Positions 1 to 64,000 of a DNA stretch of 64,000 nucleotides are shown here, one piece after another. The stretch is from Thermoplasmata archaeon. GTDB taxonomy: Archaea > Thermoplasmatota > Thermoplasmata > Methanomassiliicoccales > Methanomethylophilaceae. The position numbers and the translations under genes are program-made. The stretch is taken from contig SUSV01000005.1 of the NCBI GenBank assembly GCA_015063245.1, positions 1-64,000 on the forward strand, read 5' to 3'. The first letter of the stretch is position 1, and each line of letters begins with the position of its first letter. The notes below the pieces were generated by a model that made no database searches, was not told the origin of the DNA, and saw only the letters and a program-made list of their open reading frames with translations.

Positions 1-60
1 GGAGGTAGCTCCTCCCGTAGTGGAAACCCGCTGACGGGGGTTCAAATCCCTCTGCCCCCA
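1..60 (+). tRNA. partial class II tRNA (Leu or Ser type), 3' part
   Basis: Only the 3' portion lies in the window. The T-arm (GGGGG stem 36-40, TTCAAAT loop 41-47, CCCTC 48-52), the 3' acceptor strand TGCCCCC (53-59) and discriminator A60 are clear. Before them is a small hairpin, AGTGG / CCGCT at 19-32, which fits the long variable arm of tRNA-Leu or tRNA-Ser. I cannot fit a normal 7-nt anticodon loop with U33 into positions 1-14, so the gene may contain an intron near position 37. The anticodon is not readable here. Confidence 0.75.
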
Positions 61-519
61 CTCACGCATCTTCGATGCTTCTTCTTTAGGCACCTTAGGG
101 TGCCGAACAACCTTCTTCCCGTTATCGGTTTTTGATTTATTATCTCAATAAGTTTCGATCTTCGAGGCTGCTGTCAGTTATTAATACCTATACCCCCCAT
201 AGGTATTATTTTATACTCAGATTCGTTTGTAACTTCATCCATCATCCAATGGATAGGAAGAGGTTGCACGCAGGAACCATCGGTTTCTTCGAAAGGTAAA
301 ACCAATCGGGGAACATCTCTTCAAAGTCCATAATATCACACATCGGTGATTCATGCGTGTTCGGCGACTTCCTCTCAGAAAGCGAGAGCTGGGGGGAAGG
401 GACCGCTGTTCAAGGCACACGCCTTGTCAATCAGGCCCTCACAGAAATGAGAGGGCCACTTCCCAATTTTAACATCGTTTCTTCATCCGGAATCCTTGCG
501 ATTCCGAGAAGTCTGGTTG
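61..519. other. gene-poor stretch with hairpins, no convincing gene
   Basis: No open frame here reads like a protein. Two inverted repeats stand out: GGCACC/GGTGCC near 90-104 just after the tRNA, and a 9-bp repeat AATACCTAT/ATAGGTATT at 183-207 around a C-rich loop. A weaker hairpin, GCCCTC/GAGGGC, lies at about 435-457. A 33-codon minus-strand frame (242-343) exists but has no recognisable family and no clear ribosome binding site, so it is not called. Confidence 0.4.
183..207. repeat. 9-bp inverted repeat with C-rich loop
   Basis: AATACCTAT (183-191) and ATAGGTATT (199-207) are perfectly complementary around a 7-nt A/C loop. An AT-rich TATA-like stretch (attttatac) follows at 208-216. It could be an operator or a weak transcript end; no gene follows closely on the plus strand. 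Confidence 0.4.
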
Positions 520-550
520 AAAAAAATGTAAGTGCCAGGGGTGCCCTGGC
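520..550 (-). terminator. intrinsic-type terminator of the amino-acid operon
   Basis: Read on the minus strand just after the UPF0210 stop codon, GCCAGGG and CCCTGGC form a 7-bp hairpin with a 3-nt loop, followed within about 10 nt by a run of seven T. It closes the operon that starts near 5.25 kb. Confidence 0.6.
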
Positions 551-557
551 TATGTTT

Positions 558-1922
558 TCAGTTCTTGAAGCTGTGAATCGGTGCAGGGATCCTTCCGCCG
601 CGATTTACGAAGTCTGCGCACCCGAACTTGTTGACGGGCATGATCCTCGCTTCTCCGAGGAGTCCTCCGAACTGGGCGAAGTCACCGACATCCTTTCCGA
701 TGACGGGGATGAGCCTTACAGCAGTGGTCTTCTGGTTGACCATTCCGATGGCCATCTCATCAGCGATGATTCCCGCGATCGTCGTAGCAGGTGTGCTTCC
801 GGGGATGGCGATCATATCGAGCCCCACAGAACAGACGCAGGTCATCGCCTCGAGCTTCTCGAGGGTGAGCGCTCCAACCTCGGCGGCCTCTGCCATCGAT
901 CTGTCCTCTGTCACGGGGATGAACGCTCCGGACAGTCCTCCGACATATGATGATGCCATCACACCGCCCTTCTTGACCTGGTCGTTCAATATGGCCAGTG
1001 CGGCGGTCGTGCCGGGTGCTCCGGCGTATTCCATGCCCATCTCGTGGATGATGTCGGCGATACTGTCACCCACAGCAGGAGTGGGGGCGAGGGAGAGGTC
1101 GACGATACCGAACGGGACGCCCAGCCTCTTCGATGCCTCCTTGGCGAAGAGCTGTCCGACCCTTGTGACCTTGAATGCTGTTTTCTTGATCGTCTCGCAG
1201 AGCGTCTCGAAATCCTTGCCGCGGACCTTGGACAGCTCGTATTTCACGACACCGGGGCCGCTGACACCGACGTTGATGACGCGGTCGGCCTCGGTGACCC
1301 CGTGGAACGCTCCGGCCATGAACGGATTGTCGTCAGGGGGGTTGCAGAACACGACGAGCTTCGCGCATCCGAGGGAGTCGTTCTCCTTGGTGGCCTCTGC
1401 GGTCGCCTTCACGATATCCCCCATGAGCCTGACAGCATCCATGTTGATACCGGTCCTGGTGGAACCGAGGCTGATGGATGAGCACACGCGCTCCGTGGTC
1501 GACAGCGCCTCGGGGATGGACTCGATCAGGAGCCTGTCCCCCGTGGTCATCCCCTTCTGGACCAGGGCGGAATATCCTCCTATGAAGTTGACTCCGACCT
1601 TCTTGGCCGCCTCGTCGAGCGTCTTCGCGATCTTGACATAGTCTTCGGGCGTCCTGCACGCGGCACCGCCGATCATTGCGATGGGGGTGACGGAGATCCT
1701 CTTGTTGATGACAGGCACTCCGTATTCGCTGCCTATCTCGTCGCCGACCCTGACAAGGTCCTTGGCGGATTCTGTGATCTTCTCGTAGACCTTCCTGCAG
1801 AGGGCGTCGAGGTCGGGATCGATGCAGTCCAGAAGGCTGATGCCCATCGTTATGGTCCTGACATCGAGATTCTCCTGGGCGACCATGTTGACGGTCTCGA
1901 AGGCCTCGTTGAGCTCTACCAT
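558..1922 (-). CDS. UPF0210 / DUF711 (PFL-like) family protein
   Basis: The 454-residue protein has the length and character of the UPF0210 (DUF711, COG2848) family, a pyruvate-formate-lyase-like fold of unknown function. The frame opens with ATG at 1922, four bases after the stop of the ACT-domain gene (1927-2199). UPF0210 and UPF0237 ACT genes are neighbours in many bacteria and archaea, which suggests that the ACT protein senses a ligand for this one. It is the last gene of a minus-strand operon with homoserine dehydrogenase and citramalate synthase. A terminator hairpin follows directly. The biochemical role is not established; family assignment is secure, function is not. Confidence 0.85.
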
Positions 1923-1926
1923 GGGA

Positions 1927-2199
1927 TCAGATCCTGTGCATCATGTCGAAGATCTCTTCATGCTGGGCCTTGATGATGCAGCCCACCTTCTCGCCCACCT
2001 TCTCCAATCCGGCGTTAAGATCCGCCGTGGATCCGGTGTATCCGTCGGTGTCGACGATCATCATCATGTTGATGAATCCCTGCGATGTGGTCTGCTTGAG
2101 GTCCACGATGTTGATGTTGTTCTCGGCGAAGAAGTTGCAGACGGTGGCGATGATGCCAACCCTGTCCTTCCCAACCAATGTCACGATGGTCTTGCTCAT
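1927..2199 (-). CDS. ACT-domain protein, UPF0237 family
   Basis: This 90-residue protein is a single ACT domain of the UPF0237 (COG3830, GcvR-like) type. It opens with the typical first beta strand ([16 protein letters not shown]) and contains the NIVDLKQT segment. ATG at 2199 is preferred because GGGTGA lies about 6 nt upstream; an in-frame GTG at 2208 would overlap the cimA stop. The position between cimA and the UPF0210 gene suggests small-ligand sensing, probably an amino acid, as in other ACT domains. The ligand is unknown. Confidence 0.85.
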
Positions 2200-2204
2200 G
2201 TTTT

Positions 2205-3764
2205 TCACCCGATCATTAACTTGTATTCTATGGCGTCCACCAGTGCGATCAGACTGGCCTCGACGACGTTGTTCGAGACACCGACGGTCGTCCAGTTGTG
2301 CTTCCCGTCGGTGGACCTGATGAGTACGCGAACGCCTGATGCGGTGGCCGATTTCTCATCCAGGGTACGTACCTTGTAATCTGTGAGTTTCATCTCGTTG
2401 ATCTCCGGGAAGAACTTGAGCAGCGATTTCCTCAGCGCCTTATCCAGGGCATTGACCGGACCGTTCCCGTCCGCCGCCGTCTGCTCCAGTATCCCTTCGG
2501 AGTCTATGACCTTGATGCTCGCCTCGGTATCCATGTCGCCGAGACGGTTGTCGATGAGGATCTTGAATCCCTCGACAGTGAACTTCTGCTTCAGCTCCCC
2601 CCTGAGCCTCTTGACCAGGAGCTCGAAGCTGGCATCCGCTCCCTCGAACTGATATCCCTTGGACTCCATGTCCTTGATCTTGCTGGTGATGTCGGGGGTA
2701 TCGTCCCCGCACTCCAGGCCCAGCTCCTTGAGCTTCTCGACGATCCCGGCCTTGCCGGCCATATCGGATACGAGTATCCTCCTGGAGTTGCCGACCAGCG
2801 ACGGGTCGATGTGCTCGTAGGTGCGGTTGTTCTTCGTGACGGCGGAAATGTGCACCCCGCCCTTGTGGGCGAACGCGCTGTCCCCGACATACGGCATGTC
2901 CGCACGGGGGGCGATGTTGGCTATCTCGCCGATGGATTTGGATAATGCAGTGAGCTTGGTGAGGTCCATCTCGGACGTCTCGAAGCCCGTCTTGTGGACG
3001 AGGTTGGGGATCACGGTGCAGAGATTGGCGTTGCCGCATCTCTCGCCCAGTCCGTTGATCGTTCCTTGTACCATTGAGCATCCGCTGTCTACGGCCGCGA
3101 GCGAGCATGCCGTGGCCAGGTCGGAGTCGTTGTGGCAGTGGATCCCCAGAGGGACATCCACAGATAGGAGCGCATCCTCCACCGCTTCGGATACCTCCGC
3201 GGGGAGAGATCCTCCGTTCGTATCGCAGAGGACCAGCCATTCCGCCCCTCCGGACTCCGCAGCCCTCAGGACGTTGAGCGCGTATTTCCTGTCCGATTTG
3301 TATCCGTCGAAGAAGTGCTCCGCGTCGAATATGACATGCTTGCCCGATCTGACCAGGAATCTGATGCTGTCCTCCACCATGTCCAGATTCTCGTCCAGAC
3401 CGATGTTCAGCGCCTCCTTGACCTGGAAATCCCATGTCTTGCCGAAGATGCAGCACCATTCCGCTGGGCACTCGACCAGCGCCCTGAGGTTCTCATCCTC
3501 CTCTGGCTTCAGCCCGAACCTGCGTGTGCTCCCGAAGGCCACAAGCTTGGTCCTTTCCGTGCGGATGCCTTCCAGTTCTCTGAAAAGGGCGTCATCGGTG
3601 GGATTGGAGCCGGGCCATCCGCATTCGACGAAATCGATACCGAACGAATCGAGCTCACGGAGCACGTCCAGTTTGTCCTCGGTGGAGAAGAGCACTCCCT
3701 CCGTCTGCGCTCCGTCGCGCAGGGTTGTGTCGTATATCACGACCTTCTCGGACAACTCATTCAC
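2205..3764 (-). CDS. cimA: citramalate / 2-isopropylmalate synthase family enzyme
   Basis: The 519-residue protein condenses an alpha-keto acid with acetyl-CoA. It has the HMGL-like TIM barrel opening with YDTTLRDGAQ (residues 11-20), the metal-binding IHCHND motif (208-213), and a C-terminal LeuA-type allosteric domain (about 390-519). Length and N-terminus match the CimA class: (R)-citramalate synthase, isoleucine synthesis from pyruvate. Other members of this superfamily (LeuA, homocitrate synthase) cannot be fully excluded. The GTG start at 3764 overlaps the hom stop codon by 8 nt (GTGAATGA), so translation is probably coupled. Neighbouring hom supplies threonine, the alternative isoleucine route. 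Confidence 0.85.
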   Translation of the reverse strand: MNELSEKVVIYDTTLRDGAQTEGVLFSTEDKLDVLRELDSFGIDFVECGWPGSNPTDDALFRELEGIRTERTKLVAFGSTRRFGLKPEEDENLRALVECPAEWCCIFGKTWDFQVKEALNIGLDENLDMVEDSIRFLVRSGKHVIFDAEHFFDGYKSDRKYALNVLRAAESGGAEWLVLCDTNGGSLPAEVSEAVEDALLSVDVPLGIHCHNDSDLATACSLAAVDSGCSMVQGTINGLGERCGNANLCTVIPNLVHKTGFETSEMDLTKLTALSKSIGEIANIAPRADMPYVGDSAFAHKGGVHISAVTKNNRTYEHIDPSLVGNSRRILVSDMAGKAGIVEKLKELGLECGDDTPDITSKIKDMESKGYQFEGADASFELLVKRLRGELKQKFTVEGFKILIDNRLGDMDTEASIKVIDSEGILEQTAADGNGPVNALDKALRKSLLKFFPEINEMKLTDYKVRTLDEKSATASGVRVLIRSTDGKHNWTTVGVSNNVVEASLIALVDAIEYKLMIG

Positions 3765-4758
3765 CGATTCTCTTATCCATGATGGCGACGAGATCGCTCA
3801 TGATCGCCGATGCCGTCTCGAGACGGCCTGCACCCTTGCCGGATACGGTGATGGGTCCTGCGTATTCTGTGATGATCTCTGCCGTGTTCAGTGTTCCCGG
3901 GAGGCTGAGCGGGTGTCCCTTGGGGATGAGCCTGGGGGCGACCTCCAGCTTCGTGGCCGAGACCTCTCCGATGAGCCTGATGACCATTCCGTTGGTCTTC
4001 GCCAGCGCGACCGCGTCGGCGTTGATGCTGGTGATTCCGGTGATGTCCACATCGTCGAAGGTGGCGTTCCTTCCGAATATGGAGTTGGCCAGGATGACGA
4101 CCTTGCATGCGCTGTCGTAACCCTCCACGTCGCTGGTCGGATCGGATTCTGCGTATCCCTGCTGCTGGGCCTCCTTGAGCGCCTGCTCGAAGGGCTGTCC
4201 GTTGTCCATCTTGGACAGGATGTAGTTGCATGTTCCGTTGAAGATTCCCCTGATGGACTTGATCTTCTGTCCTGCCAGGTCGCTCTTGCAGAGGTTGATG
4301 ATGGGCATCGCGCCTCCGACGGTTCCCTCGAAGCGGATGAGGCATCCGTTCTCCTCGGCCAGATCCATGATCTCCCTGTACTTGAGGGCGAGCGGGCCTT
4401 TGTTGACGGTGACGACGTCCTTCTTGTGGTTCAGGGCGTACATGATGTTGTCCATCCCGACACCGCCGTCCTCGACGTCGGTGGGGGTGACCTCTATGAG
4501 TATGTCGAAATCCACGGAGTCGAGCGCATCCTCGGGCTTGGTGTAGGTCCTGTCGCCGACCCTGCCGGTGGTCTTCTTGTTCTCGAGGAGCTCCGCAGCA
4601 TCCATTCCCTTCTTGTCGAAGCAGTATGACTTTGAGTCCATGGCCCCGACTATGAGCAGAGGCTGTCCGTAGCGCTCCTGGAAGTAATCCTCCTTCTCCG
4701 CGATGACCTGGGCGATTCCCTGGCCAATCGTTCCGAATCCGCATATGAATGCTTTCAT
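3757..4758 (-). CDS. hom: homoserine dehydrogenase, without its own ACT domain
   Basis: The 333-residue enzyme reduces aspartate semialdehyde to homoserine in threonine/methionine synthesis. The Rossmann nucleotide site GFGTIGQG is at residues 7-14. The catalytic-domain signature GIFNGTCNYI is at 171-180, followed by the DVEGYDSACKV segment. The usual C-terminal ACT domain is absent; a separate ACT gene (4761-5252) lies directly upstream. ATG at 4758 is chosen because it starts two bases after that gene's stop and begins exactly at the Rossmann strand; upstream in-frame starts would overlap the ACT gene. It overlaps cimA by 8 nt. Confidence 0.93.
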   Translation of the reverse strand: MKAFICGFGTIGQGIAQVIAEKEDYFQERYGQPLLIVGAMDSKSYCFDKKGMDAAELLENKKTTGRVGDRTYTKPEDALDSVDFDILIEVTPTDVEDGGVGMDNIMYALNHKKDVVTVNKGPLALKYREIMDLAEENGCLIRFEGTVGGAMPIINLCKSDLAGQKIKSIRGIFNGTCNYILSKMDNGQPFEQALKEAQQQGYAESDPTSDVEGYDSACKVVILANSIFGRNATFDDVDITGITSINADAVALAKTNGMVIRLIGEVSATKLEVAPRLIPKGHPLSLPGTLNTAEIITEYAGPITVSGKGAGRLETASAIMSDLVAIMDKRIGE

Positions 4759-4760
4759 TT

Positions 4761-5252
4761 TCAGACCCCCCTCACGTAGGTGACGTTTGCTCTCTTGCAT
4801 TCCCTCCTCAGGATTGCATCTATCTTGTCCAGATTGTCCTCGTAGCGTGCTTTGACGGATATGAGGCTGGTGTGGCTTGCTGTCTTGATCGATTTGGACG
4901 AGTATCTGACGTTGACCTCGTCCAGCGTGGTCGCCTCGTTGATCTTCTTGAGGAGACCCTCGATGTACTGTGCGTTGACATCCCCGATGAGGATGTAGTC
5001 CATGGTGAACGTCTCATGGACCGATCCGAGGTTGGAGATGATTATGTCCTTCCTCTCCCAAAGGTCCTTGAGTTCTTCCAGATGCCTTTCGTCGACCTCG
5101 AATGTGAGGTTCACGCAGATCCTGTGATCGATGATCTTGTCACGGTTGTGAACCACCCCGAGAATGTTACCGTCCACAAGGGATATGGGCTCAAGGGATC
5201 CTATAAGCTGTCCGGGTAAGTCGTTGACGAAAAGTTCGGCGTTAACTATCAT
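4761..5252 (-). CDS. ACT-domain regulator of homoserine dehydrogenase (COG2061 type)
   Basis: This 163-residue protein has two ACT-like halves (about 1-75 and 85-163), as in COG2061, annotated as an allosteric regulator of homoserine dehydrogenase. Its stop lies 2 nt before the hom start codon. Because hom lacks an ACT domain, the pair probably forms a split, feedback-sensitive enzyme, likely responding to threonine or a related amino acid. The ligand is an inference. It is the first gene of the five-gene minus-strand operon; an AT-rich stretch near 5270-5300 (ccttattaagg) is the probable promoter. Confidence 0.8.
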   Translation of the reverse strand: MIVNAELFVNDLPGQLIGSLEPISLVDGNILGVVHNRDKIIDHRICVNLTFEVDERHLEELKDLWERKDIIISNLGSVHETFTMDYILIGDVNAQYIEGLLKKINEATTLDEVNVRYSSKSIKTASHTSLISVKARYEDNLDKIDAILRRECKRANVTYVRGV

Positions 5253-5427
5253 ACTTCACCAATTATGATTCCCCATTGTCATAACCCCTTAATAAGGATA
5301 CGCGCGCGTCCAGCGGTATTTTTGTAAACGAAATACGCAGGTTTGAGGGGTATTCATCATTCGTTCCAATCGCTGTATCACGGCAAAGTTATAATGGTGG
5401 GTACTCAGTTAACTCGTCGGAGTCAGC

Positions 5428-6852
5428 ATGGACATATACCTGAGCTTTCTGCTTCTGATCCTCGTTTCCGATGTCATCTTCCTGACGATCATGGCCATCG
5501 GAGAGTGGGGCAATCCGCACAGGATGCTCGGATATACGTTCTTCATCCTCGGCCTCCCGTTCCTGGGATTCTTCTTCTACCTGGTGATCGGGCAGACCGC
5601 ATACAACGGATACAGGCAGAAGGAGTTCGGCGACGATGCCGAGAATCTTGCAAGTCTGGCACACATAAAGTTCGATGACATATCGGATGAGCCGGACGAG
5701 GCCCACAGACAGGTGTTCGAGAGGATGAGAGATCTCGGAGGGGTTGGTTACTCCAGGGACAACGAGATCAAGCTCTACACCGTCGGGCAGCCCAAGTTCG
5801 AGGATATATTCGCGGATATGAGGGCGGCCAAGAAGTTCATCTTCCTCGAGTACTACATCATCAAGGACGATTTCATGGGCAAGACCCTTCTGGATATCCT
5901 TACCGAGAAGGCGAAGGAGGGCCTGGAGGTCAAGCTGATGGTCGACGACTTCAATTTCGGCAAGAAGCCCAAGAGCGACTTCAAAGAGTTCATCGCCGCA
6001 GGCGGGGAGTTCGTCATCTTCCACATGCTCTGGAAGAAGTTCTTCAGCCCCAGGAAGAACAACCGCAACCACAGGAAGGTCGCCTATATCGACGGAGAGA
6101 TCGCATACGTGAGCGGGTTCAACTTCGGGAAGGGATACGTCGGACTGAGCTGGAAGGGCTACTGGAGGGACTCCGCGGTGAGGATCAGGGGCAATGCCGT
6201 CATCCCGCTGGGAGTGAGGTTCTGCACCGATTGGGAATACATGACCGGAAGGAAGATCGAACGCGACGAGTTCCACTTCAAGAGGACCGAGGAAAAGCCC
6301 GGCGAGTACAGCGCGATGATCGTCTCCGGAGGTCCGAACCTCGATGTGAATCCCATCGTTTCCGAGTATCTGGAACTTATCAGGATGTCCAAGGAGACGC
6401 TGTACATCCACTCGCCCTACTTCAACCCGACAGAGGAGGTCAAGGACGCTCTCAAGGATGCCGTGAAGAGAGGTGTCGATGTGAGGATCATCATCCCCAA
6501 CATCGCAGACCACGTCTTCGTGTATTGGAACAACATCCGCACCGCCGACGAGCTCATGGCGTCCGGCGTGAGGTACTTCAGGTACACCAAGGGATTCGTC
6601 CACTCCAAGACCGTCGTGACGGATTCGGAGTACTGCTCCGTCGGCTCCGCGAACTTCAACCCCCGTTCCATCAATCTCGATTTCGAGACGAACGTCTTCA
6701 TTGCATCCAAGGACTTCGGGAAGCAGATGTACGATGCGTTCCTCGAGGACCTGGAGGATTGCTATGAGTACACCCCGGAGATGTATCAGAAGGACAGGAA
6801 GGAGAACGGGCTCAGGCTCTGGATCGCCAGGATGTTCGCTTATTTCGTCTGA
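5428..6852 (+). CDS. cls: cardiolipin synthase-like phospholipase D family enzyme
   Basis: The 474-residue membrane enzyme probably joins or exchanges phospholipid head groups to make (archaeal) cardiolipins. Two N-terminal membrane helices (about 2-22 and 34-56) precede two PLD domains. Both HKD motifs are intact: H215, K217, D222 and H392, K394, D399, each followed by the usual S-G/A-N-F-N segment. Length is normal for bacterial-type cardiolipin synthases. ATG 5428 lies about 35 nt after a TATA-like AAGTTATAAT stretch. It is transcribed divergently from the amino-acid operon. Confidence 0.9.
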   Translation: MDIYLSFLLLILVSDVIFLTIMAIGEWGNPHRMLGYTFFILGLPFLGFFFYLVIGQTAYNGYRQKEFGDDAENLASLAHIKFDDISDEPDEAHRQVFERMRDLGGVGYSRDNEIKLYTVGQPKFEDIFADMRAAKKFIFLEYYIIKDDFMGKTLLDILTEKAKEGLEVKLMVDDFNFGKKPKSDFKEFIAAGGEFVIFHMLWKKFFSPRKNNRNHRKVAYIDGEIAYVSGFNFGKGYVGLSWKGYWRDSAVRIRGNAVIPLGVRFCTDWEYMTGRKIERDEFHFKRTEEKPGEYSAMIVSGGPNLDVNPIVSEYLELIRMSKETLYIHSPYFNPTEEVKDALKDAVKRGVDVRIIIPNIADHVFVYWNNIRTADELMASGVRYFRYTKGFVHSKTVVTDSEYCSVGSANFNPRSINLDFETNVFIASKDFGKQMYDAFLEDLEDCYEYTPEMYQKDRKENGLRLWIARMFAYFV

Positions 6853-6910
6853 TTCCGGGCGGGAGTTTCGCCAATAATCGTTATAGCGTACAATCCTCAT
6901 CTCCAAAAGC

Positions 6911-9900
6911 ATGAATGATAGGGATGCCGCATTGAACCGCCGTGTTATCGATGCGGCATCCGCTCTTACAGATTTCGATCCAGATTTAGGTCTCATCGAC
7001 CCCGAAGTTTTCGAGAAGCTGCTCTTCCCTCATAAAGACATAAGGGATGAGGCCAGGAAGCGCTCTAGAGGATTCCTTTTCAGGCTGGGATTCGTCAATA
7101 AAGAATTCAAAACCAATGTAACGGCATTCCTCAAGAGATACGATGAGTATCTGGACAAGGTAAGGGCGCACAACATCCCTATTGTGACGAAGCGCTTGGT
7201 CGACCTGGAATCAGAACTGTCCGGTTATGACTTCGGCACGGTTCTAATAGATGAGCAGGGTCTCAATGGAATCGTAAAGACATTTGCGGACGCCAAGAGG
7301 GATTTGCTCGAACAACCGAAAGAATACCTGCACATGCTGGGTGTGGATGACAAAGGTCTCAGGCCTTACATCGACCGGTTCCTAGACTCCTATGCTGTTT
7401 TTCCAGACAGGGTGAGGGAGCATAACATCCCTATCGTGAAGAAACTCCTTTCCGATGCGTCCGAGAGAATGGGCAGATGCGATGTCGGCCCTATTCTGAT
7501 CTATCCCAAGGACGAGGATATTGCTCTTGCCCCGTATACTGTGCTCAAGACCGATATTCTGGGTCGCTCCAAGGACGGTGCCCGTCTCCTCGGTCTTGAT
7601 GATGAGGCCGTCAAGTCTGGCATCGGTCTGTTCCTCAAGAGGTATGAAGACCACCCCAAGGTGGTCAGGAGCCATAACATCTCTGTCATCAGAAACCGCA
7701 TCAGCGACGCGGCAAGCGCCCTGTCAACCTGCGATTCCGAGGAACTGATCGATCCCGCGGATTTCGATGCGATCCTTTCCCCTTATACAGAATTGAAGGA
7801 AGATCTGTGCGATCCCTCCAGTGAGTATCATGCGGTATTCAGGATCGACTAGAAGGAGATGAAGGATGATATCGGGTTGTTCCTGAAGAGATACGACGGA
7901 TATCCTGATTTGATCGGGGAGCATAACGAGGAGATAGTCAGGAAGCGCGTGGTAGAAATCGATTCACGCATCAATCCCGTAGAGGGCCGCAACCTGGATC
8001 GTCAGCAGTTATCATGCATCGCCTACGATACCAGGACCAGATTGGTGATCGCGGGTGCTGGCACAGGTAAGACCACAACCATCGTAGGGCTTGTGAAGGA
8101 TCTGATACTGTCGGGCAAAGCGGCCCCTCATGAGATCCTTCTCCTCTCATTCACCAACGCTTCGGTGACCGAATTGAGGGGAAGGATTGCGGAGGAGACC
8201 GGCGAGAAGATCGAGGTCTCGACCTTCCATCGTCTGGGCCTCAAGGTTATCGCCTCCGTGAACGGAAAGGTCCCTAAGGTCTCCAATGCCGATCTCACCG
8301 ATGTCATCCTTGAAGGCATCGAGAGCAGGAAGACCGATCCAAGCTACGTCAGGATACTGAATCAGTACATGGCCTACGATTTCGTTTCCGATAGGGACGA
8401 GGGCGATTTCGAGACAGGTTCCAAGATGAACGACTATCTCATGCACAATCCGCTCTATACCCTGAACGGGGAGAAGGTCAAGAGTTACGGTGAATCAGAT
8501 ATCGCCAACTTCCTTGCGCTGAACGGCGTCCCGTATGCCTACGAGGAATCCTACAAGTTCGATACCAACGATTCACAGTTCGGCCAATATCATCCGGACT
8601 TCCATATCAAGGGAACGGACATCTATATCGAATACTTCGGGATCGACAAGAACGGAAATGTGGCTCCCTTCATGACTGATGCCAACCCCAATGCGGCGGA
8701 GGAGTACCGGGAAGGTATGGAATGGAAGAGGAGGCTGCACGAGGAGAAGGGAACAGTCATGATCGAGCTGTTCGCCTATCAGCGCTCGAACGGAACCCTT
8801 CTTCAGTCTCTCGAGGAACAGCTGAAGGCGCACGGCGTCGAGCCGATCGAGACATCCCCGGAGGAGATCTACGACAGGATGTTCGGAAAGGATGAGCGTA
8901 AGCTCAAGACGCTGGCATCCACATTCGCTACGGCGATCCTCCTCATCAAAGGATTCGGCAGACCATGGGATGAGGTCTTCCCCAGGGACTACGGTTTCCT
9001 CCAAAAGAAGAAGATGGAGAGGCTGGAATCGATAATCAGGCCTCTTTATGATGATTATCAGAAGCTCCTGCAGGACAACAACGAGATAGATTTCGAGGAT
9101 ATGCTGAATACGGCAGCCGGTCTGATACGCGACGGGAGACATATTCACAATTACAGATACGTCATCGTCGATGAGTATCAGGACCTATCCCGTTCAAGGT
9201 ACAATCTTCTCAAATCCATGCGCGACTCAAAGGAGTACAGGCTATTCTGCGTCGGAGACGATTGGCAGAGCATCTATCGTTTCAACGGGTGCGATGTTTC
9301 ATACATCCTCGATTTCCCGAAATACTGGGGGCCGTCCACGATCCGCATGATCGAGACTACATATCGTTTCTCAGGGGAGATCCTGGAGAAGAGCTCAAAC
9401 TTCATATGCAGGAACAAGGCACAGTTCCAGAAGCATCTCGTCGGAGCCAACGGCAACAAGGGGAGCGTCATCCCCATCATCGCTCCCAGCAGCAGCGGGA
9501 TACGCGACCGGATCGCTGAAGCCCTGATGAAGGTACCTAAGGGGAAGAAGGTGCTGTTCCTCGGAAGGTACAATCATGACGTGAACGTGCTCTCCGAGGA
9601 TGGATTCTCATGGAAGCCCTTGGTGGGCGATAAATCGATCACCGTGAAGTACAGCGGACGTCCGGATTTGGATATGAGGTTTATGACCATCCATTCATCG
9701 AAGGGATTGCAGGCGGATGTGGTGTTCTCACTGAACAACATGACCGGGAGCTACGGCTTCCCGAGCAACAGGCCGGAGCCTCTCATAATCACCCTTCTCC
9801 TGGGCGGAAAGAGCACTCAGTACGATGAGGAACGCAGGCTGTTCTATGTGGCCATGACCCGTGCCAAGGAAGCGGCATACATAGTGACAAAGAGCGGTCA

Positions 9901-10072
9901 TCAATCGGATTTCTTCAAGGAGATATTCCCGTTCAATTATGGAAAGGGAAGGGCGTTCATCTGTCCGATATGCGGAGGGGTGCTCGTCGCCAGAAACGGG
10001 AATTCCAGCATGTTCTATGGTTGCTCCAATTATAGCTCGAAGGGTTGCAAGTATACCCGTAGGATGAATTAA
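6911..10072 (+). CDS. UvrD-type nuclease-helicase with in-frame amber codon (candidate pyrrolysine)
   Basis: A single 1053-residue protein is proposed, with TAG at 7850-7852 (codon 314) read through, probably as pyrrolysine. Residues 1-316 hold four degenerate repeats of about 80 residues, each ending in a pattern like FLKRY...HN. The amber codon falls in repeat 4 at the place held by D or N in the other three, and the repeat continues downstream in the same frame. The helicase core follows: Walker A AGAGTGKTT (381-389), an inserted PD-(D/E)xK-like segment (PDF about 562, E574 in IYIEYFG), Walker B VDEYQD (about 753-758), GDDWQSIYRF (782-791), motif VI, and a C-terminal topoisomerase-type zinc ribbon (about 1020-1050). 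A TATA box near 6884 places the transcript start at ATG 6911. The alternative, two separate genes, would cut repeat 4 in half and leave ATG 7859 with AAGGAG at zero spacing. Confidence 0.82.
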
Positions 10073-10156
10073 GCGCAGAATTCGATCCTCAAAACGGAAC
10101 GCCTTATTGCAGAAAGAGCGAAAGCGATGTAATCAGGAATGTTAGATAAGAAATAG

Positions 10157-10230
10157 TGCTCCCGACGGGATTCGAACCCGTGTTGAAGCCTCGAGAGGGC
10201 TTCATGATTGGCCGCTACACCACAGGAGCA
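10157..10230 (-). tRNA. tRNA-Glu (CTC)
   Basis: The minus strand folds as a full cloverleaf: acceptor TGCTCCT/GGGAGCA, anticodon stem AAGCC/GGCTT with loop CTCTCGA giving anticodon CTC, and T-arm ACGGG TTCGAAT CCCGT. No intron. CCA is not encoded. Confidence 0.93.
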
Positions 10231-10281
10231 ACATTCCACAACATAGAGAAGTAGTAGATAAAGATATCTGATTACCTCATA

Positions 10282-11067
10282 TCAGAATTCTGGAGGGCGG
10301 ATTGCTGGCAGTCTCTTGTGCTCCATCAGGCTTACCTGTCTGCGTATGTCAGAAACCTGTTCCTTGGGCAAGCCTGTATCCGCAGCGATCTGCGAATCGG
10401 TCCTGTCCTGCTCCATATCATACAATATCCTGTCGAGGTCATCGTACTTGATCCCCATCTCAGACTCATCGGTCTGACCCTCCCACAGTCCAGCGGACGG
10501 AGGCTTATCGATGATCGGCTGAGGAACTCCTATGAGCTTGGCGATCTGCCTGACCTCGGTCTTGTACATGTTGGCAAGAAGGGTAACGTCGCATGCTCCG
10601 TCCCCGAATTTGGTGAAGTATCCCATCATAATCTCGCTCTGATTGGATGTTCCGACGACCAGATACTGCCTCTTCTTCGCAAGATTATATAGCACTATCA
10701 TCCTGCATCTCGCAGATATGTTGCCTCTCTCCAGAGGGGTCTCCGCATCGGAGAGCAGGACCGCTGCCAGAGCATCGACGGCGGGGCCGACATCGACTAC
10801 CCTGAACTCCGTTCCCCACATCGAAGCCAGTTCAGAAGTGGTCTTGTAATCCTCGGCAGGGGTCACCCTGGAAGGCATGAAGACGTTGAGAACATTCTTC
10901 GGGCCCAGCGCATCCGCGCAAAGCTTCGTGACAACAGCGGAATCTATTCCTCCGCTCAGTCCTATCACCACTCCTTTGGCATTCGCCTTGGCAACTGTGT
11001 CCTTGATGAATTTCTCGAGATTGCTCACATCGTCCTGTGTGATCTTTGGAATGGCCACTTCCGACAT
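10282..11067 (-). CDS. nadE: NH3-dependent NAD+ synthetase
   Basis: The 261-residue enzyme amidates deamido-NAD to NAD. It has the PP-loop GLSGGIDS (residues 36-43) and the family segments ISARCRM, GTSNQSE, FTKFGDGACD and KPPSAGLWEGQTDESE. There is no N-terminal glutaminase domain, so it uses ammonia, as usual in archaea. ATG 11067 is chosen over upstream in-frame starts (11118) because the TATA box (ttatatg, centred near 11095) lies 27-28 nt before it, implying a leaderless message. Its promoter abuts the tRNA-Ser gene, which is transcribed away. Confidence 0.95.
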   Translation of the reverse strand: MSEVAIPKITQDDVSNLEKFIKDTVAKANAKGVVIGLSGGIDSAVVTKLCADALGPKNVLNVFMPSRVTPAEDYKTTSELASMWGTEFRVVDVGPAVDALAAVLLSDAETPLERGNISARCRMIVLYNLAKKRQYLVVGTSNQSEIMMGYFTKFGDGACDVTLLANMYKTEVRQIAKLIGVPQPIIDKPPSAGLWEGQTDESEMGIKYDDLDRILYDMEQDRTDSQIAADTGLPKEQVSDIRRQVSLMEHKRLPAIRPPEF

Positions 11068-11090
11068 CGTCCACGGAATCGCATGGTGGC

Positions 11091-11098
11091 CATATAAC
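11091..11098 (-). promoter_or_regulatory. TATA box of nadE
   Basis: The minus-strand sequence CGTTATATG is centred about 27 nt upstream of ATG 11067. This is the archaeal TATA-to-start-site distance, so the transcript probably begins at or next to the start codon. Confidence 0.55.
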
Positions 11099-11159
11099 GT
11101 CTTGGTCAGGGAGGCCACAAAAAGCCTTTTATAACGTCATAAGTTCCCCCTCATTGCAC

Positions 11160-11245
11160 GCCGAGATGGCCCAGCCCGGTAAGGCGCGAGCCTGGAAAGC
11201 TCGTGGGCGCCTTTGCCCTCGGGAGTTCAAATCTCCCTCTCGGCG
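11160..11245 (+). tRNA. tRNA-Ser (GGA)
   Basis: The acceptor GCCGAGA/TCTCGGC, anticodon stem CGAGC/GCTCG with loop CTGGAAA (anticodon GGA), a long GC-rich variable arm and the T-arm GGGAG TTCAAAT CTCCC form a class II tRNA. Discriminator G at 11245, followed by a short T-run (ctttta). Confidence 0.94.
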
Positions 11246-11495
11246 CTTTTATACCATCTATCTGTGTCACGTTGCCTAGCCGATCCTCAATTATGAGTTC
11301 GAGGATAATGGCCTCTTTGCCCGCGTATCGACGTGGACAAAATAGTTCTGCATCTCCTCTGGTACTTCTCATCTCATTTCAGGCATCTGGACACGCCATC
11401 TCATTCTCTGAATGGACATTAACGGGCCTTAACAGAGTTGAATTCCGCTCAAAGCGGTGTATCTATTATTAATAGGGCAGATAATCCGAATCCTC

Positions 11496-11864
11496 ATGAA
11501 GATCGCAGTCACTTATGAGAACGGGGATGTATTCCAACACTTCGGAAGGACGCAGGAGTTCAAGGTCTATGACGTCGAGGACAACAAGGTCGTCTCATCG
11601 AGGGTCATCGGGAACGATGGTCTCTCCCACGGTGCGCTCGGGGAGATCCTCATGAGGGAGGGGGTCGAGGTGTTCATCTGCGGAGGCATCGGAGGCGGTG
11701 CACGTCAGATGATCGAGTCCCGCGGGATAAAGCTCCTGCCCGGAGTCCACGGGAACGCGGACGCTGCCGTCGACGCATACCTCGCAGGGAACCTGGAGTA
11801 CGATCCCAACACCTCGTGCCATGAGCACGGTGAGCATCACAACTGCACCCATAGCTGTCACTGA
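11496..11864 (+). CDS. NifX/NafY-like (dinitrogenase iron-molybdenum cofactor) family protein with metal-binding tail
   Basis: This 122-residue protein has the FeMo-cofactor-binding-like ribonuclease-H-type fold of the NifX/NifB-C family, with segments MKIAVTYENGDVFQHFG and FICGGIGGGARQMI. Such stand-alone proteins are common in methanogens that lack nitrogenase and probably carry or sense metal clusters. The last 15 residues are rich in His and Cys (CHEHGEHHNC, then THSCH) and probably bind a metal. ATG 11496 is chosen because a TATA-like TATTATTAATAG is centred 28 nt upstream, implying a leaderless message. No nitrogenase gene is present nearby. Confidence 0.85.
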   Translation: MKIAVTYENGDVFQHFGRTQEFKVYDVEDNKVVSSRVIGNDGLSHGALGEILMREGVEVFICGGIGGGARQMIESRGIKLLPGVHGNADAAVDAYLAGNLEYDPNTSCHEHGEHHNCTHSCH

Positions 11865-11887
11865 CATCCTTTTCTATCAACCCTTTA

Positions 11888-11906
11888 CCGGCGGAGACCC
11901 CGCCGG
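11888..11906 (+). terminator. GC-rich hairpin after the NifX-like gene
   Basis: CCGGCGG and CCGCCGG form a 7-bp hairpin about 24 nt after the stop codon. There is no strong T-run, so this is a weak or factor-assisted terminator. Confidence 0.4.
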
Positions 11907-12010
11907 GATTCTCCCGAAGCGGTAGGAAAAATTGACCGCTCAATATTGTTGAGTGGTTGAAAACTCGAATGATTTTTCTTGTTAATAAGGTTTTATTCTC
12001 GAAACCATAT

Positions 12011-12073
12011 TTAAACAGTATTTAACTTAATATTATTTAGATTCAAAGTTCATAACGTGTAAATACTGTTTAA
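12011..12073. promoter_or_regulatory. 14-bp inverted repeat upstream of methyltransferase operon
   Basis: TTAAACAGTATTTA (12011-12024) and TAAATACTGTTTAA (12060-12073) are perfect inverted copies 35 bp apart. They sit just upstream of the methyltransferase start (12101), and a TATA-like TTATATAT flanked by CGGAT/ATCCG follows at 12074-12088. The symmetry, spacing and position suggest a pair of operator half-sites for a dimeric or looping regulator. The regulator is unknown. Confidence 0.55.
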
Positions 12074-12100
12074 TCGGATTATATATCCGAGGGAGAAACC

Positions 12101-13147
12101 TTGGTTACAGAAAGAGAAAGATACAACAACGCAATAAAGATGGAGGAGGTCGACAGGCCCGTGGCGACATCGCTCACGCTGATCACTCAGGAGATGTTTG
12201 CAGACACGAACATCACGCCTGTCGGATTGTTCGACCATCCCGAGGATCTAGCTAAGCTGGCGAAATACGGGCATGATGCATACGGGTTCGACTCATGCGA
12301 GATATTCAACATCTGGTCCCACGTCGAGTTCCTCGGCGCGGAGGTTGAATACAATGCCGAGCAGCCCCACATAAAGGACAACATCTACACGCTGACGGAT
12401 GATTTCGTCGCTCCTGATATGAGCAAGTACATGGATTTCCATAAGACGAAGACCTCGATCGCAGGGGTCAAGGAGCTCAGGAAGCTCGCAGGAGAGGACG
12501 GGGCCGTCAACTGCATCAACAGCTGGGGGCCGCTGACATGCGCAGGCCACCTGATAGGTGCGGAGGAGGCGATGATGGCGACCTATATGGACGGCGATGC
12601 GCTGAAGAAGCTGCTGAGATTCATCTCGGACTTCAACGTCGAGGCATACAGGCTCGAATTGGAGGGAGGACAGGCCGAGTGCCTGGACACGCTGTCCATG
12701 GCAGAGCCCACCGCTACAGGTGACATGATCGCACCCGAGACGTTCGAGGAGTTCGTACTGCCCTATGTCAGCCAGGAGCAGAAGGTCATGCACGACTGCG
12801 GGGTATCCACCATGCTCCACATCTGCGGTAACACCACAGCGAACCTGCCCCTGATGATCGCATGCGGCCCCGATGCAATCTCCGTGGAGCAGACCGTGGA
12901 CCCATACGAGATCGTCAAGATCGCAGACAACAAGGTCTGCATGTTCGGTAACATCGGGCCTATCGAGCCCCTATGGAAGGGAACGCCCGAGCAGGTGGCT
13001 GAGGCGGTCAACAGGTCGATCGATGCAGGATTCAGGATGATCGCACCCGGATGCTCCTTCGTACCCATGACTCCCGGAGCGAATCTCAAGGCGATGACCC
13101 AGACGGTGAAGGATTCCAAGAAGGGCTTCGCCAAGGGGAAGAACTGA
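12101..13147 (+). CDS. MtaA/MtbA-type methylcobamide:CoM methyltransferase
   Basis: The 348-residue protein belongs to the uroporphyrinogen-decarboxylase-like methyltransferases that move the methyl group from a methyl-corrinoid protein to coenzyme M. The zinc ligands are all visible: H240 and C242 in LHICGN and C318 in APGCSF. The N-terminus (ERERYNNAIKMEEVDRP) is typical. The start is TTG at 12101, with GAGGGAG about 5 nt upstream. It heads a two-gene unit with a paralogue (13157-14197). Whether it serves methanol (MtaA), methylamines (MtbA) or another corrinoid protein cannot be told from sequence alone. Confidence 0.88.
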   Translation: MVTERERYNNAIKMEEVDRPVATSLTLITQEMFADTNITPVGLFDHPEDLAKLAKYGHDAYGFDSCEIFNIWSHVEFLGAEVEYNAEQPHIKDNIYTLTDDFVAPDMSKYMDFHKTKTSIAGVKELRKLAGEDGAVNCINSWGPLTCAGHLIGAEEAMMATYMDGDALKKLLRFISDFNVEAYRLELEGGQAECLDTLSMAEPTATGDMIAPETFEEFVLPYVSQEQKVMHDCGVSTMLHICGNTTANLPLMIACGPDAISVEQTVDPYEIVKIADNKVCMFGNIGPIEPLWKGTPEQVAEAVNRSIDAGFRMIAPGCSFVPMTPGANLKAMTQTVKDSKKGFAKGKN

Positions 13148-13156
13148 GGCGACAGC

Positions 13157-14197
13157 ATGGCAGAGATGTCTAAGAAGGAGAGGTTCGAGGCTGTCGTCAA
13201 CGGCGAGCTGCCTGACAGAGTGCCCGTCCACGACGTGGCATGCATCGCCATGTCCAAGGCGACGGGGAACATATGGAAGGATCTCCGCTTCAACGTGGAG
13301 GCAAGCACGAAGGCCACCCTGGAGTACAACAAGCTGTCCGATTCCGATTTCTGCTTCGGGATGCTGGAGACGTCATCGATGTTCTCGGACCTCGGTGTGG
13401 ATGTCAGCCAGCCCGAGGACAACTACGGCAACGTGGGGAGCTTCTACTTCTCATCCCCGGAGGATATCGAGACGAAGGAGCTCTACGATCCGTCGGACCG
13501 CTCCCAGTCGCCGCTTGTGCACAAGGGTATCATCGACAAGATCCAGGATTACAGGAAGAACAAGACGTCCGACCAGCTCACATGCGGATGGTCATGGGGC
13601 GCGTTCACCACGGCCGGTTTCCTCAGGGGGCCCGAGAATCTCCTGATGGATGTCCTGGAGGATCCCGATTCAGCGAAGAAGGCGGTATGCAAGGCCGCCA
13701 AACTGGTCGACGGACTCATTAGGGAGGATTCCGTGGGAGTGGATGTGATCTGGATAGCGGATCCCACATCCACCGGAGGTATGATCGACGAGGCCATGTT
13801 CAGGGAGTTCGTCCTTCCGGAGACCAAGAAGCTGGTCGAGGGATGGAAGAGGGACTTCGGAGTGCCGGTCATGTACCATGTGTGCGGCGATACGATGCCG
13901 ATCATAGATGCCGTACCGGAGACAGGTATCGACATCTTCAGCATCGACCATGCCATGAACATGGCAGCCGCGAGGGAGAGGGTGAAGGACAAGATATGCC
14001 TCATGGGTAACGTCGACCCGATCACAGCTCTCCTCAACGGAACGCCCGAGGATGTGACAAGGGAATCCAAGAGGATCATCGAAGAGGGCGGAGCCGACGG
14101 AAGGTTCATCCTTGCAGGAGGATGCGAGGTCGCCAGGGACACTCCGATAGAGAACATACAGGCGATGGTATCCGCAGCGAAGAACTACAGATACTGA
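13157..14197 (+). CDS. MtaA/MtbA-like (UroD family) methyltransferase paralogue
   Basis: The 346-residue protein is a second, divergent UroD-fold methyltransferase. The zinc ligands are present: H241 and C243 in YHVCGD and C323 in AGGCEV. It starts 9 bp after the first methyltransferase gene. It shares only family motifs with that gene, so it is an old paralogue and probably works with a different corrinoid protein or methyl acceptor. No corrinoid-protein gene lies next to it; mtaC is 25 kb away. A strong terminator follows. Confidence 0.8.
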   Translation: MAEMSKKERFEAVVNGELPDRVPVHDVACIAMSKATGNIWKDLRFNVEASTKATLEYNKLSDSDFCFGMLETSSMFSDLGVDVSQPEDNYGNVGSFYFSSPEDIETKELYDPSDRSQSPLVHKGIIDKIQDYRKNKTSDQLTCGWSWGAFTTAGFLRGPENLLMDVLEDPDSAKKAVCKAAKLVDGLIREDSVGVDVIWIADPTSTGGMIDEAMFREFVLPETKKLVEGWKRDFGVPVMYHVCGDTMPIIDAVPETGIDIFSIDHAMNMAAARERVKDKICLMGNVDPITALLNGTPEDVTRESKRIIEEGGADGRFILAGGCEVARDTPIENIQAMVSAAKNYRY

Positions 14198-14206
14198 AAC
14201 CGTTTT

Positions 14207-14232
14207 CGGGACTTCGGTCCCGATTTTTCTTT
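14207..14232 (+). terminator. intrinsic-type terminator
   Basis: CGGGAC-TTCG-GTCCCG forms a 6-bp tetraloop hairpin at 14207-14222, followed directly by a T-rich run to 14232, just after the second methyltransferase gene. Confidence 0.75.
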
Positions 14233-14312
14233 TAATAAAATTGTCTTTATTTGATATGTAGTAAGCATTTTTGTCCATTATTGTTTTATATTGAACAACG
14301 ATACGTCATTGC

Positions 14313-14807
14313 ATGGATAAACTGACTGCAGCATTGAAGAGGTACCCTTCGCAGCGCAAGGTCGCGCAGAAGCTCCTCGAATACGGGATAAGGGTCTCCG
14401 ACGGGATCGCATACTGCGGAGACATCGAACAGACCGATTCAGGCATAGCACGCGTCTGCGATGTGGACAGGAGGGTCGTGCGCACAACCCTCGAGCACAT
14501 CACTGCGGATCCCCAGCTCTACCGCATATTCTCCAAGCTCAGGCCGATGCTCTCGATGATCGACATGGCAGAGGAGATCGGATGCTCAGCAATCGTTATC
14601 ATACCCGTGGATGCAAGGGTGCCGGGAATCATCGCCGACGTCACCACCGTCCTCTACAACAACGGCATCTCCCTGAAGCAGGCGATGGTCAGCGATAACG
14701 GGGAATCAACACCCACCCTCCAGATCGTCGTGGAAGGCAGGATCCCGGACAGCGTCATCATGCTCCTGAAATCATGCCGCGGTGTCGCTAGCGTCATGAT
14801 CAAGTGA
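14313..14807 (+). CDS. HTH-ACT regulator of amino-acid metabolism (COG2150 type)
   Basis: The 164-residue protein has an N-terminal helix-turn-helix-like part (about 1-60, with VAQKLLEYGIRVSDG and RRVVRTTLEHI) and a C-terminal ACT domain (about 92-164, with SAIVIIPVDARVPGIIADVT). This matches COG2150, predicted ligand-responsive regulators found mainly in archaea. A TATA box (ttttatatt, centred about 14288) lies 25 nt before ATG, implying a leaderless transcript. Ligand and targets are unknown. It may be independent of the methyltransferase genes, since a terminator separates them. Confidence 0.78.
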   Translation: MDKLTAALKRYPSQRKVAQKLLEYGIRVSDGIAYCGDIEQTDSGIARVCDVDRRVVRTTLEHITADPQLYRIFSKLRPMLSMIDMAEEIGCSAIVIIPVDARVPGIIADVTTVLYNNGISLKQAMVSDNGESTPTLQIVVEGRIPDSVIMLLKSCRGVASVMIK

Positions 14808-14868
14808 CGGGTGTAACCGAAGCAAGATTTATGTCCTCTATGTGTTTCCGAGGGTCAGGCGAATAATC

Positions 14869-15006
14869 ATGCCGATGTCCAAGAAACAATTGGAGAAGAA
14901 GAATCAGGCCAAGAAGGCTGAGCTCGCCGAGCTCCAGAAGAAGGCCGATGCCGGTGACAGCGAAGCGAAGAAGAAAGCCGCAAAGCTCAAGAAGAAGATG
15001 AAATGA
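14869..15006 (+). CDS. small Lys-rich protein (45 aa), function unknown
   Basis: ATG 14869 opens a 45-residue frame ending with TGA at 15004-15006. The product is about 40 percent lysine with Ala, Glu and Gln, and reads as one amphipathic charged helix (MSKKQLEKKNQAKK... KLKKKMK). A TATA-like GATTTATG lies about 38 nt upstream and a hairpin terminator starts 3 nt after the stop, so it looks like a compact single-gene transcript. It could be a nucleic-acid- or ribosome-associated peptide; I do not recognise a family. Confidence 0.6.
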   Translation: MPMSKKQLEKKNQAKKAELAELQKKADAGDSEAKKKAAKLKKKMK

Positions 15007-15008
15007 GA

Positions 15009-15034
15009 GGTCAGGGGGCTCAGCCCCTGTGACC
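15009..15034. terminator. bidirectional hairpin terminator
   Basis: GGTCA-GGGG and CCCC-TG-TGACC pair around a short loop between two converging genes (stops at 15006 and 15048). A-rich and T-rich flanks on either side would let it end transcription from both directions. Confidence 0.55.
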
Positions 15035-15047
15035 AAACCTTTTAGTT

Positions 15048-15917
15048 TTACTTTCTGACAGGAACGAGGAATTCGGCTATTCCGTATCCCGTGCGCCCGT
15101 TCATCACAGTTTCCGATATCGTCTCCACCAGGAGCATGTCCTTGCTGCCCTGCATCGGGAGCGTCGCATACCTGAGGATCTTTGCATCGACCGAGTACTC
15201 CTTCCCGCTCTTGCCCTTCATGGACATCCTGTAGGATGACGGCACGCTGCCGTCGTAGGAGACGTCGACATCGATCCTGACGATGGGGTCGTTGGAGTCC
15301 TTGTTCCCGTAATAGCCAGCATCCACATCTCCGATGGGGGTGCACAGCTTGGTCGCATTGAATCCTGTGCCATCGTCGTAGACGGAGTTCAGCCACATCC
15401 ACATCTTGGATGCTCCCCAGTCGCGGACCCCTTCGCTCTTGTCCCTTGCTCCGGTGCCGTCGATCTCGTACGTCCTGTCTCCTGCCTTCAGGGTACCTTT
15501 GGCGGTTCCGAACTGTTCGAAGTGCTCCGAGGCGGTCTGAGCGGACATGGCCGCGCCCTTGGCATCCACGCAGTCATGATAGTCCATGAGAGGATTGATC
15601 GGTCTCCAGACCATGTCCATCGAGGACATCATCGGGACAGGCTCCTTGGAGGCCATATCGAAGAGGGGCCCGTTGAAGGTCAAGTGCCAGCAGTCGCCTT
15701 CCTGCTTGAATGTGAGTCCAGAGCAAGACATCTTCTCATCGTCGCAGGGCACTGCGTTCCTGAGCCCGCAGACCCTGTCCTTCTCGATCAGGAAGAAGAA
15801 GACGGACTTCTCGTCCTTGTTGGGTTTGTTGCCTATGCGCATGAACGCGGTAACCCCGTTACCCTGATCATGGAAATTGAAGTAGTAGCTCTCGTTCCAT
15901 TCCAATTCGGTGCTCAT
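15048..15917 (-). CDS. lipocalin-like / hydroxyneurosporene-synthase-like protein, partner of the phosphotransferase
   Basis: The 289-residue protein is rich in beta strands and Trp/Tyr, with no signal peptide. It resembles the CrtC/DUF7064-type (lipocalin-like double-barrel) families, for example in the SASKMWMW-like and YDDGTGFNA segments, but I hold this loosely. ATG 15917 overlaps the stop of the upstream phosphotransferase-like gene (ATGA), so the two are translationally coupled and probably act on the same small molecule. Function unknown. Confidence 0.6.
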   Translation of the reverse strand: MSTELEWNESYYFNFHDQGNGVTAFMRIGNKPNKDEKSVFFFLIEKDRVCGLRNAVPCDDEKMSCSGLTFKQEGDCWHLTFNGPLFDMASKEPVPMMSSMDMVWRPINPLMDYHDCVDAKGAAMSAQTASEHFEQFGTAKGTLKAGDRTYEIDGTGARDKSEGVRDWGASKMWMWLNSVYDDGTGFNATKLCTPIGDVDAGYYGNKDSNDPIVRIDVDVSYDGSVPSSYRMSMKGKSGKEYSVDAKILRYATLPMQGSKDMLLVETISETVMNGRTGYGIAEFLVPVRK

Positions 15918-18529
15918 TTGGATTCCTCCAGGATGATGACCTCTCCCTTGCTTCCGTCGACGATCACTAGATCCCCGGTATGAAGGGCGGTCGTTGCTGA
16001 TTTGACTGCGGTCACCGCAGGTATCCTGTACTCGCGCGATATGACCGCTCCGTGACAGAGGATACCGCCTGTCTCGGTTATAAGCCCACCGAGTTTGGAG
16101 AACACGACGGTCCATCCGGGGTCGGTGTTGCTCGTTACGAGGATCTCCCCCTTCTCCACCTGGCCCAGGTCGCGGACGTCCATGATGACCCTGACCCTTC
16201 CCTGATAGGTTCCGGGACTGGATGCCGCTCCGATGAGGGTGTCCCCATGGGATATCGGCTCATCATCGAAGTCCACCCCGTTCAGGAGGAACTTGGGCGG
16301 GAGCCTGTCGCGGTATTTCATGAACTCCGCCTTCCTCGGAGCGATGGTATCTCTGATGCCCGAGGCGTCATCCCCTCTGAGGATTCCGATGGCTTCCGTA
16401 TCCTCCAGGAAGAATATGTCCTCCCTGTCGTCGATGCATCCCCTCTCGCAGAGCCTCCTTCCCAGTTCGAGGAAGATCAGCCTGTTCCTGTACATCATGT
16501 GATCGAGGTAGAATCTCTGGTTCTCCCTGAAGATGAGGTATGTCCTCGCATACTTCAGGACCTTGAAGAGGATCTTTCTCTTAAAGAAGCCGAGCTCCTT
16601 CCTTGCCATCTCCTCGGTCTCCAGCCTGCGCTGTACACCGTTCTGGAACTCAGCTCTGAGATCGGCGCCTCCGTTGCACATCTGCAGCGCGATGCCCATC
16701 ACGTATTCGGGATCCTCGGCCCACCTTAGGGCGTTGAGCTCCCTGGTCCCGGACCTGTGTCCGAATTCCTTTATGAATGAATTGTACGCGTCTTTGAATT
16801 CGCATTTTGAATTCTGGAGCCATTCCACGAACTCCTTCGCGGGCATGGACTCCGCCTTCTCCTTGACCTCCGGCTCCGCCCTGAGCGCTATCCCGAGGTC
16901 CGAGAATCCCTTGTTGGTCTCGACGGTCTTGTTGTCCTCCAGGCCGGACATCAGTCCGGCATAGACTGTGCCGTCATCCTTGAACCATTTGATGGACCAG
17001 TTCTTGACAAGGAGGTTGGTCATGATGGAATGGGACACCATGCCGTAGCGGATGAGCTGGTAGTGCTTCGTGGATCCGACGCGTATCCTCTCATACCAAT
17101 CGGCCAGATCCGTGTCGGACAGTGCCGTCAGGTCTATGGAATCGAACTCTCCGCATAGCTTCAGGAACCCGTCGGCCCATTCCCTGTAGACCCTGTCGGT
17201 CTTCCAGATCATACCGTCCCTGTCGCGGAAGAACAGGACGATCTGCGATTTCACCGCTCCGAAGTAATCGTTGGGAAGCTTGGAGATCCTCTCCTGTTCG
17301 GAACGGGGGAAGTACTCCAGCAGCTCCTTAGAACGTATGAATTTCGGATAATGGGCGAAGATCCTCTCCAGGACCGTCGCGGAGAAGTACACCCTTGATT
17401 TGTGCAGTTTAGTGAGAGGGCCGGACTCCAGGTCCTTGTAGCCCATCATGTGGGCTCCCTCGTGGTTGACATAGTCTGTGAGCATCTTGCCCATGACCGT
17501 GTAGAACATCGGTGTGGTTGCATCGGCCCAGTACTCGTCCCCGTATCCTCTGGACCAGAGGATGTCATCCTTCTCGGAGTTATCGGGCAGTGTGGTGATC
17601 GCCCTCGACTGTAGGATGTACACCTTGCCTTTCTCAGCAGCCCATTCGATGTCCTGGGGGCATCCGAAGTGGTCCCTGAGCCTCATCCCCTGTTCGGCGA
17701 TGAGCTTCAGGATATCATCATCGGCGCAGCGTGCGTTGATCTTGTCGGCGGGGATGTCGACCATCTTGTTCTCCCCGTCCACAAGATAGAAACCGTGCTC
17801 CTTGCTCTTCACATCGGCGGAGAGTACCTTTCCATCGTTTGAGACGATGTACCTGTCCGGTGTGACCAGTCCGGAGACGATCGATTCTCCGAGTCCCCAT
17901 GACGCCTCTATCACGATGTGCTCCTCCCCGGTCACCGGGTCGGATGTGAACATGACTCCGCTGATGTCAGAGGACACCATCCTCTGGACGACCACCGCCA
18001 TCCCCTGGGAGAGGTGGTCCTTGGATGCGTCATGCCTGTACTTCATCGCCCTCGCGTTCCAATACGACGCCCAGCATGTGAGGACCATCCTGATGATGTC
18101 ATGCTTCCTCACATTGAGATAGGTGTCCTGCTGCCCTGCGAAGCTCGCATCCGCCAGATCTTCCGCCACAGCGGATGAGCGCACCGCGAAGTACTCCCCT
18201 TCCATCCCGGATAGGTCTCTCTTCAGCATATTGATCTCATCTTCGGGAAGATCGGCGTTCAGGAAGAGTCCGCGGATGGTCTCGGAGGCATCCTCGAGTG
18301 AATCCTCATCGTCGAAATCCGTGGATTCCAGAATCTCCGATATCTTTGTTCTCAGCCCGGTGATGTCAAGGAACATCTCGTATGCATCCGTGGTCACCGA
18401 GAATGCCGGGGGCACGCTGAAACCGTCGGATATCATCTTCGCAATGTTCACTCCCTTTCCGCCGACCAGAGCAATGTCCAGGTCCGACGAGTCAAGGGGA
18501 ACTATGGGGCGGGGGCTGTCTGAACTCAT
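15914..18529 (-). CDS. PEP-synthase/rifampin-phosphotransferase-like enzyme
   Basis: The 871-residue protein has an ATP-grasp domain at the N-terminus (GGKGVNIAKM at about 23-32; EYFAVRSSAVAEDL; GVMFTSDPVTGE), a long middle region, and a swivelling phosphohistidine domain at the C-terminus with H826 in GGILCHGAV. It lacks the PEP/pyruvate-binding TIM barrel of true PEP synthase. The domain order and length match rifampin phosphotransferases (about 870 residues), which use ATP to phosphorylate a small molecule via the histidine. The middle domain presumably binds the substrate. The natural substrate here is unknown. It overlaps the downstream lipocalin-like gene by 4 nt. Confidence 0.78.
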   Translation of the reverse strand: MSSDSPRPIVPLDSSDLDIALVGGKGVNIAKMISDGFSVPPAFSVTTDAYEMFLDITGLRTKISEILESTDFDDEDSLEDASETIRGLFLNADLPEDEINMLKRDLSGMEGEYFAVRSSAVAEDLADASFAGQQDTYLNVRKHDIIRMVLTCWASYWNARAMKYRHDASKDHLSQGMAVVVQRMVSSDISGVMFTSDPVTGEEHIVIEASWGLGESIVSGLVTPDRYIVSNDGKVLSADVKSKEHGFYLVDGENKMVDIPADKINARCADDDILKLIAEQGMRLRDHFGCPQDIEWAAEKGKVYILQSRAITTLPDNSEKDDILWSRGYGDEYWADATTPMFYTVMGKMLTDYVNHEGAHMMGYKDLESGPLTKLHKSRVYFSATVLERIFAHYPKFIRSKELLEYFPRSEQERISKLPNDYFGAVKSQIVLFFRDRDGMIWKTDRVYREWADGFLKLCGEFDSIDLTALSDTDLADWYERIRVGSTKHYQLIRYGMVSHSIMTNLLVKNWSIKWFKDDGTVYAGLMSGLEDNKTVETNKGFSDLGIALRAEPEVKEKAESMPAKEFVEWLQNSKCEFKDAYNSFIKEFGHRSGTRELNALRWAEDPEYVMGIALQMCNGGADLRAEFQNGVQRRLETEEMARKELGFFKRKILFKVLKYARTYLIFRENQRFYLDHMMYRNRLIFLELGRRLCERGCIDDREDIFFLEDTEAIGILRGDDASGIRDTIAPRKAEFMKYRDRLPPKFLLNGVDFDDEPISHGDTLIGAASSPGTYQGRVRVIMDVRDLGQVEKGEILVTSNTDPGWTVVFSKLGGLITETGGILCHGAVISREYRIPAVTAVKSATTALHTGDLVIVDGSKGEVIILEESK

Positions 18530-18594
18530 CTAAACGGCTTATACCAAATTCCGTATAAAGTCTATCACTCGCGGCGCTTAGGCGAAGACAGCGT

Positions 18595-18969
18595 TCAGAC
18601 GATCAGTGCCAGCGTTATGCCGAAGGCCCTGGTTATGTAGCCTGTCAGCGACCCGAGGCAGATGCCCACGAACAGACCTGCGGACAGTCCGAGCCTGTTG
18701 GATGGGAGGAACAGGGGCACGCAGAAGAAGAGGAATGTGAACCTCCAGTACCATGTGATGGCGAACGTGATCACGAACGCCGCGATCAGCCCTGCGAAGA
18801 AGGGTTTGCCGAACACACGCTCCTTCAGGGGTCTGTCATCCGCGCCGGCGAGGATCCTGATCTCCTCCGGGACCTCGGACTGAGGCATGGGGCGAACCAT
18901 GTTACCGCATTCGGGACACTGGTATTCGTTGTCCTTGAGGTAACGTCCGCATCTGGGGCAGAAATCCAT
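18595..18969 (-). CDS. zinc-ribbon membrane protein, function unknown
   Basis: The protein (124 residues) has an N-terminal zinc ribbon (CPRCG at residues 4-8, CPECG about 14 residues later) followed by a polar linker and two or three membrane helices from about residue 60. It is one of many small zinc-ribbon membrane proteins of archaea without a known role. ATG 18969 (MDFCPRCG) is preferred over ATG 18984 because a TATA-like ATTTTATC is centred about 28 nt upstream of it. Confidence 0.65.
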   Translation of the reverse strand: MDFCPRCGRYLKDNEYQCPECGNMVRPMPQSEVPEEIRILAGADDRPLKERVFGKPFFAGLIAAFVITFAITWYWRFTFLFFCVPLFLPSNRLGLSAGLFVGICLGSLTGYITRAFGITLALIV

Positions 18970-19014
18970 ACAGGTCACTGTCATTTTTACTAGATAAAAT
19001 CCCCTGATTCAGTT

Positions 19015-19593
19015 TCAGAGAATCCTGCCTTCCCTGGAAACCACCGTCTCCTTCACCGGGATGTCCTTGCCAGCGGCCTCCAGAGACGACCTCACCAGCC
19101 TGGTGAGAGCGCTGCAACAGGGGACCTCCATCCTGACGATATCGATGCTGTCGATGGGTGCGTATGAGAAGATCTCCCTCAGCTTGTCGAATCTTGTGTG
19201 ATCATCGAGCTTGGGGCAACCTATGACGACCGGATCGCCCTTGGCGAAGGTATCCTTGAACGAATCGACCTTGAAGGCGGTGCAGTCCGCAGCGATGACC
19301 AGTCTCCCCTTCAGGCAGTCCGACCTGGGGGATACGAGTGCCAGCTGGATGGGCCATTGGACTCCCGGAGAGACCATGTTGGGCGAGAAAACCATCGGCT
19401 GCACATCAGTCTCGACGAATGATATCGCATCCTGAGGACAGGCCGGAAGGCAATCGCCCATGCCGTCGCAGTAGTTCGGTCTGACGAGCTTGGCTTTTCC
19501 GTCGACAAGCGCGAGAGCGCCCTCATGGCATGCCTTTACGCAGAGCCCGCATCCGTTGCACCTTGATTCGTCGATTGTGATGATCTTTGCCAT
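19015..19593 (-). CDS. ferredoxin-type 4Fe-4S protein
   Basis: The 192-residue protein carries two 4Fe-4S motifs near the N-terminus: CNGCGLCVKAC (residues 11-21) and CDGMGDCLPAC (42-52). A C-terminal domain of about 120 residues with further cysteines (CPKLDD, PCCSAL) follows. This layout is common in methanogens and anaerobes for small cytoplasmic electron-transfer or cluster-carrier proteins. Partner unknown; no linked redox enzyme gene. ATG 19593 begins immediately before the ferredoxin fold. Confidence 0.75.
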   Translation of the reverse strand: MAKIITIDESRCNGCGLCVKACHEGALALVDGKAKLVRPNYCDGMGDCLPACPQDAISFVETDVQPMVFSPNMVSPGVQWPIQLALVSPRSDCLKGRLVIAADCTAFKVDSFKDTFAKGDPVVIGCPKLDDHTRFDKLREIFSYAPIDSIDIVRMEVPCCSALTRLVRSSLEAAGKDIPVKETVVSREGRIL

Positions 19594-19635
19594 AGAAATG
19601 TGAGCGGTCTCAGATTATAAGGGTGTTTCCAGACT

Positions 19636-20529
19636 TCATTCAAGTATTTGATCAGGATTTTCTTCTTCAATCACTTTTTCATGTGTTTCTTTAGTCTGGT
19701 ACGTACCAGTATAATGAGATTTTTTCTCACATGTAGATGTCAAAGGTTCTAGGCAATCTGAATCGTTGTCATCTCTCATAATCAGATGAGGGCGACCGCA
19801 ATCATCTATGATTTTACATTGGACTCCATACACGGTATTGATATTTTCTTCAGTAATGACCTCTATAGGTTTGCCTACTGAGAAAATAGTTCCATTATGC
19901 ATCAAAATGATATTATCCGAATACTTAGAAGCAATATTGATGTCATGACTAATCATTATTACAAGCATATTCTCCTTGCGTGAAAGGTCACGTAGCATCC
20001 TAGAGATACCAAGTTGGTGTTTAATATCGAGATTAGAAGTCGGTTCATCAAGTAACAGTATCTGTGGTTTTTGAACGAGGCCTCTGGCAAGCATAACACG
20101 TTGATGTTGTCCTGCAGACAACTCATTAAACGGCCTCATAGCTAAATCCGAAATACCAAGACTGGCGAGAGTATCGTAGACAATCTCTAGATCCTCGTCT
20201 GTGGTTTTCCAACCAGCATGAGGGTGTCTTCCCAATAGGACCGTATCTACGACTGTAAGTGGGAATGTATCTGATGATGAGTATGGGACATAGCCGACCT
20301 TTTTTGCCATCTCTTTGAGTGTATAGTCATTAACATCCTTTGCATCCAGAAGGACGGTTCCTCCACGCGGGGATAGGATTTTGTTGATACAATGGATCAT
20401 TGTAGATTTTCCAACCCCATTCGGGCCGAGTATGCTAACCAATTGAGGGCCCTTGATGTTAAGGTTGATAGATTCAAGCACATCGAGGTCGCTATATCCG
20501 AAAGACATGTTGTTAGCATCTATTTCCAC
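19636..20529 (-). CDS. ABC transporter ATPase of the FecE/BtuD type (importer cluster 1)
   Basis: The 297-residue ATPase powers uptake of an iron chelate or cobamide. Walker A GPNGVGKST is near residues 34-42, the ABC signature is LSAGQHQRVMLARG, and Walker B is ILLLDEPTS. About 45 extra C-terminal residues (CEKKSHYTGTYQ...) are polar and unlike most BtuD proteins. The start is GTG at 20529, with AGGTGAGG upstream. It is divergent from its binding protein and permeases (20724-24256). The gene is clearly more AT-rich than most neighbours, as is the rest of the cluster. Confidence 0.88.
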   Translation of the reverse strand: MEIDANNMSFGYSDLDVLESINLNIKGPQLVSILGPNGVGKSTMIHCINKILSPRGGTVLLDAKDVNDYTLKEMAKKVGYVPYSSSDTFPLTVVDTVLLGRHPHAGWKTTDEDLEIVYDTLASLGISDLAMRPFNELSAGQHQRVMLARGLVQKPQILLLDEPTSNLDIKHQLGISRMLRDLSRKENMLVIMISHDINIASKYSDNIILMHNGTIFSVGKPIEVITEENINTVYGVQCKIIDDCGRPHLIMRDDNDSDCLEPLTSTCEKKSHYTGTYQTKETHEKVIEEENPDQILE

Positions 20530-20702
20530 GGCTCTTCCTCACCTTTGGTAATGTCGGGAATAATTAGACGTATTTGAATAATTGGATTATACGTCCTACT
20601 AGACTCTAAAATGAGACTAGTAATTTGCTACTTGCAATTAGCCAGATGTATCAAAATAGCGTTTAATCAAAGCGATGATTATAATTATGATGATTACATT
20701 GG
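20530..20702. promoter_or_regulatory. divergent promoter region of importer cluster 1
   Basis: This AT-rich stretch separates the ATPase gene (minus) from the binding-protein gene (plus). It holds an imperfect inverted repeat at about 20598-20621 (ACTAGACTC / GAGACTAGT, one mismatch) and TATA-like runs, including ATTATAATTATG near 20679-20690. A metal-responsive regulator could bind here, but I see no diagnostic Fur or DtxR box. Confidence 0.45.
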
Positions 20703-20723
20703 ATGATACACCCAAGTGGTATT

Positions 20724-22067
20724 ATGAACACGAAATCAATGGTCATTTTGGCCATAGTTGCGGTCGCAGCCGTTGCTGTTGTCGGAGGCATTGTGCTATT
20801 CGGACAAAGCGATGACGACGACAAGAAGACATATGCTATCGATGGTAGTCTCAACGTCTACGGAAACGCAGATAGAGATTACAAGATCGATAATGAAGAT
20901 CTGCAAATTGTAAAGGACATTGTTGCTGGAGAGAAGAGCTTCGCAGACTACCCCTTTGCCGATGCAGATTATAATGGAACGGTTAATGATGCAGATGTTG
21001 AGCTTGTTCAGAAGATTCTCGACAAAGAACCTTGTACAATCACTCACGTCAACATTAAGAAAACAGCAGGAGAATACATTTCTCAGACCAGTTGGCCCGT
21101 CAAATCTGCAATTGCAACAGGTTCTTCCAACAACTTGATGCTTTTCACTCTGGCAGGAATTAATGACAAGATACATGGAATCTGTTATTCGTCAACACCC
21201 GACTACACGCTGTTCCCTACATATGAGAAGGTAGAGAGGCTCGGAACGAAGTCTACTGCGATATCATTGGATGCTGCTAATGATACAATCAAACAGTACA
21301 AAGTAACAGCATTAATTTCAGACTATACCGACTCTACAATCAGCAATGAGAGCGAATTCGAAGATAACGGAATTGATGTCATTAGAATCTCAGCAGCAGT
21401 TGTCGATCCAGATAAGTATGCTAGTCAGCTACTGTTGATTGGTTTCCTCTTCCAGAGTGAGACCAAAGCCATGGAATTCTCTGAATGGAATACTAAAGTT
21501 CTCAAGGAAATTGCGAGCAAAGTCAGTACAATCGAGAAGAAAAAGACTGTTATTACCTGTAACTCTGCTGCATCATCGAAGGGTGTATGGGTATCTGCTG
21601 GTGCTTCCGACTACAGGGATGTTGTAGAGGCCGCTGGAGGAGTTTACGCAATTACGGACGATTATGATGTTCAGTCTATTAGCGGTTACACCTCTGGTGC
21701 ATACTTCGCTGAGGGAGACACATGGATCTATAACCTCAATCCCGATGCAATCGTCTCAATTCGTGTATCTGATTGGTACAGCGGATCACTCGACATTGTG
21801 AAGAAGTATGAGGAGAGTGTGGGTCTTTTCAAACAGACTAAAGCCTATGAGGATGGATACGTTTCGGTCATTACCGGTGATGCACCAATCTCAATACGTG
21901 TTGCTTACGCAGCGGCTATGATGTATCCTGATGTTTTCTCAATCGAGTGGGCGAACGAACTCAATGAGGAAGCATTCGAAAAGTTCTACCCTGTAGACAT
22001 CGACTTTAAAGGCAAGACTTTCGCAATCACTTCAGAAGATTACGAAGCAGCTAAAGAAAAGGCTTGA
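20724..22067 (+). CDS. dockerin-fused substrate-binding protein (importer cluster 1)
   Basis: The 447-residue extracytoplasmic protein has a hydrophobic N-terminal anchor (about 5-28), a DDDDKK linker, then two Ca-binding EF-hand-like repeats typical of type I dockerins (NADRDYKIDNEDL at about 48-60, DADYNGTVNDADV at about 80-92). A FecB/BtuF-type periplasmic-binding domain follows (about 110-447). It captures an iron chelate or cobamide for the two permeases that follow. The dockerin-like module could bind a cohesin-bearing surface protein or simply stabilise the linker. ATG 20724 is chosen just before the hydrophobic segment; ATG 20703 is possible. Confidence 0.85.
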   Translation: MNTKSMVILAIVAVAAVAVVGGIVLFGQSDDDDKKTYAIDGSLNVYGNADRDYKIDNEDLQIVKDIVAGEKSFADYPFADADYNGTVNDADVELVQKILDKEPCTITHVNIKKTAGEYISQTSWPVKSAIATGSSNNLMLFTLAGINDKIHGICYSSTPDYTLFPTYEKVERLGTKSTAISLDAANDTIKQYKVTALISDYTDSTISNESEFEDNGIDVIRISAAVVDPDKYASQLLLIGFLFQSETKAMEFSEWNTKVLKEIASKVSTIEKKKTVITCNSAASSKGVWVSAGASDYRDVVEAAGGVYAITDDYDVQSISGYTSGAYFAEGDTWIYNLNPDAIVSIRVSDWYSGSLDIVKKYEESVGLFKQTKAYEDGYVSVITGDAPISIRVAYAAAMMYPDVFSIEWANELNEEAFEKFYPVDIDFKGKTFAITSEDYEAAKEKA

Positions 22068-22077
22068 AAACAAATTA

Positions 22078-22093
22078 CCGGGGGTAACCCCGG
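22078..22093 (+). terminator. intercistronic hairpin after binding-protein gene
   Basis: CCGGGG-GTAA-CCCCGG forms a 6-bp stem directly after the binding-protein stop and before the permease. It may partly stop transcription or protect the upstream mRNA, giving more binding protein than permease. Confidence 0.45.
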
Positions 22094-22112
22094 ACTTAAA
22101 AGGGTGGAGTGA

Positions 22113-23186
22113 TTGGGCAAAGAATCTCTGAAGGATGAGTACAAGAGGTATACAGGCAGGAAGATTATCTTTATCCTGGTCTGCACAGTCTCAGTATTTA
22201 TCCTCATGGGGTTGTCCATTTATTTCGGAGGATCCGATCTATCACTCCACCATATCTATGAATTGATTTGGAACCACATTTGTGGAATGAAATATGAGAT
22301 TGGCACCGATGATTTCCATGATGATTATGTTGTTTGGAATATTCGTATGCCAAGAACCGTCTTCGCGGTAATAGCAGGCGCAGGATTGGCTGCAGGCGGA
22401 GCAGTCATGCAATCGGTTATGAAGAATCCCCTTGCCGATCCATACACTACTGGGATCTCTTCAGGCGCATGTTTTGGAATGGCATTAGCAATTGTCCTAG
22501 GGATAACAGTTACTGGCGCCGGTATAAACGACATGGGCGGGATCATCAACGCCTTTATTTTTGCATTAATCCCAGTCGTCATCGTTATCGTAATCACACA
22601 GCGTTCTGAAGTATCGCCTGCGACTTTAATTCTGGTCGGAGTGGCGATCACATACATCTTTAACGCATTCACAACCATTCTTATGATGATATCAGACTCG
22701 GAAACTTTGGCAACAGTTTATCGCTGGCAGATTGGTTCATTTTCTGAAATCTTGTGGAGAGATATTCCCGTGATGGCCGCCATCAATCTGACGGGGATAT
22801 TCATCTTACTCTTGTTATCCAGAAAACTTAACATCTTGTCATTGGGAGACAACAGTGCAAAGAGTCTAGGATTAGATGTAGATATGATGCGTATTGTATG
22901 TCTGCTGATAATCTCGTTTATGATAGCATCTGTAGTATGCTACTGTGGTATCATCGGATTTGTCGGGCTCATTATCCCCCATATTGTTCGTAAACTGATA
23001 CAATCAGACAATTTATTTGTTATTCCGGCGTCAGCAGCATTCGGTGCGGTATTTCTGCTTGCGGCAGATACTATAGCCAGATATCTGTCCCCGCTTGATG
23101 CAATTCCGGTCGGAGTTGTCATGGCATTCATAGGATCGCCATTGTTCCTTTTTATCATTATTAAAAGTAAGAAGGAGGTGTGGTGA
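22113..23186 (+). CDS. FecCD/BtuC-type permease 1 (importer cluster 1)
   Basis: The 357-residue membrane protein has about ten helices and the family hallmarks RMPRTVFAVIAGAGLAAGGA, NPLADPYTTGISSGA and the FCGIIGFVGLIIPH-like YCGIIGFVGLIIPH segment. It forms half of the import channel. TTG at 22113 is the likely start, with GGTGGAG about 7 nt upstream. Its TGA overlaps the ATG of the second permease (TGATG), implying coupled translation of a heterodimer. Confidence 0.88.
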   Translation: MGKESLKDEYKRYTGRKIIFILVCTVSVFILMGLSIYFGGSDLSLHHIYELIWNHICGMKYEIGTDDFHDDYVVWNIRMPRTVFAVIAGAGLAAGGAVMQSVMKNPLADPYTTGISSGACFGMALAIVLGITVTGAGINDMGGIINAFIFALIPVVIVIVITQRSEVSPATLILVGVAITYIFNAFTTILMMISDSETLATVYRWQIGSFSEILWRDIPVMAAINLTGIFILLLLSRKLNILSLGDNSAKSLGLDVDMMRIVCLLIISFMIASVVCYCGIIGFVGLIIPHIVRKLIQSDNLFVIPASAAFGAVFLLAADTIARYLSPLDAIPVGVVMAFIGSPLFLFIIIKSKKEVW

Positions 23187-24256
23187 TGAACGAAGAGGTT
23201 GCAGAATATCGTAATAAGAACAGAAAGAAGCTTCTGTGGATGTCTGTTCTTTTTGTCGCGATGATTATCGTTGCCACATATTCCATCTGTGTGACACAGT
23301 ACTCAATATCATTTTCTAGAGCTATGGAGATAATAATCAATCATATTAACGGTGAGGAACCCCAGGACTATTGGGATCGGTTGGAAAAGTTCATCGTGAT
23401 TGACAGTCTGTGCCCACGTGCGGTTGGAGGTGTACTTGTGGGACTGATTCTCGGAATCTGTGGTACATTGATGCAGTCCACTATTCGCAACCCACTAGCC
23501 GACCCTTATACAACAGGAATATCGTCAGGTGCTTTGTTGGGGGTCACTCTTTTCACTGTTTTTGGTTTTTCTGTAATTCCTTCGGCAGATGAGAATGTCG
23601 GACTCATAGTATCTGCTTTTTCATTCGCGCTTATACCTTGTATACTGGTCATTTCTATTTCTTCATTCAAGCGGGTTACTTCGACCACCATAGTTCTGAT
23701 CGGGATTGCAGTGATGTATGTGTTCAACGCTTTTTCAACGCTTATAAGATACACCGCATCCGATGAAGATGTTGCATCAATTTATGCGTGGTCTGTAGGT
23801 TTACTGGGAAGAATGAATTGGGAGTCATCAGTTTACCTTTTCATCGTGTTTATCCTATTATTTGTAATTTCAATATATGCTGCAAATACACTGAATGTGT
23901 TGGCCATGGAGGATAAAATGTGTTCAGCTTTGGGTGTGAATCCACAGAGGACGAGATTATTCATAATGGTCATAGTAGCCGTCGCAACCGCTACGGCAGT
24001 CTGTTTCGTTGGAACCATAGGGTTCATTGGTCTAATTGCGCCTCATATAGGGCGTATATTTGTGGGTTCAGACAACAAATACCTCATACCTGCCTCTGCC
24101 ATTATCGGAGCTTTTATTCTGATCTCTGCAGATTCTGTCGCAAGGATAATCACAACCACTGGATTGCCTGTCGGTGTTGTGACATCTGCTATAGGGGGGC
24201 CAATATTCTTGATTATCTTATTGCGCCAGCGTAAAAGTGCGTGGGGCGACCATTGA
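23186..24256 (+). CDS. FecCD/BtuC-type permease 2 (importer cluster 1)
   Basis: The 356-residue membrane protein is paralogous to the preceding permease, with NPLADPYTTGISSGA and VGTIGFIGLIAPH motifs. ATG 23186 follows a strong ribosome site (GGAGGTG, about 23174-23180) and overlaps the previous stop. Two different permeases in one cluster indicate a heterodimeric channel, in contrast to the single-permease cluster at 55-58 kb. Confidence 0.88.
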   Translation: MNEEVAEYRNKNRKKLLWMSVLFVAMIIVATYSICVTQYSISFSRAMEIIINHINGEEPQDYWDRLEKFIVIDSLCPRAVGGVLVGLILGICGTLMQSTIRNPLADPYTTGISSGALLGVTLFTVFGFSVIPSADENVGLIVSAFSFALIPCILVISISSFKRVTSTTIVLIGIAVMYVFNAFSTLIRYTASDEDVASIYAWSVGLLGRMNWESSVYLFIVFILLFVISIYAANTLNVLAMEDKMCSALGVNPQRTRLFIMVIVAVATATAVCFVGTIGFIGLIAPHIGRIFVGSDNKYLIPASAIIGAFILISADSVARIITTTGLPVGVVTSAIGGPIFLIILLRQRKSAWGDH

Positions 24257-24292
24257 TATGATCGCCTCTTAAAAGCGTCAAGCCATAGATGC

Positions 24293-24730
24293 TCAATCCG
24301 AATCAAGCGTCTTATCCTCGATGGCCTTCACCATCATCAACACATGGTCGGCTACGATCTTGCCCTTCTTCGTTATGACGATGACGTTGGTGTTGGTCCT
24401 GGCCGTCTTGTAAATTTTGATCAGCCCGAGCTCTTCGAGATCATCGATCTTCTTGACCATGTTGTTGGCCCTTGAGATGTTGTTGTACACGTCGGACTTG
24501 ACCACCGGCGACATCTGACTGATATAGCACAGGATGCTGAGAACGTATTTCCCTTCAAGGACCCTGAGGGTGGTCTTCTTGACCTTGGAATCCGCCTTCC
24601 TGTCCTCTAGGATTTTCTGGATGTCGGGGGGAAGCTCCTCGAAGGGGAGCGGCTCTTTCGTGACATTGGTCCTATTATCCAGCTTTCCACCTATAGGAAT
24701 GCTTGTCACGGTAGCAGAATGTTCATCCAT
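24293..24730 (-). CDS. winged-helix regulator, archaeal type
   Basis: The 145-residue protein has a charged N-terminal tail (1-50) and a winged-helix domain (about 55-140). Recognisable are a helix-turn-helix (SDVYNNISRANNMVKKIDDLEELGLI) and a beta wing (TNTNVIVITKKGKIVADHV). It converges with importer cluster 1, so it might regulate it, but there is no direct evidence. Target unknown. Confidence 0.65.
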   Translation of the reverse strand: MDEHSATVTSIPIGGKLDNRTNVTKEPLPFEELPPDIQKILEDRKADSKVKKTTLRVLEGKYVLSILCYISQMSPVVKSDVYNNISRANNMVKKIDDLEELGLIKIYKTARTNTNVIVITKKGKIVADHVLMMVKAIEDKTLDSD

Positions 24731-24915
24731 AATGCGAAGTATGTCTCAAAGAATTAAACCATTTGTGCTACACCATATATGTTTTCAGAACCGTTATTTC
24801 AAAGATTGTTCGTTCTATAATCAGTGTTTGCATCAAAATGAGCATAAAAAATTGATAGAATATTGTTTACAAAAAGTGAGCAAGGCCTATGGCCCGCTCT
24901 TATGTTTGACGGTCT

Positions 24916-25305
24916 TCAGATCTCAAGACAGTATCTGGCGATGGTCTTTCCGATCTCGAGGACCTTGCATTTTCCCCTGAACTCGAAGTGACCCTTGTGG
25001 CCGTTGGAGAAGTAGAGGTCGAGCTCAGCATCGGGGATGAGCTCCATGAATCCGACGGTCTGGACGGTGAAGTACTGCACCATCTTGTAGGGCATTACCT
25101 GGATGAACTGCTTCTTTCCGGTGATTCCCTTCACATCGACGGAGATGATCCTCTTGTTGGTGAAGATGAGCTGGTCCCTGACGGTCTTGAATGCGTCGAC
25201 GACCTCCTCGCCCTCTACGAGCATAGCGTAAACGTTCTTGTTGACATCTTTAGTATCGATCTGAGTAAGGTCGATTGCGATATCGGTATCAAAATCGATT
25301 CCCAT
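24916..25305 (-). CDS. PH-like domain protein (bacterial-type PH)
   Basis: The 129-residue protein resembles the bacterial/archaeal pleckstrin-homology-like family (YvbH/DUF1696 type): VEGEEVVDAFKTVRDQLIFTNKR is its characteristic strand pattern. It has no membrane helix or enzymatic motif. It is probably a cytoplasmic or membrane-associated scaffold. ATG 25305 is supported by an upstream AT-rich stretch shared with the divergent zinc-ribbon gene. Confidence 0.75.
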   Translation of the reverse strand: MGIDFDTDIAIDLTQIDTKDVNKNVYAMLVEGEEVVDAFKTVRDQLIFTNKRIISVDVKGITGKKQFIQVMPYKMVQYFTVQTVGFMELIPDAELDLYFSNGHKGHFEFRGKCKVLEIGKTIARYCLEI

Positions 25306-25364
25306 GGTAATCGGAATTGAAATCGTCGGGACACTATTTGTACTTAGTCAAGTATAGGATAGAC

Positions 25365-25931
25365 ATGGTAGATTCCATCTGTCCGGGGTGCGGTGCGCCG
25401 CTGACCCTGATGAACGGTGCGGGATATGTCACATGCAAATTCTGCGGCATGTCCGTCAGGGCGGATGAGAATCCATCCGTCGATCCCGGCGCGGCGAAGG
25501 ATTTCTTCTGCTCGGGAGACAGCAGCGAGGCCTTCAGGCTTCTGTCCGAACAGGCGGAGAAGAATCCCAATGATCCTGCCATCTGGCTCATGAAGGGCAA
25601 CTGCGCTCCGAGGGCATCGGAGAGGGATGCCGCATATGCGAATGCGGATAGGATCCTCAGGTCACACCCATCCGACTCGGTCCTGCTGGAGGTGAGATGG
25701 ACGTCCATGGTGTTCAACTGGAAGTGCGAGCTCACCATCGACGACCTGACCTTCAGGCTCGGAGGGATGGAGAGGTACCGCGCTTTGGTGCCGAAGGGCG
25801 ACCATACTTTCGTCTTCAGATGCCCGAGCGCCAATCTCGAGACGAAGAAGGAGATAACCGTCAAAGGTGATAGGACTGTATCTCTCGAGGCCAAGAAAGG
25901 GCTCCTATCAAAGAGCCTGTCCATCGATTGA
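25365..25931 (+). CDS. zinc-ribbon protein of unknown function
   Basis: The 188-residue protein starts with a zinc ribbon (CPGCGAPL then CKFCG). A helical, TPR-like stretch follows (SEAFRLLSEQAEKNPNDPAIWLMKGN) and then a beta-rich C-terminal domain (about 115-188). Such proteins often pair with PH-like or SPFH proteins; here the PH-like gene is divergent and shares the promoter region. ATG 25365 lies about 27 nt after a TATA-like ACTATTTGTA. Confidence 0.6.
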   Translation: MVDSICPGCGAPLTLMNGAGYVTCKFCGMSVRADENPSVDPGAAKDFFCSGDSSEAFRLLSEQAEKNPNDPAIWLMKGNCAPRASERDAAYANADRILRSHPSDSVLLEVRWTSMVFNWKCELTIDDLTFRLGGMERYRALVPKGDHTFVFRCPSANLETKKEITVKGDRTVSLEAKKGLLSKSLSID

Positions 25932-25960
25932 CATAATGATTCTCAGAAGAACGGGATGAG

Positions 25961-26033
25961 TGGGCCTGCCCGGATTTGAACCGGAGTCAATGGCTCCCGA
26001 AGCCACAAGGATACCAAGCTACCCCACAGGCCC
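25961..26033 (-). tRNA. tRNA-Pro (CGG)
   Basis: The minus strand gives acceptor GGGCCTG/CAGGCCC with discriminator A, anticodon stem GTGGC/GCCAT with loop TTCGGGA (anticodon CGG), and T-arm CCGG TTCAAAT CCGG. No intron; CCA is not encoded. Confidence 0.92.
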
Positions 26034-26065
26034 ACGATGTCCGATAAAAGAACGTCCGATATAAA

Positions 26066-26296
26066 TTATGGGGATGAGCCGAGACCTATCGTCTCCTCGG
26101 CTATCTTGATGCATGCGATGAGATCGTCCGCTGTGTTCCTCATGGTACCCGCGTTATCCGCCTCGATGCTGAAGATGAGCCTGTTCCCCTCTATCCTCGA
26201 TTCGACATAGCCCTCGTTGTCGGGGCTCAGGGACCTCAGGACGGTCTCGGCCGTCTTGGTGTCGGGGTATTCGAATCTCAGTTCCAATGAGAGCAT
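26066..26296 (-). CDS. pcc1: KEOPS complex subunit Pcc1
   Basis: The 76-residue protein matches Pcc1, the small dimerising subunit of the KEOPS complex that makes the t6A modification at position 37 of ANN-decoding tRNAs. The pattern LSLELRFEYPDTKTAETVLRS followed by RLIFSIEADNAGTMRNTAD is typical, and the length is normal. A TATA box (CTTTTATATC on the minus strand, near 26321) lies 25 nt before ATG, implying a leaderless message. It is next to tRNA-Pro; other KEOPS genes are not in the window. Confidence 0.85.
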   Translation of the reverse strand: MLSLELRFEYPDTKTAETVLRSLSPDNEGYVESRIEGNRLIFSIEADNAGTMRNTADDLIACIKIAEETIGLGSSP

Positions 26297-26330
26297 CGGA
26301 TGCTGATTGGGTAGATGATATAAAAGTGAT

Positions 26331-26350
26331 GCCGGGGGAGGTCCCCCGGC
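26331..26350 (-). terminator. terminator of the MgtA-type ATPase gene
   Basis: GCCGGGGG-loop-CCCCCGGC is a perfect 8-bp stem about 11 nt after the ATPase stop, followed on the minus strand by a short T-run that also forms part of the pcc1 TATA box. Confidence 0.65.
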
Positions 26351-26361
26351 GTGAAATCGTT

Positions 26362-29193
26362 TCAGCAGGCGAAGTATCCGCGCGTCTTCAGCATCCGCTT
26401 CTTCACCAGATGGCTACCGAAGAAGTAGACGCATGCGATGATCGGCATCCATATCATGGCGATGGGTGCGATCTGCTCGATGAACACCTCTCTGTAGTAT
26501 TCCGCGGGGAACACGGAGATCATCTCCCAGAGCCCGTCGGAGAACGGCAGGAGGGTTCCGATGATAAGAGCGGCTATCGCGGAGATGACCAGCGCCTTGC
26601 ATGACCAGGACTGGAAGAAGGGCAGCTTGTTGGTACGCACGATGTGGATGGCCCATACCTGCATCCAATACTGCTCTATGACCCATATTGCCTGGAACCA
26701 TGCCTCCGCATTCGTTCCCTCGAGGTTCTCCCTAGCGAGGATGACGTCCGCGATGCTTCCGTAGCTGTCGCCGAATCCCATGTTCACCCCGTCTGCATCG
26801 CAGATGAGGCTCGCGTCCAATGAGGTGAAAACGACGAAGATCATGAACGCCCATGTGAGGATATCCGTTATCGGGCACATCGGTCCGTAATGGAACATGA
26901 CCTGCTTCAGGTTGATGGCATCCCATCTCCGCGGTTCCTTGACGAACTCGTCCTCGACCCTGTCCCACGGGATGATGAGGCAGGCGAAGTCGTTGATCAG
27001 GTTGAAGATCAGGATCATCATCGCTCCCATGGGGCTGAAGTTGAACAGCAGCGTGGCCATGATGAGCGAGAACATGTAACCGAAGTTGATGGATCCGATC
27101 ATCTTCACGTACTTGATGGAGTTGACGTAGACCTTCCTTCCCTCGATGGCACCGTTCTTGAGGATGCCCAGGTCCTTCTCGAGGAGGATCATGCTGGCGG
27201 TCTCCTTGGCGATGTCGGTTCCGGTGTCCACGGAGATGCTGACGTCGGCGTTCTTCATGGCGAGGACATCGTTGATACCGTCACCCATCAGTCCGACGCA
27301 GTGGTCGTTGGCACGGAGTGCGACGACTATACGGGATTTGTTCTCAGGAGTGAGTCTTACGAACACATCGTTGGTCTCCACGACATTCCTGAGCTCCTCG
27401 TCGGAGAGCTCGTCGATCTGGGGTCCGGTGATGATGCGGGACCCCCCTTCCATGACGGACAGCTCCTCGATGGAGGAGATGTCCTTCTCCATGACGTCGC
27501 ATTTGATCCCTATCTGGTCGCAGACGTAGCGCGTTACGTACTCGTTGTCTCCGGTGAGGACTTTCACTCTGATACCGTAATCCGCAAGGTCCTTGATGGC
27601 CCCTTTTGCTGTCTTCTTGACAGGGTCTGTGAAAACGACGAATCCCGCGAAGGTCTGCTCGTATTCATCCTCGGGCGAGAAGTCGGTCTGCCCGGCAGGG
27701 AAGTACTTGTGCGTGACTCCGAGGACACGCATCCCCTTGTTGCTGTACCATTCGACGAGTCCGAGGATCTTGCTGACCGTGGAATCGTCAAGGTCCTGGA
27801 TGTCCCCGTTCTCATCCAGATATCTGGTGGATATGGAGAGGATCTCGGGAACGGCACCCTTGGTGATCATCAGGTTGACCTCCTCGCCCTTCCTGACGAC
27901 GACCGTGGCTCTCCTGCGGACGAAGTCGAACGGGACGTCGCCTACCCACTGGTAATCGTCCAGCTCCTCCATCAGGTACTCGTTCTCGGCATGCTCCTGG
28001 ATGGCCCAGTCGATCTGGTTCGTGGCGGATGTGAGCTTGGTGCTGTTCAGGCACACGAGCCTCTCAACGAGCGTGCTCGGAGTGCCGTAGATGTCGTTGT
28101 TGGCCTCTACCGAGATCCTGTTCTCGGTCAGCGTTCCGGTCTTATCGGAGCACAGGACGTCCATCGCACCGAAGTTCTGGATGGCGTTGACGTCCTTCAC
28201 GATGACCTTCTTCTTCGACATCTCTATGGATCCCTTCGCAAGGTTCGTGGACACGATGGTGGCAAGCATCTCCGGCATGAGCCCGATGGCGAGGGTGAGC
28301 GCGAACGTCACAGCGGCCATGATGTGGGTGACATCCATGTCTCCGTTGAAGTATGCCTTCGCGAGCATGATGAGGAAGACAGGAGGCACTGTGAAGAACA
28401 TGAGCTTGAGCAGGACCATGACGATGGCCCTGCTTCCCTTGTCGTACATCGTCTTGGCGGAGCTGACAGAGAGCTTCTCTGCCATGTTCCCGATGACGGT
28501 GTCGTCACCGACGGTGATGACTACCGCCTCAGCGGAACCTTCCATGACGGATGTCCCCATGAAGGCCATGTTGTTGCACTCGAGGATGCTTCCCGTGGGC
28601 TGGAGAGGCTCGGAATACTTGGTAACGGCTTCGGATTCCCCGGTAAGCGATGACTGGTCCACCTTCAGGTGGTTGGATTTGATGATCCTGACATCGGCGG
28701 GGATGATGTCCCCGGTGTCGAGGATGAGGATGTCCCCGGCGACAAGGTCTATGGAGTCGACCTCGGTCTCGACGTTCTCACGCCGGACAGTGATGATGGT
28801 CGTGACCATGTTGACCAGCTTGGCAGCGGCCTTGCTGCTGCGGGTCTCCTGGATGAACGTCATGGTACCGCTGACCAGGATCAGGGTGGTCAGGATGAAG
28901 AAGTATGTATAATCGGGATCCTCCCCCACCTCGTAACCGAGACCGGGGACCATCCAGATGATATCGATGATCGCAAGTGTAATGATGAATACGTTTGCGA
29001 AGGCGTGATAGAGTCTCCTGAGCATCACATGGGTGTTGTGATCGGAGACTATGTTCTCACCGTACTTGATACGGGATGTGGTCAGTTCCTCGTTGTAGTG
29101 ACCCTCGATCCTGCTGTCGTACTGCTGCATCACGGTCTCTGCATCCGTGGATGCGGCCGCCTTCATTCTTTGTTCCGGAGTAAGCGAATCCAT
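26362..29193 (-). CDS. mgtA: P-type ATPase, MgtA/MgtB (P3B) type Mg2+ importer
   Basis: The 943-residue membrane ATPase has TGES (LTGESEAVTK), the phosphorylated Asp in CSDKTGTLTEN, KGA (ITKGAVPE), TGDN and GDGIND motifs. The C-terminal FNLINDFACLIIPWD segment with several further helices is typical of P-IIIB Mg2+ ATPases. It probably imports Mg2+ or Ni2+ with the gradient. ATG 29193 (MDSLTPEQRM) is chosen because the upstream extension is Arg-rich and unlike the family. It is monocistronic between two divergent or convergent neighbours and has a strong terminator. Confidence 0.92.
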   Translation of the reverse strand: MDSLTPEQRMKAAASTDAETVMQQYDSRIEGHYNEELTTSRIKYGENIVSDHNTHVMLRRLYHAFANVFIITLAIIDIIWMVPGLGYEVGEDPDYTYFFILTTLILVSGTMTFIQETRSSKAAAKLVNMVTTIITVRRENVETEVDSIDLVAGDILILDTGDIIPADVRIIKSNHLKVDQSSLTGESEAVTKYSEPLQPTGSILECNNMAFMGTSVMEGSAEAVVITVGDDTVIGNMAEKLSVSSAKTMYDKGSRAIVMVLLKLMFFTVPPVFLIMLAKAYFNGDMDVTHIMAAVTFALTLAIGLMPEMLATIVSTNLAKGSIEMSKKKVIVKDVNAIQNFGAMDVLCSDKTGTLTENRISVEANNDIYGTPSTLVERLVCLNSTKLTSATNQIDWAIQEHAENEYLMEELDDYQWVGDVPFDFVRRRATVVVRKGEEVNLMITKGAVPEILSISTRYLDENGDIQDLDDSTVSKILGLVEWYSNKGMRVLGVTHKYFPAGQTDFSPEDEYEQTFAGFVVFTDPVKKTAKGAIKDLADYGIRVKVLTGDNEYVTRYVCDQIGIKCDVMEKDISSIEELSVMEGGSRIITGPQIDELSDEELRNVVETNDVFVRLTPENKSRIVVALRANDHCVGLMGDGINDVLAMKNADVSISVDTGTDIAKETASMILLEKDLGILKNGAIEGRKVYVNSIKYVKMIGSINFGYMFSLIMATLLFNFSPMGAMMILIFNLINDFACLIIPWDRVEDEFVKEPRRWDAINLKQVMFHYGPMCPITDILTWAFMIFVVFTSLDASLICDADGVNMGFGDSYGSIADVILARENLEGTNAEAWFQAIWVIEQYWMQVWAIHIVRTNKLPFFQSWSCKALVISAIAALIIGTLLPFSDGLWEMISVFPAEYYREVFIEQIAPIAMIWMPIIACVYFFGSHLVKKRMLKTRGYFAC

Positions 29194-29325
29194 TACCACA
29201 AAAATTGCGTATGACCTTCTGTTCTTAAACGTGTCCCTTTTGGAAAACCGAGGTTTGTGCCTACAGGGACGGGGGTGTCTCTGGCGGGACAAGCAGACTG
29301 CTCTTGGAACATTAGAGCGGGACGA

Positions 29326-31092
29326 TCACTCAGAGAGCCCGTCGGAATCGTGGGCCTGCATCTCGTACATCTCGATGATCTCGCCAACGGTGGTGCATTG
29401 CTCCGGGGCCTTGTCGTCCCTGACCCTTCCGGTGAACCTCGGGAACCTTATCCCAAGTCCCGCATCCTCCTTCAGGACGCCCTTGGCGGCTGTGTGGATG
29501 GGGCTGAGGGTGATCTCGGCAGCAACAACTTCGAGTACTGTGGTCGGATTGAACCACACGTCAGGTATCATCTCGGCATCCACAAGACGCGGTTTGCTCT
29601 CAGATAGTCCTGAGTTGAGCAGCTCAGGCATCGAATCGAGGAACGCATCGTCGAATCCGGTTCCGAGCTTGCAGACGGTCTCGAACCTTCCGGAGTCCTC
29701 GTTGAAAGCGGCCATCAGGAGTGCACCGTACTTGCCTGCTCTTTTTCCCATCCCGTAGAACGCTCCCACGACGGACAGGTCGAAGGAATCGGTGAGCGCC
29801 TGCTGATAGTCCTTCTTGTACTTGATCCAGAGGAATCCTCTGGACCCTGCCCTGTATATGGATTCGGGCGATGTGGACTTGGCCATGATTCCCTCGCATC
29901 TGGCGGCAACGGCATTGGCGAAGAACTCCTCCCCCTCCCCGGGGCTGTTGACGAGCCTCATGGTGGTCATCTGCACCTTGTCGCCTATCTCGAACGTCTT
30001 CTCGAGCTCTGACCTCCTGTCGAGGTAGGGCACGTTGGTCATGTCCTCCCCGTCGCGGTAGAGGATGTCGAACATGAATATGCGGACGCTGACCTCCTTG
30101 ACAGCCTCGTCCATGCCGTGCTTCTTCCTGCGGTGGGTGACGGCCTGGAACGGGAGCATGTAGCCGGTCTCCGGATCGACAGCCACGCATTCGCCCTCGA
30201 TGATGACCTCCTCGTGCCTGCATCTCTCGCGCAGGGCCTCGGCTATGTCGGGGAAGTTATGGGTGAGGTCCTCCAGCCTCCTCGAGTACAGCTTGACCGA
30301 CTCCTTTCCGATGTGCGCCTGCACCCTGATACCGTCGTACTTGTACTCGATGGCGCATTTCCCGCCCATCTTGGCGACGACCTCGGAAACCGAGGGCAGA
30401 CGTTCTGCCAGCATGACCTTGATGGGGTTCCCGATCTGGACCTTGATCTGATTGATGGCATCCATTCCGCCGTTGGCGATGGTCTCGGCGACGAAACCGA
30501 TGTCGCATGTGATGTTGAACGCCCTCTCTATTGCAGGTCTGTCCTCCTTGGTGGCGAATGCCTCGGCGAGAGCGTCGAGTATCGTCATATCCCCCGCTCC
30601 GACCCTCATCCGCCCGGTGACGATTCTGCATAGATAGCGGGCCTCGACGGGGCCTGAATCGTGGAGCATGTTGGCCAGGAGCTTCATCTTCTTGTCCTGC
30701 GAATCCTTGCCCTCGGCATCCTGGATGGCTGTCAGGCCTTTGTATACCCTGTCCACCGTGAGCTCCTCGGCGAAGAGCGTCATCTGCTTCTTCTTGGAGA
30801 TGAGCTTCTCCGCCACCTCTCCGGGGTCGCCGGTCTTGATCCACAGCTCCTCGGCCTTGGATTCGGGTGTTCCGGACGTGAACGATATCGCCTTGAGGAC
30901 GAGCCTGTCTGCCATGCCCAGCTCCTTCGCTACGAAATCGGGATGCAGCTTCCCTTGGGACAGGTAGATTATGTTCCTGAGCTCCTTCCTGTCGACACGC
31001 TTGATGAATTCCGCTAGGATGGTGGTCATCTCGAGACGGCTGCCCGTGGCCTCCAGTCTGTCGAACGTGTCTGCGAGCTCGGAATACAACAT
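29326..31092 (-). CDS. lig: ATP-dependent DNA ligase
   Basis: The 588-residue enzyme seals nicks in replication and repair. An N-terminal DNA-binding domain (about 1-210) precedes the adenylation domain with catalytic lysine K251 in EYKYDGIR. Later motifs include IIEGECVAVD, EGIMAKS and GFLWIKYKKDY, followed by the OB domain (to about 560). Length matches archaeal LigB-type ligases. ATG 31092 (MLYSELAD) is preferred over ATG 31104 since a TATA-like ATAATTATTATC is centred 24 nt upstream and the family starts with this helix. Confidence 0.95.
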   Translation of the reverse strand: MLYSELADTFDRLEATGSRLEMTTILAEFIKRVDRKELRNIIYLSQGKLHPDFVAKELGMADRLVLKAISFTSGTPESKAEELWIKTGDPGEVAEKLISKKKQMTLFAEELTVDRVYKGLTAIQDAEGKDSQDKKMKLLANMLHDSGPVEARYLCRIVTGRMRVGAGDMTILDALAEAFATKEDRPAIERAFNITCDIGFVAETIANGGMDAINQIKVQIGNPIKVMLAERLPSVSEVVAKMGGKCAIEYKYDGIRVQAHIGKESVKLYSRRLEDLTHNFPDIAEALRERCRHEEVIIEGECVAVDPETGYMLPFQAVTHRRKKHGMDEAVKEVSVRIFMFDILYRDGEDMTNVPYLDRRSELEKTFEIGDKVQMTTMRLVNSPGEGEEFFANAVAARCEGIMAKSTSPESIYRAGSRGFLWIKYKKDYQQALTDSFDLSVVGAFYGMGKRAGKYGALLMAAFNEDSGRFETVCKLGTGFDDAFLDSMPELLNSGLSESKPRLVDAEMIPDVWFNPTTVLEVVAAEITLSPIHTAAKGVLKEDAGLGIRFPRFTGRVRDDKAPEQCTTVGEIIEMYEMQAHDSDGLSE

Positions 31093-31128
31093 GGGATTCC
31101 CCATCGCCTATGCTGATAATAATTATTT

Positions 31129-32679
31129 TCAGAACCCGTCGAGGCTTCTCTGAGAGCTGTCGGGGAAGAAGCCATGGCCCCTGCTCAATTCCTGGTTGAG
31201 CCTCTCGATGTTGGCGCGCATGTTCTCCTCCTTGCGCTTGCTGGTGCTCTCGGCGGCCTCGTCCATGGTGTCCTTGGCTATCAGCACATAGACATCCCCG
31301 TCGTTCTTCCTTCCGGTACGGCCTCTCCTTTGGATGGTGCGTATCTCTGACGGGATGGGCTCGTAGAAGATGACCGCGTTGGTGCTCGAGATATCCAATC
31401 CCTCCTCGCCTACGGATGTCGACACGATCACATTGACCTCTCCGCTGCGGAGCTTCTCCAGGAGCTCTATCTGCTGCTTCTGCTTCAGGCCCTTACCGGA
31501 CTGTCCGATGAGCATCCCCACGCGGGCGTTCTCCACCGCCGATAGCTTGTTGGCGATCATCTCGCAGGTATCCCTGTACTGTGTGAACACCATCACCTTG
31601 GAATCAGGCTCGTCGTAGAGCGTCTTGCTGACGATGGACATGACCTTGGAGACCTTCGGATGCTCGACCTTGGTGGAATCCACGATCTTCCTCATATCGA
31701 GGTATTCCTTCCTTCCGGTGACATCCTTGGCGCTCCTCCCGCCCTTATCCTGGTCGGCCTCGGCCTCCAGCTTAGCGAGATAGATCTTCAGCGGGGTGAT
31801 CCCCTGTGTCTCCGCCAGCATGATTGCATGGTACAGCTTCATGCTCATGGAGGTCAGTGCCAGGCCCCTGTAGACGTATGCGGTCTTCTCCCCTCCGTTG
31901 AGCCTCATCTGCAACGTCCTTTGGATATCGAGGAAGTGTTTCCTGGAGGGGGGCCTTCCGGGGACCGTGAGCTTCAGGGAGACCATCTCCTGCACGTATT
32001 TGCCGAGTTCCTTCTTCAGGAGATCGACGATCTTGAGGAGTTCCTCGGGGAGATTGACGGTGAGATGGATGATGTATGTGTCGTGCACATAGGGGGCGAC
32101 ATCCCTGTCGTCCTCCGTCCTCGCATCGATCCTCCTGAGGTCGAGGTTCAGGCAGACCTCCTTGATCCTGTTCATGTTCGCTCCCGGGGAAGCGGTCATG
32201 CCGATGGAGCGCATGCCCTTGTGGCAGTACTCGGCGACACGGACGTAAGCGTAATCGCCGACACCCCTGTGCGCCTCGTCGTAGATTATGAGCGAGAACC
32301 CGTCGAGATTGTATCTTCCAGATTCCAGGTCGTTGCATATGGTCTGAGGCGTCCCGATGATGACATCGTTCCCTGCGATGAGCTCCGCCCTCTTCTTCTG
32401 GTCGACCTCTCCGCTCACTACGCACACGCTGTGCCCGACCATCAGCTCCTCGAAGGTCCCCTTGTGCTGGTCCAGCAGGGGTTTCGTAGGGGCCAGGATC
32501 ATGACCTTTCCCTTGGAGACGTACTCCGCTGCGACGTACAGCGCTACTATCGTCTTTCCCAGTCCGGTGGGCAGAATGAGGAGCGAGTTCGACGTGAGAC
32601 AACCCTTGACCATGCTGGTCTGGTAACTGCGCTCCTCCACCGTGTCCGGCTTGATGCAGGGGTGGACGATATACTTCAT
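31129..32679 (-). CDS. Hef-like superfamily 2 helicase without nuclease domain
   Basis: The 516-residue protein matches the helicase half of archaeal Hef/FANCM, which remodels stalled forks. It has PTGLGKT (Walker A), IIYDEAHRG (DEAH box), GMTASPG (motif III), the insertion domain (about 190-330), and STSVGEEGLD plus QRRGRTGR (motifs V and VI). The XPF-type nuclease and HhH domains of full-length Hef are missing; the protein ends in a normal stop after a polar tail, so a separate nuclease may exist elsewhere. ATG 32679 follows a TATA-like ACTTATTGC by about 28 nt. Confidence 0.88.
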   Translation of the reverse strand: MKYIVHPCIKPDTVEERSYQTSMVKGCLTSNSLLILPTGLGKTIVALYVAAEYVSKGKVMILAPTKPLLDQHKGTFEELMVGHSVCVVSGEVDQKKRAELIAGNDVIIGTPQTICNDLESGRYNLDGFSLIIYDEAHRGVGDYAYVRVAEYCHKGMRSIGMTASPGANMNRIKEVCLNLDLRRIDARTEDDRDVAPYVHDTYIIHLTVNLPEELLKIVDLLKKELGKYVQEMVSLKLTVPGRPPSRKHFLDIQRTLQMRLNGGEKTAYVYRGLALTSMSMKLYHAIMLAETQGITPLKIYLAKLEAEADQDKGGRSAKDVTGRKEYLDMRKIVDSTKVEHPKVSKVMSIVSKTLYDEPDSKVMVFTQYRDTCEMIANKLSAVENARVGMLIGQSGKGLKQKQQIELLEKLRSGEVNVIVSTSVGEEGLDISSTNAVIFYEPIPSEIRTIQRRGRTGRKNDGDVYVLIAKDTMDEAAESTSKRKEENMRANIERLNQELSRGHGFFPDSSQRSLDGF

Positions 32680-32767
32680 TGATAACTGCAAAGGATAATC
32701 GCAATAAGTATGTTAGGATGGGGGTTTCGATAAGGAAAAAGGATGGGCCCGAAGGCCCTTGACATGT

Positions 32768-33094
32768 TTAGTGGCATCCGCCGCCGCAGGAGGCGCAGCC
32801 GTTGAAGTTGGGGTTCTTAATGGTAAGTCCCGTTCCGAAGTTGGGATCGTCGATGAATTCGATGACGCACTCGTCGAGCTCCTTCTTGGTCTCCTCGTCG
32901 TAGTACATCTTGAATCCCTTTGCGGTATCATCGATGATGTCTCCGTCGGCCTCCTTCTCCTGGAATGACATTCCGAACTGAGGTCCGGAGCATGCGAAGC
33001 CTGCGACGTAGATCTTGATTCCGTATCCGGTCTTCTGGTTCTTATCGAGCAGATCGGTGATGAACTTCTCTGCATCCGCTGTGATTGTTACCAT
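32768..33094 (-). CDS. IscA/HesB-like A-type iron-sulfur protein
   Basis: The 108-residue protein has the HesB/IscA fold: TADAEKFITDLL at the start, GYGIKIYVAGFACSGPQFG with the first Cys, and a C-terminal NGCASCGGGC cysteine cluster. A-type carriers pass Fe-S clusters to target proteins. The tail has four cysteines rather than the two of classical CGC, which would allow an extra metal site. A TATA-like TTATAATAC lies near 33127. Confidence 0.85.
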   Translation of the reverse strand: MVTITADAEKFITDLLDKNQKTGYGIKIYVAGFACSGPQFGMSFQEKEADGDIIDDTAKGFKMYYDEETKKELDECVIEFIDDPNFGTGLTIKNPNFNGCASCGGGCH

Positions 33095-33150
33095 TGGTAT
33101 CAGCTTCCTTTAACAAGGTCGTTTTTATAATACTTGTGTACGGTACTTCG

Positions 33151-33534
33151 TCAGTACTCGATGTTAAATTCGTCCGCATATGCTCTAAGAGCATATGATT
33201 GCGATCTAGTCATGGACATGTACGAGCCGATCATGATGCTCTCAAGGATCTCATCCCTTGATGCCCCAGCCTCCCTGGCATGCTTGATCTGTACCTTGAG
33301 GCAGTGCTCCCCTCCGACGGCTGCCGCCGCCGACACAGCGAGGAGGAACCTGTCCTTCCTGGGGACTGCCCCGTCCTCCCTGTCGAGGATGCATTTGCTG
33401 AAGTCCGCCGAGGGGACGAACATGTCCGGACGGACGCTCAGGACCTTGTTCGATACCGGGATGAAACCGTATTTCTCTTCGGTGGCCTTGAGGATCTTAT
33501 CTGTGATCGCACGTAGTTCGGGATCTTCCTGCAT
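33151..33534 (-). CDS. carboxymuconolactone decarboxylase / AhpD-like family protein
   Basis: The 127-residue all-helical protein belongs to the CMD/AhpD family (KDRFLLAVSAAAAVGGEHCLKVQIKHAREAGAS is its core, in two pieces). AhpD enzymes use a CxxC pair; here only the Cys of GEHCLKV remains, where the family has C-x-x-C-I-x-x-H, so disulfide chemistry is doubtful. Role unknown, perhaps redox or aromatic metabolism. A 13-bp palindrome upstream is shared with the divergent gene at 33658. Confidence 0.8.
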   Translation of the reverse strand: MQEDPELRAITDKILKATEEKYGFIPVSNKVLSVRPDMFVPSADFSKCILDREDGAVPRKDRFLLAVSAAAAVGGEHCLKVQIKHAREAGASRDEILESIMIGSYMSMTRSQSYALRAYADEFNIEY

Positions 33535-33577
33535 GAGCGAAAGAGGTTGTTCTCTGCCTAAAAACGTTAGGATGGGA

Positions 33578-33590
33578 GTGCAACTTGCAC
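33578..33590. promoter_or_regulatory. 13-bp palindrome between divergent genes
   Basis: GTGCAA-C-TTGCAC is a perfect interrupted palindrome midway between the AhpD-like gene (minus) and the gene at 33658 (plus). It is probably an operator affecting one or both. Confidence 0.45.
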
Positions 33591-33657
33591 GTAAATATCA
33601 TCTTTAAATTACGGGGGTGGAACGTATGATATTTGCGCATCGTCGCAGGGAATAGAA

Positions 33658-34368
33658 ATGGAAAGAGAAACCGATGTTGGAAGGATATTCGCGGAGGCGG
33701 GAGAGAGGTTCGGATACCGCCATGTCGACGCGACATTCGTGAAATGCAGCGAGCTGAAGATCAAATGGACCCGTCAGAACAGGACCGTGGAATTCTGGGT
33801 CACAGATTATCTGAAGGATGCCCCGGAAGAGGTGCTGTCTTCTCTTGCGAACACGATATTCAGCAGGCTTCACGAAGATGCCGATACGCCATACGACGAT
33901 TCGGTCATAGCGTATCTGGAGTCGGAGGACTTCATCAGGGAGAACCAGCCCGTGTACGTGTCCAGGCTCGGATGCGCATCGGCTTCCCCCGTGGGCATGT
34001 ACAAGGATCTCAGGAGGTCGGTGAAGAGCCTGGTATCTGAGGAGCTGATCGAGGGGATCCCGGACAATCTGTACTACGGGTGGCTTCCTGTAGGGTTGGG
34101 GGACTGCGCCGGGCATGCGAGCGGTCTGATGAGGAGCATCGTCATAAACACAAGGCTCGACCGTGCCGAGGTCGACGACGAGATCCTGGATTTCTGCATG
34201 TACATGCAGATCGTGAAGATGCAGCAGGGCTCCCTGCTGGAGGGTCCGAGGCGGATGAACTCCGAGTATCTGAAGAGGGTGGAGGAGTATCCCGGGAGCG
34301 AAAGGCTGCTGTCGGAGATAGGAAAACTGGGCCTGAGCCCTTGGAAGGCATTGTCCCCCGAGTGCTAA
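33658..34368 (+). CDS. unknown protein with SprT/M48-like layout, no HExxH
   Basis: The 236-residue protein has no signal peptide or membrane helix. Its last third (SIVINTRLDRAEVDDEILDFCMYMQIVKMQQG, read in pieces) resembles the strand-helix layout of SprT-like metallopeptidases. However, the zinc-binding HExxH helix is replaced by ILDFCMYMQIVKM, so peptidase activity is unlikely. I do not recognise a named family. It is divergent from the AhpD-like gene. Confidence 0.5.
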   Translation: MERETDVGRIFAEAGERFGYRHVDATFVKCSELKIKWTRQNRTVEFWVTDYLKDAPEEVLSSLANTIFSRLHEDADTPYDDSVIAYLESEDFIRENQPVYVSRLGCASASPVGMYKDLRRSVKSLVSEELIEGIPDNLYYGWLPVGLGDCAGHASGLMRSIVINTRLDRAEVDDEILDFCMYMQIVKMQQGSLLEGPRRMNSEYLKRVEEYPGSERLLSEIGKLGLSPWKALSPEC

Positions 34369-34384
34369 CACACTCTTTCATGGT

Positions 34385-34575
34385 TACGACGATGACGCCG
34401 ATCTCGGAGCACTGACTTACACCGGGGGTATGTGTCGGACCCCACGTTGACCCCCGGTCATCGCTGTGACGACGCGTCACGAACTCCCACGGGAGCCCAA
34501 CAAAGTTGGGATGAGGCCGCTGTACGCCGTCCCATGCACATGGCGGTCACTGTTCGCGCCCCTTCGCTGGTACGG
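34385..34575 (-). ncRNA. candidate structured RNA, identity unknown
   Basis: No good protein frame exists between the stops at 34368 and 34634. On the minus strand a strong TATA box (TTTATATAC, near 34594-34602) would start a transcript near 34571. The next 190 nt contain a row of hairpins: CCCAAC/GTTGGG, CTCCC/GGGAG, GTGACG/CGTCAC and a long stem ACCGGGGGT/ACCCCCGGT near 34421-34460. It is not a tRNA or 5S rRNA, and I could not find the RNase P or SRP RNA core motifs. It could be an sRNA or a divergent member of a known class. Confidence 0.45.
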
Positions 34576-34633
34576 CAGGATGGTATCTTCGCAATTAGTA
34601 TATAAAGAGGGACAGAGCCTCGCGGCTCTGAGA

Positions 34634-35227
34634 TCATCTTGATTCGGTGAATCTATAGAGGGCATCCATGCCCTCTCCCGTCCTGGCGGACACAGGGAAC
34701 ACAGGTTTCGCAGGATAGTTGCGGGAGAACCAGGATGTGATGCGGTCGACCGTCTCCTTCGAGGCGATATCCGACTTGTTGATCAGGATGATGTCCGAAC
34801 CGCTCATCTGCATCTTGTAGAAGTTCTCCTTCTTCTCGATGAGGATGTCGAAGCGCTCGGCATCGGCCAACCCGATGATGGAGCAGGAGTCCTCCTCTAT
34901 CATGGATGTATGGACGAACTGCTTGACCTTATGGGGGAGTGCCAGACCTGTCGGTTCGATGATAAGTATGTCGGGGTCGACATCCCTTTTGATCTCCCTC
35001 AGAGTGGCCTGAAGGGAGCCTACGAGGCTGCAGCATATGCATCCTTCCGGAAGCTCCGTGGCGCTCAGCCCCTCTGCCTTAATCGTGGCACCGTCCACCC
35101 CTACCTCTCCGGATTCGTTGACGATTATCGCCACCTTCTTCCCCTCTCCGGTGTAGAGCTTCGCGAGACTCAGGAGCACGGTGGTCTTACCGCTTCCCAG
35201 GAATCCTCCGACTATGAACACGTGCAT
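34634..35227 (-). CDS. short CobW/COG0523-type G3E GTPase
   Basis: The 197-residue protein is a metal-chaperone-like GTPase: Walker A GGFLGSGKTT (residues about 6-15), the metal-binding CxCC motif in EGCICCSL (about 63-70), EPTGLALP and the NKSD GTP-specificity motif. It lacks the CobW C-terminal domain, so it is about half the usual length. It lies 11 nt after ramA, downstream of mtaC-mtaB, and may deliver zinc (for MtaB) or act on corrinoid activation. That role is an inference. ATG 35227 sits directly before the P-loop strand. Confidence 0.82.
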   Translation of the reverse strand: MHVFIVGGFLGSGKTTVLLSLAKLYTGEGKKVAIIVNESGEVGVDGATIKAEGLSATELPEGCICCSLVGSLQATLREIKRDVDPDILIIEPTGLALPHKVKQFVHTSMIEEDSCSIIGLADAERFDILIEKKENFYKMQMSGSDIILINKSDIASKETVDRITSWFSRNYPAKPVFPVSARTGEGMDALYRFTESR

Positions 35228-35238
35228 ACGAACACCGC

Positions 35239-36852
35239 TTATGCCAATCTGAGCGAATCGTATTTGTAGACTTTCTTCGGACAGCTGAACTGGCATCTGT
35301 AGCAGGCGGTCCCCAGGCAGTTCTTGGTCTTGACGACTATCTCGTTGTCATCCTTGACCGTGAGCGCATGCTCCGGGCATTCCTGCTCGCACTTCTTGCA
35401 TCCGATGCACCCGTCCATGTATCCGCGGAGCTCCGTACCGATGTCGTGGAGGATGTGCAGTCCCTTCTCTCCGAGGTCGGGGATGTCACGCTTCACCATC
35501 CTGTGGACCGTGGGGTGTCCTTTCGGCCTGGGAAGCTCCTGTATGCCTGCGAGGGCGTTGTTCCTGTTGTACATCTCCATGCTCATGCCCTCGTCGCAGA
35601 CGGCGAGCTCCTGGGTGTAGATCTGCTCGAAGATCTTGTCCCCGGCGAACATGATGTGGTTCGCCCTGATCCCGTTGGCTATGTCCTGGAGCTCGTCGAG
35701 CAGCTCCGGGTCCTTCAGGATGTCGGTCGCCATGGCGAGGGATGTGTTACCATACTGGTAGATGGTGCTGCAGGAGGGCGGAAGCAGTCCGACCTCTCTT
35801 GCTTTGACCGCGTCCACATATGTTCCGGACGCACCGGCCATGTACATTATGTCGAGCTCGTCGAACTTGATCCCGGCATGTTCCAGGAGAGTGAAGTGGC
35901 CTGCCCTCATGGCACCTATGGCCTTGAGAGCCTCGGAGATGTCATGGGAGTCGATGTAGACTCCGTCCTGGAGATGCAGCAGCCCGTCCGATGTCATGAG
36001 CTTGCCCTTCCTCCAGAGGTGGGAGTCCATGGCTGCAGCGACCGCTGCTATGACTCCCGTACCCGTGATACCCTTTGCCTTACCGCTCATGGGCCCCTCG
36101 GGCACAACGGTCTCGAGTCCGAAGTCCACCCTGTCCCCGTTCTGGGGGAGGATGTCGTCATCGAGGACCTTGCAGATGTATTGGAAATCGTATTCCAGAT
36201 CGGATATGGCGCCGGGTCCGGCGAGCATACCGTATTTGATGGACTGGCCTTCCATGGCCGGCCCTGCAGCCGCGGAACCCGTGTAGATCTCATCGCCGAT
36301 CTTCAGGGCCATCTCGGCATTGGTACCGTAGTCGGTCACGAGGCAGTTCTCCTTCTGCTCCAGGAAACCGCTCTTGTACATCATAGCCAGCGCATCGGCT
36401 CCGATCTCATGCCTTATGGCAGGCGGGACAAGCAGCTCGCAGTTATCCCTGACGTTGAGCCCGACGTCGGCGGCGTTGAAGACCCCCGCATCCCTCTTCT
36501 GATCCACGATGCCCCTTGCCTTGTGGGCGTTCTCCCCGGCGAAGGCCAGATCATCGACGGGTATCCCCTGGAAGAGCGAGAGCTGTATCGGGTTCCCGCA
36601 TATGCTCACCCTCTCGACCTCCTTGAGATCGATGCCGAAGGTCGCGATGAGCTTGTTGACCGTATCCATCAGGATCCTGTGGGCGGTATCCACGCCGTTG
36701 TTGATGCAGAACGTGAGGTGATCCATGATGTTCGCACCCGGAAGCGGGTGGCATTCCGTCACCGATGTGGAGATTATTCTTCCGTCCGAGAGGTCAACCG
36801 CGTGGCCCCTGGTTCCGCTTGTACCGATGTCCAGAGAGATTCCGTAACTCAT
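35239..36852 (-). CDS. ramA: RamA-like corrinoid reductive activation protein
   Basis: The 537-residue protein uses ATP to reduce inactive Co(II) corrinoid proteins such as MtaC to Co(I). The N-terminal ASKHA-type ATPase domain (LDIGTSGTRGHAVDL at 7-21; DYGTNAEMAL; GITGTGVIAAV; GASGTYVDAV) is followed by a C-terminal two-cluster ferredoxin domain (CIGCKKCEQECP and CLGTACYRCQFSCP, about 485-525). Length matches methanogen RamA. It lies downstream of mtaCB behind a strong hairpin and may have its own TATA box (AATATTTATCC near 36899). Confidence 0.9.
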   Translation of the reverse strand: MSYGISLDIGTSGTRGHAVDLSDGRIISTSVTECHPLPGANIMDHLTFCINNGVDTAHRILMDTVNKLIATFGIDLKEVERVSICGNPIQLSLFQGIPVDDLAFAGENAHKARGIVDQKRDAGVFNAADVGLNVRDNCELLVPPAIRHEIGADALAMMYKSGFLEQKENCLVTDYGTNAEMALKIGDEIYTGSAAAGPAMEGQSIKYGMLAGPGAISDLEYDFQYICKVLDDDILPQNGDRVDFGLETVVPEGPMSGKAKGITGTGVIAAVAAAMDSHLWRKGKLMTSDGLLHLQDGVYIDSHDISEALKAIGAMRAGHFTLLEHAGIKFDELDIMYMAGASGTYVDAVKAREVGLLPPSCSTIYQYGNTSLAMATDILKDPELLDELQDIANGIRANHIMFAGDKIFEQIYTQELAVCDEGMSMEMYNRNNALAGIQELPRPKGHPTVHRMVKRDIPDLGEKGLHILHDIGTELRGYMDGCIGCKKCEQECPEHALTVKDDNEIVVKTKNCLGTACYRCQFSCPKKVYKYDSLRLA

Positions 36853-36907
36853 TCTATAACCTTCAGGGAATGATTGGTAAACTGTTTCGGGTAGGATAAA
36901 TATTGGT

Positions 36908-36934
36908 CCGGCAGAGGGGAGGTACCTCTGCCGG
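36908..36934 (-). terminator. 10-bp hairpin between mtaB and ramA
   Basis: CCGGCAGAGG and CCTCTGCCGG pair perfectly around a 7-nt loop, 25 nt after the mtaB stop. It probably ends or attenuates most mtaCB transcription, leaving ramA at a lower level or on its own promoter. Confidence 0.65.
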
Positions 36935-36958
36935 TGTGGGGTTTAACGGTTATTCGTT

Positions 36959-38359
36959 TCAGAGTCCGTAGTTCTTCATGTTGAAGTTGGGGACGGTGTC
37001 CTTGTACTCCTTGATGGCCCACTCAACGAACTTGTCCTCCTCATCGGGGAGTGCGGACAGCTTCTTGTTGATGTCCTGGAGGGTCTCGAGCTGCTTGGTG
37101 GTGAGGCCGAGCTCCTTGGACTCGTAGCCCTTGAGGAGGATCTCGACTGCCTTCATTCCGGCTGCCTTGGACCTGAGGTACAGGTTGTCTCCGTACTCGG
37201 CGATTGCCTTTCCGATCTCGTATGCGTGGTCGTATGCGAGGATGTATGCCTCGGGGCCTCTGTACCTGTCAGAGTACATGTACATGTCCCTGAGGGTCTT
37301 CTCCTGCTTGAGCTGGATAGCGGTGTTCATGAGTGAGGCCTCGTATCCGATGGATCCGAACCAGCACTGGACCGATGTTCCTCCGAACTCGGGGTGGTAC
37401 TCGACGGACTCGTTGGACCAGAGGTCGCAGCACTGTGCGATGAGGTTACCCTGGAGATCGCAGTGTGCGCACTGGCAGTTCTTTCCCTCCTGTGCGGTGG
37501 GCTTTCCTGCGATCGCCTTGACGATGGGTCCCTCGTATCCGCAGTCCTTGTCGGGTCCGACTGCTCCTGCTTCCCAGGCGCAGAGTGTCCTTGCCGCGGA
37601 GATTGCACGGGTGACTGCCGAGAAGGTCCTCTGGACATCCTGGTCCATCATTCCTCCTGCCATGAACATGGAGACGTTCGCTCCTGAACAGTTGGTGTCT
37701 CCTCCTGCTACGCAGTGGTTCTTCTTTGCGATGTCGACGAGCTGCTCCCAGAGCCATGTCATGTCGATGGATCCGAGGTATCCGACTCCGAAGAGGAATG
37801 CGACGATGTCTCCGTTGGTGACGGCGTAGTCTGCGAACTCCTTTCCTCCGACTGACTCGATGGAGAGGTTGTTGCATCCGTTCTCACATGCGATGTCCGC
37901 ACACTCGAACAGCTTCTCGGGGTAGGAGTGGGCTGAGTCCATTCCGGGCCTGAGTCCGTGGTCTGCCTCACGCTGGTCGGGGATTGTCTGCCTGGTACCG
38001 CAGTTGAGTCCGTACTCCTCGTGGTACTTCTCGCAGATCTCTTGCTGTCCTGCGACGACGGGTGCCGAGAGCTTTGCCTGGTTCATCTGGGAGACCCACT
38101 CGGTCTCGAGCTGGACGTTGGGGAATCCGACTGTGATTGCCCTCTCGAGGATGTCCTTGGAGATGTAGTCGACGTACTCCTTTCTGAGCCTCTCGGGATC
38201 CTTCTCGGTTCCGGGCCTGGGTGCGTAGTTGATCTCGGGGATGACGTATCCTGCTCCGATCTTGAGTCCGAATCCGTAGGAAACGGGGCTCTTGGAGTAT
38301 CCGAAAACCAAGTCGTCTGCACTGTCGTATGCCATCTTTGTGTATCTTGTTACTGCCAT
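36959..38359 (-). CDS. mtaB: methanol:corrinoid methyltransferase MtaB
   Basis: The 466-residue enzyme takes the methyl group of methanol to the corrinoid of MtaC. It matches the MtaB family over its whole length (about 460). Recognisable stretches include DNVQLETEWVSQMNQ-like VQLETEWVSQMNQ (with the zinc-ligand Glu region), CVAGGDTNCSGANVSMF and GPDKDCGYEGPI (candidate zinc cysteines). ATG 38359 starts one base after the mtaC stop, with GGAGGT 9 nt upstream. Unusually uniform codon choice (e.g. many GAG, GGA) fits a highly expressed gene. It is the defining step of methanol-dependent methanogenesis. Confidence 0.95.
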   Translation of the reverse strand: MAVTRYTKMAYDSADDLVFGYSKSPVSYGFGLKIGAGYVIPEINYAPRPGTEKDPERLRKEYVDYISKDILERAITVGFPNVQLETEWVSQMNQAKLSAPVVAGQQEICEKYHEEYGLNCGTRQTIPDQREADHGLRPGMDSAHSYPEKLFECADIACENGCNNLSIESVGGKEFADYAVTNGDIVAFLFGVGYLGSIDMTWLWEQLVDIAKKNHCVAGGDTNCSGANVSMFMAGGMMDQDVQRTFSAVTRAISAARTLCAWEAGAVGPDKDCGYEGPIVKAIAGKPTAQEGKNCQCAHCDLQGNLIAQCCDLWSNESVEYHPEFGGTSVQCWFGSIGYEASLMNTAIQLKQEKTLRDMYMYSDRYRGPEAYILAYDHAYEIGKAIAEYGDNLYLRSKAAGMKAVEILLKGYESKELGLTTKQLETLQDINKKLSALPDEEDKFVEWAIKEYKDTVPNFNMKNYGL

Positions 38360-38360
38360 C

Positions 38361-39143
38361 TCACTGACCTCCTACAATAGCGTCCCATTCGTCTCTAACC
38401 TGTTTCCATGTGTATCCCTGCCTGATCTTCTCGGCGATCAAGGGGGTCTGAGGTGCCTTCTCGGAGTAGATTCCGAGGTCGTAGGAGTTCGCGTACTCCC
38501 TGTTGACTGCTCCTCCGCATCCCATGAGGGGGATCTCGATTCCCTTCTCCTTGAGGATCTTTGCCTCTGCGGGGAAGGCGGACATGGTTGTGGTCATGAG
38601 GGCTGTTCCGCTTGCGAACAGGGGCTTGACTTCCTCGACCTTTGCGATGAAGTCGACGATAGGTACGTCACGTCCCATGTCGACGACGGTGTATCCGGAG
38701 GATCTGACCATGACGGCTGCGATGTTCTTTCCGATGTCGTGGGGGTCTCCCTCTGCTGCGTGCATGACGACAGTTCCCTTGCTCTCTCTTCCGCCGGGGA
38801 CCTGTTTCTCTGCGATTGCGATTCCGATCTCCATGGTCTTCGCGGCCATCATGATCTCAGGGAGGTAGTAGACGTGCTCTGCGTACAGCTTTGCGACGCA
38901 CTCCATTCCTGCGACGAGTCCGTTGTTGATGACGTCGAGAGGGTTCCTCTGCTTGAGTGCCTCCATTACAACGGGGCCGACGGTCTTGAATCTCATATAG
39001 AGAACTTCTTCTGCTACTTTCTTAAAGACTTCATCTGTAGGCAAAAGTTTCTTTGCCATTTCTTCAGGTGTCATTGAGACCTGTGTTTCGATGTCGTAAC
39101 GCCTGAGGATCTTTGTGAAATCTGCTCCTTCCTTGCTTAACAC
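38361..39143 (-). CDS. mtaC: methanol corrinoid protein MtaC
   Basis: The 260-residue protein carries the cobamide cofactor between MtaB and MtaA. A helical cap domain (about 30-115) precedes the Rossmann-like B12 domain with the base-off motif GDPHDIGKN (132-140; H135 is the lower cobalt ligand) and a C-terminal GCGGAV-like loop. GTG 39143 is preferred over upstream starts because AGGTGG precedes it and length then matches MtaC (about 258). A TATA box (GGTTATAAACC, near 39184) gives a short leader. Confidence 0.94.
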   Translation of the reverse strand: MLSKEGADFTKILRRYDIETQVSMTPEEMAKKLLPTDEVFKKVAEEVLYMRFKTVGPVVMEALKQRNPLDVINNGLVAGMECVAKLYAEHVYYLPEIMMAAKTMEIGIAIAEKQVPGGRESKGTVVMHAAEGDPHDIGKNIAAVMVRSSGYTVVDMGRDVPIVDFIAKVEEVKPLFASGTALMTTTMSAFPAEAKILKEKGIEIPLMGCGGAVNREYANSYDLGIYSEKAPQTPLIAEKIRQGYTWKQVRDEWDAIVGGQ

Positions 39144-39199
39144 TTTACCACCTGTGTTGAATGATACCAAGATGACTAGGTTTATAACCTGTCTCAAAA

Positions 39200-39261
39200 T
39201 CAAAAGTCGATACTTTTGTTATAACAAATTTAAAACTTTCGTTATTCATCCATGGATGAAT
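39200..39261. promoter_or_regulatory. operator-like palindromes upstream of mtaCB
   Basis: AAAAGT-cgat-ACTTTT (39200-39215) and an 18-bp perfect palindrome ATTCATCCATGGATGAAT (39244-39261) lie upstream of the mtaC TATA box (near 39184). They may bind a regulator of methanol genes. The region is shared with the divergent transposase-like gene. Confidence 0.5.
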
Positions 39262-39378
39262 GAATCATCCACTGAAAGGAAATAATAATTTACTATTCCA
39301 ATGCTGGATACGAGAAATAATCACGATAAATAATGTTGACAAATCATCATTGTGTATTGTATAATTGGATAACTATTT

Positions 39379-39398
39379 GTATAATTAAAAAATTATAC
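39379..39398. repeat. AT-rich inverted repeat before the transposase-like gene
   Basis: GTATAATT-AAAA-AATTATAC is a perfect inverted repeat ending 7 bp before ATG 39406, and TGTATAATT occurs once more at about 39357-39365. It may be the promoter or a remnant of an element end; no matching inverted copy was found after the gene. Confidence 0.4.
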
Positions 39399-39405
39399 AA
39401 CATGG

Positions 39406-40920
39406 ATGTCATCCATCGTCTACTTGAAGAATCCGAAGTCCAATACGGTCTACGCTTATCTCAACGAATCCGTCTGGGATCCCGAGAAGAAGAAGACCGT
39501 GTACAAGCGCAGGTGCATCGGGCATGTCGATCCGGAGACCGGGGAGATCGTCCCGAACAGGAAGGCGAGGTTCAGGGAGAGCCCGACGGTCAAGTCAAGA
39601 TACCTGTGCGCAGTGTTCGACAAGGTATCAGAGGACCTCAAGCTGACCGAGACGATGAAGATGGCGTTCCCCGACGACTGGAAGAAGATGCTCTCGGTGG
39701 TATACTATCTGGTGGCTACCAGGGCCGAGCTCTCGTTCTGCAAGCAGTGGTCCGAGAACCATAAGACGCCGTACAACCAGATTCTGACCTCCAATGTCAT
39801 CAACGACCTCCTCTCATCCATAAACTCCAACGGGATATCCCTGTTCTTCACACTGTGGAAGCTGCGCCTTCAGCCGGAGGAGACCTTCACATCCTCCATA
39901 GATTTCGGCGGTTCGAAGGTGGACCTCTCACAGTACAGCAGGGACTTCGATATGCTGGAGAACGATTTCGACAACAACCTGAAGCTGACGATATACTTCT
40001 CCACCAGGAACAACATACCGATATGCTATCAGCTCTCGAATCTAGCCACCGGCCATGAGATCGGGGATTACGATGTCTATCCAGGAAGCTTCAGCAGGCT
40101 CTCGTCGTTCATGGACGAGACGCGCGGGGATGCCGTCGACCCGTCCCTGATCCCGTATGCGAACAGCAACATCACCATCCGCACGTATCCGGAGAACGAG
40201 TTCGTGAGGGACCTTGTCCTGAAATCGGAGCCTTCGATGACCAATCCCGCCAACTACAGGATCATACTCGGGACCCCTCTGTTCCTCGAGACGTACATGC
40301 AGCACGTCAACGGGAGGAGGTACTATGTTCACATCTTCTTCGACCCCAACCAGGCCGTCAACGACCTGTCGGCCTTCATCTCGATCATAAACATATGCAA
40401 GTACGAGGTGGAGATGGACAAGATGAAGCCGCAGCATCAGGACCTCTACGACCGGTTCCTGATAATAAAGGAGGATGAGTTCGGGAGGAAGAACGTGGAG
40501 CTGAACAGCGAGGCGATCATGCACCACGACAAGTTCCTCGGCTACAATGTGCTGATATCCAACTTCACCCGCAACCCGGCCACCGCGATCGTCCCGTTCC
40601 TTCAGAAGAACACAGTCTCCAAGATGTTCAGCTCCATCAGGAACGAGTACGACAACACCGCGCTGAACCTCTACACCCAGACCAACTACCTGAGCCGTAT
40701 CTTCCTCCAGTTCCTCTCCCTGATCCTGAGAATAGGGGTCCTGAACGTGATGAACTCCAAGAAGCTCAACACCTCGATGAACTACAAGGAGATGGTCATG
40801 GAGCTGTCAAGCATAAAGACCGTGCGCACCCCCGGCTCGAAGAAGGGACAGGACACGTTCCTGTCGGACAAGCAGATGCGCATCCTCCAGGCGTTCGACG
40901 TCGAGTACCGCGACGAGTAA
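39406..40920 (+). CDS. IS4/IS1634-like transposase-derived protein, active site apparently degenerate
   Basis: The 504-residue protein has the N-terminal signature of IS1634-like transposases (VYLKNPKSNTVYAYLNES, KRRCIGHVDPETGEIVPN) and a C-terminal helical end (YLSRIFLQFLSLILRIGVLNVM) like the family. One acidic residue is in place (SSIDFGGSKVD), but I cannot find the second (VxxDRG-type) or the final glutamate (YxxRxxxExxF-type). So it is probably inactive or domesticated. The frame is nevertheless intact, with normal codon use. No clear terminal repeats or target duplication were seen. Confidence 0.65.
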   Translation: MSSIVYLKNPKSNTVYAYLNESVWDPEKKKTVYKRRCIGHVDPETGEIVPNRKARFRESPTVKSRYLCAVFDKVSEDLKLTETMKMAFPDDWKKMLSVVYYLVATRAELSFCKQWSENHKTPYNQILTSNVINDLLSSINSNGISLFFTLWKLRLQPEETFTSSIDFGGSKVDLSQYSRDFDMLENDFDNNLKLTIYFSTRNNIPICYQLSNLATGHEIGDYDVYPGSFSRLSSFMDETRGDAVDPSLIPYANSNITIRTYPENEFVRDLVLKSEPSMTNPANYRIILGTPLFLETYMQHVNGRRYYVHIFFDPNQAVNDLSAFISIINICKYEVEMDKMKPQHQDLYDRFLIIKEDEFGRKNVELNSEAIMHHDKFLGYNVLISNFTRNPATAIVPFLQKNTVSKMFSSIRNEYDNTALNLYTQTNYLSRIFLQFLSLILRIGVLNVMNSKKLNTSMNYKEMVMELSSIKTVRTPGSKKGQDTFLSDKQMRILQAFDVEYRDE

Positions 40921-40964
40921 TCGGATATCATTATATCTTCGGCAATCCTGTTAACAGTGGTAAC

Positions 40965-41303
40965 ATGACTGATTGCAAAGTATGTGTCGATGCAGGCGTA
41001 TGCAAGATGAAGACGATCATCACCGCTAGGACGAACGACATCGGCATGGTCGAGCTGGACATCAAGAGCGACTGCCCGAACATCCTCAAGATGTCATGGC
41101 GCCTCGAGCCCATCTCCCCGTATTCAGAGGTGGAATCCGAGTTCTACAAGTCAGAGGTGTACAAGTTGGCGCAGGAGGCCCCGATACCTCATACTGCATG
41201 CCCGGTCCCGTCGGCGATGATCAAGGCCATCGAGGTTGCAGGCGACCTCGGTCTCAAGAGGGATGTCTCGATAAGGTTCATCGATGACGACTCGGAGGCT
41301 TGA
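40965..41303 (+). CDS. small Cys-containing protein found with methanogen genes, function unknown
   Basis: The 112-residue protein starts with a Cys-rich segment (DCKVCVDAGVCKMKT) and later has SDCPNIL and TACPVPSAMIKAIEVAG. The four to five cysteines could hold a metal or Fe-S cluster. It has no signal peptide or membrane segment. I recognise it only as resembling small DUF proteins of methanogens. A TATA-like TTATATC is about 30 nt upstream of ATG. Confidence 0.6.
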   Translation: MTDCKVCVDAGVCKMKTIITARTNDIGMVELDIKSDCPNILKMSWRLEPISPYSEVESEFYKSEVYKLAQEAPIPHTACPVPSAMIKAIEVAGDLGLKRDVSIRFIDDDSEA

Positions 41304-41372
41304 CGCGTCTAGAGATTATCTATATGGATGGCCCGAGCGTCGTTCAATGATTACGACGATGGACGAATACAT

Positions 41373-41388
41373 GCCCCTTGAAAGGGGC
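41373..41388 (+). terminator. hairpin terminator
   Basis: GCCCCTT and AAGGGGC form a 7-bp stem about 70 nt after the small Cys protein gene, followed by an A/T-rich run (aatttatgtcattttt). Confidence 0.5.
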
Positions 41389-41544
41389 AATTTATGTCAT
41401 TTTTGTTAGACATACGACGATTACTACTAAATTCATAGAAATTCCATTAATTTTCTACGAAAACCGTTTCAAATATTATGTAAATTGACAGTTTCAAACG
41501 TCCACCTTGTAAAGTATTATAATATAGCTCAAAGATTACCACGC

Positions 41545-43647
41545 ATGAAAGGACTACTGACACCCAAGGTTGTAGCCGTCATCGGTGCATCGAACGATGA
41601 GACTAAGCTAGGTGGAATGCTTCTCAAGAACATGATCAACGCAGGTTTCACCGGACACCTGTACCCCGTCAACCCCAAAGGCGGGGAGATCCAGGGCCTC
41701 AAGGCCTACACATCGATCACAGAGGTCCCCGAGCCCGTCGACCTCGCAGTCATCTCGATCAAGGCGGCCTTCGTCCCCGACGAGATGGCCAACCTGAAGA
41801 AGAACGGCTGCCACTGCGCGACCATCCTCACGGCAGGATTCAAGGAGGACAGCCCCGAGGGAAAGATCCTCGAGCAGAAGCTCGTCGCGGCGGCCAAGGA
41901 GGCCGACGTCAGGATCTTTGGACCCAACTGCTTCGGTAACATGAACCCCTGGGCAGGAGTCAACGCAACATTCGCCCACCTTCTCCCCCGTAAGGGACAC
42001 ATCTCCATCTTCTCCCAGTCCGGAGCGGTCGGATCATCGATCATCGACTGGGCATACTTCAACAAGATCGGAATCGCCAACTTCGTCACGTTCGGTAACA
42101 AGGCCGACCTCGACGAGGCCGACATCATCCCCGAGATCTCCGAGGACCCCAACACCAAGGTGATCGGAATGTACTGCGAGGGAATCTCCAACGGCCACAG
42201 GTTCGTCAGCGCTATCGAGAACATGCCCGTCGAGAAGCCTATCGTCGTCTACAAGTCCGGAAGGACCCAGGCCGGAGCCGCAGCGGCATCCTCGCACACG
42301 GGATCGCTGGCAGGGGCCGACGCGGTCAACAATGTCATATTCAAGAAGCTCAACGTCTACAGGGCATCCACACTCGAGGACATGTTCGACGTCCTCAACG
42401 TGTTCAGCGGATGCGACGAGATGAAGAAGAGCGGACTCGGAATCATCACCAACGCCGGAGGGCTCGGAGTCATGTCCGCCGATGCGGCATTCGACGCCAA
42501 GGAGGTATATGCAGTCAAGTTCTCCGACGAGACCATCAAGGAGATCAGGACGAGGGTCCCCACCGTCGCAGGAGTCACGAACCCCATCGACATCCGCGGA
42601 GACGCCAAGCCCGAGTACTTCAAAGAGGTAATCGACATCCTCTCCCACGACCCCGAGGTCGGTGCGCTGGTCATCATGGGATCCCCCCTCGATACAGCGG
42701 ACCTGGAGGCGGTCGCCCAGTCCATCGTCGAGATCAAGGACCAGATCCCGGTCCCGTTCGTCGTCTGCTTCGCAGGAGGGCACAAGTGCGACAAGGCCAA
42801 CGCATACCTCAAGGAGGCCGGAATCCCCACATACCCCACACCCGACAGGGCCATCCACGCCCTCGACGTGCTGAGGACATACACGATCAACAAGCAGAAG
42901 AGCCACACCCCCATGGCATACCCCGAGGTCAAGAACGGCGGAAGGGAGGCTGCGAAGAAGATCATCGACGCCGCGAAGGCAGAGGGCAGGGACTCGCTGT
43001 CCGAGTCGGAAGGAAAGGAGATCCTCAAGGCGTACGGAATCCCCGCACCCGGAGAGGCGACAGTCAACTCCGCGGACGAGGCCGCTAAGGAGAGCGACAG
43101 GATCGGTTACCCTGTGGTGATGAAGATCGTGTCCCCCGACATCAAGCACAAGACCGACGTGGGCGGAGTCGTCGTAGGCGTCAAGAGCGCCGACGAGGCC
43201 AGGGCCGCATACACCAAGATCATGGACTCATGCACGAAGAACGTGCCAGGAGCGAAGATCGACGGAGTCTCCATCCAGCAGATGGTCTCCGGTCAGGAGG
43301 TCATCCTCTCGATGATCCGCGATTCCCAGTTCGGACCCGTCGTGTCCTTCGGACTCGGAGGAATATACGTCGAGATCCTCAGGGAGATCTCGCAGGCACA
43401 CGTGCCCATGACAGAGGAGCAGCTCGAGGAGATGATCACATCCACCAAGGCATACAAGCTCATGTCCGGCGCAAGGGGACTGGCTAAGTCCGATATCCCC
43501 GCAATGAAGGAGATCATCAAGAGGATCGCCCTCATCGCCATCGAGAACCCCGAGATCCACGAGCTGGAGATCAACCCAGTCATCGTGCAGGTCGAAGGCA
43601 AGGGAGCATACCCCGTGGATGCTCTCGTCACCCTCGTGAAGAACTGA
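41545..43647 (+). CDS. acd: ADP-forming acetyl-CoA (acyl-CoA) synthetase, fused alpha-beta
   Basis: The 700-residue enzyme interconverts acyl-CoA, ADP and phosphate with acid, CoA and ATP. The alpha part (about 1-450) has the CoA-binding domain (VVAVIGASNDETKLGG) and ligase-CoA domain with the phosphohistidine segment ASSHTGSLAGAD. The beta part (about 480-700) is an ATP-grasp domain (YPVVMKIVSPDIKHKTDVGGVV). Fusion of the two is common in this family. In methanogens it may recover ATP from acyl-CoA or activate acetate. A TATA box (TATTATAATATAG, centre 41519) is 26 nt before ATG, so the message is probably leaderless. Confidence 0.92.
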   Translation: MKGLLTPKVVAVIGASNDETKLGGMLLKNMINAGFTGHLYPVNPKGGEIQGLKAYTSITEVPEPVDLAVISIKAAFVPDEMANLKKNGCHCATILTAGFKEDSPEGKILEQKLVAAAKEADVRIFGPNCFGNMNPWAGVNATFAHLLPRKGHISIFSQSGAVGSSIIDWAYFNKIGIANFVTFGNKADLDEADIIPEISEDPNTKVIGMYCEGISNGHRFVSAIENMPVEKPIVVYKSGRTQAGAAAASSHTGSLAGADAVNNVIFKKLNVYRASTLEDMFDVLNVFSGCDEMKKSGLGIITNAGGLGVMSADAAFDAKEVYAVKFSDETIKEIRTRVPTVAGVTNPIDIRGDAKPEYFKEVIDILSHDPEVGALVIMGSPLDTADLEAVAQSIVEIKDQIPVPFVVCFAGGHKCDKANAYLKEAGIPTYPTPDRAIHALDVLRTYTINKQKSHTPMAYPEVKNGGREAAKKIIDAAKAEGRDSLSESEGKEILKAYGIPAPGEATVNSADEAAKESDRIGYPVVMKIVSPDIKHKTDVGGVVVGVKSADEARAAYTKIMDSCTKNVPGAKIDGVSIQQMVSGQEVILSMIRDSQFGPVVSFGLGGIYVEILREISQAHVPMTEEQLEEMITSTKAYKLMSGARGLAKSDIPAMKEIIKRIALIAIENPEIHELEINPVIVQVEGKGAYPVDALVTLVKN

Positions 43648-43656
43648 AACTCATTA

Positions 43657-43683
43657 GGGAGGGGAGACCCTCCCATCTTCTAT
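43657..43683 (+). terminator. terminator of the acetyl-CoA synthetase gene
   Basis: GGGAGGG-gaga-CCCTCCC is a 7-bp stem 10 nt after the stop codon, followed by a short T/C-rich tail. Confidence 0.6.
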
Positions 43684-43784
43684 AGGAGTTGGAGAGCCAG
43701 CAGATCAGGGATCGACATCCGCTGACTCCCGAGCCTTATGGCCGGCTCAGGCCTTTATCACTACGATGGGTTTATATCCAATCG

Positions 43785-43813
43785 ATTACGATGGTGATAT
43801 CACTAATCGTAAT
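43785..43813. repeat. long symmetric hairpin at a probable transcription start
   Basis: ATTACGAT (43785-43792) and ATCGTAAT (43806-43813) flank the perfect palindrome GTGATATCAC (43794-43803). It lies about 26 bp after a TATA box, where RNA polymerase would start, so it looks like an operator. Confidence 0.5.
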
Positions 43814-43881
43814 GGTCAGCCGAAATCCTCCAAACGGACACCGGTTGAATGATACGTGTGTGTTAAACACATTAATCACCT

Positions 43882-43964
43882 CCCGCCGAGGCTGGGGTCG
43901 ATCTACCCTGATTGAACCTCGATGATCCGCGTATTCGGACCATCAAGGCCCGAACTTCGGCGGG
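43882..43964 (+). ncRNA. candidate structured RNA domain
   Basis: CCCGCCGA and TCGGCGGG close an 83-nt domain that contains an inner hairpin (CCG/CGG near 43927-43939 with flanking TGAT/ATCA). The compact nested folding without a coding frame suggests an RNA gene or leader. The class is unknown. Confidence 0.35.
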
Positions 43965-44111
43965 AACCCCATGTTCTCATGTAGTTTATAATAGAACGTT
44001 TGGGTTTTCCCAATGTCCAGATTCGAGTGTCCTCATAGGTAACACTATTTCAAGATACGTGTTACTCTTGAACCATCCCCTCTTTTATAATGAGAATCCC
44101 TTGGACGAACG

Positions 44112-44909
44112 ATGACATCCGAACTCATCTTCGTAGGACTGGGCCTCAGCGGCACAGATGGAATGACCGTGAAAGCATTGAACGCATTGAAGGAATGCGA
44201 CAAGATCTATGCTGAGTTCTACACGTCGTTCCTCATCGGCACGAAGGTGGAGGAGCTGGAGGAGGCCATCGGGAAGAAGATCAAGGTCCTCTACAGGGCT
44301 CAGGTCGAGGAATGCGACGACATCATAAGGGATGCCATGGAGATGAGGGTCGCCTTCATCACCGCAGGGGACCCCATGTCGGCCACCACCCATGTCGACC
44401 TGAGGATCCAGGCGGCCGAGGCTGGGATCCCGGTGAAGCTGTACAACGGCATCACGATATTCTCTGCATGCCCAACGGCGTTCGGGCTCCAGAACTACAA
44501 GTTCGGAAGGGCGGTCACGCTGCCGTTCATCGAGCAGGGATACCACCCCAAGTCACCCTACGATCACATCATGCAGAACAAGAAGATGGGCCTCCACACC
44601 ATGATCCTGCTGGACATCCACGCGGACGAGATGCGCTATATGACGGCGCACGAGGCCATCGAGTGGCTCATGCTCGGTGAGGAGAAGTGGGGAGAGGGAC
44701 TCATCGATGACAAGACAATTCTTTGCGTGGCATCGCAGGTCGGTTCGCCGACGGAGAAGATATTCGCAGGCTATCCCCAGGACCTCCTGAAGATGGACCT
44801 CGGAGAGCCTCTGTTCACCCTGGTGCTCCCCGGCAACCTGCACTTCATGGAGCAGTATGCTCTTGTGAAGTTCGCAGGTGCTCCGGAAGAGATCATCGAG
44901 GATGAATGA
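44112..44909 (+). CDS. dphB: diphthine synthase
   Basis: The 265-residue SAM-dependent methyltransferase methylates elongation factor 2 histidine during diphthamide synthesis. The N-terminal LIFVGLGLSGTDGMTVKAL and the ITAGDPMSATTHVDL loop are the family signatures, and length is exactly normal. A TATA box (TTTATAATG, near 44086) sits 26 nt before ATG, so the message is probably leaderless. It converges with the cluster 2 ATPase gene 25 bp away. Confidence 0.96.
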   Translation: MTSELIFVGLGLSGTDGMTVKALNALKECDKIYAEFYTSFLIGTKVEELEEAIGKKIKVLYRAQVEECDDIIRDAMEMRVAFITAGDPMSATTHVDLRIQAAEAGIPVKLYNGITIFSACPTAFGLQNYKFGRAVTLPFIEQGYHPKSPYDHIMQNKKMGLHTMILLDIHADEMRYMTAHEAIEWLMLGEEKWGEGLIDDKTILCVASQVGSPTEKIFAGYPQDLLKMDLGEPLFTLVLPGNLHFMEQYALVKFAGAPEEIIEDE

Positions 44910-44934
44910 TCTCACGTTGCATCGATTGAAGATT

Positions 44935-45738
44935 TCAGAGATGGTAATCTCCGACGAATCTCTTTGGGAGGACGAATATCTCCCCATCCTTGTCGGTACC
45001 GACGGATGCCTCAACCTCATACACATCACGTATGAGCTGTTCGGTTATGACCTTCTTGGGATCCCCGACGGCTACCAGTTCTCCCTTCTTCATGATGATG
45101 CAGAGGTCACAGTACCTAGCCATCAAAGAGATGTCATGCTCTGCTACAAGGATGGTCATATCCTGTTTCACCATGGCACGCAGATACTCCATGACATCGA
45201 GCTTGTATTTCATGTCAAGATGGGATGTGGGCTCATCAACCAACATCAGCCTGGGGTTCTGAACATATGCCTTTGCGATCATCACACGCTGCCTCTCTCC
45301 GGATGACAGCATGTTGAGAGCACGGTCCTGAAGGTGGTATACTCCGAATTTCTTCAGAGTATCCACCACCATGGTCTCGTCTTCCTCCGTCTCCCACCAC
45401 ATGTTCTGAAGATAGGGGTACCTTCCGAGCATAACCGTCTCGAACACAGTGAGCCCGAATGATGCAGTAAGTTCAGCAGGTACGTTCGATACCAGTCTGG
45501 CGACCTCAGCGGGGGACTTGGGGAGGACCGATTCGCCATCGATCAGGATATCTCCAGATGTGATGGAGTGCATCTTGTTTATGCATCTCATCAGAGTGGT
45601 CTTTCCGCAACCATTCGGTCCTATGAGTCCCACCAGCAATCCCGATGAGAGTTCGAACGAAACGTCCTTGTCAGCATGATAGCCGTTGTCGTAAACCTTG
45701 TTGAGATTGCGCACTTCGAGAAGCGGTACTTCATCCAT
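44935..45738 (-). CDS. ABC transporter ATPase, BtuD/FecE type (importer cluster 2)
   Basis: The 267-residue ATPase has Walker A GPNGCGKTT (about 38-46), signature LSSGERQRVMIAKA and Walker B LMLVDEPTS. It is the last gene of importer cluster 2. ATG 45738 overlaps the permease stop by 8 nt (ATGGATGA). It energises the permeases encoded by 45731-46840 and by the fusion gene at 46833-49769. Confidence 0.93.
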   Translation of the reverse strand: MDEVPLLEVRNLNKVYDNGYHADKDVSFELSSGLLVGLIGPNGCGKTTLMRCINKMHSITSGDILIDGESVLPKSPAEVARLVSNVPAELTASFGLTVFETVMLGRYPYLQNMWWETEEDETMVVDTLKKFGVYHLQDRALNMLSSGERQRVMIAKAYVQNPRLMLVDEPTSHLDMKYKLDVMEYLRAMVKQDMTILVAEHDISLMARYCDLCIIMKKGELVAVGDPKKVITEQLIRDVYEVEASVGTDKDGEIFVLPKRFVGDYHL

Positions 45739-46840
45739 TGTATATCTTCCCCCTTTTGTACAGTAAATAAGCGAATACCGGAACTCCGATCAATGTGGTG
45801 ATCGATCCGACCGGAAGTTCCAATCCAGGCATGATCATTCTAGCTAAAAGGTCTGCACCTATCATAATTGCTCCTCCGAAAGCGATAGATGCAGGCAGAA
45901 CTATTCTGTGATCTCCTCCGAATATCATACGGCACAGGTGAGGTATAATCAAACCTACGAATCCGATTATTCCGCAGAAAGCAACACAGAATGCTGCCAG
46001 GACCGATGACAGGATCAGGATCATAGCATTGAATCTCTTGACGTTCAGTCCCATCTGCCTTGCCTGATCGTCGCCCAGTAGTACGAGATTCAATTCCTTG
46101 GAGTATCTCATGATGAATACGGACAGTATCACAGCAGGGATGAGGACACACAGTGTCTCCCTCATAGTTATCTGTGAGAATGAACCGAACAGCCAAAGCA
46201 TGGTGTTGGAGACCGCGTGACCGGAAAACAGGATCATAACGGTCTGTATCGCACCGAATATCAATCCTATTACAACTCCCGATAGGACGTAAGCATTGGT
46301 CGACGCACCTGCCATATGGGCAAGGACCATGGTCGCTACAAAGGCCAGCAACCCTCCAACTATGGCCGACGCAGCTATCAGGAAAGGAGAATGCGCTGAA
46401 ACCAGGCCGAAGAATGTGAAGCCATAAGCGATCGATGCTATTGCGAACGTGCCCGCTCCGGACGAGACTCCCATGATATATGGGTCCACCAGGGGATTCC
46501 TGATGACAGCCTGATATCCGGCCCCTGCAATCGACAATCCAAGACCTACCGCTATGGCCGCGATCGCCCTGGGCATACGTGAGCTGTATACCCTGACCTC
46601 ATCATTGGTCATATCGGTGCCGCCCTTGCCGATGGCTGAGAACAGATTGGAGAACGCATCGATGGGGCTCATTATCCCGTCAGGGCCGATGCACAATGCT
46701 GCGACGAACATGGTCATCAGAAGGATGAAGCCGATGAGCAGCATCATCTTGGACAGATGTTTCTTCTTTGCGATGTGCGTCTCGCCTTTCCCATTGAGCA
46801 CCGCTCTGATTCCGGACATCACCCTGTTCTCCTCAGGCAT
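45731..46840 (-). CDS. FecCD/BtuC-type permease (importer cluster 2)
   Basis: The 369-residue membrane protein has the typical RMPRAIAAIAVGLGLSIAGA, NPLVDPYIMGVSSGA and FCGIIGFVGLIIPH motifs. ATG 46840 overlaps the end of the propeller-permease fusion by 8 nt (ATGCCTGA). It is close in sequence to the permease half of that fusion, so the two probably form a heterodimeric channel. Confidence 0.92.
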   Translation of the reverse strand: MPEENRVMSGIRAVLNGKGETHIAKKKHLSKMMLLIGFILLMTMFVAALCIGPDGIMSPIDAFSNLFSAIGKGGTDMTNDEVRVYSSRMPRAIAAIAVGLGLSIAGAGYQAVIRNPLVDPYIMGVSSGAGTFAIASIAYGFTFFGLVSAHSPFLIAASAIVGGLLAFVATMVLAHMAGASTNAYVLSGVVIGLIFGAIQTVMILFSGHAVSNTMLWLFGSFSQITMRETLCVLIPAVILSVFIMRYSKELNLVLLGDDQARQMGLNVKRFNAMILILSSVLAAFCVAFCGIIGFVGLIIPHLCRMIFGGDHRIVLPASIAFGGAIMIGADLLARMIMPGLELPVGSITTLIGVPVFAYLLYKRGKIYNG

Positions 46841-49769
46841 CGTACTTCCCCCTGCTCCTGATAAGAAGGTATGCAAAGACAGGCACACCGATTATAGTCG
46901 TCACCGCACCCACCGGCAATTCGAAGCCGGTCAGCAGTGCACGGGACAGGAGATCCGCGACGATCATGAGCGATCCTCCGAAAGCCATGGTGACCGGAAG
47001 CATGAGGCGATGGTCTCCTCCCATTATCATCCTTGCGACGTGAGGCACCACAAGGCCCACGAAACCTATTATTCCGCAGAATGCTACGCAGAACGCAGTC
47101 AATATCGATGCGATGATGAGTATCATTCTGTTGAATCTCTTGACGTTCAGTCCCATCTGCATAGCCTGATCGTCACCGAGAAGCACCAGATTCAGTTCTC
47201 TGGCCCAGATCAGCGGGATCATGGAAAGCGTGATGCAGGGAATCAATACCAGCCATAGCTCATTCCAGGTTATCGATGCGAACGATCCGTAAAGCCAGGA
47301 CAAGGCATGGGCGATCTTGGTCCCGGATTGGATCATCATGATGGACTGTATCGCCGAGAACACCAATCCTATGACGATACCGGCCAAAACGAAATTGATG
47401 GATTTGCCTCCAGTCTTCTCTGCAAGGAGCAATGTGCATCCGAATGCGAACAGCCCTCCGATGATGGCAGAGATGGCAATAAGGTAGATGTTGCTGGATG
47501 AGAACAATCCGAAGAACGTGAAATCCGTGACGATCACAGCGACTGCAAGTGTTCCTGCTCCGGAGGACACTCCCATGATGTAAGGCTCGACCAACGGATT
47601 CTTGATGACGGCCTGATACATCGCACCTGCAACCGAAAGTCCGATTCCGACCGCGATTGTAGCAATTGCGCGAGGCAGCCTCTGGTTGTAGATCAGCATC
47701 TCTTCGTACGTAAGCCCGTGGCCGCCCTTCTCTATTGATGAGAATACCGCTGAAATCGCCTCTACGACCGATAGATTGGTCTTGACGCCGATGCATAATG
47801 AAGTCAATGCCAAAATGAATGTTATCAGCGACCCTATGATGATAACAGCATACAGCTTACGCTTGCTTTTGGTATTGTGGGAGTAATTCTCTCCGAAGAA
47901 ATAGGTCATTACCCGTTTGTGGATCTCTTTGAACGGTTTATCCCATTTGACGATGAATTTCAAGACTATCCACACAACGGCCAGAATCACCGCGATGGCC
48001 GCGAGCACGATCACCAATATCTGCCACAAAGGTGTCGGCTCCGAGTATTCAGGAGGCACATATTGATCCAGCTTCGATCCGCTGAAGGCAGTCACTCCGT
48101 TGTCATCGCTGCGAACTATGTAATTATCCACAACGGTAACAATCGCCATTGCATACCATTTGTTATCGAATGAATACCGTCCGACTACCTCGCCGTCAAC
48201 GTTCAATTCATACAACTCGCGTGTTGCATAGGTGGATGCATACAGGAGTTCATTGTTGACCAGGGTAGGTGTAGCATGGGTCTCCCTGGAGAACCCTACG
48301 ATGGGGCTCAGCAGTGTCGCATTACCTTCCAGGTCCACTTTGAATATGCCCTTGTTGGTCGCTGAGAATACTCCTTTGAAATCATCGGTGACATAACGTG
48401 TGACCATGTTGCATGTGAAACCGAAATTGGATTCGCCTGCTAAATCCTTCAACTTGGTCAATGTGTTGGTCGAAGTCTCGTACTTGTACAAAGCCAGACT
48501 TGCGATCTTGGAGTTCATTCCGAGTCCATCGGAGTATGTCATGAAAAGATAGTAACCGCCATCATAGCGTATAGGCGACGGCACGTTGCAGGCACCGATA
48601 AGTTTGCCCGTATTGGGGTCCTCGGCCTGGAACACGACCTCTTTCTTGATAAGAGTACCATCGGCACTGTTCAGGATGTATAGGCAACCGTCATACGTTC
48701 CTGCGAATACATAATCGTCGATCACGGTCAGAGGCGTATAGTAGGCCTGTCCTCCCATCTGATATGACCAGACTAATTCCAGTTCGCTGTTGAAACAATA
48801 GACCATTCCGTTATGGGCCTTGAGGAAGATGCAGCCTGAGTTGAAGACAATGGCTGCAGGGCCTCTTCCGTATGAGGAATAGAAATCCAATTCTATGGTC
48901 TCCTCGGGAATATCCTCCGATTTGATTACATTCTTGTCATTGACTCCAGGGCCTTCGTGTATGTCGAAGGAGTAAATCTGGCCCGCTGTCGTCGGGAGGT
49001 AGACTTTCCCTCCAGCGATGACAGGACAGGCCATTTCGATCTGAATCGATTTGTATTTGAAATCCCAGATTGTATGCCCCGTTCTTATGTCATAGCATGT
49101 CAGCAGACCGCCGGTCTTCACTATGGCCATGCCGTCAGCATAGAGTGTTCCGCAGTAGCAACCGTAGGCGCTCATCTGGGAGCCATCTCCATGGGTATGC
49201 CAGAGAGGGATGCTCTCTTCGGTGGTATCTCCCACGGTCTGATTGACGCTGTTCTCCGAATCGCCAGCGAACATGGTCCATGCAGTCTTGTATTCTGGAT
49301 TGACGGTGGGGGTCATCCCATTAGGATAGAATCCCACAGCCAGTTTGTTCCCGGAATACGGGGAATCGTATTCAGCAGGATCGATAACGGTCCATGATGA
49401 GGTGTTGTTGCTCCATGAGTAGAGGGTCCAGTGCGATTCTACCTTCACGCCTGTTGACCCGGGTTCAGATACGGATCCCCCCGTATCAGCTCCACCTATG
49501 GTCCGCGACGTAAGGCCATCTATCGTGATCTTGCCGTCAGCGATCACTGCCGAGAAACTCGCATCGGAAAGGGTGTTTATGACGGTGGACGATATTGTAT
49601 TCGAAGCATGTGTTCCGACCCATTCAGTGGAACCGTTACCGTGGTCTATCAGGAAATCTCCTTGAAGTTCATCAGATGCGGAATCAGAGCCGGGCAGAAG
49701 TGTGATGCATGCCGCCAGGGCCACAAGTGATACTATCGCCAAGATTACCTTCGCTCTCATATCAATCAT
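46833..49769 (-). CDS. fusion of PQQ-like beta-propeller ectodomain and BtuC/FecCD permease
   Basis: One 978-residue protein combines an outer binding part and an import channel. A signal-anchor (about 8-28) is followed by a small domain (about 33-160) also found in the neighbouring binding protein. Then comes a PQQ-like repeat propeller (about 190-560), with repeated blade patterns such as GGLLTCYDIRTGHTIWDFKY, GGKVYLPTTAGQIYSFDI and AGTYDGCLYILNSADGTLIKK. A membrane helix (about 582-606) and a complete FecCD permease (634-978, with LPRAIATIAVG, NPLVEPYIMG, FCGIIGFVGLVVPH) follow. It overlaps the upstream binding-protein gene (ATGATTGA) and the downstream permease. No frameshift or stop separates the two halves. 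ATG 49760 is an alternative start. Confidence 0.9.
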   Translation of the reverse strand: MIDMRAKVILAIVSLVALAACITLLPGSDSASDELQGDFLIDHGNGSTEWVGTHASNTISSTVINTLSDASFSAVIADGKITIDGLTSRTIGGADTGGSVSEPGSTGVKVESHWTLYSWSNNTSSWTVIDPAEYDSPYSGNKLAVGFYPNGMTPTVNPEYKTAWTMFAGDSENSVNQTVGDTTEESIPLWHTHGDGSQMSAYGCYCGTLYADGMAIVKTGGLLTCYDIRTGHTIWDFKYKSIQIEMACPVIAGGKVYLPTTAGQIYSFDIHEGPGVNDKNVIKSEDIPEETIELDFYSSYGRGPAAIVFNSGCIFLKAHNGMVYCFNSELELVWSYQMGGQAYYTPLTVIDDYVFAGTYDGCLYILNSADGTLIKKEVVFQAEDPNTGKLIGACNVPSPIRYDGGYYLFMTYSDGLGMNSKIASLALYKYETSTNTLTKLKDLAGESNFGFTCNMVTRYVTDDFKGVFSATNKGIFKVDLEGNATLLSPIVGFSRETHATPTLVNNELLYASTYATRELYELNVDGEVVGRYSFDNKWYAMAIVTVVDNYIVRSDDNGVTAFSGSKLDQYVPPEYSEPTPLWQILVIVLAAIAVILAVVWIVLKFIVKWDKPFKEIHKRVMTYFFGENYSHNTKSKRKLYAVIIIGSLITFILALTSLCIGVKTNLSVVEAISAVFSSIEKGGHGLTYEEMLIYNQRLPRAIATIAVGIGLSVAGAMYQAVIKNPLVEPYIMGVSSGAGTLAVAVIVTDFTFFGLFSSSNIYLIAISAIIGGLFAFGCTLLLAEKTGGKSINFVLAGIVIGLVFSAIQSIMMIQSGTKIAHALSWLYGSFASITWNELWLVLIPCITLSMIPLIWARELNLVLLGDDQAMQMGLNVKRFNRMILIIASILTAFCVAFCGIIGFVGLVVPHVARMIMGGDHRLMLPVTMAFGGSLMIVADLLSRALLTGFELPVGAVTTIIGVPVFAYLLIRSRGKYDA

Positions 49770-51207
49770 CGAACCCCAGGTGCTTCGTGTATTTCAGATA
49801 GGATTGGTAGTCTCCGCCTATCGCTTTCGGGACTTCAATACCGTCATCAAATGAATCCGGATTGATTACCCTCGCTGTAAGCTCAGTCAGCTGTGCGATC
49901 CTCGGTCCTGAACGCTGAGCCATTTCACCAAGGCCTTCTGTGAACAGATAGATATTACCGTTCTTGTATGCGGCCGTCTTCTTCCATTCATCTGACAACG
50001 AGGAAATCATGAGGTCATAATCGTTAGCCTTGTACTGACCGTAATCGAATATTATGATGCATTCGGGGTTGAGATCCATCACCATGGAGGGGGTGATGTT
50101 AGGCCACCCTCCCTTAGGTGTACGCTCCGGCCAATGGGAATCATTGATTGCATTGCTCCCATTGACCTTGTACAGGATGTCATCCACATAGGTGTTTGTT
50201 CCTGCAATGAAAGGTGAAGCTGCAGAGCTCAACGTGACCAAGGTCTTGTAACCATCGTGAGAGGAGGTCATACCTATTATGGTATTCAATGCCATCTCGA
50301 TCTGTGATGTGACATAATGTCCGCGGAGCTCGTAGTTCATAGCTGTTCCTACGATGAATATGTTCTTCAATACCGTATCAAGATCAGTTCCATCGTAGAT
50401 TACCACGGCATTGATGTTTGAGTTCCTCAGGGTCTTGGCCATTGTGATATGGGAATATGCCGATGCATCGCATACCACGATATCAGGTGAGACCTCCATG
50501 ATGGCCTCATAACTTGGACTTGTGTAGGTTCCGACCTCTTCTAACGTATGATTGTCCTTCTCCCTTTGTATCAATGAGGGATAATTGCTGGACTGATCGG
50601 TACCGACGATCATGTTGGCCGCATCCATGGCCCCCACCAATTCTGTACAAACAGGCGACAGCGTCACTACCGAGTGGGGTTGTGCGTATCCGTATATGGA
50701 TGTGGCTGTGGCGTCTACGCCGACCGTCGGGCTCTTCCCCGTGGCAGTATATGCCCAGGAGATGACCGTGTAGTTGGAGGCCTTGATATTGTAATCTTTA
50801 CTTTCTTTGAAATCGAAATCCCCCTTCTCGACGTACCATAGGCCCCATTTATGGTCAGCATCATTTTCGACAATGTCGTCTCCCCTGTCTATGGCCGTGA
50901 GCACGCCGTCAACGAAGATGGGTTCAGTGGAATAGTGGTCGTTGCAAGCAATGGTTAGCAACTCCACAGGATCGTTTGTCTCTTCAAAACTGGCGTTCGT
51001 CCAAACGGTGTTGTAGTCCCCGTAGTCTATCACCACGCCTTCGGACTGATATAATGTGACGTTTGAACCGACACCGTTCATGGCCAATGTTAAACAAGAA
51101 CCGGCAATAATCAGCACTACGGTAAGGGTGACCTTTAGCCTCATCGCACGGTTGCCGTATCCTGATGAGGTGCTGTCCCTCTTGATCCATGAATTGTCGA
51201 TGGCCAT
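49762..51207 (-). CDS. substrate-binding protein with extra N-terminal domain (importer cluster 2)
   Basis: The 481-residue protein has a hydrophobic segment (about 22-45), an N-terminal domain (about 50-170) resembling the one at the start of the propeller-permease fusion (both have an acidic strand, a D-G-x-L/I-T-I/A-D turn and a PTV-x-x-x segment), and a BtuF/FecB-type binding domain (about 175-481, with VVTLSPVCTELVGAMDAANMIVG). It probably captures a cobamide or iron chelate. A GC-rich hairpin precedes the gene. Confidence 0.85.
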   Translation of the reverse strand: MAIDNSWIKRDSTSSGYGNRAMRLKVTLTVVLIIAGSCLTLAMNGVGSNVTLYQSEGVVIDYGDYNTVWTNASFEETNDPVELLTIACNDHYSTEPIFVDGVLTAIDRGDDIVENDADHKWGLWYVEKGDFDFKESKDYNIKASNYTVISWAYTATGKSPTVGVDATATSIYGYAQPHSVVTLSPVCTELVGAMDAANMIVGTDQSSNYPSLIQREKDNHTLEEVGTYTSPSYEAIMEVSPDIVVCDASAYSHITMAKTLRNSNINAVVIYDGTDLDTVLKNIFIVGTAMNYELRGHYVTSQIEMALNTIIGMTSSHDGYKTLVTLSSAASPFIAGTNTYVDDILYKVNGSNAINDSHWPERTPKGGWPNITPSMVMDLNPECIIIFDYGQYKANDYDLMISSLSDEWKKTAAYKNGNIYLFTEGLGEMAQRSGPRIAQLTELTARVINPDSFDDGIEVPKAIGGDYQSYLKYTKHLGFDD

Positions 51208-51223
51208 GTGTTCTGAGAAGGGT

Positions 51224-51241
51224 GGCGGCCGAACGGCCGCC
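51224..51241 (-). terminator. intercistronic hairpin before the binding-protein gene
   Basis: GGCGGCCG-TT-CGGCCGCC forms an 8-bp stem between the surface-protein stop (51256) and the next start (51207). Like those at 22078 and 56326 it follows a gene for an abundant extracytoplasmic protein. Confidence 0.5.
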
Positions 51242-51255
51242 TTTAATGGTTTAGT

Positions 51256-52350
51256 TCAAGGTTTCTTCTTGATCATGAAGAATGCTACTACAACAATCAC
51301 CAGGATCACTGCTGCTGCGATTCCTGCGTAGAGGATGATGTTGTTCTCTTCCTCATCGTCGTCATCGCCGCTGTCTCCTGAAGGCATTACTGCAGGAAGC
51401 TTGGTCCAGTATGCATCCATTCCGTATGCAGGTGCGTGATAGTAGAATGAATCATCCTGGGGATCTTCCATCTTGTAGTTGTCAAACACGTGGGAGATGA
51501 CAGTAGCAGTGGTGAGATCATCAGACTGCATGTCCTTCCACTTGTTCTGAGTTCCGTCCTGACAGTACGTTGCGAATCCGTAGTAGTCTGCGGTACCGTA
51601 TGTTCCGTGTGTAGAGTATGTGTAATCGTTGGCTGTGACTGAAACCAGGCCTGTGGCGTACTTGCCGTTCATCAGGCTGAATCCAGCCTTCTCGGCACCC
51701 ATCGTCCTTGCGCTCTTGAGCGATTCGCCGCTGATTCCGGGCTGAATGCTGGAGGTCCATTTGCTGAATGACTTATCTCCGTCATTCATCTGGAAGTAGA
51801 CCTTGTACTCCACCATCTTTACAGTTGGGAGGGGTGACCAGTAGGGGTCGGAACCAGGGTATTCGTTCTTGTAGTATTTGCTGGCGTCAGAGGGTTCTGA
51901 GAAAGCATATTTGTCGAAAACGATGACGAGCATGGTTTCGTCAGCAAGGCTGGAATCTTTCCATGCAGCTCCGTCGTAGTAGTATACTGCGAAGTTCTGG
52001 TAGTTGTCTCCGCCCCATTCCGAGTAAGCTGAACCTGCGTAGGTAACTCCATCAGCAGTGATTGAGCTTATCATACCATAGGATCCAGTTACGATGGTGA
52101 GGCCGGCTTTCTCGCACGCATTGGTCAATGCAGCGGTGTACAGGTCAGAGGTGGGCTCTGTTCCATACACAGACACATCTGCAAGGCGTGCGCTGTAGGA
52201 ATTGCTTCCATCCCTCAGGTCGAGGTAAAATGAATATGTTACTGATTCTTCACTTGCTGCTGAAGAATCATCAGATACAACGGCAATTGCAAAAGCGGAA
52301 GCGCAGAATACTGCGACCGCGACAATTGCATACATTTTCGTGTGGTTCAT
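51256..52350 (-). CDS. anchored surface protein with two repeated domains (importer cluster 2)
   Basis: The 364-residue protein has a signal peptide (about 1-25), two homologous domains of about 130 residues (about 35-160 and 170-305), an acidic stalk (SGDSGDDDDEEENN) and a C-terminal membrane helix (about 335-358) ending in KKKP. Both repeats share strands such as VSVYGTEPTSD/…, KAGLTIV.../KAGFSLM, Y.GFATYCQDG.. and the ending VFDKY/VFDNY. The fold recalls the transcobalamin-C-terminal-like (DUF4430) domains, by eye only. As first gene of the cluster it may bind ligand at the cell surface. ATG 52350 follows GGAGG at good spacing. Confidence 0.75.
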   Translation of the reverse strand: MNHTKMYAIVAVAVFCASAFAIAVVSDDSSAASEESVTYSFYLDLRDGSNSYSARLADVSVYGTEPTSDLYTAALTNACEKAGLTIVTGSYGMISSITADGVTYAGSAYSEWGGDNYQNFAVYYYDGAAWKDSSLADETMLVIVFDKYAFSEPSDASKYYKNEYPGSDPYWSPLPTVKMVEYKVYFQMNDGDKSFSKWTSSIQPGISGESLKSARTMGAEKAGFSLMNGKYATGLVSVTANDYTYSTHGTYGTADYYGFATYCQDGTQNKWKDMQSDDLTTATVISHVFDNYKMEDPQDDSFYYHAPAYGMDAYWTKLPAVMPSGDSGDDDDEEENNIILYAGIAAAVILVIVVVAFFMIKKKP

Positions 52351-52595
52351 CATATATCCTCCATGGGCTACCCAATGAGATATGGACCATAGAACCAATA
52401 CAATGGATAAATAAGTTTGGAGCATTAAGCCAACTCAATGAATATTTGTGCTGCTCCAGATTATCTGGATGGTGTCTTTTGGAAGGTATCTTTTTTGGCA
52501 ATAACGGTAGGAAACTACGCACATTGGTCAATATTCATTGATTTAGAGTATTTTCCAGAGAACAGGATATAAACCACCAGTTGATTTCTCCATTT

Positions 52596-53594
52596 ATGGT
52601 CAGATGCATCCGCGTGCTCAAGAGGGACGGAGAATCCGTCAGGACACGTCTCGTCTCAGAGGACCTTCTGGACCTCGATTCGAAGATACGCGCGGACGGG
52701 GATTATCTTCTGATCCCGGTGAGATGCGACTCCTATCCCGGTTACAAAGTAACCGAAGAGGATCTGGAGGTGCAGGAGCACAAGGCCCTCGACTACACCG
52801 AAGTCGTCGAGGTGCCAGATGAGCTCAGGCAGTATCTGCCCAGCTCTTTCGACATCGTAGGTGATGTCGCCATGCTCAAGGTGCCCGACGAGCTGACTGA
52901 ATACAGGCATCAGATAGGTGAAGCGCTGATCAAGGTCAACAGGAACATCCGTGTCGTCTTCCATGACTACGGAGTCAAGGGGGACTTCAGGATCAGGGAG
53001 CTAGAGAAGATTGCGGGTGAAGGCTCGTCGGAGACCATTCATAAGGAATTCGGAGTCAAGCTGTACACGGACCCGTCCAAGGTATACTTCAACCCGAGGC
53101 TCTCATCCGAAAGAGCCAGGATAGCCAAACTGGTCAAGGATGGGGAGACGATAATCGATATGTTCGCCGGTGTCGCGCCCTTCGGTACCGTCATCGGGAA
53201 GCTCGCCGATCCCAAGGTCATCTACTCCATAGACCTCAATCCCGAGGCGGAGCACTTCGCACGTCTCAACGCAGAGAAGAATCATATCGAATGCATCGTG
53301 CCGATGACTGGCGATTCGTCGAAGGTCATCTACGACCTGCCGATGGCGGATCGTGTGATCATGAACCTCCCGCAGATCGCAGACAGGTTCCTGGGCTTCG
53401 CCATGGACAGGATGAACCACGGGGCGTATGCCCACATGTACAAGATAATCGAGAGGGACTAGTTCCCCTCGTTCTGTGAGAAATTGACGGAGGAGATGGC
53501 CGCGAAGGGCCATAGGATAGAGATCCACAGCTCCGAGCTGAAGACCTACTCCCCCACCATGAGCGTCTACTCGATGGATGTCGAGAAGCTCTGA
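52596..53594 (+). CDS. trm5: tRNA (guanine37-N1)-methyltransferase Trm5 with in-frame amber codon (candidate pyrrolysine)
   Basis: The 332-residue protein makes m1G37 on tRNA. It has the Trm5 D1 N-terminal domain (about 1-70), the SAM-binding MFAGVAPFGT segment and the catalytic NLP motif (MNLPQ). TAG at 53460-53462 (codon 289) interrupts it, but the frame goes on for 43 codons to TGA at 53592-53594 with a typical Trm5 C-terminus (YSPTMSVYSMDVEKL). The real stop abuts that of the convergent dCTP deaminase. The protein ending at TAG would lack the last strands of the methyltransferase fold. A TATA box (GATATAAAC, near 52569) is 27 nt before ATG, implying a leaderless message. Confidence 0.88.
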
Positions 53595-54086
53595 TCAATC
53601 CTTTTTGATCTGCTCCAAGGTCACTCCCGTCTGTCCCTGGTAGTGCCCGCTCCTCTCGGCATAGTCCTTGAGCGTATCGCTGTTCAGGGTCTCGAACACC
53701 ATCTGGCAGAACCTCTCTCCTATAGGCAGCTCGATGGGGTCGTCCGTCGCGTTGTATGCGCCGAGCGTCAGCGTCCCCTCGAAGCCAGCATCGATCTTGC
53801 CGAACGCGCCGATTATCCCCTTCCTGATCCAGGTGGTCCTGAGCCAGAGCTGTGCGCAGATGTCCTTCGGCATCCTCACCCTCTCGATGGTGGACACGTA
53901 GAACATGGTCCGGGGAGGGATGGTGACAACGCCTTCAGTCTTCAGATCCGGATCGCCCCTGACCATGATCTCCTTGATGCGGAGGTCGTAACCGTTGGGT
54001 GTGAGGCCCCTTTCGTGATAGTCGCTGATCCCGAGGTAGCCTGTCATCATGCTCTCGACGATGTCCTTGTCTGATAGGATTGCCAT
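53595..54086 (-). CDS. dcd: dCTP deaminase
   Basis: The 163-residue protein belongs to the dCTP deaminase/dUTPase family: SDKDI at the N-terminus, the RTTWIRKGIIGAFGKIDAGFEG active-site region (in pieces), and the C-terminal YQGQTGVT loop. It makes dUMP precursors for thymidylate. ATG 54086 is chosen because a TATA-like TTTATT lies 26 nt upstream. It converges with trm5 with no gap between stop codons. Confidence 0.93.
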   Translation of the reverse strand: MAILSDKDIVESMMTGYLGISDYHERGLTPNGYDLRIKEIMVRGDPDLKTEGVVTIPPRTMFYVSTIERVRMPKDICAQLWLRTTWIRKGIIGAFGKIDAGFEGTLTLGAYNATDDPIELPIGERFCQMVFETLNSDTLKDYAERSGHYQGQTGVTLEQIKKD

Positions 54087-54145
54087 GAAAGGTGCATCGA
54101 ATCGCCCCAATAAAGGTTATCTTATCAATAGACATTCCATCGAAC

Positions 54146-55144
54146 ATGATAATCCCCGCATTCCTGAAGGAAGGGCAGGCCATAGGTGTCACCGCACCGT
54201 CGTTCGGCGTCGTGGAACCTTTGGATATAGTCCGTTTCGACCATGCCAAGGAGGTCCTTCTCGAGAGGGGCCATCCTGTGAAGGAGACTTCCAACGTCCA
54301 TACCGCGGACGAGACCGGAAGGAGCTCCCCGATGATGCAGAGGGTCATGGAGCTGGGCAGCCTGCTGGAGGATCCCGAGGTCGGTGCGATAGTCTCGGCG
54401 AGCGGAGGCGACTACCAGTGCGAGATGCTCATGGGGATGGATTGGGATTTCGTAGAGAGGCATCCGAAGTGGATCCAGGGATACTCGGATAATACCGTCC
54501 TGCTGTTCAAGATCACCGCGGAGCACGACATCGCCACCATATACGGAAGCAACTTCGGGGACTTCGGAATGGAACCCTGGCACAGGAGCGTTTCCGAGAA
54601 TCTCGAGTTCCTCGAGGGCAGGAGGAAGGAGCAGGGATCCTTCCCCGGATACCAGGACGGATTCTCAGACAGGGTCACAGGATTGGAGCCCCTGAAGGAG
54701 GAGAGGGAGGTAGAATGGATATCTTCTGTAGGGGACGTATCCTTCTCGGGAAGGCTGATCGGCGGATGCATGGATGTGCTCGAATGGTATCAGAGGAAGG
54801 GCATCGTCGACATGAGCGGATTCACATCGAAGTACGCCGGGGACGGGATCATTTGGTACATGGAGACGTACGACATGGACGAGAGGCGCATCCGGAAGAT
54901 GTTCGAGGGGATGTCGAAGGACGGGTGGTTCGAGGGCGTCAGCGGATTCGTATTCGGAAGGCCGCTCTTCTACCAGGGCGGAGACTATCAGGAAGTCATC
55001 TGCGAATCGCTGAAGGAATACGATGTGCCGAAGGTCTTCGGAGCCGATGTCGGTCACAAGGGTCCGAGGATGACGTTCATCAACGGTGCGGAGGCCAGGT
55101 TCGACATCGCTGGGAAAAGAGCAAAGCTGGTCTATAATCTCTGA
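54146..55144 (+). CDS. S66 family peptidase (LD-carboxypeptidase / MccF-like)
   Basis: The 332-residue protein has the S66 layout: the N-terminal LKEGQAIGVTAPSFG, nucleophile Ser114 in QGYSDNT, and a later GRPLFY segment and DVGHKGPR with the catalytic His. S66 enzymes cut LD-peptide bonds in murein or detoxify microcin C-like acyl sulfamoyl adenylates. Since most archaea lack murein, self-immunity or peptide turnover of the MccF type is more likely. A TATA-like stretch (TTATCTTATC, near 54120) is 26 nt before ATG 54146. Confidence 0.82.
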   Translation: MIIPAFLKEGQAIGVTAPSFGVVEPLDIVRFDHAKEVLLERGHPVKETSNVHTADETGRSSPMMQRVMELGSLLEDPEVGAIVSASGGDYQCEMLMGMDWDFVERHPKWIQGYSDNTVLLFKITAEHDIATIYGSNFGDFGMEPWHRSVSENLEFLEGRRKEQGSFPGYQDGFSDRVTGLEPLKEEREVEWISSVGDVSFSGRLIGGCMDVLEWYQRKGIVDMSGFTSKYAGDGIIWYMETYDMDERRIRKMFEGMSKDGWFEGVSGFVFGRPLFYQGGDYQEVICESLKEYDVPKVFGADVGHKGPRMTFINGAEARFDIAGKRAKLVYNL

Positions 55145-55227
55145 TTCTTTGTGCTATCTCAAATAAAAGTCTAATTGGATGATAATTCCAATATAAATAC
55201 GGCGAGTTGGATACATGGTCCGATATC

Positions 55228-56316
55228 ATGGACAAAAAAGTGATAGCACTTATTGCAGTTGTAGCCGTAGTTGTCGTTGCGGTCGCTGCAGTCTTCGTTC
55301 TCAATAACGGTGGGGATGATGACAGCGATGACGGTGTCAAGGATGCCGCCGGAAACATCATCAAGCCGATCGAGAATCCGGGGAGAATCGCCACTACGAC
55401 CAATGTCGGCGCAGAGCTTCTCAGCGATCTGGGATTCATGTCGAACATTGTAGGAATAACATCTCCATCAAGCTCTTACGATGTGGAGAATCACATCGTC
55501 GGAATCGATATGGAATTCGTCTATCCCGGTACTCTCGCAGCAGACCTGGATAGCGGTAAGATCCAATCTGTCGGAAGGTACTTCGGATGGTCCGCCGAGA
55601 CCGTTGCCGCCGTAAATCCGGAGGTTGTCATCATCGATTATAATCAGATCTCTTCCGATGATTCGAAGATGAAGCAGCTCCAGTCGCTCGGACTGACGGT
55701 CATCGTTCTCGATACCGATTACGGATTCCCTAGCATCCTCAAGAACTACACGATGCTGGGAAAGATATTCAAGAAGGAAGCAGAGGCCGAGAAGCTCGTC
55801 GATGCCATGCAGAAGGCATACGACAAAGTCAAGGAAGTCGTGAAGAAATCCGATCTCGCAGGAAAGAAGTTCGCACTCATCAGCCACTGTCCGCCTTACG
55901 GCGATTATTCCTACGGAAAGCATGCAGTGATCAGCCTTCTCGAGGACTGTGGACTTGTGAACGCAATGCCCAGCGGAGGGCAGGCCAGCCAGTCCATCTC
56001 GCTCGGAGAGGCCCTCGCATCCGCCAACCCCGATTTCGTCATCTTCGAGGACATGGGAATGTCCCTCATCTGGTCGGATGTCATCGCAGGGTGGAAGTCC
56101 GACGACGTCATGGGTTCGATCGACTGTATCAAGAACGACAAGTTCTACTGTCTCGAGTACAAGCCCTTCCAGTCATTCTATCACACCAAACAGGCCATCA
56201 ACGGATATGCCCTGGTAGGTGCGATCGTGAACCCGGAAGATACCGGCGTGACCGTTCCGAACATCGTCACATCCGCCGCATGGACCGATTACATCCAGTG
56301 GCTTGATGAATACTGA
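55228..56316 (+). CDS. substrate-binding protein (importer cluster 3)
   Basis: The 362-residue protein has an N-terminal hydrophobic anchor (about 5-25), an acidic linker (NNGGDDDSDDG) and a BtuF/FecB-type binding domain (about 45-362). Unlike the cluster 1 protein it has no dockerin-like module. It is probably a cobamide or iron-chelate receptor. ATG 55228 directly precedes the hydrophobic segment; a TATA-like ATATAAATAC is about 33 nt upstream. Confidence 0.88.
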   Translation: MDKKVIALIAVVAVVVVAVAAVFVLNNGGDDDSDDGVKDAAGNIIKPIENPGRIATTTNVGAELLSDLGFMSNIVGITSPSSSYDVENHIVGIDMEFVYPGTLAADLDSGKIQSVGRYFGWSAETVAAVNPEVVIIDYNQISSDDSKMKQLQSLGLTVIVLDTDYGFPSILKNYTMLGKIFKKEAEAEKLVDAMQKAYDKVKEVVKKSDLAGKKFALISHCPPYGDYSYGKHAVISLLEDCGLVNAMPSGGQASQSISLGEALASANPDFVIFEDMGMSLIWSDVIAGWKSDDVMGSIDCIKNDKFYCLEYKPFQSFYHTKQAINGYALVGAIVNPEDTGVTVPNIVTSAAWTDYIQWLDEY

Positions 56317-56325
56317 AACTCCTTA

Positions 56326-56341
56326 CCGGGCATTTGCCCGG
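56326..56341 (+). terminator. intercistronic hairpin after binding-protein gene
   Basis: CCGGGC-atttg-GCCCGG pattern gives a 6-bp stem 10 nt after the binding-protein stop, as in importer cluster 1. Confidence 0.5.
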
Positions 56342-56366
56342 TTCAATCTATTATCGAGGCGGTATC

Positions 56367-57449
56367 TTGGAAGAGGTGGCATCAGCTAATACCTCCGGGG
56401 CGAAGAAAGAGCGTAAAGGCGTCAAGGCAGTCCGCTGGAGGATGCTCTTGATCGTGATTCTGGGGAGCATCGCACTTGTATTGCTATTCACGCTGTCGAT
56501 GACCATAGGCCCTTACGATATTTCCTTCACTGAAGCGATGGAGCAAATCTGGCAGATAATAATAACAGGCGGTAAGCCCGAGGATATGAGCGGGAAGATC
56601 ATCTACAACCTGAGGATACCCCGTTCCATCGCGGTCATGCTCGTCGGTGCTGGGCTCGCTATCGCTGGTGCGGTCATGCAGGCTATGATCCACAACCCTC
56701 TCGTGGACCCGTATGTCACGGGAGTATCATCGGGGGCATCGTTCGGAGTCATCCTGTTCACATTGGGTGCCTCGTACATAGGTTCGATGTCCGTGTACAT
56801 GTTCGCGCCGATCGGTGCGATCATCGGGGCGGTCGCGGCATTCATGATCACGATGCTGGTCGCCGAGGGTGCCGGGGGTAAGGCGATGAGCTATGTCCTC
56901 GGAGGAGTCATCGTCGCAGCGGGACTGAGCTCGGGAACAACCCTTATCATGTCGCTCAACGCCGAGAAGATCCACAGCATCACAGCTTGGATGTTCGGAA
57001 GCTTCTCCAACATTGAGTGGCAGGACATCTACGTAATCGCCATCCCGATCATCCTGATCCTGATCATCATCCTGTTCGAAGCGAGGAAGCTGAATGTGAT
57101 GCTCCTGGGGGAGAGCCAGGCACAGTATCTTGGAATCAATTCCCGTCAATACAAGAGGATCATGCTGATGCTGTCGGCCGTTCTCACGGCACTGTGTGTC
57201 GCTTACTGCGGAATCATCGGTTTCGTCGGATTGGTCGTACCCCATCTGTGCAGGATGGTCGTGGGAGGGGACCACAGGGTGCTGATACCGTCGAGCATCG
57301 TAGTGGGAGCCGTCGTTCTCATGGTCGCTGATATAATCAGCAAATCCGGACCTATCGGAGAGCTCCCCATCGGAGCGATCACATCCGTCGTCGGAGTGCC
57401 GTTCTTCATCTATCTCATGCTGAAGGAGGGAAAGAGGTATGCAATGTGA
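56367..57449 (+). CDS. FecCD/BtuC-type permease (importer cluster 3)
   Basis: The 360-residue membrane protein has LRIPRSIAVMLVGAGLAIAGA (in pieces), NPLVDPYVTGVSSGA and YCGIIGFVGLVVPH motifs. TTG 56367 is the likely start, with GAGGCGGT about 4 nt upstream; an upstream TTG would extend into the hairpin. As the only permease of the cluster it probably forms a homodimer. Confidence 0.9.
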   Translation: MEEVASANTSGAKKERKGVKAVRWRMLLIVILGSIALVLLFTLSMTIGPYDISFTEAMEQIWQIIITGGKPEDMSGKIIYNLRIPRSIAVMLVGAGLAIAGAVMQAMIHNPLVDPYVTGVSSGASFGVILFTLGASYIGSMSVYMFAPIGAIIGAVAAFMITMLVAEGAGGKAMSYVLGGVIVAAGLSSGTTLIMSLNAEKIHSITAWMFGSFSNIEWQDIYVIAIPIILILIIILFEARKLNVMLLGESQAQYLGINSRQYKRIMLMLSAVLTALCVAYCGIIGFVGLVVPHLCRMVVGGDHRVLIPSSIVVGAVVLMVADIISKSGPIGELPIGAITSVVGVPFFIYLMLKEGKRYAM

Positions 57450-58251
57450 GGAACAGCAAGCAGAGAAGAACATGCTGGATGTATCCGATCTTGTGTTCGG
57501 TTATTCCGATGAGGATACCCTCAAAGGCGTGAACATCACAATCAAACCGGGAGAGTTCGTGGCACTCATGGGCCCGAACGGGTCTGGTAAGACGACGATG
57601 ATGAGGTGCATCAACAAGATCCTGAAGATCAAGAGCGGTTCGGTCAAGATCGACGAGGAGGACATCCTGAGGCTCAAGATGGAGGATATCGCGAAGATAT
57701 GCACCACCGTTCCTGCGGACACCCCGCTGGACTTCGCCCTGACCGTCAGGGACTTCGTATCATTGGGGCGTGCCCCGTACGTCAACACCCTCTGGTGGGA
57801 GACCGATGAGGATGAGAAGATCGTCGACCAGGCGATGTGGGACCTGGGTATAACGAGATACGAGAACAGGAGGCTCCATGAGCTGAGCAGCGGAGAGAGG
57901 GCGCGTGTGCTTCTTGCGAAGGGAGTGGTGCAGACGCCCAAGCTCATGCTGGTCGACGAGCCCAGCGCTCACCTCGACATAAAGTACAAGGTGCAGGTCA
58001 TGGAGATCCTCCGCGATCTGACCAACAAGGGCCTGACGGTGCTGATAGCATCGCACGACATCAATCTCCTGACAAGGTTCTGCGACAAGATCATGCTGCT
58101 CTCCAAGGGCAGGATAATCGATTACGGCCTGCCCAAGGATGTCGTCACTAAAGAATCGATCAGAGAGGTATTCGACATCGAGGTGGAGCTCGTGGAGTGC
58201 AACGGGATCGTCTACATCCTGCCAACTGGCTCTACGATCATTGAACAGTGA
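57439..58251 (+). CDS. ABC transporter ATPase, BtuD/FecE type (importer cluster 3)
   Basis: The 270-residue ATPase has Walker A GPNGSGKTT (about 45-53), signature LSSGERARVLLAKG and Walker B LMLVDEPSA. ATG 57439 overlaps the permease stop by 11 nt and follows GGAGGG, so the genes are coupled. Its 3' end overlaps the convergent chagasin-like gene by 14 nt. Confidence 0.93.
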   Translation: MQCEEQQAEKNMLDVSDLVFGYSDEDTLKGVNITIKPGEFVALMGPNGSGKTTMMRCINKILKIKSGSVKIDEEDILRLKMEDIAKICTTVPADTPLDFALTVRDFVSLGRAPYVNTLWWETDEDEKIVDQAMWDLGITRYENRRLHELSSGERARVLLAKGVVQTPKLMLVDEPSAHLDIKYKVQVMEILRDLTNKGLTVLIASHDINLLTRFCDKIMLLSKGRIIDYGLPKDVVTKESIREVFDIEVELVECNGIVYILPTGSTIIEQ

Positions 58252-58549
58252 TCTCCACCGTGACCTGCCTGATAGGTTCGGGCTCCCATTCGCGTTTATA
58301 CACGAATTTCACGGAGTGGTCCCCTGCGGTACCGCACAGGAACCTGTAACGCTGTGTCCCTCCTGCGCCGCAGAGGCCCTCCCTGTCAGGATCGGTGACA
58401 TACTCCTCTCCGACCTTCTCCAGGTCGGATGATAATATCTCCCAGCGGTATCCGGTGGTGGGGTTGGATTCTAGTACGATCTCGATTTCTCCTCCTGCCG
58501 TTGCGCTCATCTTGTATGTTCCAGATGCAGAGATTATGTCCGAAGCCAT
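58238..58549 (-). CDS. chagasin-family (I42) cysteine-protease inhibitor
   Basis: The 103-residue protein has the three inhibitor loops of chagasin: NPTTGYRW, the glycine-rich GAGGTQRYRF and the KREWEPEP turn. Chagasins block papain-like peptidases. No signal peptide is seen from ATG 58549, so it may act inside the cell unless the longer N-terminus is used. It overlaps the end of the cluster 3 ATPase gene. Confidence 0.85.
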   Translation of the reverse strand: MASDIISASGTYKMSATAGGEIEIVLESNPTTGYRWEILSSDLEKVGEEYVTDPDREGLCGAGGTQRYRFLCGTAGDHSVKFVYKREWEPEPIRQVTVEITVQ

Positions 58550-58645
58550 TCCTGTCCCTCGTGACTCGGATTCCTGTCCGCGCACATAAAAGTTACATGC
58601 GAGCGTGCGATTAGTTTATTTTATGCGTAATGACATGCACTCGGC

Positions 58646-59992
58646 ATGGGATTAATCAAAGCAACAGTTGGCGCCGTTGGCGGTCAATTGGCGGACCAGT
58701 GGAAGGAGTTCTTCTACTGCGAATCGATGCCCGCCGATGTCATGATCACCAAGGGTGTGAAACAGACGACGTCCCGTTCCTCCAACACCAAGGGAAATGA
58801 CAACATCATCTCCAACGGTTCAGGGATTGCGGTCGCCGATGGTCAGTGCATGATCATCGTCGAGCAGGGTGCAGTCGTCGAGTTCGTCGCAGAGCCCGGA
58901 CAGTACACGTTCGACAAGTCCACAGAGCCCAGCATCTTCGCGGGAAGCCTCGGGACCAGCGTCATCAACACGTTCAAGACGATGGCGAGGCGTATCTCGT
59001 ACGGCGGGGACACCGGTAAGGACCAGAGGGTCTACTACATCAACCTCAAGGAGCTCATCGACAACAAGTTCGGTACCTCCACGCCCATCCCGTTCCGTGT
59101 CGTCGACAGGAACATCGGGCTCGATGTGGATGTGTCCGTCCGTTGCTACGGAACCTTCTCCTACAAGATCACGGACCCCATCCTGTTCTACACCAATGTC
59201 GCAGGAAATGTCACATCGGAGTACAAGAGGTCCAACCTCGACGGTCAGCTGAAGACCGAGTTCATCGCTGCTCTGCAGCCCGGATTCGGAAAGCTCTCCG
59301 ACATCGGACTCCGTCCGAACCAGATCATGAACCACACCGAGGAATTGTCCGAGGCCATGAACGAGGCCCTATCCAAGAAATGGAGCGAGCTCCGCGGACT
59401 GAGCATCGTCAGCATCGCCCTCGGATCGGTATCGTTGCCTCCTGAGGATGCAGAGATGATCAAGACGGCACAGAGGACCGCCATCCTCCGTGACCCGTCA
59501 ATGGCCGGGGCTACGCTCGTCGAGGCGCAGTCCACAGCCATGAAATCCGCCGCAGCCAACGAGGCAGGCGCGATGACTGGGCTCATGGGATTCGGAATGG
59601 TCGGACAGATGGGCGGCAACACGATGAACGCACAGGGCTACTACAACATGGCCAACCAGCAGCAACAGCAGCAGCAACAGTACCAGCAGCAGCCTCCGGC
59701 GCAGCAGAATGCGGCACCGGCGGCAGGATGGAAGTGCTCATGCGGCGCGATGGCCACCGGTAAGTTCTGCCCCGAGTGCGGAAGCAAGAAGCCGGAGGAG
59801 CCCGCAGGCTGGACATGCAAGTGCGGAGCGGTCAACCAGGGCAAGTTCTGTTCCGAATGCGGGAGCAAGAAGCCCGAGGGGGTCCCCCAGTACCGTTGCG
59901 ACAAGTGCGGATGGGTCCCCAAGGATCCCACCAACCCCCCGAAGTTCTGTCCCGAGTGCGGCGACCCCTTCGGAGATTCGGATAAGGTCTGA
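58646..59992 (+). CDS. SPFH-domain protein with Gln-rich linker and zinc ribbons (YdjI-like)
   Basis: The 448-residue protein has an SPFH/virion-core-like domain (about 20-300) like bacterial YdjI. A low-complexity Gln-rich linker (about 337-354, eight Q in a row followed by YQQQ) and three zinc ribbons (CSCG...CPECG, CKCG...CSECG, CDKCG...CPECG; about 365-440) follow. It is probably a membrane-associated scaffold. It is followed 5 bp later by a related zinc-ribbon membrane protein, which suggests a joint complex. Confidence 0.82.
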   Translation: MGLIKATVGAVGGQLADQWKEFFYCESMPADVMITKGVKQTTSRSSNTKGNDNIISNGSGIAVADGQCMIIVEQGAVVEFVAEPGQYTFDKSTEPSIFAGSLGTSVINTFKTMARRISYGGDTGKDQRVYYINLKELIDNKFGTSTPIPFRVVDRNIGLDVDVSVRCYGTFSYKITDPILFYTNVAGNVTSEYKRSNLDGQLKTEFIAALQPGFGKLSDIGLRPNQIMNHTEELSEAMNEALSKKWSELRGLSIVSIALGSVSLPPEDAEMIKTAQRTAILRDPSMAGATLVEAQSTAMKSAAANEAGAMTGLMGFGMVGQMGGNTMNAQGYYNMANQQQQQQQQYQQQPPAQQNAAPAAGWKCSCGAMATGKFCPECGSKKPEEPAGWTCKCGAVNQGKFCSECGSKKPEGVPQYRCDKCGWVPKDPTNPPKFCPECGDPFGDSDKV

Positions 59993-59997
59993 TAGAC

Positions 59998-61275
59998 ATG
60001 ACAAGCGCGATGGAACACAAATGCCCGAGCTGCGGTGCATCCCTGGAGTTCGATGCGGCCTCCCAGAACATCAAGTGCCCGTACTGCGACTGCGAATTCG
60101 ACGTGTCCGTATTCGCCGAGGCGGAGGGGGACCTCTCCATCGGGGATGTGGATCTCGCAGCGGATGGAGGAGTCGATTGGGATGACGGGGAGCTCTACGG
60201 CGTCTCCGAGTACCAGTGCGAATCATGCGGAGGAAACATCTACTCAGATGCCACCACGTCGGCGACCATGTGCCCGTACTGCGGGAACGCGGTCATCCTT
60301 AAGGGACGTCTCACAGGCTCCCTGAAGCCCGATAAGGTCATACCCTTCCAAAAGGACAAGGAGCAGGCGCTCAAGGGCCTGGAGGAGTACTGCGGAGGGA
60401 AGAGGTTCGTTCCCAAGAAGTTCCTCAAGGACAACAAGCTCGAGGAGATCAAGGGTCTGTACGTACCGTTCTGGGTCTATGATGCCGACCTCGACGCTCA
60501 GGTCGAATACCTAGGGGTCGATGAGAGGACCTGGAGGTCAGGAGATACGGAATATACCGAGAGGAAGTACTACCGTGTCATCAGGGGAGGGGACATCGCT
60601 TTCGACCACGTCCCCGCCGACGGATCGTCCAAGATGCCCGACGACCTCATGGAGTCGATCGAGCCCTTCGACTATGACAAGGCAGAGGAATTCACCACGG
60701 CATACCTTCCCGGATACGTCGCTGACAAGTACGATCTCGATCAGGACGCCGTCCGTCCCCGTGTGAGGCAGAGGATGGCCGAGGGAACTGCCGACAAGTT
60801 CATGACCACCGTCCACTACGACGAGGTATCAGTCAAGGATGCGCAGATCAGCGCCAAGAAGTCAGAGGTCAACTACGTGCTGTACCCGGTATGGCTGATG
60901 AACACCGCATGGAACGGTAAGAAGTTCACATTCGCGATGAACGGTCAGACCGGCAAGACCGTCGGTAACCTTCCGGCAGACTATATCAAGCTGGGAAGCG
61001 TCTCGGGATCGATATTCGCGGCTGTAGCTGCACTGTTCATCCTGGGATTCTACTTCATGGACGGAGGATTCGACGTGACATCTGCTCTCGTCGGTATCGT
61101 TATCGGAGCCCTTGCAGGAGGTCTCTTCTTCTGGTACTTCAAGAGGCAGCTCAAGACCGTCGAGTTCCAGCACGGCGCAGCCAACTATTACCGTGAAGGC
61201 AGTATGAACATCACGGTGAAGCAGGACAAGTACCTCTACAAGAGGGTCACTACCAGGCACATCAACCGCAACTGA
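59998..61275 (+). CDS. zinc-ribbon membrane protein (YdjJ-like), partner of SPFH protein
   Basis: The 425-residue protein starts with two zinc ribbons (CPSCG...CPYC at 9-29; CESCG...CPYCG at about 75-95), has a middle domain of about 230 residues, and two C-terminal membrane helices (about 342-383). This is the architecture of proteins paired with SPFH/YdjI proteins. ATG 59998 follows the SPFH gene by 5 bp; ATG 60010 is an alternative. A T-rich terminator follows. Confidence 0.78.
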   Translation: MTSAMEHKCPSCGASLEFDAASQNIKCPYCDCEFDVSVFAEAEGDLSIGDVDLAADGGVDWDDGELYGVSEYQCESCGGNIYSDATTSATMCPYCGNAVILKGRLTGSLKPDKVIPFQKDKEQALKGLEEYCGGKRFVPKKFLKDNKLEEIKGLYVPFWVYDADLDAQVEYLGVDERTWRSGDTEYTERKYYRVIRGGDIAFDHVPADGSSKMPDDLMESIEPFDYDKAEEFTTAYLPGYVADKYDLDQDAVRPRVRQRMAEGTADKFMTTVHYDEVSVKDAQISAKKSEVNYVLYPVWLMNTAWNGKKFTFAMNGQTGKTVGNLPADYIKLGSVSGSIFAAVAALFILGFYFMDGGFDVTSALVGIVIGALAGGLFFWYFKRQLKTVEFQHGAANYYREGSMNITVKQDKYLYKRVTTRHINRN

Positions 61276-61285
61276 TAAACCATAA

Positions 61286-61310
61286 GGCCCTTCGGGGCCG
61301 TTTTTCTTTT
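61286..61310 (+). terminator. intrinsic-type terminator
   Basis: GGCCC-TTCG-GGGCC tetraloop hairpin followed by TTTTTCTTTT closes the SPFH operon. Confidence 0.8.
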
Positions 61311-61314
61311 ACTT

Positions 61315-61541
61315 GACAAAAACGATGTTCATGGCAAAGAGGTGGATTTCACCGTTTGGACCCTGAAGTACAAGGCTACTATCAAGTCTGCTCGGACATC
61401 TCTGCCGAGAACACGTTGTCGCGGGAATTGGCACCATTGAAGGCAATCGATGACAATTATCCCAAATATATAATCTGCAAAGGGGACTGTATTTTCGATG
61501 ATATCGACGGAATAAGGATCACCGATTACGGTGAATGGTGA
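61315..61541 (+). pseudogene. frameshifted 3' remnant of a DUF4143 ATPase gene
   Basis: A frame with HGKEVDFTVW-like residues (about 61327-61356) shifts into a second frame that reads YYQVCSDIS...ENTLSRELAPLKAIDDNYPKYII (to 61541). Together they match the C-terminal nuclease-like end of DUF4143-type ATPases, but the first about 330 residues are missing and one frameshift is present near 61350. An intact but different DUF4143 gene follows 250 bp later. Confidence 0.72.
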
Positions 61542-61713
61542 AGGAGCCCTTCTGAAGTCTTACATTCCACATAATGTCTGTCCGACGAATTCCAATTATT
61601 CATGTCATCCTTCCAAGCTTCTGTAATTGGAGAAGGATGGAGCGGGCAGTGTATATCGCTCTGCGAATAGCAATAATTGCTTTCTCCACGTTTTCAAACA
61701 ATTATTGAATTTT

Positions 61714-61767
61714 GAGTAATCAAATTATTACAATGTGAGTAGTTGATTACTCAGATTGTAATATATA
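61714..61767. promoter_or_regulatory. interlaced inverted repeats and TATA box before DUF4143 gene
   Basis: GAGTAATCAA (61714-61723) pairs with TTGATTACTC (61743-61752), and ATTACAAT (61727-61734) pairs with ATTGTAAT (61755-61762). The order is A-B-A'-B', so the two pairs interlace rather than nest. A TATA box (TAATATATAG, 61759-61768) is about 26 nt before ATG 61789. Binding of a symmetrical repressor at these sites would block transcription. Confidence 0.55.
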
Positions 61768-61788
61768 GTCAAGCGACCATCCATATGC

Positions 61789-63048
61789 ATGAAGTATCTG
61801 CCCAGAATCGCTGACGATTATTTCAGGACAAGGCTCAATTCGACTGGTGCACTGCTAATCGAAGGACCGAAATGGTGCGGAAAAACGACGACGGCGGAAC
61901 AATTGTGCTCCAGTGAACTATACATGCAGAATCCGGATGAACGCGAATCCAACATGTACTATGCTTCTAAGAGGCCTTCTAAGCTGCTCGAAGGCGATCG
62001 TCCGCGTCTTATAGATGAGTGGCAGACGGCGCCTGTTCTGTGGGACGCTGTCAGGTTTGCCGTCGATAAGGAAAAGGGGAGAGGCATGTTCATCCTAACC
62101 GGTTCTGCCGTACCGAATCTGAAGAGAGAGGAAGAGGAAAAGATGCATAGCGGTACGGGACGTATTTCACGGGTGAGGATGCATACGATGAGCCTCTTCG
62201 AATCCAAGGAATCTGATGGTTCAATATCTTTAGCAGGCTTGTTCGAGGGTAAAGACGATTATTCTGCGAAATCGGATCTTACGTTGGAAAGGATGGCTTT
62301 CCTTGTCTGCAGGGGAGGTTGGCCGGCTACCATAGAAATGGATGAGCGTTATTCTCTTAGAACCGCGAAGGATTATGTGGAATCAGTCTCAACATCCGAT
62401 ATTTCGCGGGCGGACGGGGTGATGAGGGATCAATATCTTGCCAGGGCATTGCTGGCATCGTTGGCAAGAAATATATGCACATTAGCTGACACGACCGCTA
62501 TCGCCGAGGACTTGAGGAACTATGCGACCAGAAAGACTGTCACCGAGTACATATCTGCGCTACGCAAGATATTCGTGTGTGAGGATGTGCCAGCATGGAG
62601 GCCGTCGCTGATGTCCAAGGCAAGACTTAGATTGACGGCGAAAAGGTGTTTTTCCGATCCATCTATAGCGGCGGCAGCATTGAACGCTAGCCCAGAAATG
62701 CTTCTTAAGGATCATTCGGCCTTTGGATCGATTTTCGAGTCGCTTTGCGTAAGGGATCTTAGGGCCTATATCCAACCGCTCGAAGGCACTGTGATGCATT
62801 ATCATGATAACACAGGTTTGGAGGCAGATATGATTTTGGCCCTAGATGACGGAAGATGGGCGGCTGTCGAAGTGAAACTTCATTCTGGTGAGGACTTAGC
62901 CGCAGAGAATCTGCTGCGCATTAGGAAAAAGACCAAGACGGTCGGCGGAATCGAACCTTCGTTCTTAGCGATCATAACGGCTACAGGGATGTTCCGGGTT
63001 CGTGACGATGGTGTTTTGGTGATACCGATAGGCTGTCTCGGACCGTGA
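61789..63048 (+). CDS. AAA-type ATPase with DUF4143 domain
   Basis: The 419-residue protein has Walker A GPKWCGKT (about 26-33), a Walker-B-like RLIDEWQ (about 73-79), sensor segment FILTGSAVPN, and a C-terminal DUF4143/PD-(D/E)xK-like part ending in TGLEADMILALDDGRWAAVEVK. These ATPases occur in many copies in archaea and some bacteria and are thought to be mobile or defence/toxin-related; function is uncertain. A leaderless message from TATA at 61763 is likely. Its codon use is looser and more AT-rich than that of the preceding housekeeping genes. Confidence 0.85.
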   Translation: MKYLPRIADDYFRTRLNSTGALLIEGPKWCGKTTTAEQLCSSELYMQNPDERESNMYYASKRPSKLLEGDRPRLIDEWQTAPVLWDAVRFAVDKEKGRGMFILTGSAVPNLKREEEEKMHSGTGRISRVRMHTMSLFESKESDGSISLAGLFEGKDDYSAKSDLTLERMAFLVCRGGWPATIEMDERYSLRTAKDYVESVSTSDISRADGVMRDQYLARALLASLARNICTLADTTAIAEDLRNYATRKTVTEYISALRKIFVCEDVPAWRPSLMSKARLRLTAKRCFSDPSIAAAALNASPEMLLKDHSAFGSIFESLCVRDLRAYIQPLEGTVMHYHDNTGLEADMILALDDGRWAAVEVKLHSGEDLAAENLLRIRKKTKTVGGIEPSFLAIITATGMFRVRDDGVLVIPIGCLGP

Positions 63049-63209
63049 GCATATGGGTCCGATCACGACCATTCCTGGTCGGTGAATGCATGGCGTTTGA
63101 GTTCCCATGAACTCATAATGGCGACATTCAGGTAACACGAATTCAGAATTATTATTACCAATGATTCCATGTGAAGGTGCTTCGAAGTCAAGGATGAAGA
63201 AGAAGTGAG

Positions 63210-63284
63210 TGGTCCCGCTGAGATTTGAACTCAGGACCTTCCGGTTATCAGCCGGACGCTCAAACCGTGCTAAGCTACGGGACC
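63210..63284 (-). tRNA. tRNA-Ile (GAT)
   Basis: The minus strand folds into acceptor GGTCCCG/CGGGACC with discriminator A, anticodon stem TCCGG/CCGGA with loop CTGATAA (anticodon GAT), and T-arm CTGAG TTCAAAT CTCAG. No intron; CCA is not encoded. Confidence 0.94.
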
Positions 63285-63379
63285 AACTAAACCCAGGATA
63301 GAGAGGTGACATATAAAGGTATCCGTATGCTAGAATGCACCAGTATCATCGTTTTATATCTCGTATCCCATGGACGCTC

Positions 63380-63859
63380 ATGGACCCGGTCTATCAGGAG
63401 TCACGCATGGTTCTCCCAAAGAATCTGGCAATACTGCTCGCCGCAGTTCTGGCCGCCACATGGCTGTTCATGATCGTGAACAAGCTCGTCTTCTATGACG
63501 GCATGCCCGTGCTCGCCATAATCCTGTTCGGTGCAGCGTTCGCCGTCCTGGGGGCGATGTGCTTCCTGATGAAGTCCTCCATAACGGTCTATGAGGACAG
63601 GGTCGTCCTGAAGCATATACTCCACAGTCACGAGATCCCCATGGAGCAGATCATCGACACCAAGGTCGGGGATCTGGACGTCATCAAGAACTATTCGGAC
63701 TGGACTCTCAAGGGTGTGAAGTACAGGACTTTCGCGGTCATCGGAGAGGACAGGGGCATCGGCCTCAAGGTCACGGGCAAGAGGGTATTCTACCTCTCAT
63801 CCCAGGACCCGGAGGGCATCGCTGCGCTGCTCTCGAAGGATGACAGGAAGGGGGCTTGA
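63380..63859 (+). CDS. small membrane protein with PH-like domain
   Basis: The 159-residue protein has two membrane helices (about 15-32 and 40-60) followed by a PH-like beta domain (ITVYEDRVVLKHILHSHEIPMEQI...). Its role is unknown. ATG 63380 (MDPVYQESR) is chosen because a TATA box (TTTTATATC, near 63355) is 25-27 nt upstream; ATG 63370 is out of the family-typical frame. It is followed at 3 bp by an exosome-associated protein gene. Confidence 0.7.
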   Translation: MDPVYQESRMVLPKNLAILLAAVLAATWLFMIVNKLVFYDGMPVLAIILFGAAFAVLGAMCFLMKSSITVYEDRVVLKHILHSHEIPMEQIIDTKVGDLDVIKNYSDWTLKGVKYRTFAVIGEDRGIGLKVTGKRVFYLSSQDPEGIAALLSKDDRKGA

Positions 63860-63861
63860 AG

Positions 63862-64000
63862 ATGCAGGTTACATTCCATTGGGTCAGGGTTCAGACTTTC
63901 TGCTACGCAACCGAGAGGCAGGATCTGATCGAGGATACTCTGAAGGAGCTCCTCGGGGACATAGAGTTCGAGGAGGAGATCTCCGAGAGCGAGCACGGCA
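63862..64000 (+). CDS. predicted exosome-associated RNA-binding protein (COG1325), 5' part
   Basis: The window ends inside this gene. The first 46 residues (MQVTFHWVRVQTFCYATERQ, then DLIEDTLKELLGDIEFEEE) match the start of COG1325 proteins, which are encoded with ribosomal and exosome-related genes in archaea. ATG 63862 begins 2 bp after the previous stop, so the two genes form an operon. Confidence 0.75.
   Translation, partial: MQVTFHWVRVQTFCYATERQDLIEDTLKELLGDIEFEEEISESEHG

Follow-up and report, generated by a model that had tools for sequence, protein, structure and literature searches.

Pyrrolysine is a conserved and catalytic residue of the methylamine methyltransferases MtmB, MtbB and MttB, and a 2025 report is said to describe archaea that read all of their TAG codons as pyrrolysine. 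'Candidatus Methanomethylophilus alvus' has 16 predicted pyrrolysine proteins besides the methyltransferases, 1.6% of its stops are TAG, and low usage of TAG as a stop has been linked to constitutive pyrrolysine incorporation (PMC4153887). For the methanogenic archaeon ISO4-H5, 46 amber-containing genes are reported (PMC5011839). In the window analyzed here (the whole stretch of 64,000 nucleotides), a TAG codon interrupts a long helicase gene, and the organism almost certainly reads this codon as pyrrolysine, not as a stop. The product is very probably one protein of 1053 residues, belonging to the helicase IV/UvrD group, in which the TAG at codon 314 is decoded as pyrrolysine at a position that tolerates it.

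Results

The frame at positions 6911-10072 of the forward strand, which also carries the Trm5b gene described below, has 1054 codons and homology on either side of its TAG. It ends in TAA and gives 1053 residues when the TAG at codon 314 (7850-7852) is counted as pyrrolysine. The initial annotation had described a single TAG splitting an otherwise open frame of this length, and recomputation agreed, as the TAG is the sole stop ahead of the TAA. With stop triplets at about 3.0% locally, 1053 codons in frame would contain no more than one stop by chance with a probability of about 4e-13, and codon-usage scores are alike on the two sides of the TAG (0.24 and 0.26). No PYLIS-like RNA structure was evident after the TAG (7850-7949, fold z = -0.12), and the same fold test after the TAG of the genome's own mtmB gave z = 0.06. 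Such a structure is a proposed enhancer of pyrrolysine incorporation and not an obligatory one (PMC4153887).

The TAG lies in the last of four repeats of about 80 residues at the N-terminus: repeat 1 at residues 9-92 (6935-7186), repeat 2 at residues 93-172 (7187-7426), repeat 3 at residues 173-258 (7427-7684) and repeat 4 at residues 259-342 (7685-7936). The annotation had also proposed four degenerate repeats of this length with the TAG at a D/N position of the fourth, and both points hold. Pairwise local alignments of the repeats gave z = 13 to 30 against 500 shuffles, with 21-31 identities across 75-81 columns, and the TAG column is occupied in repeats 1-3 by N (AAT), D (GAC) and D (GAT). 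In the predicted structure (mean pLDDT 78) all four repeats are helical, repeats 1-3 at lower confidence, and in a separate model of repeat 4 (pLDDT 87) the third helix, a long one, has residue 314 in its first turn. A search of the repeat domain against the PDB gave no significant match (best E 3.7). Every examined homologue with a detectable repeat has one copy upstream of the helicase whereas the window protein has four, and because homologues carry a single copy they correspond to repeat 4 plus the helicase. The four-fold repeat is the unusual part of this gene. From their position alone, it might be guessed that the repeats would lengthen the N-terminal helical arm of the helicase and perhaps bind DNA or a partner.

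The remainder of the protein is a UvrD/Rep/PcrA-type superfamily 1A helicase core (about residues 357-1005, 7979-9925). The Pfam UvrD helicase N- and C-terminal domains score above cut-off, the Walker A lysine and DE box are present, and profile and fold searches of the PDB found PcrA, UvrD and Rep; the protein has the defining features of a superfamily 1A UvrD/Rep helicase. The nearest NCBIfam model is DNA helicase IV (NF008276), whose equivalog cut-off of 543 bits is not reached by the 296 bits of this protein. Some 100 residues (about residues 523-625, 8477-8785) are inserted between helicase motifs, and in 25 sequences E528, D563 and E574 are conserved in 25/25 and K606 in 24/25. This residue pattern makes the insert look like a PD-(D/E)XK nuclease. 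The earlier label of nuclease-helicase is therefore secure for the helicase, through the Pfam domains, whereas its nuclease half is putative, as it comes from the residue pattern of an insert that matched no family. A topoisomerase-I-type C4 zinc ribbon at the C-terminus (residues 1017-1051, 9959-10063) has conserved cysteines and scores 27.3 bits, below the Pfam cut-off of 32. The PADLOC models for GajB and a DRT helicase match the protein through the common UvrD core only, so membership in a defence system is not proposed.

The helicase gene stands beside a variable region. A tRNA-Glu/nadE/tRNA-Ser block (10151-11246 of the window) is 98.5% identical to the genome G003, with 80% for the flank at 544-5264, and its orientation with respect to that flank is reversed in G003, G030 and G019. 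This suggests that the block is a recent transfer or contamination of the bin.

Homologues across the TAG codon

The search for homologues covered 60 related genomes and a collection of named genomes, and yielded about 90 homologues in addition to a paralogue from the same genome (L037). Where its 5' end is intact, a homologue begins upstream of the TAG column and reads through it. Across the 25 aligned sequences the column contains N, Y, S, G, E or K. The examined homologues have AAT, AAC, TCC, TCA, GGC or GGG there (AAT, AAC, TCC, TCA or GGC in the archaeal ones), sense codons of the kind that the initial annotation had proposed to look for in relatives. None of the examined homologues ends at the site. 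This includes the homologue (L042) of the PylS-negative relative G034, which crosses the site with AAC, so the truncation in pyl-lacking relatives that had been named as contrary evidence was not seen in this one. Archaeal homologues and the paralogue also align across the site. The earlier statement that sequence homologous to the other repeats lies on both sides of the TAG is correct as well. The gene thus combines an in-frame TAG, homology on both sides of it and sense codons in relatives, and its TAG column looks like a tolerant position. Separately, the homologue in G018 has an in-frame TAG of its own elsewhere, at residue 503 of the open frame, and a bacterial homologue (L093, Oscillospiraceae MAG JAFUHM010000047.1) has one at residue 664 of its open frame.

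These alignments also bear on the possibility that the TAG is a true stop, in which case a 313-residue repeat protein would be followed by a separate 737-residue helicase restarting at the ATG at 7859. That ATG sits six bases past the TAG, and neither half is interrupted, which makes a restart conceivable. However, it would cut repeat 4 in half, whereas all archaeal homologues with an intact 5' end begin with a whole repeat. The purine stretch AAGGAG abuts the ATG with zero spacing, unlike a working ribosome-binding site, and a restart would not explain the other TAGs of this genome, such as those in Trm5b, the GNAT protein and mtmB. A true stop is therefore considered quite improbable.

The paralogue is 61-62% identical to the window protein and has AAT at the TAG column. 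Since this TAG-free copy is present in the same genome, loss of the helicase gene could be tolerated, and the gene could be a recent pseudogene with a nonsense mutation. A pseudogene fits poorly with 1053 codons lacking any other stop or frameshift, with codon usage that is normal on either side of the TAG, and with helicase and nuclease motifs that are intact. As TAG serves as sense in other genes of the genome, its presence would not by itself inactivate this one. A pseudogene is regarded as even less probable than a true stop.

Pyrrolysine genes and TAG usage in the genome

Contig 5 (L006) of the source genome (G000) carries mtmB with a TAG, pylT, pylS, pylB, pylC and pylD in one run. The pylT gene is called as tRNA-Pyl (cta), and PylS (263.6 bits against a curated cut-off of 178), PylB (440 against 348), PylC (325 against 248) and PylD (192 against 150) all pass. 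The genes that the initial annotation had singled out for a genome search are therefore all present as a complete cluster, namely a pylT with a CUA anticodon, pylS and pylBCD. The mtmB that adjoins the cassette holds a TAG and matches MtmB along its full length. A scan of the window and of 400 kb of the genome revealed no other CUA tRNA. The genome G003, of the same genus and 96% complete, has no PylS match though almost all genomes of the genus have one, which could reflect either genuine loss of the gene or incompleteness of the bin.

Usage of TAG was assessed by codon-usage gene calling, because a count from longest ORFs was contaminated by shadow ORFs; the caller was purpose-made and simple, so its counts, from 480 kb or about a third of the genome, are approximate. 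Among 458 gene calls, 414 end in TGA, 36 in TAA and 8 in TAG. TAG thus ends 1.7% of gene calls, compared with 14.4% and 12.3% in two PylS-negative members of the family. Seven of the eight TAG ends run on into in-frame coding sequence, in the genes for the helicase, Trm5b, a TPR protein, a ferredoxin, mtmB, a 739-residue protein and a GNAT acetyltransferase. Pfam domains bridge the TAG in mtmB, Trm5b and the GNAT acetyltransferase, and the ferredoxin is a two-cluster type whose second Fe-S motif lies 3' of the TAG, its continuation being judged by inspection. An automatic criterion found continuation at 6/8 TAG ends and at 23/450 TAA/TGA ends, some of the latter being neighbouring genes that share the frame (Fisher p = 1e-6). 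Depending on the score cut, the ferredoxin is among these six or is the seventh, and the total is seven either way. The TAG at C9:41798 has an extension of just 10 codons that resembles non-coding sequence, and it may be a true stop. The 739-residue protein (L006:11767-13986 in G000:C5, TAG at 11989) is encoded immediately downstream of the pyl cluster and belongs to no known NCBIfam family. In the Pyl-positive genome G014, 4.3% of genes end in TAG and 0/5 TAG ends continue, so the habit of using TAG as sense may differ between species.

The same counts speak to a sequencing or assembly error at 7850-7852. An error can be imagined in that the TAG is known from one assembly of the species, possibly a single metagenome bin. 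However, the N and D codons of this column (AAT, AAC, GAT and GAC) are at least two substitutions away from TAG, and TAG interrupts several unrelated genes in this genome yet is nearly absent as a gene end. Of the alternatives to decoding as pyrrolysine, an error is the least probable.

The second amber gene of the window (52596-53594) encodes Trm5b, the tRNA guanine-37 methyltransferase, with an in-frame TAG at 53460-53462. This enzyme is normally essential for maintenance of the reading frame. The TAG is absent in all 19 relatives listed for this gene, of which 18 extend to the TAG column and carry E, D, A or Q. In this genome SELKTYSPTMSVYS, conserved at the C-terminus in the family, is retained 3' of the TAG, and no second match to Trm5b was found at E <= 1e-30. 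Judged by these comparisons, Trm5b is the clearest apparent case of a sense TAG in the genome.

Discussion

The initial annotation had proposed pyrrolysine at residue 314 as an inference, and we infer the same; the proposal gains support from the pyl cluster, the homologues and the use of TAG as sense in the sampled third of the genome. PylBCD would make pyrrolysine, PylS would charge tRNA-Pyl (CUA) with it, and this tRNA would read the UAG at codon 314 directly. TAG would have been largely cleared as a stop in this cell and would act as a rare sense codon, so that a TAG arising where change is tolerated, as at this helix start with its N, D, S, G, Y or E in relatives, could be retained without loss of the protein. 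The helicase probably tolerates this pyrrolysine and does not need it, since residues vary at the column and the surrounding repeat is an accessory part that includes none of the helicase or nuclease motifs. An ordinary tolerant site thus apparently accepts pyrrolysine, in line with a nearly neutral drift of TAG, as a sense codon, into the genes of these archaea. Genes such as Trm5b would need pyrrolysine to reach full length, and its synthesis could then not be lost. With slightly better than even chances, TAG in this species effectively stands for pyrrolysine and is almost never a stop, Trm5b-like genes depend on it, and its synthesis is unlosable even without methylamines. Standard gene callers would split amber-interrupted genes of this type.

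The window protein resembles DNA helicase IV (NF008276) and the UvrD/Rep/PcrA family in the sequence and predicted fold of its core. However, it falls below the equivalog level for helicase IV and carries additional parts, namely the nuclease-like insert, the zinc ribbon and the four repeats at its N-terminus. In MtmB, MtbB and MttB an in-frame TAG is read as pyrrolysine by the same machinery, as it would be in the mtmB of this genome, but the TAG column of the helicase is variable, unlike theirs, and no role for pyrrolysine is indicated. 'M. alvus' and ISO4-H5 share with this genome their order, a pyl cassette and a very low usage of TAG as a stop, and they likewise have in-frame TAG codons in many unrelated genes whose relatives carry sense codons. 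The present species is, as far as can be judged, neither of the two. No helicase is met among their amber genes in the available portions of PMC4153887 and PMC5011839. The helicase is a further example of a pattern already published for this order, that of amber codons in genes of many functions, and it adds, with Trm5b, a DNA-processing enzyme and a tRNA methyltransferase to the genes of the order that apparently depend on the 22nd amino acid.

Follow-up and report, generated by a model that had tools for sequence, protein, structure and literature searches.

Dockerins found outside cellulosomes are often taken as linkers to unseen cohesins. In ANME archaea, importer receptors of the NikA/OppA and TroA types are reported to carry dockerins commonly; cohesin and scaffoldin-like proteins coexist in these groups, and a linking role is considered (PMC9012536). 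Dockerin- and cohesin-type domains were also counted in PMC5244752, where their role outside the cellulosome is called not known. Calcium sites are described from another kind of importer receptor: an EF-hand-like site is among the defining features of cluster G receptors (PMC5287374), and in AlgQ2 the EF-hand-like Ca site reportedly touches the transporter (PMC5717064). Among the matches listed from the open-licence literature (most subscription papers lie outside this scope), no description of the module lineage reported here was found for the order Methanomassiliicoccales.

The window is a stretch of 64,000 nucleotides (positions 1–64,000 of contig SUSV01000005.1, assembly GCA_015063245.1) from a Thermoplasmata archaeon of the family Methanomethylophilaceae. 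From its sequence, the product of the gene at 20724..22067 (P0001) is assigned as a membrane-anchored ABC-importer receptor of the PF01497 class adjoining two FecCD permeases (Table 1). The translation runs from a hydrophobic anchor through an acidic linker and two 12-residue Ca-loops to the PF01497 domain. An alternative in-frame ATG lies upstream at 20703; position 20724 was preferred because it fits the starts of aligned relatives. The PF01497 (Peripla_BP_2) match is marginal in Pfam (cut-off 27.5 bits), and no carbohydrate-receptor family was assigned. Naming a ligand from solved relatives was attempted and rejected: profile A1 meets PF01497-type entries that include an iron/siderophore receptor and IsdE, which is too weak a basis. 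No riboswitch or other RNA family was found at gathering score at 13000–26000, so this region gives no ligand hint. A methylcobalamin:CoM methyltransferase-like gene, below family cut-offs, lies at 13157–14197.

Table 1. Importer features around the receptor gene, in window coordinates.
Feature	Coordinates	Strand	Basis
ABC ATPase, divergently transcribed upstream, probable partner	19636..20529	-	PF00005 106.7 bits
Receptor with dockerin module, an ABC-importer substrate-binding protein of 447 aa	20724..22067	+	ORF translation; PF01497 27.6 bits
N-terminal membrane anchor, residues ~4-25, without lipobox Cys	20733..20798	+	Sequence; helix H4-25 in low-confidence model
Dockerin-fold module (predicted), residues 43-102	20850..21029	+	Held-out profile 71.3 bits; predicted fold
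Ca-loop 1, N48-D59 (N-x-D-x-D-x-K-x-D-x-x-D)	20865..20900	+	Sequence; position statistics
Ca-loop 2, D80-D91 (D-x-D-x-N-x-T-x-N-x-x-D)	20961..20996	+	Sequence; position statistics
Substrate-binding domain, residues ~112-447	21057..22064	+	PF01497 residues 195-343; profile-profile (hhalign) 99.4% with canonical same-genome receptors
FecCD permease 1, module-partner permease group	22113..23186	+	PF01032 298 bits; tree
FecCD permease 2, module-partner permease group	23180..24256	+	PF01032 278 bits; tree

In both loops of P0001, positions 1, 3, 5, 9 and 12 are occupied by oxygen-bearing residues. Pfam Dockerin_1 (PF00404) scores 14.2 bits on P0001, below its cut-off of 22.9 bits, and 27.2 bits on the paralogue L001, above it. 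A module profile was built from 19 modules, all from other genomes with the source genome held out, and matched residues 42–102. In the shuffle controls its best scores were 11.0 bits (5000 whole-protein shuffles) and 14.8 bits (5000 shuffles of module composition). The dockerin reading is not due to chance, because the module scores 71.3 bits against a best of 14.8 bits among 10,000 shuffles. The module was modelled by itself in AlphaFold (pLDDT 79, pTM 0.72), and comparison of this model with the PDB in Foldseek gave 38 matches; ranks 1–29 are dockerin entries with probabilities of 0.82–1.00, at a best E-value of only 0.039. Among solved structures, one profile of ten full-length relatives meets dockerins as well as receptors of PF01497 type. 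The predicted fold of the module is dockerin type I. The full-length AlphaFold model was built from three sequences (pLDDT 35, pTM 0.29) and was used for the anchor helix alone. The first-pass annotation had placed two calcium-binding repeats of dockerin type at residues about 46–100, between anchor and binding domain, and had asked for structure prediction. The repeats are real and accurately placed (compare the loops in Table 1): loops, held-out profile and module model agree, and the model matches solved dockerins at a Foldseek probability of up to 1.00.

In the source genome (1.49 Mb, 94.4% complete), Dockerin_1 matches at E ≤ 1 make up seven rows and fall in six genes, namely five module receptors and one stray match. 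The stray match is a weak one with a single Ca-loop-like stretch in an unrelated 410-residue protein (L007 694–1923, minus strand, G000:C12), and was judged to be chance or an isolated loop. Receptor status was assigned by an iterated HMM seeded on A1, which also recognizes plain receptors in that genome. Pfam PF01497 was detected in P0001 and L003 and missed in L001, L002 and L005, which were called receptors by the HMM, their FecCD neighbours and hhalign (98.8% for the L001 group and 90% for L005). SAM-methyltransferase-like ORFs with an ArsR-like C-terminal part, seen by eye, adjoin two of the paralogous module receptors (L002 1–1114 and L003 15–1187).

Across the order, a dockerin match (E ≤ 0.01) was found in 86 of 147 genomes and a cohesin match (E ≤ 0.001) in 15 of 147. 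For 13 near-complete cohesin-negative relatives, 74 rows were reduced to 70 classified genes, with three weak rows unclassified in that count; 69 of the 70 are module receptors, and two of the weak rows were later read as module receptors as well (G035 at 855 kb and G078 at 45 kb). The remaining gene (L112 1410–1811, genome G032) is a short module ORF of 134 residues; a receptor ORF begins within a few bases of its end, and the two are possibly one frameshifted or split receptor gene. Seven cohesin-positive genomes hold 65 module receptors and 14 other dockerin-type genes, of which L163 later reads as a receptor by eye (L226) and L194 is a fragment. When 389 genomes of the phylum were scanned with the module profile, strong matches were confined to the order (37 genomes, all but one at E ≤ 1.2e-17); outside it, weak matches occurred in 17 genomes (best 2.5e-12).

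The module is a regular part of the receptor chain. It precedes the receptor domain in 157 of the 158 ORFs that have both among the loci first fetched; the exception (L110) is a multi-unit ORF whose leading receptor unit was severed from its module by the locus end. Asp12 of loop 2 and the receptor Pro motif are 29–30 residues apart in 68 of the 130 sequences (of 146) in which the motif was found, and therefore the first receptor strand follows the last helix after only a few residues. In profile alignments with plain receptors of the same genome, anchor aligns with anchor and receptor with receptor, leaving the module as a clean insertion between them. Mean pairwise identity over 102 single-unit genes is 41.5% for the module against 18.7% for the receptor (ligand) domain. 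Two or three receptor units per chain occur in 11 of 139 module-receptor genes, and the later units, far from the anchor, also carry the module, with the exception of one of the three units of L160. Tandem module-receptor units, two or three per chain and some with further N-terminal sequence, were seen in L072 (G080), L165 (G092) and L195 (G091); these chains are possible multi-receptor arrays. On a receptor-domain tree (63 domains from eight genomes) the module label needs two changes, compared with 17 for shuffled labels. Module-bearing receptors form one group, and the lone apparent exception, again the first unit of L110, is void, since that locus was truncated and the unit's module lies in the adjoining DNA (L225).

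The permeases follow the same division. A FecCD gene lies within 1 kb of all five module receptors of the source genome and within 3 kb of 38 of 40 module-receptor genes in eight genomes. A permease tree was calculated from 61 FecCD rows of four genomes, labelled solely by the adjoining receptor; nine of the 61 are unlabelled, three of them because the label was removed beforehand where the receptor lay more than 2.5 kb away. One group (SH-aLRT 90) takes in all 33 neighbours of module receptors and excludes all 19 neighbours of plain receptors. From these trees the module is assigned to one receptor lineage and a matching permease lineage, with which it is co-inherited. The first-pass annotation had described a single odd receptor; its receptor with a module stands, but what it took for one case is the rule for a whole lineage of receptors and permeases. 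In an alignment with the other permeases, the module group has no special insertion, whether extracellular or clade-specific. It has a few signature residues, of which a Pro (33 of 33, against none of 19 others) is the sole invariant one and, as judged by eye, looks membrane-embedded.

Other FecCD arrangements were seen in the same genome. On the minus strand of the window, a FecCD permease is fused behind a PQQ-type beta-propeller ectodomain (46833–49769; PF13360 and PF01032), and adjoining this fusion is a plain PF01497 receptor that has an additional domain at its N terminus (49762–51207). Beside that receptor lies a protein of 389 residues (51256–52425, minus strand) with repeated similar domains, recognized by eye, and a C-terminal membrane anchor, for which no Pfam match was found at E 0.05. 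A similar receptor stands beside a propeller-like ORF at about 198–201 kb of G000:C12 (L008), with a FecCD gene at 201664.

Receptor modules were compared, position by position, with 12 non-receptor dockerins from cohesin-positive genomes, a small set; L163, L194 and L112 were left out of these statistics. To be accepted by the loop finder, a loop needed at least four of five ligand positions and a hydrophobic position 8, Asp or Asn being scored at position 1 and Asp or Glu at position 12. Position 12 of loop 1 and positions 1 and 12 of loop 2 are Asp in all 148 receptor modules, percentages that are partly preset because the finder demands ligands. The contrast at position 1 of loop 1 is free of this: the residue is Asn in 146 of 148 receptor modules and Asp in 12 of 12 non-receptor dockerins. 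At helix positions 11 and 14, polar residues predominate in receptor modules, with hydrophobic ones in 15–30% and 16–19%, respectively, of the 148, against 67–75% and 67–83% of the 12. A hydrophobic residue stands at positions −3 and −2 relative to loop 1 and at −2 relative to loop 2 in 99–100% of receptor modules and in 17–67% of the others. Positions 11 and 14 are part of what we take to be the cohesin-facing surface of dockerins. From these differences and those before the loops, it follows that receptor modules keep the Ca-loops yet show a different face.

The first-pass annotation had suggested a tether to a cohesin-bearing surface protein and a genome search for cohesin domains. PF00963 gave no match at E ≤ 1 in the source genome, which is 94% complete, so that a cohesin may lie in the missing 6% or be of an unrecognized type. 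Eight cohesin domains, of which six genomes of the same genus supplied six and two genomes of the same family the other two, were made into a second profile; it was strongly positive in both control genomes, each of which had contributed a row, and gave no match at E ≤ 1 in the source genome and the 13 relatives. The count of cohesin-bearing scaffoldins in the source genome, at this completeness and with the two profiles, is zero. The search thus detected none and gives the tether no support, and the module is also kept in cohesin-negative relatives. Proteins that combine a cohesin with a dockerin domain in one chain were seen in a genome of the same genus (L025) and in one of the same family (L058); some relatives therefore have cohesin–dockerin systems.

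We favour, with reasonable though limited confidence, the explanation that the module is a rigid collar, probably loaded with calcium, that is integral to one dedicated FecCD importer lineage and does not serve as a ligand for cohesin here. In its favour are the dockerin-like module itself, the short junction and clean insertion, the module's higher conservation and its presence in internal tandem units, the polar positions 11 and 14, the co-inheritance with receptor and permease, and the lack of a detected cohesin in the source genome and 13 relatives. A dockerin-fold domain would have been fixed as a structural part of this lineage in the order. As a short rigid element between membrane anchor and ligand-binding domain, a few residues from the latter, it would hold or brace that domain, packed against one of its surfaces, in an orientation that serves its own permease pair. 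Several observations count against the collar. The full-length model, at its low pLDDT, gives no support for packing of the module on the receptor; the invariant Asn of loop 1 could weaken calcium binding; and the permeases of the module group have no special extracellular insertion, their one invariant signature residue appearing to lie in the membrane. Module receptors are also more numerous per genome in the cohesin-positive set (65 in seven) than in the cohesin-negative set (69 in 13). This excess counts against full independence from cohesin and could hint at a link, with the confounder that the cohesin-positive genomes are mostly larger. It is one of the points in favour of a tether, in which the module would dock on a cohesin-bearing surface protein of its own or another cell; the dockerin fold itself is another, as are the 14 of 86 dockerin-positive genomes of the order that also have cohesin matches. 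Such docking is nevertheless very unlikely, given that the other 72 have no such match, that two profiles detected no cohesin in the source genome and 13 relatives, that positions 1, 11 and 14 set receptor modules apart from the remaining dockerins of cohesin-positive genomes and that the receptor already has a membrane anchor of its own.

Contact with the permeases themselves is an unlikely alternative, although it has more in its favour. By analogy with the proposal for the EF-hand-like site of AlgQ2, the module might touch the FecCD pair and aid ligand handover; the precedent is reported in PMC5717064. The single group formed by the adjoining permeases fits this, as does the stronger conservation of the module relative to the ligand domain, as expected for a common partner. 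The same trees are expected from co-inheritance alone, however, the permeases have no lineage-specific insertion, and the internal modules of tandem chains cannot all be equidistant from the membrane. A calcium dependence of uptake was the second suggestion of the first-pass annotation. The near-invariant ligand positions of both loops would equally suit a switch in which binding or release of Ca2+ alters the shape or reach of the receptor and so gates uptake, and the Asn at position 1 of loop 1 could tune its affinity. Extracellular Ca2+ is usually sufficient to keep such loops occupied, and a structural role is therefore simpler; we regard a switch as very unlikely. Least probable of all is a vestigial dockerin, kept by descent with no present function. 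The cohesin searches found no partner in the cell, as this would predict, but near-invariant Ca-ligand positions, a module identity twice that of the ligand domain and the lack of any module loss within the module group of the receptor tree all speak against it.

The collar also allows a more tentative history, which we would not yet expect to hold as a whole: the dockerin fold may have entered a distinct archaeal FecCD importer subclass, probably in a single event, and become an obligate, Ca2+-dependent component of it. Cohesin binding would have given way to a fixed interface inside the importer, and duplication may then have spread the subclass into many ligand specificities and tandem multi-receptor chains. 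The order offers a large testable set in which a dockerin fold is kept and inherited with a transporter, most of the genomes having no detected cohesin. If the reading is true, many archaeal 'dockerin' annotations would denote receptor parts and not signs of a surface scaffold, and the module would mark out an importer group in gut-type archaea.

Cellulosomal dockerin type I domains (PF00404; PDB entries 1ohz, 2mte and 4fl4) have the fold and the Ca-loop pattern in common with the module. Unlike them, the module is N-terminal to a receptor domain across a short junction, differs at position 1 of loop 1 and on its helix face, and has no cohesin found with it. Receptors of the BtuF/FhuD type (class III) with FecCD permeases are alike in receptor domain and permeases, and the module between anchor and receptor domain is the extra element here. 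In the cluster G receptors AlgQ2, FusA and Smon0123 an EF-hand-type Ca site is also part of an importer receptor; that site lies inside a subdomain of a large carbohydrate receptor (PMC5717064, PMC5287374), whereas here a separate two-loop N-terminal dockerin fold is placed on a PF01497/FecCD system. The dockerin-bearing receptors of ANME archaea are likewise archaeal importer receptors, likened here by their published description (PMC9012536); against them stand a genome without detectable cohesin and a module fixed in one FecCD lineage. Dockerins on importer receptors are thus already known from ANME archaea, and the FecCD-lineage module is a variant of that arrangement.
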